In this document: one piece after another, positions 1 to 64,000 of the stretch
Layout of the letters: each line of letters begins with the position of its first letter
Numbering within the stretch: the first letter of the stretch is position 1
Source of the DNA: Tubulanus polymorphus
Lineage: Eukaryota > Nemertea > Palaeonemertea > Tubulaniformes > Tubulanidae
DNA: 64,000 bases
Reading direction: 5' to 3'
Assembly: GCF_964204645.1 (NCBI RefSeq)
Contig: NC_134032.1
Span: 6,877,175-6,941,174 of the forward strand
Position numbers and translations under genes: made by a program
The notes under the pieces: model-generated
What the model was told of the DNA's origin: nothing
Seen by the model: the letters and a program-made list of their open reading frames with translations, nothing else
Database searches by the model: none

Positions 1-210
1 CAGGAAAAGGTTGACACGATTGAGTTGCAAGAAGAATTAGGGTATATAATTAATTATAAGAAGACTACTAAAGACGGGTCTCAAATTATTACACATTTGG
101 GTTTCGTTATAAACTCCAATGAAATGATAGTCACTCTGACTGAAAAGAAAAAAGAGTACATCTTAACTGAATGCTCTAATTTATTACAGAAGGACAGACT
201 GACATTAGTT
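1..210 (+). pseudogene. DIRS-type retroelement: 3' end of reverse transcriptase (cut by window edge)
   Basis: The frame is open from the first base. It reads the thumb side of a DIRS/Ngaro-type reverse transcriptase: LGYIINYKKT, then ITHLGFVINS, then a helical segment ending in NLLQ. These are the usual final RT blocks of tyrosine-recombinase retrotransposons. The YxDD catalytic box must lie left of the window. In intact family members an RNase H domain of roughly 100-150 residues follows. Here the text loses RT similarity near base 190 and the recombinase begins almost at once in another frame. I infer an internal deletion that removed RNase H. Family assignment rests on motif recognition and on the recombinase that follows. 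Confidence 0.7.
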
Positions 211-212
211 GC

Positions 213-1238
213 TTGTCTAGTTTCTGGAGTTCAGGAGAAAAACAGACGTTTTCAACAAGGACTAGAGAGATATTGTTGGCCTCATGGAAAAAGGGCACAC
301 ATCAACAGTATGAGGTTTTTCTCAGGAAATGGAAACGGTTTTGTAATAAATGGAAAGTTTATCCAATTCATCCCTCTGTAGAGCAGTATCTCGAATTTTT
401 AGTTTATCTTGTTGATGTAGAAACCTTAAGTTACAGTGCAGTGAACACAGCGAGGTCTGCTGTTGCTCAGATTGTAGAAGTTGATGGGAGATATAATTCA
501 ATGAGTATAGGGGCTCGTCCTTTGGTCTCTAGATTTATGAAAGGATTGTACAATTTGAGACCGCCTCAGGTTAGATATACTTATATATGGGATGTTTCTC
601 TTGTTTTAAATTGGGCGGAGAGTTTATCGCCTGTAAGATTTTTAAGTTTGAAACAGTTGACTTTGAAACTTGTGATGTTATTATCGTTGATTATGGCTGC
701 CAGACCAGCGCAGTCATTGAGTTTGTTACGATTAGATCAGATGATTAAAGAGAACGAGACTTATAAGTTTTATTTTAGGAGAACCGATTTAAAACAGTCA
801 CGAAGGGGATATATTCCCCCAGATGTTTGTATTAAAAAGTATTATGTAAAAAGGTTAATTTGTGCTCATCTTGCATTGTCGGAATATATTAGGAGAACTA
901 AGGATATTCGGGAATCTGAACCTAGATTGTTTGTTAGTTACGTAAAACCATACAAAGCAGTTTCGAGAGATACAATAAGCAGATGGGTAAAAACTGAGAT
1001 GTCGCAGGCTGGAATTGATACAAAAGTATTTAAGCCTCATAGTGTAAGGGCGGCAGCTACCTCGAAAGCTAAGCTGAACGATGTGCCTTTGGAAGATATT
1101 TTGAAAACGGCTGGTTGGTCTAACGTAGCTACTTTTGCTAAGTATTATGGAAAACCAATTGTACATGATTCGCAGAAATTTGTGGATGGAAGAAGTGATT
1201 ATATGTTAATAAATTTTCGCAATACTACGTACATTTGA
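213..1238 (+). CDS. DIRS-like tyrosine recombinase (YR)
   Basis: A 341-residue open frame encoding a tyrosine recombinase, which would integrate the circular cDNA of a DIRS-type retroelement. The N-terminal half (about residues 15-115) is the helical core-binding domain, SWKKGTHQQYEVFLRKW onward. The catalytic domain has Arg164 in MAARPAQSL, the box HSVRAAATS with His276 and Arg279, Trp302 in GWSNVATF and the nucleophile Tyr311 or Tyr312 in AKYYGK. All expected catalytic residues are present and there is no stop, so the frame could still be functional. The start is uncertain: the first 12 residues lie over the RT/YR junction and look non-native. The RT end just upstream is in a different frame. 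Confidence 0.85.
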   Translation: MSSFWSSGEKQTFSTRTREILLASWKKGTHQQYEVFLRKWKRFCNKWKVYPIHPSVEQYLEFLVYLVDVETLSYSAVNTARSAVAQIVEVDGRYNSMSIGARPLVSRFMKGLYNLRPPQVRYTYIWDVSLVLNWAESLSPVRFLSLKQLTLKLVMLLSLIMAARPAQSLSLLRLDQMIKENETYKFYFRRTDLKQSRRGYIPPDVCIKKYYVKRLICAHLALSEYIRRTKDIRESEPRLFVSYVKPYKAVSRDTISRWVKTEMSQAGIDTKVFKPHSVRAAATSKAKLNDVPLEDILKTAGWSNVATFAKYYGKPIVHDSQKFVDGRSDYMLINFRNTTYI

Positions 1239-1286
1239 GTTGTTACTGTTTTGTCGCTTCTTTGAAGTCTCATTGGATCTCGAAAA

Positions 1287-1378
1287 CCCATAACCGAAAC
1301 GAAATAGAATTTGAAAGTTAAACGAGCCTTACCTGAAAGGTGAAGTTTGACTGGAATTCTATAGAGTGAGGTTATGGG
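1287..1378. repeat. Hairpin just after the recombinase frame
   Basis: CCCATAACC at 1287-1295 pairs with GGTTATGGG at 1370-1378, and inside it ATAGAATT (1304-1311) pairs with AATTCTAT (1355-1362). The hairpin lies 49 bases after the YR stop codon, where DIRS elements carry non-coding terminal and internal complementary sequence. I infer a structural element of the DIRS 3' end. Confidence 0.55.
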
Positions 1379-2507
1379 TTGGAGATCAAAAAAACCTATA
1401 GCTAAACTGTTAGGAATTCTTCCAGATAGATCTTTTACAAATGAAAGGCTGAATCCAAGAACATGTCTATCGCACTTTTGAGCCCAAACGTCTACTTTTA
1501 CTTAGTAGCCACTTGAGAACAATAAATAATTAACGATATCAGCCACTTTTCCAGTAGTATACATTTCAAAACAGTCACTCTGGAATAGTATTCCTTTCAA
1601 TTCGGTTGGTTTTCTATAGTGGCTGTTTCGAAGAGTCTACTATTGAAAAGTGACCATTTTGAAACATCTGGTTTCGATAGTGCACACTAGCAGTAGAGGT
1701 GACTGTAAAACCACCCGCCTGTTAACAGTGACTTTGTGATAGTAACTCCTACCATAGCAGCTACTCTCAAAACACATCGTTTCTAAAAGTCAACTATTGA
1801 AAAGTGACCATTTTGAGATCGCTTGCCAGATTCCCTGTTATAAATACACTGTAGCAACATATGCTTCAGATTTGCAGTGATACGTGACAATATAAACATC
1901 CTGAGAAACTCTACTCACGCTATAGTTTGGGGTATAGTTCTATTAAAGAGTGACTCAGTTGAGATCTATAGATATTGTAGATACTATCTTTGAGGATGTG
2001 AAATGTAATGAGCGATTCCCAACTCTCAATTGGAGTTAAATTTGTTTACAAATTGTCAATAGTTATGTAGTTTTAAGATAAATCAAAATTTCCTTCTTTT
2101 CATGGCGATGTAATTGAATAAAGAATTCAATTTGAACAAATGCAGCTATTTTCAAGCATAGGTCTGCATTTATTTTTGATTTTAAATTCTTAGATTAAAA
2201 GCGCAAAAATTCAGGCTAACCTCTCATGATTGAAATGGTGGTTTATCTACAACGGGGGCCTGGATGTCTTTGCATCTTGAATTAAGATGTGCATTTCGGA
2301 GTGTTCGAATTTCCCTGAATTCTAATTTTGCGAAATCATTGATTTTTTCAAACAAAATATGCTATATCCATGTGGATTTTTAACATTCTAAAGAAATCAT
2401 CTAAATTGTGCCCATATTTGATCGAATTTAATAGAAGAAACTTTGTATGGTATTCAAGATTTCATTTGGATTACGGTAACAGCCTTTGGTGATCGTCCCT
2501 GGGGTCA
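1379..2507. other. No gene recognised; short diverged direct repeats at 1540-1830
   Basis: AT-rich DNA. The phrase CTATTGAAAAGTGACCATTTTGA occurs near 1640 and again near 1794, with partial relatives between. Probably part of the DIRS 3' non-coding region or its flank. No coding signal seen. Confidence 0.5.
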
Positions 2508-2735
2508 TGAATGAAGAAATCCCGTAATAGAATTTTAAATATGATAAAATTTGTTAAGGTGAAACCGCAGCGTTTTGACTGTAGACTAACAGCCATCATC
2601 AGGTGGAATGTAGACATTCCTAGTGATATGGGCTTTTAGTAAGATGGCTGTCAGTCAACAGCTGAAACGTTGTGGTTTAACTAATAAATTTCATGAAACA
2701 AAATTCTATTGTGGAATCTCTTCATTTATCTACAG
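2508..2735. repeat. Fold-back element (inverted repeat, ~90-bp arms)
   Basis: Left arm 2508-2597 (ending TAACAGCCATC) is the imperfect reverse complement of 2642-2735 (beginning GATGGCTGTCAG). The arms include AATAGAATTTT/AAAATTCTATT and an AAACG(C/T)TG block. The loop is about 45 bp. The inner phrase AGCCATCATCAGG also occurs at 35,880. I read it as a small non-autonomous fold-back or MITE element. Confidence 0.65.
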
Positions 2736-3772
2736 TTAACACGCTTTAGAGTATTTTATTCGAATTCTTCGGGTCCTGTAGCCGTTTTGATCGAAAATTA
2801 TTTACTAATCGGCAAAGAAGGGATATAAAACCGTGTTGGTCGCTATGAGAGGGATTCCCTGTATATCTGCACCTTAAACCGGTACCTTTGTTAGTTCTAG
2901 CTCACATTCACTTCCAAATTCAAGTATTGGTAACGTTGGTTTACGATAATTTGAGAAAAAGAGTTTAGTTGGAGAAAACTGATAATTCAGTTAATGAGTT
3001 AACTGATAATCTTATAATTCAGCGATCATTGGTTCATCGATTCAGCGAAGTTCAAACACCGTACATTTTGGCATGTTATTGTATTGGCACCTTGAAATAA
3101 AGTTTCATAGAGATATTGCGGTGCTAAGTTTATCAATATTAAGAGGTAATTACTTTTGGTTTGTGGTCTGTTGGTGGCCAATACAGCTTGTTCATTCGTT
3201 CATCAATCACTGTTTAGTTAGCCAGTGTAATTTACCTGCTGACCGATAGCTGCTGCTGGGTTTTTGATTACCTATATAAACAATTTACTCAACAAAGTGG
3301 GAAAGTATGTGAAACTAGAATTACAGCATATTGCATTTCTTTCACATCTTAAGCCAAAAGAAGTTTTCTCTATCAAATGAAATTGCTGACTTCAAAATTA
3401 CGTGAACATCTCAACACTGCACTTTTATACGCTAATCGTTTGATCTTTTATAATAAGTTGGTAATTTCATTTCAACCAAACTGTATAACTACGAAATAAG
3501 ATTTTGATTATGGTTTCATTTCTAGCAAGCGATAAAATGATTCAATATTCATTAACGAACAAGCAGAGAACAGCGTGACAAAGTGAACATCACATGGATT
3601 ATTTAAAAATCGTTTGTATCGAAATAAACAATTAATTCAAGGTTAATTCTAAGTATTTTAGATACATTTTTTTCGTAATTCATTTTTTGAACATATGATT
3701 TTATTTGTATATTCCTCTCTCATATACCCTTAAAAACAAATTAAGCCTAAAAGACAAATTTATTTTTTTGTC
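2736..3772. other. No gene recognised
   Basis: AT-rich DNA without a convincing frame or strong repeat. Confidence 0.5.
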
Positions 3773-4326
3773 TTGTCTTTCTTTTCTACACCAAACTTAA
3801 TACCTTACACGCATTTTTATATTTATTGCAATTTAATCGATCCTACAAAAACATTCGAAGCAACTAAAGATATAACTTGTAATTCTGGTTTACTAAACAT
3901 TTTACCATTGAAGAATGTTAAAGAATTTGGAACGCAAATAAATTATAATTTAACAGAATGTGATTTCAAACCATGCATTCCTCGTTTTAATAATTTTAGA
4001 TTAGAAATTAGAAATCATAATTGGCACTTAATTGATTTAAATAATTTCCCTGTAATTTATGAATTAGTTATAAGATGTAGAGAGTAATTTTTTTCACTGT
4101 ATAAATGAATATAACTGTTGGACCGAGTATATGTTTAGGGTTTGATTTTAAACATGGTAAAGGAATGAGAATTAAACTAAATGATGTAATTACTGATATA
4201 AAAAGTAAATCATTTAACAATGCATCAATGATTAATAAAGAAAATTATAATATAGAAAAAGTAATTGATTTAAGAATTAAGAATGGATTTTTCAGTCAAC
4301 TTCAACGAATTTTTCGTTGCATTTGA
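3773..4326 (+). pseudogene. Unidentified fragment, two small frames, possibly from a Polinton-like capsid gene
   Basis: Two short consecutive frames, 3773-4087 (104 residues, TTG start, so probably an internal fragment) and 4105-4326 (73 residues, ATG start). The first contains FYIYCNLIDPT and ends with FRLEIRNHNWHLIDLNNFP followed by a beta-strand-like tail. The pattern of an IY-C-L-D block followed by a terminal 'L.D.N.FP..YEL' strand resembles the C-terminus of jelly-roll minor-capsid-like proteins of Maverick/Polinton elements as I remember them. That match is weak. I do not recognise the second frame. The fragment sits directly upstream of the Helitron OTU frame and may be captured or unrelated. 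Confidence 0.25.
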
Positions 4327-4365
4327 GAGTAAAATCTTATCTGTCTACAGACCAATTCTCCAAGA

Positions 4366-5484
4366 ATGTTGTCAAGTAATCTGAAAACTATACGTGCGCT
4401 GTATGCGAAGCGTCAAATTAGTGTAGATCACAGCTATCACCGTGAAATAGCACCACCAAGAAGCCCAACAAGAAGACCAGGTTCAGGTAATGTGGTATCA
4501 CTAGATTACCTGATTGATCACGGCTATTGCAAAAAAGTAACGGGTTCAGGCACCATCGGCATCGCTGTTGAAAAACAATTGCCACGAAATCCTAATAAGG
4601 ATCCTAATTCTATCGTCAAACTCCCAATGAAAAGAACGTACGCCGAGGTTGTTAGAGGAAGATCCCTGCCCAGACCCAGTCATCTTCCAGAACTTGAAAC
4701 ACAAGCTGGTCCAACAGCATTGCCAGCTAAAGTAATCACCCAATTTCCTCGGCCTATGATTTCCTTAAATGAGCGAAATTATTGTATTACTAATGTTCCA
4801 GGTGATGGCAATTGTTTTTTCCATTGCCTAAGTATGGCACTTTTTGCAAATACTGAGTTCACTCAGACCTTAAGGCAATTTATTTGTCATCACATAGTAG
4901 ATAATTTTCCTATCTACAAGTCTGATGTCGTGGCAGACCATAACCTTCCTTCTGACTCCAAGGAATCATACACTTCTGCTATGATAAATGCTAATGGTTG
5001 GGCAACAAGCAGTGAGGTCAAAGCAGCTGCACATATTTTGATGACTGATATCACTACATGGGTGTATGGGAAGCACTTTCCTGTTAAGTATTTTTCTGGG
5101 GAAAATAACAGTTCCCAAATACATTTATTATTGAAAAATAGCCACTATACTCTATTAGAATCCAAAAAGGCAGACACATCTTTTTCAACTGAGGGACAGC
5201 AGTTGCCTAGGCCTACAGGTAATAAGTCAGTTACAGCACCAAAAAGAAAAGTATGTAACGAACCATCCCCTGTTTTTCACAAAAAATCAAAGCACGTGGT
5301 TACCTACAAAAAAACAAACAAAGTGGCTGATAGAAAAACTGCTCCAGCCACAAAACCCTACATATTTAGACAAGTGGGGGTATTCAATAAACACAAGGTG
5401 CCAAAAAAGCCCAACAAACAAATTCTGCAGTCCCTGACATTTCCATGCCTCAAATGGAAAAAACTGATTTCAACCAGGCATTAA
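4366..5484 (+). pseudogene. Helitron N-terminal region with OTU cysteine protease domain
   Basis: The frame starts at ATG 4366 after a stop-rich stretch. The first 130 residues are basic and low in recognisable motifs. An OTU domain follows at about residues 138-265: NVPGDGNCFFHCLSMAL holds the Asp and the catalytic Cys, and NSHYTLLE near its end holds the catalytic His. OTU proteases cleave ubiquitin-type linkages and are fused to Rep/helicase in one animal Helitron clade. A lysine-rich linker follows. The real protein leaves this frame between 5391 and about 5440, probably at the A6 run 5403-5408, because the -1 frame there reads into the next Helitron domain. All OTU residues I would require are present. 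Confidence 0.85.
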
Positions 5485-7160
5485 AAAAAATACATGCCTT
5501 TGAATTGAAGGAAATGTCGTACCAATTTGATAAATGTAATGTTTGCCTGGAACGTCGCCTGGAAATGAAACTGGCGAAAAAAAATAGGTCCATGTGTCAC
5601 CGGTGCTTTGTGGACAAAGAGCGGGTAAAATTGTTCTCTCATGATAATCACATGGACCCATTGGAGGTTCCAAGTGAACTGAGCAATTTAACCTTAGTTG
5701 AGCAGCAATTGATCTGCAGAATTGCTCCGACTATCAATGTTCACTTGCTTAAACATGGAGGCATCGGTTCAAGTGGACATTGTGTAACCTTCCCACAGGA
5801 TATTGATGAACCTGCTCAAATCCTCCCAAAACTTCCCCATGAAATCAATATATTGAGAGTAAGAAGACAAGGTCGCAATGATACCACAAAAGAATTTAAT
5901 GTTCAACGAAAAAAAGTAGAAGCAGCACTTAACTGGCTAAAAAGAAATAATCCAGCATATGCCGACATCAAAATCTCTGCAGAGTGCCTCAATCAGTTAC
6001 CACAAAACGGGGAAATCGATATCCAAACGGTTGAGTACAATTCCGATGTACAACACATCAAAGATCAAGGTCCAGCTCCTGAGCAAATAAATCCAGGTGA
6101 AATTACTGATGGCGAAACAACATCCTCTGTAAATCTGCCGGACTCAGGAGTCGACATCCGCACAGAAGTAGAAAACATAGTTCGGAACATTGTTGGCGAT
6201 GATCATGGCCCAGTCACCGAAAGCAAACGTGGTGTTATAACCATTCCATGGCCCACACGTGACAGTTCTCCAATTCCAGAATTTACGACAAAATATTTTT
6301 TCACACTAGCCTTTCCTGTTTTATTTCCGTATGGCCTAGCTGATTTTTACATCAATCGTCCAAGAACTATATCATCACTTTCAGCATGGGCAGATCATCT
6401 ACTATGGTATCAAGACGGCCAGTTCATTCTTCACCAAAAGCTTGGAGACCCTCATCTCTCAGTTTCTGATCTGAAAAAACAAATTGAACAAGGTGACACT
6501 TCGATAACAAAGAAAATTGCTTACTACAGTTCAAATCTGAGGGGTACATCACAATATTGGGCCCAAAAAGCCAAGGAACTGAGAGCCTTGTCACAGTACC
6601 AAATAAACACTGGAAAAGGTCTACCATGCTTTTTTACTACAGGCAGCTGTGCAGAATATCATTTTAAGCCAGTTCGTCGCTTACTTAAAATGTATATTCA
6701 ACAAACAACTGGACAGGACCTTGACTTTGAAAATCGCAATAATTTATTTAAAGCATTACAAGAGAACTGTCACATTGTTGGACATTATTTTGATTTACGG
6801 ACCCAAAATTATTTCAAGCAGGTAATGGGACCCATCTTTGGAGTTGATACCTACTGGTATCGACAAGAATTTGCAAAATCTTGTGGGATGATTCACTGGC
6901 ACGGATTGTGCTGGCGAGCTGATCGACAGCCACACAACCTATTCCACGAGTCCATTGAAAATGGCCTGAGTGAATCAGAATGCGCTGAAGTTCTGTCTAA
7001 GTGGGCAGAAAGCACATTTAAAATGACGGCACTGCACCCTGGTGGAAAAGATATACATGGAAATCCACGCAAAGATTTATGGGCCCCACCAGAAGGAAAA
7101 GCTCCAGCCCCGCCTGTAGAAAAAAAAACCCCTAGTAAAATTATTAATGGATGCCAGTGA
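5391..7160 (+). pseudogene. Helitron Rep N-terminal half: DUF6570-like region and HUH nuclease motif
   Basis: The frame is open from 5391. It begins with a zinc-binding region, CNVC then CHRC, followed by VPSELSNLTLVEQQLICRI, which is the DUF6570 signature found in Helitron Reps. The Helitron_like_N region follows. The metal-binding HUH motif is MIHWHGLCW, with His484 and His486 counted from the ATG at 5445. The text then reads into NPRKDLWAPPEGKAPAPP. The frame fails in the A9 run 7120-7128. One A fewer would connect it to the next segment, which continues with PLVKLLMD. Rep nicks DNA and transfers the transposon strand in rolling-circle transposition. Confidence 0.85.
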
Positions 7161-7602
7161 CAGTCAAGAATCTATACTTGAAGATTACATCTTACTTTGC
7201 AATAGAGTCAATTTACATCGATGCACAGATTACTGTCGAAGAACCAAAACGAAAGTGTGCCGCATGCAATTTGGGTCCGAAAAACAGCCAGGAAAACCGG
7301 CAAGAGAAACAGCAGCAATTATTAAAGATCAAAATCAATCAATGCGTATAGAAATGTCACGTGACCATCCCTTCCTTGTTCAAAATTCCCAATACCATAC
7401 ACAAGCTTGGCGTGCAAATGGAGATATTTCGATCATTCTCTCCAAATCTGAGCCAGACAATCCCTCAGTAGAAGAGATAATTGCAACAGAAAAATATATT
7501 TGTGGGTATGCATGCAAAGGGAATGAAGGGACTGGTGCACTGGTTGATTTATTTAATGACACCATCAATGTGACAGATGAAACTGCAGTATCCACACGGT
7601 AA
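7120..7602 (+). pseudogene. Helitron Rep C-terminal part with two-tyrosine motif
   Basis: Continues the Rep domain in the other frame: ESILEDYILLCNRVNLHRC, a cysteine/arginine block (HRCTDYCRR), and then KYICGYACKG. In that last motif two tyrosines three residues apart (bases 7495-7497 and 7507-7509) are the expected nicking and rejoining nucleophiles, and the Lys completes the YxxxYxxK pattern. The frame ends at TAA 7600-7602. The next segment is already open in the other frame from about 7599, so the shift lies within 7585-7599. Confidence 0.82.
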
Positions 7603-8828
7603 CTAAAAAAAAATTGCTGATAGGTACAGTAAAAAGAGACATTTCAGCCATAGAAGCTTCATACGAGTTGTCATCGTTCCCGCTCTATAGATGCTCACAT
7701 CAATTTCAGTCAATGAGCATGATAGGATCAAGAGTTTTAGAAAGAAAAGGAATGACAGCTACGAAAAGTACGGCCCTTGATAAATATTTACAGAGGCACC
7801 AAAATGATACTTCATCATGGTACAATCATGTCTGCAAACAGGGAAAGGTACCAGTAGTCAGTGGAAACCAAACCCGTGCAACATGGCCCCTTACCGAAGA
7901 ATATTGCCGTACGATGCTTCTTTTACATTGGCCCAACTGGCGAAAAATTGAGGACATCAAATCATCTGATTCAAGTTGGGTTGAAACAATGGAAAACTTT
8001 TCTCTCTCTGCTGCATGCCCTAATTTTGTACTGGCAGATATCCAGAGAGCTAAAAACAAATCAACGCAGCCAGATAAACCCAGTGAACTTGAATCAGATG
8101 ATGGCTCAATCGATGAATCCAGCCAACAACAACCAGAATGGATGGATTTAGTACGACCAACCATTGATTACAATCCTGCCATGAATGAATTTCAATTCGA
8201 CGATGGCGGTCCAGAGCATGATTGGAGTTGGGCCAATCTGCAATATCCACTTGACTATGGATCGACGTGGGTAGAATCACTTGGCTGTGATAAAACTAAT
8301 ATAAACAATGAGTTAGAATTGCCGAATGTAGACTTTTCCACCCTAAACAGTGATCAACGGTTTGCGTTTAAACTGGTAATGCAAACTTTGAACAACTACA
8401 ACAATGGGTCTCAAGATTTTGAACCATTGCGCCTTATTGTAGCAGGTACAGCAGGCTGTGGGAAATCCTATTTAATTAATTGTATCGTCAGAGCAGCCCG
8501 TACATTTTTACATAAAAACGAAGCTGTCCAGGTAGTCTGCCCAACAGGTAATAGTGCCAATCTTATTGGAGGTGTTACTCTACATAGTTTCTTCAAAATT
8601 CCAATTAACGCTAGAGGCAGCAAAGAGATGACACCACCGCAAGGATTAACTGGCCAACAGCTACAATCCAATTGCGAACATCTATTAGTCCTTTTAGTTG
8701 ACGAAAGATCTTTCATAGGCTGCACAACTCTAGGATGGATGGAGTATTTTTGTTCCCATGGAGTCAACAACGGCAGAACATCAAATGAACCCGGGGGGGG
8801 GGATACCTGTCATTGTATTTTTAGGTGA
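7599..8828 (+). pseudogene. Helitron helicase: linker and Walker A/B region of PIF1 domain
   Basis: Opens with KLLIGTVKRDISAIEASYEL, a typical Helitron linker, then an acidic stretch near residues 150-215. The PIF1-type SF1 helicase begins at LNSDQRFAFKLVM. Walker A is AGTAGCGKSYLI (bases about 8443-8478), motif Ia is VVCPTGNSANLIGGVTLHSF and Walker B is LLVLLVDERSFIG. The frame is lost in the G10 run 8793-8802: reading one G fewer gives IPVIVFLGDGIQLPP, the proper next motif. The helicase unwinds the element during replicative transposition. Confidence 0.88.
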
Positions 8829-9332
8829 CGGCATTCAACTGCCGCCAGTTTGCGACAGTCCCGTATACCTATGCAAATCAACAATTCCTGCTGCAATGCA
8901 TGGCTCAATGGTTTGGAAGCAATTCAACACAGCCATTATACTTGAAAAAGTGATTCGCCAAAAAGCTGATCAGCAGCAGTTAATAAGTGTCCTTTCTGCT
9001 TTGCGCGAGTATAGACTTACCAGCAATCAAGCTTTATGGCTCAAAAAATTTCAATGGGGCAACCTAGAAAAAACAAACGGTTCAGATTTATTAAATCGAA
9101 TGACTAACAACGGCCTCTTTGTTTTTCCAACACATGACCTTGAATGCAGCCACAATATAAATGAATTGAAAAAATTAAATGCAAGTCATCCAGTTGCTTA
9201 AGTAGAAGCTGAAATGCAAGGACCCCACGCAAGCAAATGCAATGACGATAAATCCGGAGGTCTCAGTCGGTGCATCCACATATGTAATAATGCGAAAGTG
9301 ATGCTAACAACCAATCTTAATATGGATTATAT
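8758..9332 (+). pseudogene. Helitron helicase: middle motifs, interrupted by a stop
   Basis: Motif III is FLGDGIQLPPVCDSPVY, followed by MVWKQFNTAIILEKVIRQ and LREYRLTSNQALWLKKF, all standard PIF1/Helitron text. TAA at 9199-9201 stops the frame after HPVA. Helitron-like text continues in the same frame beyond it (NNAKVMLTTNL), so this is a point stop and not a shift. The family usually has a charged residue there. A second break near 9330 moves the text into the last frame (NGSTGIIKDIIYLSG). Confidence 0.82.
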
Positions 9333-9899
9333 AATGGGTCTACTGGAATTATTAAGGACATCATCTATCTAAGTGGAAGGAGTCCAATTGAATCACAACC
9401 AGATGTAGCCATGATTGACTTTCCAAAATATACAGGGCCTCCATTCATGAAGGATCATCCGACCATCATACCAATTGTGCCAATAACCAGAAAAGTGGAC
9501 TGCCACTGCTACAACTGCAAAAGGAAACGACTACTACTGAGACTCGGCTGGGGTACTACACTTCACCGTTGTCAAGGTATGACAATAAGGAACAACGAAA
9601 TGAATCGGTACATTGTAATTCATCCAGGCACTCGAAGTTTTGAAAGTCGAAATCCGGGTGCCTCATTTGTTGTTAAAGACAGCTGGAAGCATAACGGAAG
9701 ATCCTGGCATCCGCATGTGCTAGTTAATGAGGATAGGCTATGCCACAAAGTTAACACACCTACAACTTGTGCTAGGGACTTAGAAGTAAGGCGCATTGAA
9801 ACCCTTAGGGTACAAACTTGTGAAAAATACAAACAACTCAGAAATGAGGAAACATTCATTGAAATTTGCAGAAAAATTGCCCAGGAAAAAGAGAAATAA
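9333..9899 (+). pseudogene. Helitron helicase: C-terminal motifs
   Basis: Reads NGSTGIIKDIIYLSG, FPKYTGPPF, then LGWGTTLHRCQGMTIRNN, which is helicase motif VI. A basic, glutamate-rich tail ends at TAA 9899. The terminal EEP endonuclease that some OTU-Helitrons carry is absent here. No ATG is needed because this is a continuation of the broken helicase. Confidence 0.82.
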
Positions 9900-10067
9900 T
9901 CATCTATTAGCTAATTGTTAAATAGTTCCTCAGTTTTCTAAACATAAACAAAAGTGTCTTTGAATTTTGATCTCTTACTATTGTATACTGTTATTACTAT
10001 TGTTTCAGTCTGTGAATACTTTGAACAAATGTTTATCTAATGATTATACATAGGTTACACATAGTAG

Positions 10068-10085
10068 TAGCGCGCACACGTGCTA
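10068..10085 (+). repeat. Candidate Helitron 3' terminal hairpin
   Basis: TAGCGCG / CGTGCTA can form a 7-bp stem with one G-T pair and a 4-base loop, about 170 bases after the helicase stop. Helitrons end in a short GC-rich hairpin close to a CTRR terminus. I do not see a clean CTRR at the right distance, so this is only a candidate. Confidence 0.3.
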
Positions 10086-10225
10086 GTGTTAATTGTAATA
10101 GATAACATCATGAATAGCGCCACTGCACAGGTATACGTGAACTATACGCACGAAGTGAAGGATAAATAAACGACTAAATTACGGCTAATAAGATATTCTT
10201 ATTCAATCAGACAGACCTTAGGTTG

Positions 10226-10372
<147 letters not shown>

Positions 10373-10457
10373 TAAATTTCTTCTCATTAAGGAATTGCGG
10401 AAAGCACAATTTTGAATGCATTTGCCAACCCTAGAGTTTTTCCAAAATTTTGGCCCT

Positions 10458-10473
10458 GTAGCAAATTTGCTAC
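10458..10473. promoter_or_regulatory. piggyBac subterminal palindrome, left end
   Basis: GTAGC-AAATTT-GCTAC, 30 bp inside the left terminus. The same GTAGC-N6-GCTAC palindrome occurs three times near the right end. Inference: a transposase binding site. Confidence 0.5.
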
Positions 10474-10543
10474 GAAAAAACGCACAAAATTTCACTGTTT
10501 GATTTTGTCTCATTTAATCATTCATTCACAGTAGTATAACACT

Positions 10544-12340
10544 CTATGCCTTGTGCCATGCAAGAAAACAATTTTTTTTGCTGGTTAAACAAAGATAAAC
10601 ATCACATTTCATGCAACGCAAGTGCGTGAAAATTTTTTGAGATGCGCATAATTTGCATCGCGAGCGTTTTTCCATGTGAAATGGAAAGTGATCTTTACAA
10701 TCATATCTGATGTCATCAGTGACCACCTGATTTGCCACTCTATTACGTTTAGCTGGGGGCTGAACTGCCAGTATCTGGACTTCTTCCAGCGAAGGACGCC
10801 CTCTCCTACCCACTGTGCTATTGGCCCTCATAAGGGAAGCTGCACACAGTGACTGAAACATTTGTAATTGCATGACGTCTTTTTTTGGGGTTCCAATTTC
10901 TTTGCTATATCTAATATATACACGCCATGCATTTACTAATGCAACAGTCACTGTGTGCCAAAATACATACATATACCACCTTCTAGACCGGAGAGGATAC
11001 TTGTACTTGTTTGAACACATGTTGAGGAGGTCTATGCCTCCCATGAATTTGTTGTATTCTTTTACAATCTGGGGCATGGGATATTTGTTATATTGTTTGT
11101 CCTTTTTACTGTATCTCTGACACTCCTCTATGGGTTCCACACCAACATATGAAGATATAAGGCTGACTACTTTGTTGTCAAACCATCTGAGACACAGAAC
11201 CCCTGTTTTTTCTTCGGTCTTATAGTCATAACTACCGCGTTCTTTTTTCTTCATTTCTTTGTCCGTTGGCAATACACAGTTTTTAACCCTATCCATTCGC
11301 ACAGTTCCCAAATAACAAATCTTTCTTCTTTTCAATGTCTCTGCTAATCTAACCGAAGAAAAATAATTATCCCCAAATACTTTGAAGTTTTGATCATCGG
11401 GCAGTGATCTGGACAGGTCATCAACAACAGCTGCGGATCTCCCTAGCAGGGGCGCTTTTTCTCCCTCCTTCAACGGTTGGTAGAAATCGAAATCGTACAT
11501 GTACCCATCTACGCCTGCCCTGCCCCACAATTTGAACCCCCATTTGTGGGGTTTTTTGGGCATGTAGACTCTAAGTGACGAACGTCCCTTGAAAGGAACG
11601 ATTATTTCATCCACAGACTGATGCTCGGTCGGTGGAATCAATAGGAATCGAGAACGTAATCCGGTAAACCACGGACGTAATTTCCACAGCCTATCCCGTT
11701 TTGTTTCTGCCGAGGCGGTATTGTTATCAGTAAAATGTATATGTTTCATGTAACTTAGAAATCGGTCTCTCGGCATCACATCTGCAACTTTTTGGTATCT
11801 TATCTCATTCTGCCAGTAACTTCTAATATTAGGCATCTTTGCCAGTCCCATGTACATGTACATGCCCAAAACCTGTTCTATCTCTTTGGCAGTAGCATTG
11901 AACGAACGTCCACGCTGTTCTACATGATATTTGTTAGTTTCTTCCGCAACCGTATTCAACAACTCGTCCGTTACAAAATATTTGAAGAGAGTATATGGAG
12001 AAATACCACCGCTCGACGTCTGTGGTAATGGTGGCAAGTTTGTGTCACGCGTAAATTGGACATCAACATTATCCAGATTTTTATGGACCCATTTGTAATT
12101 ATCAGGACTAGTGAGGCCTGCATAATTGGCGAGAGGCTCGTCGTCTTCTGAGTCCCATTCACTATTATCATCGTCACCGACACCATCATCGCGGGGCACA
12201 GGCTGATCATCTAATTCTGCGACATAATCATCTTCTTCATCTGATTCTGATGCTAATTCTTCCACCTCTGATTCATTAGAGTCCTCCACGAGGTTGATGA
12301 CATCAGAGAGAGTGAAGCGACGTGGGCGTGACTGAGCCAT
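10544..12340 (-). CDS. piggyBac transposase, intact
   Basis: A 598-residue open frame from ATG at 12,340. An in-frame ATG 23 codons upstream exists, but the intervening hydrophobic text is not typical, while MAQSRPRRF is. Residues 15-70 are acidic. The RNase-H-like core carries the DDD triad: Asp244 in QSVDEIIVPFKGR, Asp324 in VFGDNYFSS and Asp437 in FMGGIDLLNMCS. The C-terminus (about 560-598) is a cysteine-rich zinc domain, CKLC, then CMKC, LC and CFLAWH, which in piggyBac binds the terminal repeats. Length and domain order match active family members, with no frameshift or stop. It catalyses precise TTAA-specific excision and insertion. Confidence 0.95.
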   Translation of the reverse strand: MAQSRPRRFTLSDVINLVEDSNESEVEELASESDEEDDYVAELDDQPVPRDDGVGDDDNSEWDSEDDEPLANYAGLTSPDNYKWVHKNLDNVDVQFTRDTNLPPLPQTSSGGISPYTLFKYFVTDELLNTVAEETNKYHVEQRGRSFNATAKEIEQVLGMYMYMGLAKMPNIRSYWQNEIRYQKVADVMPRDRFLSYMKHIHFTDNNTASAETKRDRLWKLRPWFTGLRSRFLLIPPTEHQSVDEIIVPFKGRSSLRVYMPKKPHKWGFKLWGRAGVDGYMYDFDFYQPLKEGEKAPLLGRSAAVVDDLSRSLPDDQNFKVFGDNYFSSVRLAETLKRRKICYLGTVRMDRVKNCVLPTDKEMKKKERGSYDYKTEEKTGVLCLRWFDNKVVSLISSYVGVEPIEECQRYSKKDKQYNKYPMPQIVKEYNKFMGGIDLLNMCSNKYKYPLRSRRWYMYVFWHTVTVALVNAWRVYIRYSKEIGTPKKDVMQLQMFQSLCAASLMRANSTVGRRGRPSLEEVQILAVQPPAKRNRVANQVVTDDIRYDCKDHFPFHMEKRSRCKLCASQKIFTHLRCMKCDVYLCLTSKKNCFLAWHKA

Positions 12341-12561
12341 GATGACTGATGGTGGTATGAACCTGAAAATATATATATGGAAAATTCTAAATATACTAAT
12401 ATATAACATCCTATAACATCAGCTAAATGGGTGTCAAGGAGCTGCCAACAGTGTATAGACACAGAAGGGTGTAAATAATTGATCAATAAGATAAGTAGTG
12501 ACAACATGCCATTACATGAAAATTACAGTATTTCACGGAAATACACTAAGCACAACCTATA

Positions 12562-12929
12562 GTAGCGTATTTGCTACTATAAACTAATTGACGACTCAAC
12601 ACATTATGAATTGATTTTATTAGCAAAACACACATTCTACTTATTCTCTATATTTTATTTCATAAGATAAATTAAACAATTTTGATATAACTTACCTATT
12701 TCATGAAAAAAATTGCTTGAATTGTAAGAGGAAAAACCGGTTTTCACATTTTCAATGGGGGCTGCCATATTGGTTCAATAGTGTAAAACTGAACATCGAT
12801 GGCAGCACCGTCAAGTAGCTAAAAAGCTACTATCGGTATTAGAGAAAAAGAACAGATTAGACTCTAGTATCAATTATCAATTGTTTATATAATTAATTAG
12901 GGATAATTATCGAGTAGCTGATTTGCTAC
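12562..12929. promoter_or_regulatory. Three more GTAGC-N6-GCTAC palindromes at the right end of the piggyBac
   Basis: Copies at 12,562-12,577 (within the longer palindrome 12,558-12,581), 12,815-12,830 and 12,914-12,929. The last is 17 bp inside the right terminus, mirroring the left-end copy. They lie between the transposase start and the element end, so they could serve transposase binding, promoter control or both. Confidence 0.5.
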
Positions 12930-13084
12930 TATAGGCGCTCTAGGGTTAAGAAACAAAATCATAGATAGGAGTGGACTAGAGGCTTTTGTAATAGTATCTT
13001 TATTCGAGTGCCTGGATGAATTTGCGTGTGTCTATACTCAAAGAAAGGATCATAAAAGTTTTTATTAGCAATGATAATTAAGTA

Positions 13085-13195
13085 TCCTCCTCCGTGACAG
13101 GTATTCGAACCTGATGGTAGCACAAGCTTCTGCTGCATTAGAGCCTTGTGAGGCTTTCGGATTCGAATCTCTACTAGGGAGGTTCAGGCTTTGAT
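13085..13195 (-). mobile_element. tRNA-derived SINE head, minus strand
   Basis: Read on the minus strand it holds CCATCAGGTTCGAATACCTG, a pol III B-box-like T-arm (GGTTCGAATACC). The same block with CCATCAGGTTCGA recurs at 26,353, 57,084 and 57,350. A second B-box-like GATTCGAATC lies at about 13,160-13,172, so the copy may be rearranged. Confidence 0.5.
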
Positions 13196-13357
13196 TGTCT
13201 CATATACTGTTTTAATTACCATACTTATTTTCTACAGTTAGAAATAATTTTACAATCGCATTACACAGGTAGTCAGTACAATGGCGGTTACCAGCATAGG
13301 TCATATGCAAGATTACGACCTTCTTGGTACGCCAAAATACAAATATTGAACGAATCC

Positions 13358-13650
13358 GGGTCATAATACCTCCGCCCAAAATACCTCCAACCAAATATCC
13401 CACAACCAGAATACCCTCATATGTTTCCAAAATACCTCCAGGCCCTAGATCTAATGGGTTTATGCCTGAAGGACAAAAATTAGGAACCTATAAGTAATAT
13501 AATTTTTTAGAATTTGTCCCCCAACCCAAGTTTGAATTTACAGGGGTGGAGGTATTTTGGACACATATGAGGGTATTCTGGGTGGAGGGATTCTGGGTGT
13601 GGGATTTTGGACGGAGGTATTTTGGGCGGAGGTATTATGGGCGTATCCCA
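13358..13650. repeat. Fold-back structure built from short CC-rich tandem motifs
   Basis: Left arm about 13,358-13,445 reads repeated ATACCTCC(A/G)(C/A)C(C)A units. Right arm about 13,543-13,650 is its reverse complement, with GGAGGTATT(T/A)TGG units. The arms share TACCCTCATATG and AAAATACCTCC in mirrored order. The ~100-bp spacer contains no motif I recognise. Confidence 0.75.
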
Positions 13651-13829
13651 TATTGAACAGTTTCAAGTTTCATAATGGCGTATACATTAGAATAAGTTTC
13701 ATGAAATAATTGACGAATAACCTACATCTCTTGTCTATTAAAAATGAATGTACAGGAAGGTTTTAAAGCAATTACATGGATTTCAAGATCGAGATATCAT
13801 ATTTTCTAGCTGTAGAAAATCTTTCTTTT

Positions 13830-14600
13830 CAGATGGAATTCATGGTTTCTATCTGCCGAATATACCCACATTTTCCTTTGTTGTGTAGGGAAATATACAC
13901 ATCTACAAATATACTATCATAACACTGAACAATATATTGTGAAATACTCTACAGCTTGTCCCACAAAATCAAAAGTATACCAAACTTAACTGTCCCTGGT
14001 TTATTACTGACAATCGTTTTGTGGACTTATGCATTCCAAATTGAAGGTATGACATTAATCATTGAATTTGCAATGAGCTAAATGTTAATTCCCTTGGGCA
14101 GCTGAGTATAGCTTTAAAGAAAAGCCGCAAATTTCTATTTCCTACATGTTTCAAATTCTACTATTCATACTTTACATGAAATGGTTTTTTTTTTCATTAT
14201 AAAAACTCTCCTAGTTTAGAATCCCCAACATGAAATCTAGCCGCTGTGGCAGCCATTCCTGCCTTGCTGACTTGAAATGGGTATGAATAGCAGAATTAAT
14301 ATTTAACATTTGAAGCAAGGGGAAATCAAAGGGTTTTCTTTAATGCCACGATACTCAGAAATCATGAAGGGAATTTAACAAACAATAGCTCATTTGAAAG
14401 ATAGATATTTTACCTTCAATCTGCAATGGATAAAACTACAAAAATGTATTATTAATGAAATCGGCTAAAGTTTGGTCTACTTTTTGCTTGTAATAGCATA
14501 TGCAACAAACTGTTTTGGAATATGATAGTATGAGTATTCAACAGATAGAAACAAACATGAATTCTTAGATTTTACTCATTACTTCTGAATGTAACTGCTG
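13830..14600. repeat. Old long inverted repeat (~350-bp arms)
   Basis: Segments at 13,910-14,135 have reverse-complement counterparts at 14,330-14,560: ATACTATCATA, ACCAAACTT, AATTGAAGGTA, and GAGCTA followed by AATTCCCTT all recur in mirrored order. The arms are clearly diverged, with a ~70-bp centre near 14,190-14,260. I read it as an ancient fold-back element with no coding capacity. Confidence 0.6.
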
Positions 14601-14713
14601 CTGATCAAAGCTTTACAACCTGTACCTATCAGCTCATTCAAAATTTATGCATCAGTGACGACACAAGTCTACTTAAAGTGCACCGGTGACACGTATAACA
14701 ACAATGATTAAAT

Positions 14714-15361
14714 GAAAAGTATTAAATGGTGTATTTCTAAGAGAGTAATTGCAGGTATGGAATTAACCATTACAGATCCCGGATGTCGTACCAGTTATTC
14801 TGGTCGTCCTGGACGCCTGTTTTATTACCTCACAAAAATACACACAATTTAAACTTTCATTCTACTCATCAAAATCAATAGCTAGAAAGTATTAAATGAC
14901 ATATTTTAAAGGAGTAATTGCAGGTATGGAATTAACCATTACAGATCCCGGATGTCGTACCAGTTATTCTGGTCGTCCTGGACGCCTGTTTTATTACCTC
15001 ACAAAAATACACACAATTTAAACTTTCATTCTACTCATCAAAATCAATAGCTAGAAAGTATTAAATGACATATTTTAATGGAGTAATTGCAGGTATGGAA
15101 TTAACCATTACAGATCCCGGATGTCGTACCAGTTATTCTGGTCGTCCTGGACGCCTGTTTTATTACCTCACAAAAATACTCACAATTTAAACTTTCATTC
15201 TACTCATCAAAATCAATAGCTTGAAAGTATTAAATGACATATTTTAAGGGAGTAATTGCAGATATGGAATTAACCATTACAGATCCCGGATGTCGTACCA
15301 GTTATTCTGGTCGTCCTGGACGCCTGTTTTATTACTTCACAAAAATACACACAATTTAAAC
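14714..15361 (+). repeat. Satellite array, 169-bp period, ~3.8 copies
   Basis: The marker GAGTAATTGCAGG starts at 14,743, 14,912, 15,081 and 15,250 (the last copy reads GAT for GGT), exactly 169 bp apart. Each unit holds a ~75-bp core with CAGATCCCGGATGTCGTACC, a small stem-loop ACCAG-TTATT-CTGGT and the palindrome GTCCTGGAC. The core recurs inverted at 19.7-19.9 and 20.6-20.9 kb. Confidence 0.95.
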
Positions 15362-16235
15362 TACTTTCACATAATTTACTAGTTAACTGATGGAAAATGC
15401 AGCATTAATCAAGTAAACATGCTCTTTCAGTCATTCAATAATGTCATAATAAGCTAGACCTCACTGCTCAACCCTTTTTATTTATCCCAAATAAGGAGAT
15501 GCGTACATGTTTATCCATTCAGGATACTTTTAACTTTATCACTGCAATTATCTATTATATCATTTTGGTACTGCTTTATTTACATTCGCGAATGTGAGCT
15601 TAAAGGTCGAATGTCCTCTAAAATATTTTGTAAGCGCTCCTTTTTGAAAGAAATTATAGCCTCTATACTGAAGTTATCTAAGTGGTACTGTTGCTACCAT
15701 CATAAGTGATGCAATCATCATAGGTCTATAATGTGTAGTACATTCAGTAGCCGTGAATATATTTAAAAAATGTAGTTTTTTATAGAATCTGAGATCAGTG
15801 TTGTTGAGGAAGATGATTTCATAATTTTGGGCTGTAGTCGCCTATATCTAAACTATGATCACTGTGTGTAGGTAGAACGCGTATTGTCAACTGATTTGAC
15901 AACCTATTGATTTTATCAGGCTGATTTCTAGAAAGCAGAGATGGCATTTGACCTTTAATGTTTAAACTGGCAATACTTCAAACTTCCTTAAAATGCTTAC
16001 ATCTGTGCACACACATGAAAAGTGAACATGATAGCCTGCTGCTGGGGCCTATACTAAGTGTGCTAAAATTACTGCACCTGCAATTGATGGTCATGGAATT
16101 GCAATCGAATAGCCTGTGGTGGACAAGCAAAACCCATTCACCATGCACTTGTCCAAAAATCAAATTTCTAAGGGCTGTTACCAACAATTGTATCACTTCA
16201 ATTGCATAATTTTTTTCTGAAATATGAAGGTTTCA
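15362..16235. other. No gene recognised
   Basis: AT-rich single-copy-looking DNA between satellite blocks. Short frames at 15,958-16,209 on both strands have no recognisable features. Confidence 0.5.
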
Positions 16236-16495
16236 ATTTGATTATGGTTGATTTGAAAAAAATGTTTCTTAGGAAGCGGCAGCAATTTCACTTATCTTTT
16301 TTCCACTATTTTCCCACATTTTCTATTTTCCCATATATCCACATGTGAACCGCAACCAGGATATGAACCTTAAAGAATGGTACTATATGATGATTAATCA
16401 AACTCTTTGAATCCGACCCTGAAAAAAAACTAACAATCAATATGTCATAAGTGAATGCAATAGCTGCCAAAGCTACATTTCCAGGGAGATTTCAA
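16236..16495. repeat. 260-bp spacer repeat, copy 1
   Basis: Contains CGGCAGCAATTTCACTTATC, GAACCGCAACCAGGAT and AATGCAATAGCTGCCA. Near-identical blocks are at 16,909-17,180 and 18,180-18,450. This most diverged copy has no 70-bp array after it. 16,496-16,908 shows no gene. Confidence 0.85.
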
Positions 16496-16908
16496 CATTC
16501 TCTTTAGAGTAGAATGTGTTTTTTAGTCAGTGAATACAATAGCCGCTTTAGTGAACTTAGAAAAAAGTAAGGGATCAGTTGATCTTTCAAGGTCATCGAA
16601 TGTAGAATACATTCATGTTTCGAGTATTCTGTGCATTCATTTGGTAATTCACAGAAACTCCTTGAAGGCAGAATATTTGGTTATTTTTGGGAAAAGGATT
16701 CATCTTTTGTTGATAACAGTTCATAGGAAAAAGTAAATAACTTATCTGCTTGGATTCTTATGATCTAATGAATCTGATCTTGCATTTCTTGAAAATGAAT
16801 CTTGCCAGATTCCATCAATCCCGGCAACATTACACTCTTATTTTTTCCTCTATTATTTTCCTAAATGGAGACGTCACATTTCATCTGAAATTCAAACTTC
16901 CCAGTTAC

Positions 16909-17180
16909 AATCAATTTCGTTTAATTTGAATAAAAGGTTTCCCTTAGGAATCGGCAGCAATTTCACTTATCTTTTTTCACCACTTTCCAAAATTTTGTAT
17001 ACATTTGCAATGAACCGCAACCAGGATCTGAACCTGAAAGAATGGTACTTTATGATGATTAATCAAACTCTTTGAATCCGACCCTGAAATAAAACTAACA
17101 ATCAATACCTCATAAGTGAATGCAATAGCTGCCAGAGCTACATTTCCAAGGATAACTGCATTCATTTAGCAACTGACGTT
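16909..17180. repeat. 260-bp spacer repeat, copy 2
   Basis: Almost identical to copy 3 and placed directly before the first 70-bp array, as copy 3 precedes the second. Read on the minus strand it holds CAGGTTCAGATCCTG, a T-arm-like hairpin, but no full tRNA. Confidence 0.9.
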
Positions 17181-18180
17181 TTGGTCCCTTTTAGGTTCTG
17201 GACGGCAGAATATCTTAATTTTTTGAGGAGAAAACTGCATTCATTTTGCAACACCCAGTTATAAGGTTCTGGATGGCAGAATATCTTGATTTTTTTTGAG
17301 GAGAAAACTGCATTCATTTAGCAACTCCCAGTTATAAGGTTCTGGATGGCAGAATATCTTAATTTTTTTGAGGAGAAAACTGCATTCATTTAGCAACTCC
17401 CAGTTATATGGTTCTGGATGGCAGAATATCTTAAATTTTTATAGGAGAAAACTGCATTCATTTAGCAACTCCCAGTTATATGGTTCTGGGTGGCAGAATA
17501 TCTTAAATTTTTTAGGAGAAAACTGCATTCATTTAGCAACTCTCAGTTATATGGTTCTGGATGGCAGAATGTCTTAAATTTTTTTAGGAGAAAACTGCAT
17601 TCATTTAGCGACTCCCAGTTATAAGGCTCTGGACGGCAGAATATCTTAATTTTTTTAGGAGAAAACTGAACTCATTTAGCAACTCCCAGTTATAAGGTTC
17701 TGGATGGCAGAATATCTTAATTTTTTTTTAGGAGAAAAGTGAGCTCATTTAGCAACTCCCAGTTATAAGGTTCTGGATGGCAGAATATCTTATTTTTTTT
17801 GAGGAGAAAAGTGAGCTCATTTAGCAACTCCCAGTTATAAGGCTCTGGACGGCAGAATATCTAAATTTTTTTTAAGGAGAACACTGAATTCATTTATCAA
17901 CTCCCAGTTACAAGGTTCTGGATGGCAGAATATCTTAATTTTTTTTTAGGAGAAAAGTGAGCTCATTTAGCAACTCCCAGTTATAAGGTTCTGGATGGCA
18001 GAATATCTTAATTTTTTTTTAGGAGAAAACTGCATTCATTTAGCAACTGCCAATTATAAGGTTCTGGACGGCAGAATATCTTAATTTTTTTTTTTGAGGA
18101 GAAAAGTGAGCTCATTTAGCAACTCCCAGTTATAAGGTTCTGGATGGCAGAATATCTTAATTTTTTTTAGGAGAAAACTG
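17181..18180. repeat. Tandem array of ~70-bp repeats, block 1 (~14 copies)
   Basis: The unit reads approximately GCATTCATTTAGCAACTCCC, AGTTATAAGGTTCTGGATGG, CAGAATATCTTAA, then a T-run of variable length and GGAGAAAACT. Copies are 69-75 bp long, most length variation coming from the T-run. The marker GGCAGAAT occurs about every 72 bp from 17,203. Confidence 0.95.
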
Positions 18181-18450
18181 AATTTCGTTTAATTTGAATA
18201 AAAGGTTTCCCTTAGGAATCGGCAGCAATTTCACTTATCTTATTTCACCACTTTCCAAAATTTTGTATACGTTTGCAATGAACCGCAACCAGGATCTGAA
18301 CCTGAAAGAATGGTACTATATGATGATTAATCAAACTCTTTGAATCCGACCCTGAAATAAAACTAACAATCAATACCTCATAAGTGAATGCAATAGCTGC
18401 CAGAGCTACATTTCCAAGGATAACTGCATTCATTTAGCAACTGACGTTTT
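18180..18450. repeat. 260-bp spacer repeat, copy 3
   Basis: Same block as copy 2, inserted between the two 70-bp arrays. The pair (spacer repeat plus array) forms a higher-order unit present twice. Confidence 0.9.
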
Positions 18451-19216
18451 GGTCCATTTTAGGTTCTGGACAGCAGAATATCTTAATTTTTTGTGGAGAA
18501 AACTGAATTCATTTAGCAACTCCCAGTTGTAAGGTTCTGGATGGCAGAATATCTTGATTTTTTTTAGGAGAAAACTGCATTCATGTAGCAACTCCCAGTT
18601 ATAAGGTTCTGGATGGCAGAATATCTTGATTTTTTTTAGGAGAAAACTGCATTCATTTAGCAACTCCCAGTTATAAGGTTCTGGATGGCAGAATATCTTG
18701 ATTATTTTTAGGAGAAAACTGCATTCATTTAGCTACTCCCAATTATAAGGCTCTGGACGGCAGAATATCTTGATTTTTTTAAGGAGAAAACTGCATTCAT
18801 TTAGCGATCCCAGTTATAAGGTTCTGGATGGCAGAATATCTTGATTTTTTTAAAGTAAAAAACTGCATTCATTTAGCAACTCCCAGTTATAAGGTTCTGG
18901 ACGGCAGACTATCTTAATTTTTTTAAGGAGAAAACAGCATTCATTTAGCTACTCCCAATTATAAGGCTCTGGACGGCAGAATATCTTAATTTTTTTAAGG
19001 AGAAAACTGCATTCATTTAGAAACTCCCAGTTATAAGGTTCTGGATGGCAGAATATCTTAATTTGTTTTTAGGAGAAAACTGCTTTCATTTAGCAACTCC
19101 CAGTTATAAGGTTCTGGACGGCAGAATATCTTGATTTTTTTTAAGGAGAAAACTGCATTCATTTAGCGATCCCAGTTATAAGGTTCTGGACGGCAGAATG
19201 TCTTGATTTTTTGAGG
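18451..19216. repeat. Tandem array of ~70-bp repeats, block 2 (~11 copies)
   Basis: Same unit as block 1, ending abruptly at GAGGAGCGCG near 19,217. Confidence 0.95.
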
Positions 19217-19720
19217 AGCGCGTGTATAGGCCAATTAAATCAATCCATTATCGTACAGGTTGACTAACACTGACAACTTCAGATACAAATAGCAATAAAC
19301 TTGAAGATATAAGATAAAAAGCAAATCTTATATTCAACAAATTCGATAATATAGGCCGACGTCAAGTTTATTTAAGTTTTAGTTTAAGAATCTAATTATG
19401 AATATTGAGGGTCAAACTAAGTTCTTGGGATTGGATTTACTGAATAGGTCTGGTGACATCATTTTCATGTCCATTATGATTTTCTAATCTTTTCCTTATG
19501 CCATTCATTCATTGAAAATAAACCTTTTGAGCAACCCCCTTTCTTGATGTAGTATAATAGTGAATGCAATTATATTTTAGATTGAGTGACAAATTTGTAG
19601 GCCTAAAAACAACAGTTAGATAGAGTAATAAAATTCAGATTTCAATCTATATTTATGGCAAAATTAGTTTGACCCTCATAATTATATAGAAACCTATTAT
19701 GATTAGCTGATTACTCAAAA
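19217..19720. other. No gene recognised
   Basis: AT-rich DNA between satellite blocks. Confidence 0.5.
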
Positions 19721-19925
19721 ATCAAGGCGTCAAGGACGACCAGCGTAAATGGTACGACATCCGGGATCTGAAATGGTTTATTCCATACCTTGAAAAAGTA
19801 ATGATACCTAACACTTCCAAAAATCAAACAGCACTCCTCCAGTAAATCAAGGCGTCCAGGACGACCAGTGTAGCTGGTACGACATCCGGGATCTGAAATG
19901 GTTTATTCCATACCTTGAAAAATAA
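19721..19925 (-). repeat. Inverted dimer of the satellite core, 125-bp period
   Basis: Two copies of the core from 14.7-15.4 kb in opposite orientation (marker GGCGTC at 19,726 and 19,851). Reads AAGGCGTCCAGGACGACCAG and GGTACGACATCCGGGATCTG. Confidence 0.92.
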
Positions 19926-20640
19926 TACCTTACTCACTATTCCAATACTAGAAGTCAACTCCAACAAGGGTATGAGGATCAATCACTGGCTAAGATAACT
20001 TTGTTAGTCATGCTTTCTTAGAATGTCAATATAACCATGGGAACCAGAAGAAAAAAGTTTATTAATAGGTCATTGATCAATAAATAGATTACATTACAAA
20101 ATGTATAGGCAACTCAGTTGACCTGCACTTGATCTAAAACATTGAAACAAAATGTGTTGTCCTGTTGAAATTGTTGTGAATTCTGTTTTATCTGACCTGC
20201 TGCCTATATCTTTTAGTTTGCTCATCCTACAAAAATAAAACAAGATGCAATTTCCTACCATCTATAATTTGAGTAAATTTAAATCACTTGAGAAGCTTCT
20301 TAGCCACCACATCGTAAAAAGGCCTGTAGATTTATGTAAATAATTCAATCCATCGAAAAGAATTTCAAATTTGATTTTCTAGACCTACCTGTTGACAAAA
20401 TGACAAATTATGTTTTTAAAAATAATTCAAAGCAAAAGATTTGATTTCGTGGAATTTATCTTTTTTTAAATATGCAAAACCAATTCGAAGCAATTTTCGT
20501 AATTTAAACTTAGAACGGAGAGATAGGCTTAAGATTAGTTGACCGAACACCCACCTTCCTTGGCTTGGCTTTAAAAACTTTGTACCCTCTCAATAGGCCT
20601 AATGAATAGACCTGTCGTAGAAAATATTTGATTAAAAAAA
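19926..20640. other. No gene recognised
   Basis: AT-rich DNA between the two inverted dimers. Confidence 0.5.
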
Positions 20641-20862
20641 AATCGAGGCGTCCAGGACGACCAGTGTAAATGGTACGACATCCGGGATCTGAAATGGTTT
20701 ATTCCATACCTTGAAAAAGTAATGATACCTAACAATTCCAAAAGTCAAACAGCGCCCCTCATTTTTAATCAAGGCGTCCAGGACGACCAGTGTAAATGGT
20801 ACGACATCCGGGATCTGAAATGGTTTATTCCATACCTTGAAAGAGTAATGATACCTATAACA
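20641..20862 (-). repeat. Second inverted dimer of the satellite core, 126-bp period
   Basis: Marker GGCG at 20,647 and GGCGTCC at 20,773. Same orientation as the dimer at 19.7 kb and inverted relative to the 169-bp array. Confidence 0.92.
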
Positions 20863-21049
20863 ATTCCAAAAGTCAAACAGAGCCTTAAGGCTCTTGTTTT
20901 ATGGATGTATCACTGTCTCGTAGAATCGTATTAATGTTTTCGTAAAAAAAGCCAATATGGCAACCAGAAAAAAGTAAGCCACGGTTTGAAACAATGATTT
21001 ACACTGTCCTAGGTATACTAGGTTGGATCATATTCATAAACATACAATT

Positions 21050-21130
21050 TACTAGGGATCCAGGGGCACCATGCCTACTTGGGATGTGGTTTTAAATGCT
21101 AAACAATCTAACACTTAAATATTCAACATC
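21050..21130 (+). repeat. Dispersed ~70-bp repeat, copy 1
   Basis: ACTTGGGATGTGGTTTTAAA then ATGCT(A/C)AACAATCTAACA. Relatives at 31,545-31,615 (-), 35,040-35,105 (-) and 58,788-58,850 (+). Function unknown. The rest of 20,863-21,535 shows no gene. Confidence 0.6.
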
Positions 21131-21535
21131 CCCTGGTGATCTTATACTGAAATCGGGTGTCAGTGTTATGAAATAAAGAATCAAGTGATCCCACGTTTGA
21201 GATGTATCCTAGGCCAGTATTAATGTAATTCAAATATCTAGACTATAATTCAAAAACTCTTGATATTTTCCTGAAAAATTCTAGTTTCTCCACCTACCAA
21301 TGAGTACTAATGACACGATGATGGTTGCCAATTGCGTGATAATTGGCTTATCGAAAATACATGTCTGATCTATTTTAAACGTTTTTTTTCATAGAATACC
21401 CACCGCAAATTTCAATGAAAAATGACAAATCTGTAGGAAGCTACAGGTCTCAGAATTCAGGCCAAAACCGTAATTTTTGTGCCATCTTGAGTCCATTCGG
21501 CCCAATTTTTTCTCATGCTGATGGATCCTTGGGGA

Positions 21536-22825
21536 ATACAAATACAAGTAAAAGATCACTAATATGTCAAAGTCGAAACTTGGTGAAGCGCACAGCCAGA
21601 GTTTTAATGAATAAATACTAGAGGCGAGTGCCCTTTCGGCAACATTGTAAAAAACATAGGTTTTTGCGGGGGCAACTGTGTTCGGTGTGGTCCGTGACCA
21701 AAGTAAATCACCCAAAATGTCGAAGATCTATTCAGAGCGAAGATTTGCCGTGGTCAAATAAATACATGCTTAGAAAAGGAATTCATTTTTGCGAAAAAAA
21801 CAAGGTGCTTTGAGAGTTTTGATTACAAATTGAAAGCCTTGTATGTTTTATCTTTCATACGACGATTAATCTTTCTGTATTGTCAGATATGTTCTACGAA
21901 CGGCTTTAACAGTTTATGTTTTACACAAGAAATTTGTTCCCAAGTTCTACATTGTAAAAAATGTAGGTTTTGCTGAAGGAAGGAACCCGGTGGCGTGACC
22001 AAAGAAAATCACCCAAAATATGATAGACCTTCGAGCGAATTAAGGTACCCCATTTTTTTTAAAAATCATTTTCTGCGAAAAACTACGTGGGAGTCTTGGG
22101 AATGTTGATTACATATTGAGAGTCTTTATTATCGATTACACGAGAATAAAATTTTCTGTAGTTAAAAATCGTCAGATTTCTACCTAAGTCTCATAGCTTC
22201 AATAGTTTTATATGTTTTACACTAAAAATTTGTTCCTAAGCCGGGGTAAAACAACGGGTTGCATGGGTTTGGAATTAATGGAACAACGGTATTTTAAATA
22301 CGGATTATAGCGTACGAATTTTACTCGACACAGAAAATGGGAATAACGTTTGAAAAGACACATATAAGATATGTTAAAAAACGCACGGCATTATACTCCA
22401 GGGATTGGCAAAATTTTGAGTTAATTATTCAGTACTTGTGTGTAACGGGACGGTCTTTTTGTAACACGCGGACCGCGCGCGCGCCTTATTCTCCGGATGC
22501 TGTGAAACCGGCGCTCCGGAGAAATACGAACTAAAAATAACATTTTTTGACAATATTTTGTGAATATTCTTTGTAAATATTCTGAAAATTACACAAAATC
22601 ATTTTGTAATCCTTCATTGACGTATTTAAACTACCCGCGAGACGCGGCCCGCAAGTTTCGACGAAAGTCCGTCCGTGACCGTCATTTTCGTTGCCGCGAT
22701 TTAGCCAATGCCCATGTGTCCCGGATGTAAACTACACTTTTTGAGAAGGACGGTATGGAGAAATATAGAAAATTTGAATTTGCCTCATACGCGTGATTAA
22801 CTTAAGGAGCTTCCAGCTCGCGCCT
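21536..22825 (+). repeat. Long repeat unit U, copy 1 (non-coding)
   Basis: Runs from AATATGTCAAAGTCGAAACT to GGAGCTTCCAGCTCGCGCC. Shared landmarks are GAGGCGAGTGCCCTTTCGGC, GGTGTGGTCCGTGACC, ACACGCGGACCGCGCGC and GAGAAGGACGGTATGG. No coding frame is shared between copies. This copy lacks a ~100-bp block around GATTCGAATCCAGTCTTCC that copies 2 and 3 contain. Confidence 0.85.
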
Positions 22826-23830
22826 TCTAGAGGCGAGTGCCCTTTCGGCAACTAATATAGATCTACATTGTAAAAAACATAGGTTTTGCGGGGGCAACTG
22901 TGTTCGGTGTGGTCCGTGACCAAAGAAAATCACCCAAAATGTCGAAGATCTATTCACAGCGAAGATTTGCCGTGGTCAAATAAATACATGTTTAGAAAAG
23001 GAATTCATTTTTGCGAAAAAAACATGCTTTGGGAGTGTTGATTGCAAATTGAAAGCCTTGTTTGTTTTACGACAATAAATCTTCCTGTATCGTCAGATAT
23101 GTTCTACGAACGGCTTTAACAGTTTTATATGTTTTACACAAGAAATTTGAAGATTAAAAAAGAAAAAAATCATTTTTTGCGAAAAACAACGTGGGAGTTT
23201 GGCAATGTTGATTACGTATTGAGAGCCTATGGTTTTATCGATTATACGAAAATAAATTTTTCTGTAGTTTAAAAAATGTAAAATTTCTACAATAAATCTC
23301 ATGGCTTCAATAGTTTTATATGTTTTACACTAAAGATTTGTTCCTAAGTATTACAACGGGTTGCATGGGTACGGAATTAATGGAACAACGCTATTTTAAA
23401 TACGGTACGGATTATAGCGAATTTTACTCGAAACGGAAAAGGGGAATAACGTTTGAAAAACGGGAGTAAAAAACACATTAAGATACGATATGTTAAAAAA
23501 CGCACGGCATTTTACTCCCAGGGATTGGCAAAATTCTGAGTTAATTATTCAGTACTTGTGTGGAGCGGGACGGTCATTTTGTAACACGCGGACCGCGCGC
23601 GCGCGTTATTCTCCGGGACTCGACCCTTAGTGATGCTGTGAAACCGGCGCTCTTGTTATTCTAAAGAAATTCGACCCGTTGCTAAGGGACTGTGCTTTTT
23701 GTGGGATTCGAATCCAGTCTTCCAATCGGTTTCTACGGAGAAATACGAACTAAAAATGACATTTCTTTGACAATATTCGTGAATATTCTTTGTAAATATT
23801 CTGAAAATTACACTTTTTGAGAAGGACGGT
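22826..23830 (+). repeat. Long repeat unit U, copy 2, interrupted at its right end
   Basis: Directly abuts copy 1 head to tail. Near 23,812 a ~160-bp block present in copies 1 and 3 is missing, and the ends of the missing block share TACAC. The unit stops at GAGAAGGACGGTA. Its missing tail (GGTATGGAGAAATATAGA) resumes at 48,447. Around 23,611-23,650 it shows the uninterrupted site where copy 3 carries a LINE. Confidence 0.85.
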
Positions 23831-24249
23831 ACACTGTAAAAAATATTTCCGTATAATAACGGTGAAAATCTATGCAGCAGTGTAACACGGAAATTCTACC
23901 GTTTTAGTTCCGTTTTTATGCGGTATCCCTCACCGTTTTAAGACGGCAGATTTCGGACAAATAACGGGCACTTTGACCGTTTAAAAAGGTCGTGCAGCCG
24001 TCTTAAGACGGTATACTAACCGATAAATAGCGACAGAAATCCATTTTAAAACGGTAGCAACCGTTTGATGACGGCGATTTCCTGTTTCCTCCGACAAAAT
24101 TCCGTCGAATGACGATCGGACCCGTTCATATACGGCGTGGGCAGCCATCTCGAAACAGAAAACCTGGCGATAAATTACGGCAGAATCCGTTTTTCTACGG
24201 CAACCATATTGGTCATCCGTATAAAAACGCACACTTCCGCGTCCTCAAT

Positions 24250-25314
24250 TTTGCCTCCTAAATCCTTCATAAATAAGTCAGTTTTCAATTTTTATTACAA
24301 ACTGGAATGTATTTTTAACGATTTACACTAAATTGATTAATAAAACTGATTAACAAAAAGAATATCATTATCGCATATAATATAATGTATATAGGAAAAG
24401 TACGTTTTTTCAAATCATGATGTATTTGCTACGTCCACTAATTGACCAGATCTACAGGTCATGGAAAAATTAAGAAATACAACTGTATGGCGATTTACGT
24501 TTAAAATGTGGGACCCCATTCCATTCAAACTAACACAGTTTCACAAGGTAGTATTCTATATGTTAAGGTTAGTCACACCTTAAACTGGATGAGCGTAATT
24601 TCATTGATGATTAGATCTAAGAATATCTCAGAATATCAATCATAAGTGAGGTAATACGTATTATCATCCCTGATTTGCTTGGCTTTACAAAGGTTAGGGA
24701 TGACATTCCATAAAAATAATTATAACTATACTACATGAGACAGATTATTCTCTGAAAATTGAATGAAACTAGAAAATTAATTACGGATACATTTACGATT
24801 AAATGATAAAACCCTTGGTACAAAATTACATGTACATGTATAACTTAACTACATGGACTTAGAGCAATACTCTCTAAGAATAGCCTTGTACCATCAAAAA
24901 TGCTGTAGAAAATAATGATTAAGTAAAACTTTAAAAAAGAGCACTGATTTAACATCATAACACATAGTAATTACAGAATGAAAAAATAAATTTCATACAA
25001 ATTAGGCTCACTTCCCAAACTAAAAACATAACATCTAAATGCCAAGTTGACAGGTCATGATGTGATATGCAAACTAGGCTTAATTCTTAGCCAGTAGTCC
25101 TAACACATAACGTAGTCATTAGAATGACACTAAGAACATATAATCCATCAATTGGTTGCCTCGAAAGTCTTGGAACTTCAAAATCAGCGCTAAATATTAT
25201 TTACTATCTAGTATACGAACCAAAGCAATATATACTATCACATGTGATTACATGGCCATAATACCGTATACAGGATTGTAAATAATATCATTTAACACAA
25301 TCAATTACTGTTTA
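24250..25314. other. No gene recognised (interior of outer element)
   Basis: AT-rich, no convincing frame. Confidence 0.5.
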
Positions 25315-26352
25315 TCAATATTGCTGAATAAGAAATTTTCCCAAATTGTCGGCTAATTTAACAGCTTTGGGTTTTGCACGGCCCGGTGGGTCAAACTTGA
25401 TCAGAAATCTCTGAAAGAATTCAAGCGTATTTTCAGCAGTTTTAGGATATCTTTTGTGGAACACAAAATATGTTGCAAACAACAACTCTAAGGCCAACAG
25501 CCGATCGCTGACTTTGAAGAGAACAACTCCATCCATTGTTATAACATATTGAGTTGCATCGACATTTGCTGAAAAACAAAAGATTAAAAAGTAGAATTCA
25601 CTGAAATCAGATTTAAGTGCTCAGTGTTCTCCAAAACTGGTTTCAGATGGGTGGCCAATTATTTATTTTACATCCACCCCTCTATCATTGTGCTAATGTG
25701 ATGATTGAAGAAATATTAATTCAAAATTAAGCTTTAGCGTTTGTATTTTTGGGGGATCGAGTCTTGCTACTTCACTTAACAATGAATGCAGCACCTTTGA
25801 AATTCCAGCATATGGAGAACACTGGCTGATTCGGGACACTTCAAAAAATAAAAGAAAAAATGACATTCGATTTCCACCAACATTTTTTTCATTTTAACTA
25901 CGTTAAAACAAGTAGTTCGTTTAACTGCATCGTTAAGACCAGTTTTCAAATTAGGTTTTAATTGAAAAACTGGTTTTAACGGGGCGTTAAAACGGTAAAG
26001 ACCATGTTAAAACGAAAAACTTGTTTCAGAAGGAATGACAGTAGCCGTAGAAAAAACCGTTAAAAGTAAGGGCATTATCATAAGGAGAGAAAACATTGAT
26101 TATTAGCATCTAGAGCAGACCAATCTAATTAATTCAATTTCTATCTCCTCACAAACCCCTTAAAAATGAATGTAGATTATCACAAGAAGAGTAAACAGAC
26201 AACGAAGAATGGTCTATTCAGATACAATTATTCAATTTTACACTGACACTTACCGAAAACGATGATGAGAGGCACAGGTGGGTATGCTGCCATATCTGGT
26301 TCCTGCTCTTCGTTATGTTTTATTTCAACATTCCCAGCGTCTTCTACTGATG
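25315..26352 (-). CDS. Last two exons of an outer-element gene (conserved C-terminal module, function unknown)
   Basis: Exon 1 (right) ends at 26,254 with donor GTAAGTG and reads AAYPPVPLIIVF. Exon 2 is 25,568-25,315 after acceptor TTTGTTTTTCAG, reads NVDATQYVITMDGVVLFKVS, LELLFATYFVFHKRYP and ENTLEFFQRFLIKF, and stops at 25,315. The splice is phase 1 on both sides and the joined codon is Ala, which supports the join. The pattern of a YPP-hydrophobic strand, a short beta pair and a helix ending FIQ/FFQ resembles a C-terminal module seen in many predicted fish and invertebrate proteins of unknown function (from memory). The exon's 5' side runs into a SINE at 26,353, so the gene is probably broken. 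25,569-26,253 is intron and contains a GTTAAAAC-rich hairpin near 25,930-26,040. Confidence 0.55.
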
Positions 26353-26420
26353 CAGGGGTTCGTGCCGTGGCTGAGTGTAGCGATGCCATCAGGTTCGAGT
26401 CCCTGCAGAGGGAGGATGAA
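26353..26420 (+). mobile_element. tRNA-derived SINE head
   Basis: GGTTCGTGCCGTGGCTGAGT resembles an A-box region (TGGCTGAGTG), and CCATCAGGTTCGAGTCCCTG holds a B box (GGTTCGAGTCC) in tRNA-like spacing. It lies in or beside the coding exon of the outer element. Confidence 0.65.
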
Positions 26421-27247
26421 AGACCTGTCACACATGTCACACAGTCAGGGCTGGACTGAGAATTCAACACTGGCCCTACTCCATTTCGTAGCACAGTCCT
26501 CGGTGATACTTAATGCGACCCAGTAGGCAGTGGATTTGTAAAGTTTTGATTGAATTGAGTTTGTAAGGTCCTTCATTCGTTATGCGCTTTACTTGTGCCG
26601 GGTGACTACAAATCAGTCGATGAGCACATGATACAGCAAAGTACTTGCCAAAAATAACTGCTGCGCCCAAATAAAAAAATGAATGACAAATTACCACAAC
26701 TTACCCGTACATTACTTGTAGCGTCTTGAATGCTTCCTAGGGCCCCTACACCTTCATCCGCCGCCATGTTGGATCGCGATTGCTAATTTCCGATTAATAC
26801 CGCCATTATACGGTTGCTTGGCCGCATCTGACGGAGCGTTACCGTTTCTAAACGCCTTCTCCCGATTCCTCGCAAGGAACGCCGTTTATTTGCGGTTTTA
26901 GACCTATTTCTACTGTTTTGTTCCGTATTTAATCGATCCGCGAAAAAATGACATGCCAATTTGCGGAGCAAAACGTTTGTCGACGGATTATGCCGTAGCA
27001 AATCGGATCACTATTGGCCGATTTCAGACGTCGGTAAATGAGCGGTTGTTAAAATCGGTTTTTTAGCGGTTAATTCGTGATAAAACGTCGGAAAATGAGC
27101 GGTTTAGCCGTCGGTAAATCGTCGAAATATTGCATCGTTTACCGACGTTTTATCGTCATTTTTACCATCTTTAATTCGTCGGAAGTTCGTCGATAAATTT
27201 TGCGACGAAAAACCGACGATTAACCGCGGCTGGTGGCGCCACGGTTA

Positions 27248-27270
27248 TGACGTCATGAATATGACGTCAT
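27248..27270. promoter_or_regulatory. Two TGACGTCA palindromes near the left end of CACTA 1
   Basis: Perfect CRE-type octamers at about 27,248-27,255 and 27,263-27,270. CACTA 2 has one at the equivalent position (about 38,046). The position lies at the 3' side of the transposon genes, so a promoter role is speculative. Confidence 0.3.
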
Positions 27271-27884
27271 TGAGCCTCGAAGTAGAAAATCGATCTACCA
27301 GCGACCTCATCGAACCTAAGCGCGCGAGTTCATTGGAAAAACCAGAAATAAGTTTTACTCACACACGCAGCGCATCGTTCTTTTATCTGTTTTATGATGC
27401 AATATCATTGGTGATGTTAGGTGACATTACTGCTATCCGGAATCCTGTTATCCGGTACAATACTTCGTTCATGGATGAGATATTGAAGATCCACTTTTCC
27501 AGACTAGTTTCGCGGTTTCTTTCATTCCTTGCTTGCTAGGCCCAAAGTAGTAGGCCCAAAGCTGAAAAAGTTGTAATGTTTAGTGCTGCCGTTGGCGTTG
27601 TGGGTGTAGTTAGTAGGCGGACCTACGTGCTGAAGTAAGTATTTAGCTTTTTTAAATCTTGCAACTGAACATAAAGCAGGCCTAAACTTTTTTTCGAGTT
27701 ATAGAACTTTTCGATCAATGCAAAGCAGCGTTACTTAGGCATATTGATTTTTAATTTTATCATGGACACTTGATCAATTCAGTGCATAGTATTAGGCCTA
27801 AAACGTAAGAGATTCTACTGCCAGTCTTTAATCTAGTATGACCTGTTAACATTAACACCAGAATACTAGGCCTAGATTTGGGGC

Positions 27885-28330
27885 ATCTGAGTATATGCAG
27901 CTCACTGCTCTGTTTAGGTCATATCTTATTTCATTTAGTTGAGAGCATTCTATTATAAAATGAAACTCATCTTCAATGGCATTGCAGTGTTGGCACAGTC
28001 TATTCTCTCTCATCTTCCTCGCTCTATCAGGAGACGATGATTACTTATCCTAAATTTACATGTTGGTTCTAAACAGTTTTGGTAGTATAGGATCCATTAA
28101 GAATGGCGTCATGGTAAATTCAGGATTTAGATTTTTGGAGCAGTCTAGTTTTGGGGAATTTGATATCCATTTGTGCCAAAAAATTTCTCTCTTGTAGTGT
28201 AATTTAGCTCGGGTAAAAGATTTAAAATTAGATGGATTCTCTATCAGTTCAGAATGGTTAAGGATCAGGTAAGTGATCAGGTCTATTCACACAAGTGTCA
28301 TGCATTGATATCTAGGTGTAATCTTTGTAA
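27885..28330 (-). pseudogene. LINE remnant: C-terminal zinc region of a non-LTR polymerase
   Basis: On the minus strand, bases about 28,055-27,900 read KFRISNHRLLIE, then after a one-base break MRENRLCQHC, IEDEFHFIIECSQL and RYDL. The pattern R.C..C-(IEDE)-HF...C with a preceding LRISNHRL block is the C-terminal zinc-knuckle region of Jockey/CR1-like non-LTR elements. Text upstream to 28,330 is broken by several stops. It lies between the second gene and the left end of CACTA 1. Confidence 0.6.
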
Positions 28331-28515
28331 GCACATAAGGCATTTTGTTAGATGTTGTAGATTTAGGAATATGTGAATAGATAATAAATGCTCCTCTTAA
28401 AAAACAAATAAACATGATATCCTGAAATCACTGATAAAAATCCATTGATTTTCGATCATTACCAAATTAACTTGAATATAAATGATTAAATAAAACATGA
28501 TTGAATATTATTTTA

Positions 28516-29548
28516 TTAAGTTAAATTATAATTATTATCGACGAGAACCGACAATCCTTTGCGCCATGTTGGTTTAATCAGTTGACCCAGATTTGTGATC
28601 TTTGTTAATATGACCAATTTTTTGCCGTCTAGAAAATGTAAATAATTATACAATGGCATAAATGACTTACATGGGCTTAGAATAAACCAATTTAATTTCA
28701 TTGGTCTACTGCACTGATGAAATTACCTTCTTTTTCTTCTTTTAGATACCCTTCAAAAAAAAGGTGCCCATCTATCGATTTGATTGCTTGTATGGCTATA
28801 TTCTTCGTTTTCTTAGATTTCCTATACCGATATGTAATTGTTGTAGGTCCTATTGGCATGTTTAAACTAAATTCCATAAATCAATCCCTTATCAAAATTT
28901 ACCTCGCTTTTGTATCTCTCTGGTTTTTGAGATAACTTTTCACCTCTTTCAAAATAATGACGGGGCTGATGTCAACAGCGTGAGCTTTTAGTTGAGTTTC
29001 AATCTGTAAAAATGAAGAATTTATCAGAAATATATTGTCACTTATTGAAAAATCGAAACTCAGCATAGTAAGGCAGAGTATATAGGCCTATTGTTAAAGT
29101 TTCATTTCTTTACCTCATTCGTTGCTTTCGCAACATCTCCATTATTTAGTAATATGCATGTTTTTACCAGGTCCTACAATTAAAGATTAATTGTTTTATT
29201 TGTTGAAAAAGATACCTATATTGATTTAACCTAACAAAACCATTAGCCTACTCTAAACATTCTCCGTTCTTTTGTCATCTTCGTTCCTTTTTGCTTCCTC
29301 ACTTTCGTTAACATTAATTCAGCTGAATATAAATGTATGTTATTACATGATTATATTGAAATTATAATTACATTGCTTTGTATAGTTTTTAGAAGATTTT
29401 GACAAGTTTAATAGCTTTTGAATTACCTTTGTTTATCAAGCTCCATTCTGAAATTGAAAAAAATGTTATTAATAATTAATAAGATGAACTAAAAATGATT
29501 AGAATTTAAGATATTTATGATACCTTCTTCGGTCATTTGAAATTCCAT
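28516..29548 (-). CDS. Second gene of CACTA 1: 161-residue protein in 7 exons, unknown family
   Basis: Exons (minus): 29,548-29,524; 29,447-29,427; 29,322-29,252; 29,173-29,114; 29,003-28,903; 28,821-28,727; 28,628-28,516. All have GT-AG borders and phases agree. The lengths (25, 21, 71, 60, 101, 95, 113) sum to 486 and give one open frame with stop. Landmarks: EEEWSLINKAELMLTKVRK, KERRMFR, a DLVKTCILLNNGD helix, KSYLKNQRDTKARK, a lysine-rich stretch and a C-terminal TNLGQLIKPTWRKG. The copy in CACTA 2 keeps the same structure with about half the residues, which suggests selection. I do not recognise a domain. By analogy with plant TNPA it might bind the subterminal repeats. That is inference. 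Confidence 0.75.
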
Positions 29549-32500
29549 TTTGACTTTTTGTGTCGCTATAGCAGACGCTTGATTATTGGTCACAAGATGG
29601 CAGCACTTATCGGTGGCATTTATTTTGCAGAATAAAATCTTAAAATTGGTATTGGACTTTGAAAAGCTACTAAAAGTTTTCAAAGTTAGCAACAACTGAA
29701 TAGAAATGGGATGCCGATTTAGAAAACAAGAAAAGTTGGCAAGGAATTTCTTCAAGGTTTGAATTATGAAGTTTATTGTATATACATGAAATGATTGTAT
29801 GAACATTGTCGAATACTATACTGTATATCCTTGAAATAATTTAAAATACGCGCGGGGTGCATCTCTCCGTTCTGGTTGTTTTGTTAGTGGTAGACGTAGT
29901 AGTACTATTGATCAATACTACTATACTACTCCTATGCCATAAATTCAATAAATCTTATATCAATGTCAATGCCCAAATTTTATAGCCTTCCTTGGCTATC
30001 ATCAGCTGACATTTCCTTTAATGTTCGATTGGAATAACGCAAGGTGGATATGTCGCCTCTCGAACATCGGTCCACCAGAAACCAGTTTCCTCGTCCAGTC
30101 GCGGCCTGCTGAGGCAGGTGATTAAGGCCAATTCCTTTTAAAATGAATAAATATGTAAAATTGTTTTTTCTTTAATAGAATACATCAATGTTTTATAGAA
30201 TGTTAGATGGAAATGGAAGGGAACGCGTACCTGCTCTTGGCACCTGAAGAGACCATCTATCTTCGATATGTACGTATAGCGTATATCATTTTCATCGAAT
30301 ACTACTTCGTTTCTACGATATTGATGTTCATCTTCACGAAATTCTACTTGCACATATGAGCTGCATGATTTGCTTCCTATATTTTCTTCGTAACTGAAAT
30401 ATTTTTCCTTAGATCAATAATATAACTAAATTACAGTTTTTAAGTAGTTGTTTTAAAATGCTTAATTACCTTGCAGTTCTAAAATGGTATAACATCTCAA
30501 TATCGTGATCTGGTATGGTGGCCATATTAAAAGCTTCGATGGCCTCGATATTATTTTCACTGTAATAAAAAGCTATAAAGTTATATCTTATTAATGCAGT
30601 TACTTTTTTCAAATTTAAGGGCTACCCTAATTTTCAAATTTTAGGATTTTTAGATTTGTATTTTTAAATTTCTCTAATATCTACCCTTCGAAGTATTCCA
30701 TTATTGCTTGTCGTATCTGATTTTCTGGGATGACTAAAGTCGATTTCCCATGAAGATAATCCTGTATATTCCTCGCTCTATAATCTCTATAGGTGATGTT
30801 TGCTTGCATCTGTTGTTGATGTTGTATTTCCTGGTTAAGAATATATGCAAATACAAACATTAGGCCTAACATGCTAAGATTAGTGTGTTGACATCTAATC
30901 CATTACTTACATTAGGTAATAGTAATTGAAGCGGTAAAGGCAGATTTTCATTTCCCATATGTCTTGCGGAATTGTATAGAAGAATTGCCTAGAGAAATAT
31001 ATCATCCTTTACTGTCATTTACTGTAATCATTTTTCTGGCTTGAAAATATTTACAAACATTTATCTGAACAAATACCCTGTGTTTTTTTATGAGACTTTT
31101 CTCAACTTTCATATTTGCTGTATTGATTGATTTTAGACGATGAATTGTGGATTCCATTGGAAACATGTCTACGGCGTGGGCTGTTCCAAAACTTCTGATG
31201 GTATGAATAATGTGGTGATGTAGGTGAAAATGAGCTGTTAACAGAGAAGCAGGTAGACATTTTTCCATCTCTACTAAAGTTGAACTAAGTTCTACTGCAA
31301 TTGTATCCCATTCCGCATTTGTATTTGATGCATATATCTCTGAAAAGTTAAGAACAAATCTTTTTTGTACAACAGTCGATTCACTGTACTCGTTTACCAG
31401 CAATTATTATTTATACCTACTTTCAATGATTTTACAGTATTTGAAGATGGTCGACCTCTGCGAGTTACCCAGCATCCCTCTGAGACAATAAATAAATGGA
31501 CCATTTTTAGCTGCCTGTGGAAGGAAAAAGGGAAATTGATAGATTGTTGAGCATTTCAAAAACCAATTCCTAAGTCAGCATGGTGTCCCTAGACCCCTAG
31601 TTAAAATCATGATCAAGCTAATCGTAGCAGACCTGGCAGTTATCAAATTGTAACGAATACTTCTTCAAGCAAATTTAAACAGTTAACATCATTGTATGAA
31701 GGCATCTTTTACCTCGATGTAATCATACGATTTTGTTTGACTAGTTTCTGTGAAGATGTTGTTGTTCTGTCGATGGGAACATCCTAGTGGCGCTTTTATG
31801 CCGTCCCATCTCTCTTGAATGATATTCTTTTCCCTGACAGTTAAGTTCCAATTAGTCAGTGGGATGTCTTCGTCTATTAACTGAATTGAATATGAGTGTA
31901 TAGATCAATAGAATACATCATATTTTGAAATTTAAAAAAAAAGTGTCAGTTAACCTTTTAATTTGATGATTTTTGCAGAATCTTGGGAGGCTGATGCGTA
32001 CTCCATGTAATTAAAAAACAGGCCTTAGATATACAAACCCAACATTGTTCATTCCTTCCAATTATTTCTTCATACTGACGTACACGAGCACCATCTCTCA
32101 CTTCCGTTTTATTCAGTATTTCTATGAGTTTTTTTAGTAAGCCACTTATCGTATGCATTGGGTCGATTACGATATCAGTGAAGGTGTTGAATTCTTGTAT
32201 ATTAAACAGTATCGATTTATCCCTGAGGCCATTCTCTTGTATCACAATTCCTAAAATGTCAACACAGAACTATGATCAATCTACATGCGTATTATATTTT
32301 GCTCATTTTGTAAATTGCAATATACATTTAATTGGTAATCAGTTGATTTCTATAGTCAGGTCTGTTATGGTTAGCATGATTAGGATTTTTTTGTGGATAC
32401 AGTAGAATCCTTTTGATTCGGGTCAATTGGGATCAACAAAATTCATGTGGTTTACCATCATTTATTCTATTGGCGCTCCTGAGCAGTAGATCATGTGATT

Positions 32501-32625
32501 TGGAATCAAATGGTTGGCGATTTTCAACGTCATTTGTTGTTGAGATACCATTGTCGTTCAAAAATGGTCCTGGTCTACGATTAGGATGGTCATTAGGTAA
32601 ATATCTGAAATGTGGGTGTACATAT

Positions 32626-32724
32626 CAGGGGCCGGTTGCTCAAAGGTTGGTTACGATAACCGGTTGATAAGTTACCGGTTGATAAGTTCTTAACTAACAG
32701 TTAATCTTGAGCAACCAGCCCCTG
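32626..32724. mobile_element. 99-bp MITE inside the CACTA 1 transposase exon
   Basis: Ends CAGGGGCCGGTTGCTCAA and TTGAGCAACCAGCCCCTG are inverted. The interior repeats GGTTGATAAGTTA. Flanks ACATAT and ACATTT fit an imperfect duplication, possibly an 8-bp hAT-type site. It splits the exon and is absent from the paralogous exon of CACTA 2. Confidence 0.75.
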
Positions 32725-34149
32725 ACATTTATCTTCGAGGCCATTTAATTCATATGAAAATATGTATGTATTTGAGAACTTATTCTTGCCTTCGATTTTG
32801 ATGGTAAATCATACGATTCAATGGTTGGGGTCGTATTGCTGGATGAATACATTTTATACATCCATTATATCCTGCTGCTGTTTGATGGTTTAAGGTCAAA
32901 CAGTGGCTTTCGTAGTCACCTTTCATCATTATCAGTTTACCCTAGAAACAGTGATTCATATACCAGAATTATCTAAAATATTGACCGATTAGAATGTGGC
33001 GAATCTTTGAATTGGGACCCCAAGCTATCGTGACAAGTCCCTGTAGGGCTATTGCGTTTACTTTTCATCTGTTGGGGAACTTACCTTTAATTGAAAGATC
33101 TCCCCATTTCTCCCGTCGATAGCGTCGATGCCATTGTTAAGACGATTTAATTCGGCCACAAGAGGTTCAAGAAAACCATTGATTGATCGTTTGTTTTTGG
33201 ATGGTATGATGCCGTATACGAAAGTATTTTCGTACAATTTGCTTTCCGATAGCCTGAAATTTGAAAAATATTGAGAAATGAATTACACACTCTGAACGAG
33301 AATAGTTCATTACTAGATCTATGAAACTTCGCAACTCCTAATTTAATCCACTTTGAACTTATATATATATTCACCTTAGATTCAGGAAATTGATCAAAAT
33401 TGGCCATATAGAATGTTTTTTCTTATGGAAGACATTTGTCCCATCTAGAGTCAAGGAGAGGGATATTCCTCGTCTATCTCCGACAAAAAAACCATTTTCA
33501 GAATACAATTCTGTCCATTTTTCTGTTTCATGAAGATTGAATATTCTGAAAGGTGATAAGAAAAAGAAATCTCACATATTAACATTAAGTAATGAAATTA
33601 CAGCTTAAATTAGGCTTCACTTCCTATTGACCTTTCGCCATCATTTTGTCGTGCATACTGCGTCGCTCTTTCTCCCATATTGAAATATCTGAACTGCCCT
33701 GCAATTCAATTTACGTAGCTAGATTAGAAACATAGTAAATTCAATAGGCTATTGTGTAGCTATACACAATAAAATCCCTGCTCAATGCTCAATAGCGATC
33801 TCATTTTTAGCATACCTTTTAGATAAGGGATCAAAGGCATCCATGTAAAATCAACGGTTTCCTCTGAACCGCATTTTTGACAATTTTGTCTGTCTCTATT
33901 TTCATACCAATACATCGTGCATCCGTTTACACAAACTTTCTCTTTGCGAAATTTACCAAATATTTGCCTCTCTATGGTTTCAAGCTGTTTCACTGTTGTT
34001 GGCGTAATGTTTGGTTGCGGTAAGATGTGATGAATAAAATACAGTAATTTATTCATTGCAGTTTTTGACATTTTCTGTCCTTTTGCGTGAAAAGAAGATA
34101 CCATTCCGACAAACTGTATTAATTTTACATCGGAACCTTCGTAAATCAT

Positions 34150-34445
34150 TTGTTCAAATCTTTCATGCTGTCCATAATCCCCTTCATCATTATCACCATC
34201 TTCTACATCATCCCAATCATCACCGTCGTCTCCATCTCCACCATCATCACCGTCATCTCCATCTCCACCATCATCACCGTCATCTCCACCATCATCACCG
34301 TCGTCTCCATCTCCACCATCATCTCCACCATCACCGTCCTCTCCATCTCCACCATCATCTCCATCATCACCGTCCTCTCCATCTCCGCCATCATCTCCAT
34401 CATCACCGTCATCACTGGCATGATCACCATCTCCACCATCATCAT
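34150..34445 (-). repeat. Trinucleotide-like coding repeat (acidic tract of the transposase)
   Basis: GGTGATGATGG/GGAGATG units on the minus strand encode runs of Asp and Gly in the transposase. Other frames give His-, Ile- and Met-rich artefacts. The paralogue has a longer, purer Asp run at 45,480-45,740. Confidence 0.85.
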
Positions 34446-35839
34446 TTACATTATCGTCATTGTATCCGTCATAATTCTTGTTGTGCTGATCTTCGTGAAT
34501 CTGTTCAAGAATGATAAGCTTAATGCTTCATAAATAATCAAAAATTCATATACATGTAGTCTTTATATAGTTTTGATATGATTACATACTACAGCATTTG
34601 TACCCCCCCCCCTGCCACTAATGATATGACGCAATATCAGGGTTCTTTTGATTGAATTCATAATATATTGAGTTTTGAGGTCATTGGTTTCAGTGGTATA
34701 CGGAAAAAATGTCCCCAGAAAAAATGTCCCAGTCTATCATTACTAACTTGGTAAATGTAGTTAATTTCACATCATAATAACACCAGAAAACAAACTTGGT
34801 ATTATATTTTAATTAAAATTTTAACATTTGATAACAAATAATGGCTCTACTTTGCGATTAATTATTTGTATTATAAATTTAGAATCTTACATTTGACTTA
34901 TTATTTGAAGTAACTGTGCATTCACTTAATAACTTTTCATAATTTTCTCCATTAATGATATGTAATTAAGTAACTGCACATTCAATTCAATAGTAAAATC
35001 TCCTTAAATTTGAAACTAGGGAGCGTTGAATATTGAATTGTTAGATTGTTGAGCATTTTTAACCACATCCCAAGTGGGTATGATGTCTCTGGTTTCCTAG
35101 ACCTAACTCAGTTTCGTTTTACGTGCATTAAAATGTTAGATAAATGAACTATGTATTTACTTGAAGGTCTGCAATATTACATGTAGTTGAATTTTCAGAA
35201 CTCTCATTGTACTCGCATGTCACGTCTAACTGTAATGTGCAATACATAATTTAAGTTATATCATATCATAACTCCTAAAGTCCAGAGAACTACAGTCAGA
35301 AATGCTAAGAAAATGTTCTCGCATCAATACATACCTTTACATTCTTGATTCGTGCTTCCTGGTCATCGAACATGTACTTTCGCTTATGTCTATACCGGGT
35401 GACACGATTGACATATTTTCCTTTGCACTTCTGGCACGGGCAATAAACCGTCGACATTGCTAAATTGAAAAAGAAATTATGAATACTCTGTGTCCACTGA
35501 TTTTGTTAATTTTTGGCGAACCGTAGGTTTGCCTATGCAAACGGTCTTGTGAAACAGTTTTCATTGAAAATGAATAGAGTACCGGTGTGTCAACAAGGCA
35601 TAAACATTGGCCATTGAATCAATAGTGTTGATTTTTGGTGTCATGGTTTAGCTTAATGAGTTCTCGAGCCCACAAAAAATTCATTGTGATCGAGTTATTT
35701 TTAAGGGACTTATTCTTGAAAAACACGTAAAAACCCTGCTTTTTAGCACTAAGTAATGTCACGTTTTTACGTATGACAATTATATATAACGAGAGAAATC
35801 CCACAATAAGTAGTGCCAAAACGAGAAACTTGAATAGAA

Positions 35840-36130
35840 GAGTTATATATATTTGCGCAACGTTTCGGCTAAAGACTATTAGCCATCATCAGGCGTTCTC
35901 AGTACTCGTCTCAACAATCGCCTTTTTTTATGAACCGTGGTGCTCTACTCTATATTCAATTTTCAGGTTCGAATCCCTGCTGCAGAGGGAGGATGTGTTA
36001 GATGGCGAACACCGGGGGAGATGCATCTAACAGTAAAGTATACGCAGCCTCTCAGAATGGCACTGGGGGCTGATGCATAGTTTACAAGGTTCAGTTACCT
36101 GAACTGAACGTTCGTCAGAAATAAAGAGTA
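35840..36130 (+). mobile_element. SINE-like insert with B box, next to a CCATCATCAGG motif
   Basis: CAACGTTTCGGCTAAAGACT followed by AGCCATCATCAGG at about 35,858-35,895, then CAGGTTCGAATCCCTGCTGC (B box) and GCAGAGGGAGGATG, which is shared with the SINE at 26,353. A ~120-bp body follows to about 36,130. It lies upstream of the CACTA 1 transposase start. Confidence 0.5.
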
Positions 36131-36320
36131 AGACAAGAAAGAAACGATTGAGAGTTTCATGTGTACGTGTACATTCAATTTAGAACTTTATTTTTGACGT
36201 GGAAATATTAAACATCAATACATATCAATACATATAAGTTATTTTATTTACACAAACTCGAGAAATCGTAGAATATGGTCAGTAGTAGACCATTTTGGTC
36301 TAAATCCGGCTTGTGATTCA

Positions 36321-36826
36321 CTACTGTCTGTCACACCTACTCTCCGTGCGACGTTTTGGTCCGTAATTTCGTTAATAATCGGTTTATCTACCTTTATTAT
36401 GCATCAATTTGTTCAGTGAGGAATTTGCATTCAGAAATAAACAACAATTTTCACTTAATTGGTTTTTGTTTTCATTTATGAGCGATAGTTTACTCAGCAT
36501 ACGCTCGCGTAATGCTGAAAAATCCGCTCCGCGGACGCTCGGAAACGTTACAGTGACGTCATCACCTGCTCATTAGCATATCAAAATAAAGTAGGTGGCG
36601 CCACGTGACGGGCCATAAAAGCCGTTTTTCAGCATTACGCGAGCGTATGCTAGGTAAACTATCGCTGATAGAAGAAAACACAAACAAATTTCTGCCAGTT
36701 CATGATTTATTTCTGAATGCAAATTCCTTACTGAACAAATTGATGCATAATATTTACAGATCAACCGATTATTAACGAAATTACGGACCAAAACGTCGCA
36801 CGAAGAGCATGTGTGACAGACAGTAG
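36321..36826. repeat. Fold-back element, ~200-bp arms
   Basis: Arms 36,321-36,522 and 36,625-36,826 are inverted copies: ctactgtctgtcac / gtgacagacagtag, GCGACGTTTTGGTCCG / CGGACCAAAACGTCGC, and AGCATACGCTCGCGTAATGC / GCATTACGCGAGCGTATGCT. The 100-bp centre contains TGACGTCA. It lies in the 5' region of CACTA 1 and not at the matching place in CACTA 2. Confidence 0.85.
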
Positions 36827-37582
36827 TTATATTGTTTGTAGATTTGGGAATAAACACAGGTCGTGGTCACGGACGGACGTATTTTCGGCACGCTCCGGTA
36901 CAGCGCGATTAACGATATCGATGTGAAGCAACGAGGTTAGTTAGAAACTTTTGTAAGACGATATAGTTTGTAGAGCCTCTGTTGGTGCTGCCATCTATAA
37001 TTTAGTTTCGAAATTATTGTATCCGAAATTTCGCTTATCTTAACAAAAAGATATGTATACAGTAATAAATCAGCGTCGGGAGTTTGTCGTCGTTATTTTG
37101 TTAATCGTTTGGAGGTTATGAAATTTGCTCTTCGTATCGCGCTTTTGTTTTATCGCATCCACCACACCTTCGACGCCGTTTTCACTCATGTGCACTCACG
37201 CACACCGATCAGTTTGGTCTGTAAATAAATCATTTAAAGAAAACATTACTCACGTTACTCTTCGTGTTTGTTTCTATATTTCTTTTGTCTAAGAGGAGAT
37301 ATTTGTAGGACTTATGGTTGAAAATCGTGATTGGAAATGGAATTTGAACATTATTATATAACTACGTGTACTGTTGCTACCATGGTGATAAAAACCGACG
37401 ATCTTCCGACGATTTCAATTCTGTCGGAAAATCGTCGTTAATCCTATCCGTCGTTAATTAGTCTGTAAATAACCGCTAGATAACCGACGATATTAATCTG
37501 ACAATTTACCGCTTAATTTCCGTCGATTTACCGACATTTAATCTACCAAATAACCGCTCATTTACCGCAAGGGCCAATAGTG

Positions 37583-37814
37583 GATTTTGACCAAATTTCA
37601 AGTGAAAGGGCCGATTTTTCAGGAATAGACCGCATATGCACGGGAAAATCAGCGTGAAATTTCGGTTATGGCCGAACAGTTTTTTACAGTGTAGGCATCA
37701 GACCACAATTAGGTTAGTAGCTCGAAGATGCGTAGGGCCGGACCCCAAAAATAGTACCTAAAGTGAACGGGTCCCCCATAAATGTTGCCATAATTTCTGC
37801 AAATGGGATAGGTA
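37583..37814. other. Short spacer between the two CACTA elements
   Basis: Holds the remaining 109 bp of the outer element up to CAGTG at 37,691, then about 120 bp without features, ending in GGTA before CACTATTGG. Confidence 0.6.
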
Positions 37815-38821
37815 CACTATTGGCCGATTTTGGCCGTCGGTAAATGAGCGGTTCTCTTAATCGGTTATTGAGCGGTTTTCCGGTGGTAAATCGTCGGTAA
37901 ATGAGTGATTTTGTTGTCGGAAAATTGTCGGAAAACTGTCCACCTTTCCGACAATTAACCGACGCTTCACGGAGTCGAAAGATCGTCGGTTATTCGTCGA
38001 TAAGCGCAACCGTCATATTTCCGACAGTTTTCGACGCTCCACATCGGTGACGTCATTAAATAGATTTCTACCGGGTAACGCTCCTTTCGCACCCGGAACT
38101 ACGTTACTGCGTGGTGAACTAGGTCATCGCGTATATACACACACCAGTTCGACTTAATACACGGATTTTCATTAGACACATACGCAAGGCTCATGAGCTC
38201 GTTTTTACTGCAATAACAGCTGCTCTTCAACAGTTCAAGGCATTAATATTCAATAAATTTCTCCGCGTTTGGTAAGTACCGGCATGAAATATTTGTTTTG
38301 TGAATGTTTCATGTCACTAGGCTATGTAAGTTTTTTTGCTGGCGGATTTTTTAGCCGTTAGCCGAGCGTACTACGTGCACGACGTAGTCGTAGAGTTCAT
38401 CAGTTAGAGGCCTATGATGGCCTAGTTTTATCGTGGTGGATCCACTACGTAGAAAATGATACTATGACCTGATGACTGGTAGATTATATGTATGGTGACC
38501 TCAGGCCAAGTTGACCATTTGTTGGCATGGGCATGGAATATGCTTTATTACTGCTTTGCTCAAGTACTGCTAGGCAAATAGTTTTTTTTCGAATTTTTTT
38601 TTCAATCCCCCGACACGTGTTACTCAAACTGTCAATGTATTGGAAAACCCAAAAGACGTCACTTTGTAGTGATGAGAAATGATTTGGAAATAGCTACATA
38701 CACCCAAAGAAGCTAAAAGGTAAGCATAACTTCAATAAATATAACATTTTATATTTAATCATTCAAAAGTATAAAATTATGAATTTAATAACGAAACAAG
38801 TATACTAGTAGGTATTTGAAA

Positions 38822-40032
38822 TTAATTTAATAATAATTTGAAATTGTTTGTAACGATAACTGTAACGCCTTTTTTCCATTTGGGTCGTATCAATTTGCCA
38901 AGATTTGTCATACATTTTATAACCACCAGATAGTTTCCATCTGAATAGAAATGTGACATTTCAGTTATAGAGTCTTTTTTTTATAAGATGTTTTGTGCAA
39001 AAATAATAAAGCTTACCTTCTTTCTGTTTTTTCAATACGCATTGCCCAATTACATTATCCTCCGGGCAAGTTATGTCGAAAGTCTTTTCTGTTGATTGTT
39101 GTTGCTTCTTCTTTCTAAGATTATTGAAATTAGAAGAAAATGATATATCGTATATGTTCCCGGAGATGACTTTTGATGTGCATTCATCTGGGAAGATACT
39201 TAACTCAGTGATGAATACATCTTAGTGAAATTAAATTTTTTTAAAGCCAATGCTGTTTTTTTTTTAATGATTGAAGTTCTATACAAATTTAGACTACCGT
39301 AATGACGTAAACTATATTTTATAGCCAACATCCTTTTCTTGTAATTTGCTCTTATCTGTGTATTGTATTCAACTTAGCTTCTTCAAACCTGTACATACCT
39401 TGCTTCTGTATCTCTTCTGTTCTTCTTATACGATTTTATTTCTTTATTGATAGTATTTAGACTCATATGAGTGCCAATTTTATTCAATTCTTCTTGTATC
39501 TGCAAAGTAGAATTTCATTCTCTGCTGTAGTGAAAATAAGGATTCTTTATAAATTGCACAAGCAATTTGATAACAATGTATCATTTTCGTCGCTTTCATC
39601 AAGTTTTGTTCAATATTACACACCACTTTTACTAAATCCTAGAGATAAAAAACTACTTTCATTTTTATATTTTCATCAGTAGTAGAATGAGGATTTGAGA
39701 TTAAAATTTTAATCTAACTTTTTACCCTTAATAGTTTTCTTTCTGCCGTCATTGTTGTACCTTTTTCTTTCTTTTTCTTTGTCATCATTAATTCTCCTAC
39801 AGATACGAATAATTTATTATTAAGTTTCCAATTATTATTTATTTTCATACAACTTGAATATACTCAAATACATCTTGTTCAGTTGCTACCTTTGTTTATC
39901 AGGCTCCAATCTGCAAGAAAGAGAAAGCAATTAAAGATTTAACAAAATTTAGTCATGAATTATTGAATATCGATCTCATAAAATTATATGAACGATACCT
40001 TGGTCTGTTAGTCCTATGTCTGCCAATGCCAT
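38822..40032 (-). CDS. Second gene of CACTA 2, homologue of the 28.5-kb gene
   Basis: Exons (minus): 40,032-39,999; 39,910-39,890; 39,796-39,726; from 39,638; 39,499-39,399; 39,114-39,017; 38,940-38,822. Exons of 21, 71 and 101 nt are identical in length to CACTA 1, and the others differ by multiples of three. Shared landmarks: QDWSLINKGELM, KGTTMTAERKLLR, DLVK, IKSYKKNRRDTEAR, then TNLGKLIRPKWKKG near the end. Exon 4 has no canonical donor: where CACTA 1 has GAG|GTAAAG, this copy has AAAATGATACAT. The gene may therefore be defective or use another site. Function unknown. See the CACTA 1 copy. Confidence 0.65.
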
Positions 40033-40114
40033 ATTTTTGTAAAAGTTGTATTTTCCTTGAAAAATAATAGCCTACACTGAAAATTGAATGTTTTGGATCT
40101 CTCATTTCTTATCT

Positions 40115-40170
40115 TTATTGTGTTTTGTTAAGAAATGCCTTTAAAGGCATTTCTTAACAAAACACAATAA
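40115..40170. repeat. Perfect 56-bp palindrome without spacer
   Basis: 40,115-40,142 is the exact reverse complement of 40,143-40,170 (centre CCTTTAAAGG). Imperfect pairing continues about 14 bp further (CATTTCTTAT / ATAAGAAATG). It lies between the two genes of CACTA 2. The rest of 40,171-41,153 holds promoter-proximal non-coding DNA with no further gene. Confidence 0.9.
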
Positions 40171-41153
40171 TCATAAGAAATGTAGGCCCCTATAAGAAAT
40201 GTATAAGAATTGTATAAGAAACTAAATAGTTTATTTTTACAGAAACAAACGTACCTGGAATTGCAATGTGTCAAATTTGTCTGAGCAGAAGACAATTGCT
40301 TGTAGGTGGCAGCACCTTTCAGCATATATTTTTCAAAAGTCAAATGTTCAAGAACGATTTTTTTATGATCAACAAATTGTTTTTAATTCATTATCTTCTA
40401 TGTTCTATTTTATATTGTTATAAAATCAAATTAAATTCAGATAAAATATAGTAAAGCGATCTAGCTTTTTAGGTAGCATTAGCGGTACATGAAAATCGTA
40501 ACAGCACTCGTCAGCAGCATGCAGTCTGAAGTGAAGTTGGAAGCTACAACCAATCTGTATTCTCAGCCACGTTCGTTCATCTAAAACCCAAAGGTAAGTT
40601 ATCAAATATGATGTTTCAAGGGGCCCATGGATTTAAAATGTCAGCATGACGTGATCCCGTGTGAAAATATTAATTATCTTTAACGTTAGTTATTTATGTT
40701 ACAACAATCATCAACATCCTAAAACTGAATATAATGCACAAAAAATATAAAGTCATCGATAAAACGGTTTCTTAATCAATATTTGATATCTTGACTGCCA
40801 TTAAAAATTCGGATTGCAATGTTAAAGTTTGGAAATTAAGGGATTATTATAGGAACGTGACTGCCTTGTCGGCTATCTAACTAATATTTTGAAAGCTGAG
40901 CTACTACTAGCGCCATCTATCGGACTCCAATTGAAGCTGTTCATTGTTTGCAAATTTTTGAAATAACTGAAAATAATGAAACTGAAAATAATGGATAATC
41001 GAAAAACCTCAAGTTTTCAGGTGACAGTAAACTGATATCTAACTTAGGCTTTAGACTTTCTATCATGTTATACGAAATCAGAATAGAAAGGAAATGAGAT
41101 GAAGATTTTTTTGTTACATAAAATTTTCATACTTGCCTGTGTATTTGTTATAT

Positions 41154-44100
41154 TTATACCAATGATAAAGCCCATATCCTGGGATATTCTTCTGCCGTGA
41201 TGATTTGGCATTTCAGAAGATGTCGCAAGGGTACTAGACATGGATCGTACATGTCTTCTCTTAAGTCACTCCACCAAAAGCCAGTTTCATTATCAATGTG
41301 TGGCCTGCTTAAGCATGCTATTAATGCTAGTTCCTTTAATTGATAGGTAGGCTACTTATTATTAATTTGGATTAAATCATTATTATTTAATTCAAACCGA
41401 TAAAATTCCAGTACACATACCTCCCCATTGCATTTTATAAATTTCAATATTTTTGAAATGTACGTATATTGGACTTGACCCTCAACAATGACTTCATTTC
41501 TATGCCCTCTGTTTTCAGCTTCTTCAAACTCAATTTGTAAGTACGAACTGCATGTTTTTATTCGGTGATTTTCTTCATAGCTGCCATGTACAAAATTTCA
41601 CAGTGCATGTTAACTTATCAAACCAGATGTAAAAATCTCCGAATCATGGTCTGGTAATACGGCCATGTCGTATACTTCGACTGGACCGAAGTTATTGCTG
41701 AAAAAGGAAGAATTAGCGATACACTTTCATATATAATCAGTCATGACTATTTTGTTAATATTGGTAAAGATTTCTTTTTATTTGTTTGTACCCGTCGAAA
41801 TATTGAATCAAAGCCTCTAAAACTTGATGTGCGGGAAGAATGATTTCGGAATACCCATACAGATTTGAATGTATGTTCCTGTGACAATAATTTCTGTATG
41901 TAGTTGAAGTGGTCATTGGCTGGTGGTCATCAACATGCTCGAAATCCTGTTGATTATAAAAAAGAAAGAAAGAGGTTTCATTTCAAAGGGGATCATTTCT
42001 TTAATACTTATTTTCGATTATGATTTCATGTCATTTGGAATCTTACATTGGGTAGCAGTGATCGAAGCGCATTAGGTAGATCGTCCATATTAAGTAAATG
42101 CCTCGCTGAGTTAAACGTGAGTAGTGCCTGAAATAATTGTCATTATCATTTCATGTCCATATTATCTTGAAATATTGAAAACTGATGGCTCTTACCTTAT
42201 GTTTTTTCATCAAACTCTTTTCAACATTTTGCTTTGCAGTATTCATTTGTTTCAGTTTATGGATGCATGACTCGGAGGAAAACATATGAATGGAATGAGC
42301 CGTGCCAAACTTACTAATCGAGTCAATTATGTGGTGATGAAGGTGACAATGAAGGGTGAGTAAAGACGCAGGGTAAAATTTTTCTATGTCAACCAAGATT
42401 GCAGAAATCTGTGTGGTCAGTTCTTGCCATTCGGCATTTGTATTTGAATTGTAGATATCTGAAATAGAATAGAAAGATAGTCATTTTATATTTTCAAATG
42501 TTACATTTTGTGCCTATGATTGACACTTACTTCCTACTAGTTTACAATACTTGAAGAATGTCCTTCTCTGATGCACTCCAAGCATACCTCGCAAACAGAA
42601 AATTAATGGAGAATGAATTGCACCCTAAAATGAAGATGATAAGTATGAAGACACGGTAATATGTTTTTCTCTTTAAAAAAAAGTAATTCTATTTATTTTA
42701 TTGAATATTTACTTCAATGTAGTCGTACGATTTCATGTTGCTACTAGGATCGAATGGATTTCCCTCTGTTCTGAATGAACATCCTAATGGCGCCTTAATA
42801 CATGCCCATCTCCCTTTCATAAGTTCTTTTTCTTGGGCTGATAGGTTCCATTCAGCTGGTGGCAGATTTTCATCGATGAGCTGAAAAAGAATTAATGAAA
42901 TAAGCTTAAGACTCAAGTGCCATGATTATCTTACAGAATAGCACTATATAAACAAATAAATTATTATCATAAGGGATAATTTATTTATTTTATTTTTATT
43001 TATTTATTTTACCTACGCACTAGGGGAGGGGTAACTGTAAATGCGTACTGTAATGCTTAATGTATATTAAAAAAATGGCTTATTTTGTGTACAAGGGGAG
43101 GGGTTTAAACAGTAAAATTTTATGCAATAAATGAATGATCCCTAATTATTAAAAGGAGCTGAAATTAGTTAATGAAAATTTATTGTAGAAAATGTAATAG
43201 TGCTACAAACCCAACATTGTTCATTTTGCAATAGCATTTCTTCGTACTGTCTTACTCTTGCACCATCTCTCACTTCGTTGCCATTGAATGCTTCGATAAA
43301 TTTCTTTATCATACCACTGATGGTATGCATAGGATCCAATGCAATGATAACATTGACATTTGTTTCATCTAAATCAAACAGAATCGACCGCCCTTTGAAG
43401 CCGAGTTCCTGCCTAACTATTCCTAAGATTTCAAATGAACATATTATAACGCATTTTATAAATTTTTCTTTAAGTTGATGGTAATTCTTGATTGATGTAC
43501 CGTTATTAACTCTGTTTGCACTTCTCAACATAATGCCATGGGTTTTTTCTTCAGGCGGATGTCGTACCTCGATATTTCTAGTCGTTGAATTTCCATCATC
43601 GCTGATTAATGGTGCATCTACTTCAATTCGCTGCACATGATTAACTGGTAAGTATCTGATACGAAAATCAGAAGCAATGTTTCTAAGAATATATCTTAAC
43701 ATACAATTGGTATTCAAATGTAGAATTTTTTCTTGCCTCCGATTCTGATGGTAGATCATTCTATTCAACGGTTGTGGGTGAATACCATGTTGGCAACATT
43801 TTATGCACCCATCAAAGCCAGCTGCTGTCTGATGCATCAATGTCAAACAGTGACTCTCGTAATCACCCCGATCATTAACAACTTGCCCTGATTGATAAAA
43901 TATACTTATGGCGAATGCACTACATTTATTTTTAGAGTACATCTTTTTCAAGTCGAGGATAAATAATTTTGACTGGGGTATTCTGATATGAATTATTTAC
44001 CTTTAATTCGAAGTGTTCAAGATTACGACTTCCGTCTATTGTTGGTACGCCTTGCAATAATTCATTGATTTCAGTAATTAATGGCTCTAAAAAGCCGTTT

Positions 44101-45546
44101 ACGCTTTTTCGTTTGTTCATTTTCATTAATCCATATATGAAAGTATTTTCATATGCCTTCCCTTCTGATGGTCTTAAATTGATAAAACCAGTTCTTATTA
44201 TTCCTCAGACTTCTATCAATTAATATTATGATATGTTGTATATCGGAGACATCAATTTCACTACATGTACCTTAGATTTAAAAAGTTGATCATGATCGGC
44301 CACACTGTATATTTCTTGTGTCTGAATGCGTTAGTGCCGTCCATCGTTAGGGCCAATCCTAGGCATCGCCTATCACCTTGGAACAGTCCATTCTCATAAA
44401 AGAGACGTTGCCATGTTTCCGTTTGATGCAGGTTGAATATTCTATTAAAATAATGTGTAGATATATTTTAGTAAGCTGATGATGACGTCAGTAATAGGGA
44501 TAATAGGCTTTCAGATCAAAGGTCGAAGGGTCGAGTGAGTAAAAAATGAAAATGACTATAATTTACAGTTGAATCTAACTCATACAAATATGAATATTGA
44601 AATAATGTTGTAAATATATCTATATATCTATTATATAAGAGCTTACACTTTTATATTGAATAATGTATCAATTTAAATGTTATTCATTTACATGATTATT
44701 TTAAGAGTAATAGGGATAATAGGCTTTCAGGTTAAAGGTTGAAGGGGCGAGTGAGTAAAAAATGAAAATAACAATAATTAACAGTTGAATTAGGAGTGTG
44801 CGCGACTAATTCAACTGTAAATTATAGTTATTTTCATTTTTTACTCGACCCTTCGACCTTTGATCTGAAAGCCTATTATCCCTATTACTGACGTCATCAC
44901 AACCCCCCATTATGTAGAATAGTAGCTACCTACCTTTCACCATCATTTGGTCTTAAATATTCAGTGACCCTACGCGCCATGTTGAAGTGTTCATATTGTC
45001 CTAGAGAGAGATCAAAGAGATGTATTTTAACACTTCTAAACAGAATCTAGTTTTATTCATACCTAGATAAAATCAAATAATTAACCATTATGCAGATATC
45101 ATGTATCTTAGATGGTTTACCTTTCAGATATGGGATTAGTGGCATCCACGTGAATATAGTAGTCTCAGTAGACCCACATTTGTCACATCGTTCAAGATGG
45201 CGATTGTTCCTCCAAAACATCATACAACCATTTGTACACACTTTTTCGCTACGCATATTCCCGAATATATATTTTTCTAACGTCTCTAGCTGTTTTACAG
45301 AGCGTGGTGTTATATTCGGTTGGGGTAAAATGTGGTGTATCATATTCAGTGTTCTTGTCATTTCTGTTTTCGATATGCCAGTGGTTGCTCTCGCATATAG
45401 TGATGTAACAATGCCGATATACTGTATGAGATTGATATCCGAACCTTCATAAATAGGTTGTTGAAAAATCTCGTGGTCACCATAGTTACCTACATCAGCC
45501 TCTCCATCGTCATCACCACCATCATCCCCTCCATCACCATCATCCT

Positions 45547-45588
<42 letters not shown>

Positions 45589-46160
45589 CTCCATCATCAT
45601 CATCATCACCATCATCGTCCCCTTCTTCATCATCACCATTATCATCACCATCATCATCCCGTCCATCTCCCTCATCTGCTCCATCTCCAATTGCTCCATC
45701 TTCATCATTCGCTCCATCTTCATCCTCTCTATAATCATCTCCATCACCATCCCCTCCATCATCTTCAAATCTTCTATTGTTATTTCCACCATCGTATTCG
45801 GCATGATTTCCTGCACCTTCAACTGTATTTTCGATGATACCACATTCCACGCTAATCTATGTAAATAAGCATGATTTATAAAGCAATAACTTATTACTCT
45901 ACATAACATTTAGCCAGATGAAAAGGATATTTGTGGGCGAGTTGGTAAGTAAATTTATTTCGAGGTCATTAATGAGGTAGTAAATGGTTTTGCTAAATTT
46001 TATTATTATTATTTGAGTCCCAGCCATTAGGACTTGCCTTTAATTCTTTTGTACTTTCGTTAATTAGAACATCTTCAAATTTTCTCTTGTGCCTTTTCCG
46101 GGTTCTGCGGCACACCATATTGCCATGACATTTTGCACAAAAGCAGATCACCTTTGACAT
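41154..46160 (-). pseudogene. CACTA 2 transposase (TNP2-like), 15 exons, one apparent frameshift
   Basis: Exons (minus): 46,160-46,038; 45,856-45,121; 45,000-44,934; 44,441-44,271; 44,172-44,001; 43,887-43,501; 43,422-43,211; 42,880-42,713; 42,624-42,531; 42,458-42,196; 42,127-42,047; 41,946-41,792; about 41,689; about 41,582-41,428; 41,335-41,154. Landmarks: CFCAKCHGNMV; long Asp tract; KVCTNGCMMFW and CDKCGS; WMPLIPYLK; LALTMDGTNAF; YTVWPIMINFLNL; GDYESHCLTLMHQTAAGFDG; LDPMHTISG; IKAPLGCSF; FCLRGMLG; YPASLLTLHCHLHHHI; last exon ETGFWWSDLRE to WALSLV. Exon 1 ends in a GC donor (AAG|GCAAGT). Exon 6 is one base shorter than its paralogue near 43,868, the only break I see, so this copy is close to intact. 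Confidence 0.8.
44480..44889. repeat. Intronic fold-back plus a direct copy of one arm
   Basis: Arms 44,705-44,797 and 44,810-44,889 are inverted copies (GTAATAGGGATAATAGGCTT / AAGCCTATTATCCCTATTAC). A third copy of the arm, preceded by GACGTCA, lies at 44,480-44,573. All are inside one transposase intron of CACTA 2 and absent from the CACTA 1 intron. Confidence 0.85.
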
Positions 46161-46512
46161 TGCAACTGAAACTATATACAATTTTAAAACTAGAATATAT
46201 TGAATATTCTTGAATGGGCTTTTGGTTGATCGCATCTACCCCGTACGTAGTTCCTTTTCGTGGGTTGAAATATTTTTTGTTTGCATTTTAAGATGGACTG
46301 GAACAAAACAAAATGATTTGAAATTCGTTTTTTATTTGATTATTTTCAACTTTGATGAAAACCTCGATGGGCTGCTGAAGAAAATAAAAACTGAAAATTG
46401 TATCCTGAACAGTTAATTGCGTGGGTTATCAGATAGATGGCGTATGGGGTAGAGACGTTCTTGGGAAAGTTGAGGCTTTTCAAAATCGACGCAGCTGGTT
46501 TTTCCTATGTTA

Positions 46513-47401
46513 GGCCAGATAAACAAATACCTAGTTTCTCAAGAAAGTCAAATGCCGCCCGCGTCATTAAGAGTGCCCAATAAACATTGAAAAGTAAAAT
46601 GTGCCCTCATCGCCAAAGCATCTATCGTGTTTTTTTTATCACAAACGCCGCTCGTCTGCATCTGTAAATTGTAACACAGTCGTTTTTTTCCTACACGCTA
46701 TGCGTCTATCATGTCAACACGCCGAACTGGTCATTGAGTTGTTAAGTCGAGGAAAATGATTGTGGCCGGATGATCGCCTCCGTTTCGATGCCGTAATAAG
46801 ACGATATCGTTTAATCTCATAAGTTTAGCGTTAATAAGCATTTGCCATATCTTCTTGTAAGTATTTGTCTTTGAGGCACCGTCTTTGGCATTGGTCTGGA
46901 ATGGTGAGCGGAAATTAACGATTGAGAAACTTTGGAGAAATATTTGGTTGTTATCAGTAGAAGTCAAATAATACTATTAGTCTGCCTGCTGGTGCTGGTA
47001 AGTCATTAAATAGCCACCGGGCAGTTCTAAAATCTTGAAATCTGCTTTTTTAAATAAATATTACAGATAGGATAAGTTACAGTGGTTTATTTGTTCAATT
47101 CGTGGATTTGATGTCACATCGCATTTTAAGGATCTCGAGCCTCCACTTAACCGTGGGTTGTGATTCGAGTTGGTTCTTTAGGCTAAAAAATTGATACCTT
47201 GTTTCTCTGCTCCGCTGAGATTAAAACCTGGCCGTGCTGGCCGCCTATCTACCCTATACATATTTTTTTAATCGTGTTCAATTTTACCTTAACAGACCCG
47301 GCAGCTATAGAAATGAACTGTTTAATTATAAAATAGGCCAATGATATTTTCCAAAATGACCCGGCCCATGCGAAGAAACTAGGTATTGTTTGTGTTTAGC
47401 C
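46513..47401. mobile_element. PIF/Harbinger-like non-autonomous element 1 (889 bp)
   Basis: Inverted ends GGCCAGATAAACAAATACCT and (reverse) GGCTAAACACAAACAATACC, then CTAGTTTCT in both. Flanks TTA at 46,510-46,512 and 47,402-47,404 are the 3-bp TWA duplication of PIF/Harbinger elements. The interior left part matches, in inverted order, the element at 52,615-53,203. No transposase. A 78-residue frame on - (46,967-46,731) is unrecognised. Confidence 0.75.
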
Positions 47402-48446
47402 TTAGACTTTTTGTTAGAAATAAGAATAACACAAGTCAACTGAAAATTTCATTTTAATTCAATTTTGAACTTTATTTGACACGTGGACCTATTCAACATC
47501 GTACATTTTCATTAATACCTGGAACCATTTTCATAAGAATATTTTAGCGTTCTGTTGGTGCTGCCATCTGTAATTCAGTTTCGAAATTATGTTATCTTAT
47601 AATTCGCATATCTTCATGAAAAGCGCCGCGAGTACGTCATCATTATTTTGTTTTAATGTCATTTTTGTTTGCCATTTGGCGAGTATGACATGCACAAATC
47701 GCGCTTTTGGTTGATCGCATCTACCGTCGGTACCTCTTTCGTATGTGCCGCTCTCCCGGTACACACCGAGCAGAATGTTCGTATAGTGCTGTAAATAAGA
47801 CAATGATAGATAATGGAGAAACTTACATACAATTTTCGTCTATATTTAGTCAAATCTGCTGATCTGGGTATAGCTGTTAACGGTGCTGCGTTGACTTACG
47901 AAGTGAATTTTGAACATCGTTAGAAACTGATTGCACTGTTGGGAGTATCATGGCAACTCGCAAAAACCGACGATTTTCCGCTAGTACTCAGTCTATCGGA
48001 AATTCGTCGGAAAATCTTCGATAATCCATTTCGTCGGAAAATTATCGGTTAATAACCGCTAAAAATCCGTTACGTAACGAATTTCGGTTATATGTATGAA
48101 ATCCATTGATCCTGAGAGACAGCTTGATGATGAAATAAGGGATTCCCTGGACTTTTTTTTGCTTGGAGTAAGGGTACCAAACACGGTGGGGGATTCCCTT
48201 AGATATTTGGCTCGGATGTACTGGCATACCTGTACTGGGATACCCCTCCTTTCTAAAGGTTTGATTATTTCAAAAGTTAGGTTGGGTATGTGGGGCGAAA
48301 ACCACTTCAATGCGTAGCTAAGATGCTGGCCTATGAGCCATAAGCAGGATTTCCCCTGAATTTACGCCCTTATATATGAACTGAACTCTCGAATTTCTTG
48401 TTTTTACTATAGGATATAGAAGATTTTGGAATAGTGGTCTGAGCTC
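47402..48446. other. 5' region of CACTA 2 and unassigned DNA
   Basis: 47,545-47,612 (GTTGGTGCTGCCATCTGTAA) matches 36,975-37,040 of CACTA 1, so this is the shared 5' non-coding region. From 48,076 to 48,446 there is unassigned DNA with overlapping short frames on both strands (48,059-48,317) that I cannot identify. Confidence 0.5.
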
Positions 48447-49384
48447 GGTATGGAGAAATATAGACAATTTGAATTTGCCTCATATGCGCGATTAACTTAA
48501 GGAGCTTCCATATATATGCGCTTAATATGTCAAAGTCGAAACTTGGTGAAGCGCACAGCCAGTCTTAAGTTTTAATGAATAAATAGAGGCGAGTGCCCTT
48601 TCGGCAAACTTATATAGAATTCTACATTGTAAAAAATAGGTTTTGCGGGGGCACCTGTGACGTGTTCGACGTGGTCCGTGGCCAAAGAAAATCACCCAAA
48701 ATGTCGAAGATCTATTCGAGCGAAGATTCGCCGTGATCAAATACATGTATAGAAAAGGAATTCATTTTTGCGAAAAAAAACATGCTTTGGGAGTGTTGAT
48801 TGCAAATTGAAAGCCTTGTTTGTATTACGACAATAAATCTTCTGTATCGTCAGATATGTTCTACGAACGGCTTTAACAGTTTTATATGTTTTACACAAGA
48901 AATTTGAAGATTAAAAAAGAAAGAAATCATTTTTTGCGAAAAACAACGTGGGAGTTGAATGTTGATTACGTATTGAGAGCCTATGGTTTTATCGATTATA
49001 CGAAAATAAATTTTTCTGTAGTTTAAAAAATGTAAGATTTCTACATTAAATCTCATGGCTTCAATAGTTTTATATGTTTTACACTAAACATTTCTTCCTA
49101 AGTATTACAACGGGTTGCATGGGTGCGGAATTAACGGAACAACGGTATTTTAAATACGGTACGGATTATAGCGAATTTTACTCGTAACGGAAAAGGGGAA
49201 TATCGTTTGAAAAACGGGAGTAAAAAACACATAAAGATACGATATGTTAAAAAGCGCACGGCATTTTACTCCCAGGGATTGGCAAAATTTCAAGTTAATT
49301 ATTCAGTACTTGTGTGGAGCGGGACGGTCATTTTGTAACACGCGGACCGCGCGCGCGCGTTATTCTCCGGGACTCGACCCTTAG

Positions 49385-51156
49385 TTTTTTTTTTTCAGTT
49401 ATAAAGATGTTTATTCCGAATATTGATATACATTATAATATAAGTTCCAGTGCCAAGGTACAAGTACATTATAGGCAAAATGGTTAAGTTAAACATTTAC
49501 AAGTTACAAATTCGGCGTAAACCAGACATAAATTAAGAAATGTTACACGATGGTTTATATGAGATGGCTAACAGAGCAGGTACTGTACAGTGTAGGTGTC
49601 TAATGTTGGAATTGTTGGTAGTTACTAAGAATAAATTTTGAAACATTTTTTAGCATTTGAGTGTTAGTGCGAAGGTCGAAAAGGGAGATGTTGCCGTTAA
49701 GTAGGAAGTTTATCTTATTGGTTTCAGTGAGATTTGAGATGTGATCAGTTATTTTGTTGTCGAATGAGGAAAACAGCGCGTCGATTTTTGTTTTGTGACC
49801 AGGTGACTGGCATTTAAGCATAAAGTGTTTAGTGTTAGCTGGTTTGTTACACAAGTTGCATGTTGGATTACGGACATTAATAAAGTTGTGAACATGAAGT
49901 TGAGATTTTAAAAGGAGGTCGGCGCGTAATCGGTTAAGTGAAATTTCTTCATCTCGGTTTATGTCCTTAATCAAGTAGGTTGGAACAGCAGTCGAAACTT
50001 GATGTTTGATACGAGACTTGAATAGGGAAAGCGTAGTCAGCGAGCGAAGATTATTGTCGGTGTTGTTCCAGGTGTCCATGAGTAAAAAGGAGGGAGACGA
50101 ACGAATTTTCGCACTAGTGCCGGCTGGTATGGTAAAGGGTCGATGATTTCTGATGAAGCGAGGTCGAACCGATTTGTATGTATTAAAGATAGTAGAGACG
50201 TAAGTGGGAATATTTCCTGATGAGACTCGGTACATATATGTTTGAAGTCGTTCTTTCCTACGAGTATCGAGTGTTTTCCAGTTTAGACAAGAAAGGACTT
50301 TGCTAGAATTCGAGCCACGGATACACCCGGAAACGCAAAGAGCTGCTGAGTAGTGGACTCGGTCCAGTTTTGCGAGGGAGGCTTTACTTGCACTGTTGTA
50401 CAATATGTCTCCATAGTCGAAATGAGGGCTAATGAAGGACGAGTAAATATTATTGAGATGACGGGATGTAACAAACCGGGATAAGTGCTTCAGTGGATTT
50501 ATTAATTTTTGTACCTTATTTGCTAGAGACTCCACATGGTCATTAAACGAGAGATTCTCGTCAAAGATGAATCCTAAATGTTTGTGAGTTTTTTTGCTCG
50601 GAATGACTTCGTTTCCCAACTTCAGCGCGGCAAACTTTTTAGAGCCTTTCTTACTAAAAATCATATCGACGCTTTTCGAGGGTTTAAAGGATAGGCACCA
50701 TGTTTGCGACCACTCAAAGATCTTGTTTAGGTCCGATTGCAATATAGAGTTTCCAGCTGCGGGGTTTTCTGGGTCAATTGGGATATAAAGAGAGGTGTCG
50801 TCTGCATAAAGGAACGTTTTAGAAATGAGTTTATCTGGGAGATCATTAATGTAGAGTAGGAATAAAAGAGGCCAAGATCGAACCCTGGGGCACACCAGTG
50901 TTGATATAGCCATCCGGAGATACGTCCGAGCAAGTTGAGTCGACTTTAATGCATATCCGGCGGTTATCGAGGTAGCTTGAAATCAAAGACAGCGCATTTC
51001 CAGTAATACCGTAGGATTTTAGCTTGTGGATGAGGAGATAATGAGGAAGAGTGTCAAACGCAGCAGAAATGTCCAGGAAGACCGAGCGAGTATATTTGTT
51101 GCGATTAAAATTATCGAATAAGAAGGAGGTAATAGCCAAATGTTGGTCCGCTGTCT
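49385..51156 (-). mobile_element. 5'-truncated non-LTR retrotransposon (LINE) with 8-bp target duplication
   Basis: ACCCTTAG flanks both sides (49,377-49,384 and 51,157-51,164). The T-run at 49,385-49,395 is the poly(A) tail of a minus-strand insertion. Coding sequence enters in the fingers/palm of reverse transcriptase, so the 5' part (endonuclease) is missing. The target is unit U. The equivalent position in U copy 2 (23,620-23,640) is uninterrupted. Confidence 0.93.
49600..51139 (-). pseudogene. LINE reverse transcriptase, C-terminal two thirds
   Basis: 51,139-50,880 reads SVFLDISAAFDTLPHYLLIH, LKSYGITGNALSLISSYLDN and NTGVPQGSIL. The frame breaks at about 50,876-50,880 and continues as PLLFLLYINDLPDK, then FLYADDTSLYI with the catalytic YADD. 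The remainder (about 330 residues) includes KHLGFIFDENLSFNDHV, the thumb and a zinc-knuckle-like CNLCNKPANTKHFMLKCQ near the end, and stops at 49,600. The text fits a Jockey/CR1-L2-type non-LTR RT. One frameshift plus 5' truncation means it is dead on arrival. Confidence 0.9.
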
Positions 51157-51590
51157 ACCCTTAGTGATGCTGTGAAACCGGCGCGCTTGTTATTCTAAAA
51201 AAAATTCGACCCGTTGCTAAGGGACTGTGCTTTTTGTGGGATTCGAATCCAGTCTTCCAATCGGTTTCTACGGAGAAATACGAACTAAAAATGATATTTC
51301 GTGAATATTCTTTGTAAATATTCTGAAAATTACACAAAATCGTTTTGTTATCCTTCATTCACGTATTTAAACTACCCGCGCGACGCGGCCCGCAAGTTTC
51401 GACGAAAGTTTGTCCGTGACCGTCATTTTCGTCGCCGCGATTTAGCCAATGCCCATGTGTCCCGGATGTAAACTACACTTTTTGAGAAGGACGGTATGGA
51501 GAAATATAGAAAATTTGAATTTGCCTCATACGCGCGATTAACTTAAGGAGCTTCCAGCTCGCGCCTTCGGCGCTCGCTGTGCGCTTATGA

Positions 51591-52051
51591 AGACGATCCA
51601 TAGATGCATCTTCAAAAATCAGGCAAATGTAATGTAACGATGTTCAGTTCATACTCGGACCAATTGATAATTCACTTAAAAATAAATAAAGTACGTTTAC
51701 ATAGATCGATATGATAATCAAAGACAATAATCAAGATGATAATGATTATGGTCTATCATTTAGTTAGTCAACATTTACATATTCAGTCGAGCCGACAGAC
51801 CAGTTGAGTCGAACCTGTGAGTAGTGAAATACTATTCCAAGGTACTAATTAGGCCTTTATGAAAAAACAGTTTAGAGTCCCTATAACTTCCAATTAGATA
51901 GGCCTAATCTTTAGGATAAATACTAACCAATTCAGTGGTGTAGTAAGAAAAAGAGCCAGAATTAATGCATCCTAACACAAGTATGACTCTCAAGTATAAA
52001 AAATTAGGCCTCAACCGCTTTCCATTAGGCTTACGTTAGCTACACTGTCAT
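51591..52051. other. No gene recognised
   Basis: AT-rich with several TAGGCCTA-type motifs. Confidence 0.5.
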
Positions 52052-52291
52052 CACCAGGCACATAGGCCTATAAACTTTGGGTGAAAATACATAGTGTCAA
52101 CATCAGGAACATAGGCCTATAACTTTGGGTGAAAATATGTAGTGTCAACATCAGGAACATAGGCCTATAACTTTGGGTGAAAATACGTAGTGTCAACATC
52201 AGGAACATAGGCCTATAACTTTGGGTGAAAATACGTAGTGTCAACGACAGGGCCATAGGCCTATAAACTTTGGGTGAAAATTCGTAGTGTG
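52052..52291. repeat. Minisatellite, 47-48-bp unit, 5 copies
   Basis: Unit ACATAGGCCTATAACTTTGG followed by GTGAAAATACGTAGTGTCAA and CATCAGGA. The end copies are slightly diverged. Confidence 0.95.
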
Positions 52292-52614
52292 AACAATCTA
52301 TAATCGTACACTTAATGCAATTTCTATTCCAGAATTTGTACTTTATGAAATAGTTGAATCACTTGGAATATTTCTTCAGCATAGACTATGTTGGTATGTA
52401 ATACAATGAGATGGATTGGGTAAAAACAGGTTGACAGTGTATTGAGATATAGCAAAAAATAGAATAGGCCTAACACACTGTAAAAATGATATGAGTAACG
52501 AGAAATCTAACTTTTGAAGTTCAGAAATGCCTTGAAAAATTAAACATGTAGGCCTAATGCATACTAATATTGTCAACAATCAATGACAATATGATATAAT
52601 TCATATCGGCCTAA

Positions 52615-53203
52615 GGCCACGCAAAGAAATAGCCTAGTTTCTCATCAGATTATTTTCTGGAAAGTAACAAGGGCGGGCGAATTTTATTCTTATTGCTTAG
52701 AAAAAAAAGTTTAAACAAAAAGCTCAATCCGTGACAGAAGATACGCAGGAGGGATGCTTTTTTCCAATGCCACACCAATACCAGTAATGCAAGTAGAACA
52801 TATGCAAAACACTATATTTAGAATTTAGAAGCTCCCAAAACCTTTAACATCAAACCATATCGTCACATGTAATTGAAACTGAGATAATAATTTTCGCTAT
52901 TTTCACGCTTCTTCGAAATGGTGTAAGATGAAACGAACCCTGCCACTGTTGTCATCACTGTAAAATGTGGATTACCAGTACGTAGAGGATGAGCATATAA
53001 ACGCCCGCAGAAAAAACCATACACTGCCATACATTATACAGTTATGCTGGCGAGCGGGTTAATTTTTGTTTGAAAAAAAAAGACGATTGATGCTTTGCTG
53101 ATGCGGGTGTACATTTGGTTTTTTAGTTTTTATTAGGGACTTTCTTTATGACGCAGGTGGCATTTGACTTTCTTGAGAAACTAGGGCATTTCTTTGTGTG
53201 GCC
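52615..53203. mobile_element. PIF/Harbinger-like non-autonomous element 2 (589 bp)
   Basis: Ends GGCCACGCAAAGAAATAGCC and (reverse) GGCCACACAAAGAAATGCCC, followed in both by CTAGTTTCTC. TAA flanks at 52,612-52,614 and 53,204-53,206. Its right part is the inverted relative of 46,513-46,660. No transposase frame. Confidence 0.78.
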
Positions 53204-53536
53204 TAATATGAAGGATCAAGAATGAAGCTCTTTTGGATTAGAAAATTGATAATTGAATTGACCGACAACCAGTCTAGCCCCGATAATATAGTGCACATGC
53301 TCTCAAAAAATATTTAAGATTCAAAAATAAAATAAGAGTTATAAAAGTATATATACCGGCAATTACAAGAGCAATGTCAAAACTCATAGGCCTAGTTTTT
53401 ATTTTGAAACGCCAATATTGATGACGTTGTGCACATCGACTCATACAGAACCCCTCATATAACACTATACTAGGTATTGATGTAAACATAATTGTAGCAG
53501 TTTTTATACGGAGTCAAACGAAAATTACCTGTTGAT

Positions 53537-54400
53537 TTATAATTCGAAATTATATAGCTTAGAAGCATTGGTTGTAGTTATCTTTGCAACGTGGTCAATA
53601 TTGCACCCGTGCAGCTGCGCAATTGTTTGAGCAGGAAATAATATATGACCCGGATGATTGGAAGAAATATCGCGAGACACACTGCGTGGAACCAAATACG
53701 GGCTATCTGTCCATAGCAAAAGCCGATCCAATGGCAAAGACTTTGCAAAATCAGAGACATTAGGTACTGACTCTACGTGACCAGTGATACCAAAATAAGA
53801 ATTTGTGAAATGCTTTGAATAAACACGCGCCCAATGCAATCCACCAGTAAAACAATTAAAATGGATTGGCCATGTACTCGGTAGATTGTGCTTCAAAATC
53901 TCAAAGCATGCCGCAATGGATAACGATTGGTAACTTGGAATCGGTCGCTATGCGACATTGAGAAACCAAGACCCTACCTTGGGCTTCACGTGAAGCCTGG
54001 GGAGGCACTCTACTCGAGAAATCCATCCCACACTCACCCACTGCAACAACACTACGGTGTTGGAGCATCTCCGAAACCTGCTTCAAATTCAATTGAGTCG
54101 CTGAAGAAAGGGTAGCCCGTTTAGGGTGCAAACCCACCGCACTGAAAATACGAACGGTACAGGAGATACCGGTTCTACAATGTTATTGAAATTAGTAATG
54201 ACCGCCTTTAACTGGGGCGGTACCAGAGAAGGGGTCAATGATAGACCCGAAGTTGGAAAAAGTTTGTCTAAATGACAGTGACTTTCAATAATCGATGATT
54301 TAAAGTGTAAATGCTTAAATCTAGAGCACTTTACCTTACACTTTCCATGCGCTGACTTTACTGACTCGCAGATGCCCTTCGGAACTCGGAAAATATCCAT
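53537..54400 (-). pseudogene. TatD-type metal-dependent deoxyribonuclease, intronless, two frameshifts
   Basis: Three overlapping frames make one TatD-family protein of about 285 residues. 54,400-54,147 reads IIESHCHLDKLF, the H-x-H metal ligands. 54,137-53,905 reads VGLHPKRATLSS, VVAVGECGMDF (metal-bridging Glu) and LPIVIHC (His). 53,910-53,537 reads ILKHNLPSTWPIHFNCFTGG, YFGITGHVE and RLLLWTDSPYLVPR (the Asp of TDSPYL). Two family residues differ: the usual HCFTG has Asn for His, and the usual ETD has Trp for Glu. Shifts lie near 54,147 (a TTTT run) and 53,907-53,912. TatD proteins are exonucleases linked to DNA repair and DNA fragmentation, and a metazoan TATDN2-like origin is plausible. 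It may be a decayed gene or retrocopy, or a real gene with assembly errors. Confidence 0.75.
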
Positions 54401-54765
54401 TCGGCCTCTTTAAATCTTCCAATTAAATCTGGAAATTCAAAATAATCAAAAGAAGATGGCGGGAAGTGGTAATGGCTTAATGCAACTCCTCAAAACCACT
54501 ATATTGAATTGAATTGGACAACCACAATTAGGGTCGAATCCCAACGCGAGTAACAATTTTATTGGACATGTATCGAGTTGGGTTACGCTATGCAATGATT
54601 TTAAGGTAACTAGAAGATAAATCACATTCTTAACTGAGTGGAAATAATTAGTCTCTTAACATGAGAAAGGAAAAGCAAGAACCTTTTTTAAAAAGCTTTG
54701 GACAATCTTCTCACTGACCAATCCAGGCTCGTATATTATAATGATGGCCCCAGGCCTGTGTTGGA
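54401..54765. other. No gene recognised
   Basis: AT-rich flank of the TatD-like gene. Confidence 0.5.
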
Positions 54766-55187
54766 AATTACGAAGATGGCAGCGTTAGTTTTGAAGTTTT
54801 TACAATTTCGAAGGCAATTATTATAGGCGCCTATATCAAATTATAAATCATTTTCTATAAAGGCCTTCTTTAAAAGGCCTAAACCGTCACAGACTAAGCT
54901 TCAAAGTGACTTACCAATAGTTATTTTTCGTTGCTGCCACATCATTCTCTCTGTGGGAGCCACGTAGACCTATGAAAATTATTGAAAGTGATGGTCCTGC
55001 TTATAAAATGACAACTCAACCATACACGACAAAAGTTGGAGGTCAACAAAAACTAACAAAGACTGGATTCGCCTCACTGTCGAATGAATCGCGGTTAGAT
55101 TTTATGTTGCAAATCACGCGTTTGGGCCATTCTTCTCAATTTCTCCCAGGAAACCTATTAATTGTGTATGTGTGTGTGTGAATAAAA
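54766..55187 (+). CDS. Possible short spliced gene of unknown function
   Basis: ATGGCAGCGTTAGTTTTGAA at 54,776 opens MAALVLKFLQFRRQLL, which resembles a short N-terminal exon. After an AT-rich gap, an acceptor-like CAATAG at about 54,917 leads into FVAATSFSLWEPRRPMKIIE and a further 60 residues, ending at a TGA at 55,179-55,181 that overlaps AATAAA. I do not recognise the protein. No donor site is convincing, so the join is only a suggestion. The ATG-started part is 54,972-55,181. Confidence 0.25.
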
Positions 55188-56756
55188 AAATGAATCTTTC
55201 GAACTTTCGAATTTGAAAAACGCCAAACACGATTAACTTCATTTTATCAAAATTAAAATTTATTATCATAAAATCACACAAGTAGCTGTGACGAGGCAGT
55301 CAAATATATATTGAATGCAAAGTCATTTTAAGAAGACACTTTCTAGAATCCACATATACGCGTTTATCAAAGGGACGTCCTCCGAGATTTCAGAATGTAT
55401 TTATTTCGTGAAATTTCGACCAAGATTGGGTCGTTGAATAGTTTAACAATGAACCGCGTCGATCGAACGAGTTCAAAATAGCTGAAATTCCCTTAGCAAC
55501 GGGAGCGAATTCATGATAAACAAACCACGCGCCGGGGCCCGGTTCAGCCATCGCAGGCTCGAATCCCGGAGAATTACGCTCTCGCGCGCGCGTGCGACAG
55601 TCAACCCCAGCCGCAGCGCTGGAATATGTAATCATTTATCAAATCTAATGACCCTAAAACTGCGATGAGTCGCGATGCCGTACGATTTGCTTAAAATTTC
55701 ACGGCAGCTCGGCGGCCGGCGGATGGATCGGCACGGTCTCGCTCCGAGGAGCAGCGACATCGCTGTCGGCAAAAACATTAGTCTCCGCCCCCTTCTTTCA
55801 CCAAATAAGGAATTCGGTACCGCTGGCCACGTGCACTATTAATTTTGAGCCGTAGATTCCCGGTACTCGACATTCCCCGAGAATTAGAAACAAATAAATA
55901 TTTTTCGCGAGAGAAATCAATTTTTGTATTTGACATTTCAATTTTACTGCTGATAATTTATTCGATTTTTTTTCTGGCAGAAAAAAATTATGCGATTGAT
56001 GCGTTTCAACGTGTCATTCATTTTTTCTCGTCTTCCTTTACTTTTCAAATGGAGCTCATTTCTAAATTAACACCAGGTCAAATTCTTCAATATTGCAAAC
56101 CGTCTCAGTTTCACCATAATGTCGGTTTTTACATTTCGGGTTTTACAAAGTGGTTTAAACCATTAAAAAATTCCTGATACAATCTAAATCGAAATAGTAA
56201 TCTTTTTAGCAGTGGTAAACCGACCTGCCCCGGGTAGCGAAAGACCAGTTTATATTTAGTTAAGAAATGGGTCAAGTTTTTTTCATAGAAAATTGAATTT
56301 CATTTGATCTACAGATCAAATGAACAGGTTCGTCATAATTTTCCTAATCAAAATATACGCCAAAATTTTCAATATCCAGAAATTAATCGAACCTTAAAGT
56401 TGAAGTTTCATCTTCTTTCTCCCACCACTTATGGCATTAGTTTTCATTTTTCCAAGCTTAACAATAAGAATTGATTTAATTTCTTCAATAATTTAATGCT
56501 CGGGGCCCAAATCTACAGAACAATTTCAATATCGAAATAAAATTCATAGTCTTCAAGAGTTTCTTTCCAGTTTCATTGACAAAAATTAATTATATCGGTG
56601 TTCCTTTAGTCAGTGACACTATTTTGAGTGTTTTTGTTACACTCCATACGTGAACGAGGTTGTTTTCGAATCGTTATGATTTCTTAATCTTAGTATGAAA
56701 AATTAAATCAAGCTGCAGTGACGAAGCGTCCGTCACTTAGATTTCATCTATTACAT
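55188..56756. other. No gene supported
   Basis: 55,530-55,580 contains GGCTCGAATCCCGG, B-box-like, in a GC-rich patch with no complete tRNA. 55,690-55,770 is GC-rich. A hydrophobic frame at 55,845-56,177 starts at TTG and has no recognisable features. Confidence 0.4.
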
Positions 56757-56810
<54 letters not shown>

Positions 56811-56811
56811 C
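56757..56811. repeat. (AAT)n microsatellite
   Basis: About 18 AAT units. Confidence 0.98.
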
Positions 56812-57083
56812 AACAGAATTACAATAGGGTTTCTACAATACAGCAGGAACCCTAAATATCAGACTAGAGGGGAAACATTTACCTATGGAGCAGTTTTCAC
56901 TGTTGTTAATCAAAATCTACCAATTATTGCAAGATTAAACTTATTGAAATATATAAAATCGTCTTAATTGTCAAAATTACTAGGACAAAATCAAAATCTA
57001 TTAATTATTGTTATATAAAACTAGAAGAAACATTAACATACCTTCTTACTAGGACAAAATCGAAATCTTATCAATTACATTCT

Positions 57084-57140
57084 ACGCCAGCAGGGATTCG
57101 AACCTGATGGCATTGAGATTGCCACGGCACGGAACCCTGC
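57084..57140 (-). mobile_element. tRNA-derived SINE head, minus strand
   Basis: Reverse complement reads GGGTTCCGTGCCGTGGCAAT and GCCATCAGGTTCGAATCCCT, the same head as at 26,353. Confidence 0.65.
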
Positions 57141-57349
57141 CACACTAGACTGAGTGGGCAGAGTGCGCAGTTTAGATGATGTCATTATTAGCCAATCAGA
57201 TATTCCGTTTTATTTTAGTGCAGGTTTTTTCTCCATTATAGTTCTTCCTTGAAATTTCCCTTAGCGATTATACAGCAAGCAATCTGATAAGTGCCGCAAG
57301 TTTTCGTGCGGCAAAGCTGTGTGTGTGTACCTGTGCATCCGGTCTACTA

Positions 57350-57400
57350 TGGCAAGGGTTCGTGCCGTGGCTGAGTGTAACGATGCTATCAGGTCGAATA
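57350..57400 (+). mobile_element. tRNA-derived SINE head, plus strand
   Basis: GGGTTCGTGCCGTGGCTGAG then ATGCTATCAGGTCGAATATT. The B box has lost one T. It faces the copy at 57,084, about 210 bp away, so the two are inverted. Confidence 0.6.
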
Positions 57401-57890
57401 TTGTTATACATAACTAGTAGAAACAGTCACGTCACACATCAGGCAGTTTTTACACAGACACATTTTCATCTAACAATTATTGCTATATCTAAGTAGTAGA
57501 AACAGTATTAAAACAAATAAGAAAGTTTTTTTTACAAATACACATAATCTTATCAATTATTGCTAAATTGAGGTAGTAGAAACAGTAACATATGAGGCAG
57601 TTTTTCAAATACATATCTATTTACCAAAATCTGATCAATTATTGCTATATTGAGGTAGTAGAAATAGTAACATGAGGCAGTTTTTCAAATACACATCTAA
57701 TTACTAAAATCTTATCAATTATTGCTATATTGAGGTAGTAGAAATAGAAACATGAGGCAGTTTTTCAAATACACATCTAATTACTAAGATTTTATCAATT
57801 ATTGCTATATTGAGGTAGTAGACATAGTGACATATGAGGCAGTTTTTACTTAAAGTACACATTAGTTATCAAAATATCACATGATTGCAA
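57400..57890. repeat. Minisatellite, ~79-bp unit, ~6 copies
   Basis: Unit contains TATCAATTATTGCTATATTG, AGGTAGTAGAAATAGTAACA and TGAGGCAGTTTTTCAAATAC. End copies diverge. Confidence 0.92.
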
Positions 57891-59030
57891 TATTGGGCTA
57901 TTGTTATAAAACTAAACAAATAGAAACCTTAACATACTTAACTATCAATTGTAAATAAATTGCTCCTTGGCAAAGTGGTTTACCTCGAATAGTATTAGTT
58001 AGTTTGTTGACGATAGTTAGTCATTCACTTTTAATACAGACTCGCGTAAATGGGATAAATTGTTGTCACTCCTAATTAAGTGGATTCTTCAGTAAATACA
58101 TTTATACATAGTTGAATACATGGCAGTACGTACAAGCAAAAATTCATAAAGACTATTTTTGGTACAAGTTGTATTCAGTGGAGATAGGATTTAAATATGG
58201 AATACAGCAGGCGAGAATTTAATCAATTAACAACAAAGACACATCATTTGAATAGGATTTAATCAAATTAAAATTCAATAATTGTTGTCAAATATTGTGT
58301 CTTGGTGTGTTAATTTAGGAAATAAATATATGAAGTCTCAAATTTTTGGTTGTGCTGATGGTTGTCAAGGATACCATTTAGTAAAATAAGAAAAACATCT
58401 AGATTTTGTATAGAAACTAAATTTATTTATTACATATTTGAAAATAATACTTATCAAATTACAATATGTGATAAAATAACTCTGTTAACATTTTAAAAAT
58501 GAATAAATGCTTATACGTAAATACAGTGAATTGGCATTATAACGAGATTTGTCATATAACATTATGATTCGTTTAAAATGGATGACATCATCAGACGCGG
58601 AATGCTTGTTGATTAAATTGATTTCAATGTTTGGATGTAATCATATTACAGTGTATAAAATTGAAGTCGTCAAGTGTATAGAAGCAAAGACTTTAAAAAT
58701 ATAAAAGTTAAATATCTTAATGACATGATTAATTTGCATCATAGAATTAAAAATATTATGCATGAAATACAAACAATTGATAAATTAGGGGTCCATGTCC
58801 ACTTGGGGAGCGGTTTTAATGCTCAACCATTCAATTAGTGTCTGGGTGTCATATTGGCAGTGAATTACCATTATAAACTGATTGGTATATAACAATGCTT
58901 TGTTTAACATGGTTGATTAATACATGTTCACCAAAGTAATTTGTCAGAAGTTAATGTTTTTCTACAACTGCTCTTAGATGAATTATAAAGTAATTAATCA
59001 AAAAAAGTTGAATTATCAAACTTCAATGAA
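57891..59030. other. No gene recognised
   Basis: Very AT-rich. 58,788-58,850 is a copy of the dispersed repeat also seen at 21,050. Confidence 0.5.
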
Positions 59031-60075
59031 ATTAAGATAAAATATTAGAAATGATTTAATAACACCAGTTGGACATAGATATTTTAATCTCGCAGGCTAG
59101 CGTCGGGATCAGTGTCCTCGTATTTGCATAAAATTAAGATATAATAACAGAAATGACATAGATATTAACAACGCAGACTAGCCTCGGAATTATTGTCCTC
59201 GTATTTGCATAAAATTAAGATATAATAACAGAAATGACATAGATATTAACAATGCAGGCTAGCGTCGGAATTATTGTCCTCGTATTTACATAAAATTAAG
59301 ATATAATAGCTGAAATGACATAGCTATTAATAACGCAGGCTAGCGTCGGAATTATTGTCCTCGTATTTGTATAAAAATTTAGATATAATAACTGAAATGA
59401 CATAGATATTAACAACGCAGGCTAGCGTTGGAATTATTGTCCTCGTATTTGCAAAAAATTAAGATATAATAGCTGAAATGACATAGATATTAATAACGCA
59501 GGCTAGCGTCGCAATTATTGTCCTCGTATTTGCATAAAATTAAGATATAATAACTGAAAAGCATAAAATTAAGATATAATAACAGAAATGACATAGAATA
59601 AAGAAATGACATAAAATTAAGATATAATAACAGAAATGACATAGATATTAATAACGCAGGCTAGCGTCGGAATTATTGTCCTCGTATTTGCATAAAATTA
59701 AGATATAATAACTGAAATGACATAGATATTAATAACGCAGGCTAGCGTCGGAATTATTGTCCTCGTATTTGCATAAAATTAAGATATAATAACTGAAATG
59801 ACATAGATATTAACAATGCAGGCTAGCGTCGGAATTATTGTCCTGGTATTTGCATAACATTCAGATATAATAACTGAAATAATTTGATAACACCTGTTGG
59901 ACATAGATATTTTAATCCTGCAGGCTAACATTGGACTCATCGTTGCGTACTGTTTGAAATTACGTCATAGTAACAGAAATGATTTGATAACACTAGTTGG
60001 ACATAGATATTCGAATCCAGCAGGCAGGCGTCAGAATCTTCATCCTCATCCAGTAGACGGGCGTCAGGATCTTCA
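59031..60075. repeat. Minisatellite, ~81-bp unit, ~11 copies
   Basis: Unit AAATTAAGATATAATAACTG, AAATGACATAGATATTAATA, ACGCAGGCTAGCGTCGGAAT, TATTGTCCTCGTATTTGCAT. Regular from about 59,060. A scrambled copy lies at 59,555-59,640. The right end (59,880-60,075) diverges and carries a 30-bp duplication (GGCGTCAG...ATCTTCAT) that is read as an exon on the other strand. Confidence 0.95.
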
Positions 60076-60582
60076 TAAACATCGTTTTGAGTTGTGAGAT
60101 CTGGTTTGTTACTCCCTGCCAAATTAAGATATTTATTAGACCATTATTCACGTTGCCATGATAAATATGTTACCAGAAAGTTTTTGGGCATTAAGTGGTG
60201 GGGCATTATATGAGGGGATTTCATAGTAATTTGATTTAAAGTTATTTTGTTATCATGGAAGAAATTGCAGTGATTGGATTTTATGAAAATTTTATAACAA
60301 TGAGTATCAAAACATACTGAAAGTTTGTTACTAACTAATAATGAAGTGAATAAGTATATGTACACACAGGTTATTTTTGATGAACGGATTACATGCATTT
60401 GGTTTTAGACCTTGTACATATAGTTTAAATTGTTCAGAAGTTTGAGTTTATACTAAATTTTTGATTTAGCCAGCTATTAAATAATGATGTGTAATTTTTA
60501 AGGAGGAAATATAATTTACCAGAGGTGGAGGCTTTAGGCTGTTTTTGAAGCTCATTTCCTGCCAGACCTATGATGGAGTCAC
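59937..60582 (-). CDS. Two possible downstream exons, the last derived from the minisatellite
   Basis: 60,582-60,520 (after TTTACAG, donor GTAAATT) reads DSIIGLAGNELQKQPKASTS. 60,115-59,937 (after TTGGCAG) reads GSNKPDLTTQNDVYEDPDAR with two copies of a 10-residue DPDARLLDED/DSDACLLDSN repeat, then a stop. The splice phases agree (phase 1, joined codon Gly). The exon upstream (60,835) ends in a stop without a clear link, so whether these belong to the RPA-like gene is open. Confidence 0.35.
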
Positions 60583-60834
60583 CTGTAAATATACATACAG
60601 TTATTTCATATTATATCCTACACATTTTGAAATCGATATTTAGTACAATAAATTAGAAGGTTCTGTCTATAGAGGTAATGGGGTTAGCAAATTTTAACTG
60701 TTACAGACAAATAGTTGGTTATATTTTGGTGAGCTTGCACACCTTGAACAGTACAAATAGGAAATTTATTTTAGCATATTAGGCAAAGTTTAATATATGT
60801 CAGGTATTGTTTTTATGAAAATCATTTAGAATAC

Positions 60835-62193
60835 CTAAAATCTTAGTTGAATTTGTCCAATTTCAGTTATGCATTCAATAACATCTCGTTCCATGTCTTG
60901 ATTTCCATTGAAATGGATTATTTGAAGAAGTAGGTTCTTTTCTACGGAATAAGTGGTAACTTCATCGTCTGTTGAAATTGATGATACATAGTAGAGTAGA
61001 AGAGTTGCTGATTCAATGCCTAGGAAGGTAACATTAGCGATTGTCACTTCAGGAGTTTTTAACTGAAAATAACATATGCAAATAACATGAAAATAAGATT
61101 TAGGTAGTGTCCCATTATATGGATAGAGTTTTTTAGGTCTTTTTAAAGGTTTTTCTGTGCATAAGTAGGGGCGTTATGAGAAATTTATTTTTGAAAATTA
61201 TCTTTTTGAATAGCTATCTTACTGTGATTTCTGTTTTGTAAGTTGATCTGAGTTGTTTGATATTATCTTTGGTTGTAGCAGTTCGCAGGTGTGTGATGGT
61301 AGTTCTGTCACCTAGTTTTATTGGAGATGAAGATTTGTCTGCCCACAAAACAACGTCAATATTGGCAGTTTTGTCTTCTACAACCATGTTTCTGAGTTTA
61401 ATGTTAGCACCAGTGGCTGTAATTTTAACATCCCTAGGTTCTTCGTCCTGGAAATACGGTAAAACAGAAATATTTGTAATTATTACAAGAAATATCTGCA
61501 ATAATATAGTGAATATGCCTGAAATCAGTATTTTTACAGTTGATAGCGATTAGTTTATATCTTGTCATGTGACTGAAACCCGGACTTGGAAATATTTTTA
61601 GGACATGAATGCTTTGTGGCATAATTACCACAAAGAAAGCTAAGATATTTATAGTTTATTTTCACATATGAATGCAGTATGGTAGCTATTCATAAATTAC
61701 AGAGGCACTGAGCACCATAAGTTAATTTCTTATGTACATAATGGTCTAATGTTTGTATACAAGTTTGAAAAGTGATTCTGGAGGTTATAAATTTACCTTT
61801 ACGATTCTTCCAGTTATACTGGAAAAAATGTCAGTATCATTGAACCTGATTTCGGCAATATCACGTGCCACTGGAGCTATTTCTATTGTTAAAGCTCTGG
61901 CTTCTTCAACTACGTTTTGTAGAACATTGATCATTTTTGTTTTGGTAATAACACACTTTTTTGATAGTAGCATATGTTTCTTTCCCATTTCGAAATTCCT
62001 TAGAAGCGCCAAGTCGCCTTCTTTTAATTTTTCTATAATGCAGTCTTCATAACTTGCACGTTCTTTCTTCATCGCAGATTGCATATTCATATTTGCTTGT
62101 ACGCTGGTTAAGTTGTTTAGCAGCAATCAGGACTTTCACAGGTTTGGTATAAAATTTGCTGTTGTTGAGCACTATGTGTCTTAGAGAAAGCAT
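60835..62193 (-). pseudogene. RPA-like OB-fold single-strand DNA-binding protein, 3 exons, one frameshift
   Basis: Exons (minus): 62,193-61,797 (after CTTTTACAG, donor GTAAAT); 61,447-61,223 (after TATTTCCAG, donor GTAAGA); 61,062-60,835 with stop TAG. Exon 1 starts MLSLRHIVLNNSKFYTKPVK and YEYAICDEERTCKL, breaks frame near 62,047, then continues IIEKLKEGDLALLRNFEMGK, KKCVITKTKM and DIFSSITGRIVK. Exon 2 reads DEEPRDVKITATGANIKLRN, ANIDVVLWADKSSSPIKLGD. Exons 2 and 3 are phase 0 and whole-codon length. Repeated OB-fold signatures (short strands, 'D.t..I.v.lW.d') fit RPA70-like domains. Such proteins are carried by many Helitrons, and the EEP fragment just upstream supports that origin. Confidence 0.6.
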
Positions 62194-62324
62194 CTGTAAA
62201 AGAAAAAGAAGTAATTGGTCATAAGCATTTCAGATGATGTTTAGTGTTTTTTTATCATTTGCAGACAGGAAATCAATAATGCAGTGGTACAGATGTAGCC
62301 TATTCGAGTATAGTTTTACTGTAT

Positions 62325-62938
62325 TCAAAATAAAGAACAGTAAATCATACTGTGGTCTGACCAGTAGGTGTCAATAATTCCTACTTCAATGTTGGACACC
62401 GACACATTAGTGAAGATGAGGTCAAGTTTGCTTCCATGTTTAGTTGTTGGATGTTTTACAAGTTGGTGGCAATTAAACTTGTTTACAATGAACCCAGCTA
62501 ATATCTCATTGTAGTCAGTTGAATGAACGATGGATTTCATATTGAAATCTCCCATAATTACTAATGGGCTATGCAAGTCTAGGTGATTTGACAATGCATT
62601 CATAGAGCAGAATAGGGTTTCTAATGAACATTGTGGTGTATATTGCTTTTGTAGTATGCAATTAGGCCATGTGGTGGTCTAAATGCAGTAGTAAGATGTT
62701 GGGGCATGTCATTGCGAATGATTTTGTAGCCTGGCATGTCATGTTCAGTTTCTTGGTCAGAACAAATAAGTCTTGACTCAGAAAATCCACTTATGTCAGC
62801 AGCCTTGACGTTTGGGTTGTCTTTGATATCAAGATAATGTAATGAGTATGACCTAGCATTGCGATATATGATTTTTAATGCAAAAGGCAAAGTTGAATAC
62901 AGTGGTGTGTAACACAGCTGTAATTGTCTGTTTTGCAT
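62325..62938 (-). pseudogene. EEP endonuclease fragment, internal deletion
   Basis: 62,938-62,621 reads LKIIYRNARSYSLHYLDIKD, DISGFSESRL and MPGYKIIRND (front half of an exonuclease-endonuclease-phosphatase domain). 62,603-62,325 reads LVIMGDFNMKS, TKHGSKLDLIFTN and YWSDHSMIYCSL, with the catalytic GDFN, the LD.IF block and the SDH motif. The middle strands are missing at the 62,621/62,603 junction and the frame changes. EEP domains occur in LINEs and, fused to the helicase C-terminus, in OTU-type animal Helitrons. The IYRNARS..HY..I start is closer to the Helitron type as I remember it. No RT or helicase remains in the window. Confidence 0.7.
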
Positions 62939-64000
62939 AAGCGGAAATTGAGAATGAGAAATTGAGCCCTAAAAAATATCATTATACCTCAACACATAGA
63001 CATATCAAACTCAATAAATGACGACAAAAAGTTGATGAAAAATGAGTGATGTCGGTTAAATGGTTCATCTGAGAGATTGTACGGAAAAACGATTTGAGCC
63101 ATAACGGCTATGTTATTTCAGCGACGTACTCACCACGGCCACGTATTTAGTGAAAATGTTCAGTACGCTTAATTTGATTTTCAATTCCCACAAATCAGTT
63201 ACTAGAGACAAAAATTGACTAATTAGGCCTAGACTCGTACATACAATGGGTAGAGACAGACACTTTCTCTCTCTTAACAAAGGCAGACAGTACGTTTCAT
63301 AATGTTCATGACGGCACCGCCATGATCGATGATCGCACGTGTCTATTACAAACCACGGCGTAGAATTCGCGAAATGAAAACTACACTTTGCATACCCTTA
63401 ATTACTTAGAATGACAAGCACGTGATTTTCGAAAGCTGTCATGGCCACAAGTAATGTAATTTCAACAGTTTATAGAAAGAAAGCTTGACTTACCGAGAGC
63501 GATGTAAACGACGTAGTTGATTGTGAAATACATGCGCATGAATCTGGCTTTATTGAATCCTTTTGTTTGGCCGATAAACCGCTTTCGAAAAATGATGACT
63601 TTTTCTTGATAATTCTATACGCCACCACAAAAAATGAACCAAGCTTTGATGTAACATATCAACAACTAGGCCAACATAATTCATTTTATAACGAACTATT
63701 TAATTGCGTCAGCTGAGTAAACTGCGTACGTGTGTCGGTCTAATGCCTTGCAGCAAAAACAGCCAATCATTCGCTCGTAGAGACGACGCCCCCCAATCGA
63801 GGTCATTGCAATTTTACACGCGAGAGCTAAGAATTTTCTCGCCAGAAACAGTTTATCGTAGAATTTTAACAAAGTTGACCATGTGCATCGACGGAGGTTC
63901 GTCATGTCTTCAAGCGCATCGATTATACGTCGTTTAATCCGAGAACCAATGAAACAAATGCTCACATAAAAAAACGTACCGCGATTTTACATGAAATTGG
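62939..64000. other. No gene supported
   Basis: Slightly higher GC than its surroundings. An 89-residue frame on - (63,965-63,696) has a proper ATG but no recognisable motif. Confidence 0.4.

Follow-up and report, generated by a model that had tools for sequence, protein, structure and literature searches.

The window, a 64-kb stretch of DNA from an animal genome, contains two adjacent CACTA elements, E1 and E2, which by their sequence are two subfamilies of one low-copy family of CACTA (EnSpm) cut-and-paste DNA transposons. As the initial annotation had claimed, both carry the same two spliced genes on the minus strand and in the same order: a TNP2 transposase gene and, downstream of it, a seven-exon small gene that starts separately, is conserved, and is linked to the transposase. 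We give an even chance to the fuller reading of this arrangement, in which both genes would have their own promoters and the small protein would be TNPA-like. All coordinates are positions in the window, and genome searches covered the host's own Wnt-bearing genome of 268 Mb.

Anatomy of the two elements and their transposase genes

E1 (27009..37582, genes on the minus strand) is a complete CACTA transposon of 10,574 bp with CACTATTGGCC ends and a GAT duplication on both flanks. E2, of the second subfamily (37815 to about 48069, minus strand), has its 3' CACTA end; no CACTA end was found on its 5' side, where the first 96 bp known from the genomic copy C9 are absent. CACTA..TAGTG inverted-repeat termini are present at both ends of E1 and C9 and at one end only of E2. 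The target-site duplication is 3 bp long in the only two complete copies that allowed a test, GAT in E1 and TTT in C9. Subterminal arrays of CCGACG/CGTCGG were found in both, with 9 of 10 motifs in E1 and 7 of 8 in C9 lying in the outer 400 bp. Six of the E1 motifs fall in the unstranded 3' subterminal region (27009..27408) and three in the 5' one (37183..37582), each of which carries a CACTATTGGCC end. The first 145 bp of the E2 3' subterminal region (37815..38214, likewise unstranded) match eight genome places, E1 and E2 included.

The E1 transposase gene (29966..35457, minus strand, 14 exons in the model) matches Pfam Transposase_21 in its N-terminal part (E 8.4e-16, 58.3 bits against a cut-off of 28.6); its C-terminal part scores 24.6 bits against DUF4218, below the cut-off of 27 (E 2.4e-5). 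DUF4218 is carried by plant CACTA elements. The E2 counterpart occupies 41154..46160 on the minus strand. The annotated exon lengths of 123, 67, 171, 168, 94, and 263 nt were located in both elements, and the 212-nt exon was recovered, by arithmetic, with the acceptors 32250 and 43422; in the open copy C9 the same stretch lies within one 678-nt exon. The disruption of exon 6 described for both copies was borne out: in E1 (32941-32039) at least 13 stops interrupt each frame of the exon model, and in E2 (43887-43211) the exon is 1 nt short of C9, whose transposase is open across 1,040 codons. Identity between the E1 transposase pieces and C9 is 56–65%. By eye only, CIKC and HLHHH stretches can be seen in the transposase translation, the EnSpm pattern being C(2)C and H(3-4)H between the second D and the last E.

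Structure, copies, and constraint of the small gene

The E1 small gene (28516..29548, minus strand) has exons at 29548-29524, 29447-29427, 29322-29252, 29173-29114, 29003-28903, 28821-28727, and 28628-28516 and encodes 161 residues (pI 9.75); that of E2 (38822..40032, minus strand) has exons at 40032-39999, 39910-39890, 39796-39726, 39638-39582, 39499-39399, 39114-39017, and 38940-38822 and encodes 166 residues. Exons of 21, 71, and 101 nt are common to both, and the remaining E1/E2 lengths (25/34, 60/57, 95/98, and 113/119 nt) all differ by multiples of three, as annotated. Most splice borders of the gene models recur in independent copies; the models are therefore not chance. The exon-4 donor is GT in C9, C1, and C10a; in E2 it is AT, which leaves the small gene damaged there as well. 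Both window copies are probably dead. Losses in E2 that the initial annotation had not mentioned are the first 96 bp, this splice donor, and, at transposase exon 12, about 101 bp that C9 has.

Both small proteins are strongly basic (pI about 9.7), and identity across subfamilies is 44–45%. Comparisons with Pfam, NCBIfam, and PDB gave no credible relative and no recognised DNA-binding domain: the Pfam search at E 5 came back empty for the E1 protein, and every Pfam name given for the E2 protein scored below the cut-off. The profile search proposed earlier thus led to no credible family and to no host gene family. A Myb/SANT-like domain, an idea formed by eye, was dropped, as profile and database comparisons gave it no support, and descent of the small gene from a duplicated portion of the transposase was rejected, similarity between the two being absent.

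Genome-wide protein and DNA searches placed the small gene at nine sites; at six of these it is preceded by transposase sequence in the same orientation, consistent with the expectation that homologues would occur beside transposases elsewhere. No transposase was found at the other three, among them the truncated C6 and C21, which lies near a contig end. All four near-complete transposase copies (E1, E2, C9, and C46) carry the small gene, and only three of these are independent because C46 is nearly identical to E1. Both genes are open in one copy, C9. Beside the five other TNP2 places of the genome no small-gene relative was detected, either in the 3.2–3.4 kb of sequence covered at each or in the genome searches.

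Purifying selection, which the initial annotation had suggested from residues shared by the two copies, agrees with dN/dS values of 0.07–0.21 in four informative copy pairs (likelihood-ratio p ≤1.2e-5), none of them near 1; raised synonymous divergence complicates a plain reading of these ratios. The close pair E2–C1 points the opposite way, having zero synonymous change and fitting a dN/dS above 1 (p=0.049). E1 against E2 was left out, its synonymous change being saturated. Among the motifs said to be kept in both copies, EWSLINK is present in E1 and reads DWSLINK in E2. The repeated exon borders in different copies and the dN/dS values of 0.07–0.21 mark the small gene, as judged from its sequence, as an element gene under protein-level constraint and not a chance frame. 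Measured against intron divergence, amino-acid change shows no clear slowing in the E1 clade (second codon positions 6/103, 11/98, and 21/146 versus introns 14/179, 12/176, and 55/339); for E2–C10a it is slowed (14/160 versus 128/662).

Proposed role of the small protein and known systems

By analogy with plant En/Spm, a TNPA-like role, with binding to the subterminal repeats, is our best guess for the small protein, though unproven. The transposase and the small gene would each be transcribed from their own promoter, and the small protein would bind the CCGACG-type repeats and assemble or regulate the transposition complex, the role of TNPA in plant En/Spm. The four window genes all have motif GTGCTGCCAYCT upstream. 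In E1, TGCTGCCATCT lies about 47 bp upstream of the small-gene ATG (29595..29605, minus strand) and, in opposite orientation, about 1.5 kb upstream of the transposase ATG (36986..36996, plus strand); in E2, TGCTGCCACCT, with one mismatch, lies about 270 bp upstream of the small-gene ATG (40304..40314, minus strand), and TGCTGCCATCT about 1.4 kb upstream of the transposase ATG, again in opposite orientation (47559..47569, plus strand). Exact matches to TGCTGCCATCT number three in the 64 kb, every one inside the elements, against 0.03 expected.

The family shares with plant CACTA/En-Spm elements (TNPD/TNP2 plus TNPA; Tam1, Tgm) the CACTA ends, 3-bp duplication, subterminal repeats, TNP2 domain, and a smaller second protein from the same element. 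It differs in its animal host, in a second protein without detected family similarity, and in a second gene with its own ATG and possibly its own promoter, whereas plant exons are shared. The CAC..GTG ends and 3-bp duplications of the EnSpm superfamily in Repbase (CMC/CMCT clade; PMC12730594) are likewise shared. SmTRC1 of Schistosoma mansoni and the animal TRC elements resemble the family in being animal CACTA relatives that have Transposase_21 and make second products by splicing (PrA and PrB); in contrast, TRC elements have CCC terminal bases, with 2-bp direct repeats reported for the Tribolium and Aedes elements (PMC1636069), and E1 and C9 have CACTA ends and 3-bp duplications. The label "undescribed" fits the small gene in part: its protein has no match here, but second spliced products have been known for SmTRC1, an animal CACTA relative, since 2006 (PMC1636069). 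Literature searches gave no report of this small protein among the papers listed; one of them, at phrase level, is a weak test, nearly all of its matches having come through the word "transposase".

Size counts against the TNPA-like role, at 161 or 166 residues compared with a 67-kd TNPA (PMC2613891), as does the failure to recognise a DNA-binding domain. The three sites without a transposase, the E2–C1 pair, and the lack of clear slowing against introns in the E1 clade also weigh against the fuller reading. The same missing domain and family match, together with divergence beyond that of the transposase (45% versus 56–65% identity), favours a real element gene with a job other than end binding, such as countering host silencing, repressing transposition, or carrying the transposase to the nucleus. 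We consider such a job possible but somewhat unlikely, since the protein is small, strongly basic, and transposase-linked, and plant members of the superfamily need an end-binding second protein (PMC2613891). The small-gene exons could instead form the 3' part of a single alternatively spliced unit that includes the transposase, an arrangement seen in maize En/Spm and probable for SmTRC1. The two genes agree in strand and order, exons are common to plant tnpA and tnpD (PMC2613891), and SmTRC1 clone B4 has two reading frames in tandem (PMC1636069); the small gene's own ATG, the end of the open C9 transposase frame 726 bp upstream of it, and the presence of GTGCTGCCAYCT before every gene make a shared unit quite improbable. 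Seven spliced exons would also fit a host gene captured by the element, yet genome-wide protein and DNA searches returned, beyond the nine element-type places, only a weak 27% match at C5, and no Pfam family reached its cut-off. Capture is therefore very improbable, an ancient one whose source has since been lost being possible.

SmTRC1 was the only comparable animal CACTA case found in the literature, and plant En/Spm needs two proteins. The present family adds an animal example whose ends are plant-like and in which one copy has both genes open; the need for two proteins is therefore testable in cells.

Divergence of exons relative to introns

In diverged small-gene copies, fourfold sites are, unexpectedly, about 2–9 times more changed than introns, a post hoc comparison of few copies. 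The excess silent change sits on the E1 and C10b branches and not on that of the truncated C6, in a single, also post hoc, three-copy comparison. The papers listed by the literature searches included no report of exon-over-intron divergence in transposon genes. A speculative reading, which we regard as unlikely, is that, while the elements were active, selection for sequence escape pushed their exons to change at silent and amino-acid sites alike, and at a higher rate than the introns of the same elements. The selecting agent would be something that reads the spliced message, such as small-RNA silencing. If so, an RNA-level arms race would be recorded in transposon exons, their introns serving as an internal neutral clock and dead copies as the control; should the pattern hold in more copies and species, selection on transposon messages could be read simply from sequence.

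CpG or deaminase mutation was rejected as the source of the excess in exons: the changes are of mixed types, and the three E1 pairs still show the excess when CpG is set aside and in each of the two base classes. The excess in E2–C10a falls at A/T sites only.

Structure and genomic copies of the elements

The genome, in which the window sits on contig C8, is taken to be that of an animal: it gave 39 matches to Wnt-family exons (best E 1.1e-64), against zero in 14 control genomes, and Wnt genes are not known outside animals. E1, the first of the two adjacent CACTA elements, spans 27009-37582, with CACTATTGGCC at each end and GAT flanking both sides. E2 starts at 37815 with the same terminal CACTATTGGCC; no CACTA end was found at its far side and, compared with the closely related C9 (other genome copies are named by contig), the initial 96 bp are missing there. 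The C9 element measures 10,037 bp, with two CACTA ends and the duplication TTT, and shares with E1 only short DNA matches, up to ~200 bp, over its whole length. Of the CCGACG/CGTCGG motifs, 9 of 10 in E1 and 7 of 8 in C9 fall in the outer 400 bp at the two ends. Because the E2 end sequence matched at least eight places in the 267.8 Mb of genome searched for copies, a lower bound that includes E1 and E2, the copy number of the family looks low.

Protein and DNA searches placed the small accessory gene at nine or more sites: E1, E2, C9 (11.33 Mb), C1 (12.28 Mb), C10a (5.22 Mb on C10), C6 (14.43 Mb), C46, C21 and C10b (3.86 Mb on C10). C46 is near-identical to E1 (blocks ~99-100%) and is therefore included as a site but not treated as an independent copy. 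The initial annotation had described, on the minus strand of both elements, a transposase gene followed by a separate seven-exon small gene; this arrangement was upheld, with a 14-exon transposase model, and same-strand upstream transposase sequence was present at six of the nine places (E1, E2, C9 and C46, with partial sequence at C1 and C10a). With a threshold of E 0.01, the stretches searched at C6, C21 and C10b yielded no transposase; the C6 copy is truncated before exon 5, and the C21 copy lies <3 kb from a contig end. All four near-complete transposase copies (three independent) carry the small gene, and the remaining transposase matches (C2, C6, C8, C12, another C1 place and a second C46 stretch) are gene parts only. 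A decayed E1-type transposase fragment (L046, G000:C8:6945185-6946369) lies near the E1/E2 pair, ~4 kb past the window's right end.

Two genes and a putative role for the small protein

The domain scan, run on the E1 transposase, gave a Transposase_21 match in the N-terminal part (E 8.4e-16) and a DUF4218 match, slightly under the cut-off, in the C-terminal part. Exon 6, previously noted as disrupted in each copy, indeed contains at least 13 stops in E1 whichever frame is read, and measures 677 nt in E2 versus 678 nt in C9; ~101 bp are also missing from E2 at exon 12. In the N-terminal part of each transposase, nine-base tandem repeats (34155-34475 and 45454-45660) encode an acidic Asp/Gly tract, which C9 has too.

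The C9 transposase has 1,040 open codons up to its stop when the exon-12 border is placed at a GT donor that C9 itself has, and the frame is likewise open with an alternative donor 21 nt earlier. The small gene could instead form the 3' exons of a single transcription unit shared with the transposase; we consider this improbable, since the open C9 frame ends 726 bp upstream of the small gene. The distribution of TGCTGCCATCT suggests that each gene may have a separate promoter. Its three exact occurrences in 64 kb (0.03 expected) all fall within E1 and E2: ~1.5 kb (E1) and ~1.4 kb (E2) upstream of the transposase ATG, in opposite orientation, and ~47 bp upstream of the small-gene ATG in E1. With one mismatch allowed there are seven in the window (0.61 expected), one of them preceding the E2 small-gene ATG by ~270 bp and three others elsewhere. 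The arrangement is repeated in C9 and C46, and C1 retains the transposase-side site; none was found in C10a, C6, C21 or C10b.

The small protein comprises 161 aa in E1 and 166 aa in E2, with a pI of 9.75 in E1 and 9.74 in C9, the C9 protein being 99% identical to that of E2. When the splice sites of E1 or E2 are projected onto the relatives, most exons there retain them. The exon-4 donor is AT in E2 and GT in C9, C1 and C10a; in the decayed C10a copy the acceptors of exons 5 and 7 and the exon-6 donor are gone, and the upstream exons are absent from truncated copies. Pfam returned no family up to E 5 for the E1 protein and only names far under the cut-off for that of E2, and NCBIfam and PDB searches gave no credible match. 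The protein showed no similarity to the transposase and is not a piece of it.

According to PMC2613891, plant En/Spm requires both TNPD and TNPA, and TNPA-type proteins of different elements share little similarity. Since a fast-diverging basic protein adjoining subterminal repeats suits such a role, our best guess, by analogy, is that the small protein may bind these repeats as TNPA does. SmTRC1 of Schistosoma mansoni shows that by 2006 animal relatives were already known to make second spliced products (PMC1636069).

Protein constraint and exon divergence

Codon-model dN/dS of the small gene was 0.072 for E1-C21 (exons 3-7, 143 codons), 0.203 for E1-C6 (exons 5-7, 101 codons), 0.129 for E1-C10b (exons 5 and 7, 64 codons) and 0.210 for E2-C10a (154 codons, two stop-containing codons set aside), significantly below 1 in all four pairs (p 1.8e-19 to 1.2e-5), although these ratios are weaker as proof of constraint because the synonymous yardstick is itself raised. 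E2-C1 ran contrary, with zero synonymous changes and dN/dS >1 (p=0.049); changes were too few to be informative in E1-C46 and E2-C9, and synonymous change was saturated in E1-E2. The firmer case for constraint is that the E1 and E2 proteins are 44% identical with corresponding exon borders, although E1 and C9 share only short DNA matches.

In alignments of diverged copies, exons differ more than introns, with the pace shifting at exon borders. Between E1 and C10b, identity was 0.94 in intron 4, 0.75 in exon 5, 0.90 in intron 5, 0.83 in exon 6, 0.96 in intron 6, 0.71 in exon 7 and 0.85 in the 3' flank; between E1 and C6 the values, starting at exon 5 and ending with the 3' flank, were 0.87, 0.95, 0.88, 0.90, 0.83 and 0.95. 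The E1-C21 trend was less clean (intron 4 0.79 versus exon 4 0.78; intron 5 and exon 6 both 0.79), and in this pair neither intron 2 (0.53) nor the 3' flank (0.60) was conserved. Among E1 (28516-29322), C6 (L039), C10b (L044) and C21 (L043), fourfold sites were ~2-9 times more changed than introns: 9/29 versus 14/179 for E1-C6, 13/22 versus 12/176 for E1-C10b, 18/33 versus 55/339 for E1-C21, 11/24 versus 16/176 for C6-C10b, 11/23 versus 29/173 for C6-C21 and 13/21 versus 26/170 for C10b-C21. The E2-C10a counts were 15/36 versus 128/662, the 3' flank (36/99) being roughly level with fourfold sites, and the close pairs E1-C46, E2-C9 and E2-C1 showed no fourfold change. In the transposase gene, exon excess was clear in E2-C10a (31/68 versus 64/416, p 1e-7), weak in E2-L047, L047 being another transposase copy (15/201 versus 32/949, p 0.016), not significant in E1-L046 (9/50 versus 22/241, p 0.08) and absent from near-identical E2-C9 (3/265 versus 10/1630).

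By branch, across exons 5-7 of three copies, third positions changed at 16/98 in E1, 19/98 in C10b and 3/98 in truncated C6, and noncoding sites at 6/231, 13/231 and 8/231 (Fisher p 2e-5, 3e-4 and 1). An ordinary clock would not fit, provided that the three copies have a single common history within this genome. Changes were too few to be informative in a second trio, C9, L047 and C10a (third positions 6, 1 and 39 of 169; introns 3, 2 and 20 of 171). The p-values of this anomaly serve only as guides, since the pattern is post hoc, sites are non-independent and copies are few. The anomaly leaves three readings. The spliced message may be under selection, for instance to evade small RNAs; gene conversion may homogenise introns while exons are kept apart, as is known from immune genes; or a mutation process may be linked to spliced RNA.

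Other repeats in and near the elements

An insertion with 57-bp perfect inverted repeats occupies 44480-44899 in an E2 transposase intron, and at least 31 further genome matches of ~300 bp share 92-96% identity with it. The 5' part of E1 contains an inverted-repeat structure with 122-bp and 66-bp arms (36320-36827), probably also an insertion. A ~72-bp stretch of an E1 transposase intron (31886-31958) matches at least 35 other genome places at 91-96%. On the minus strand, 49600-50913 holds a 437-aa open frame that by eye resembles a candidate non-LTR retrotransposon reverse transcriptase.
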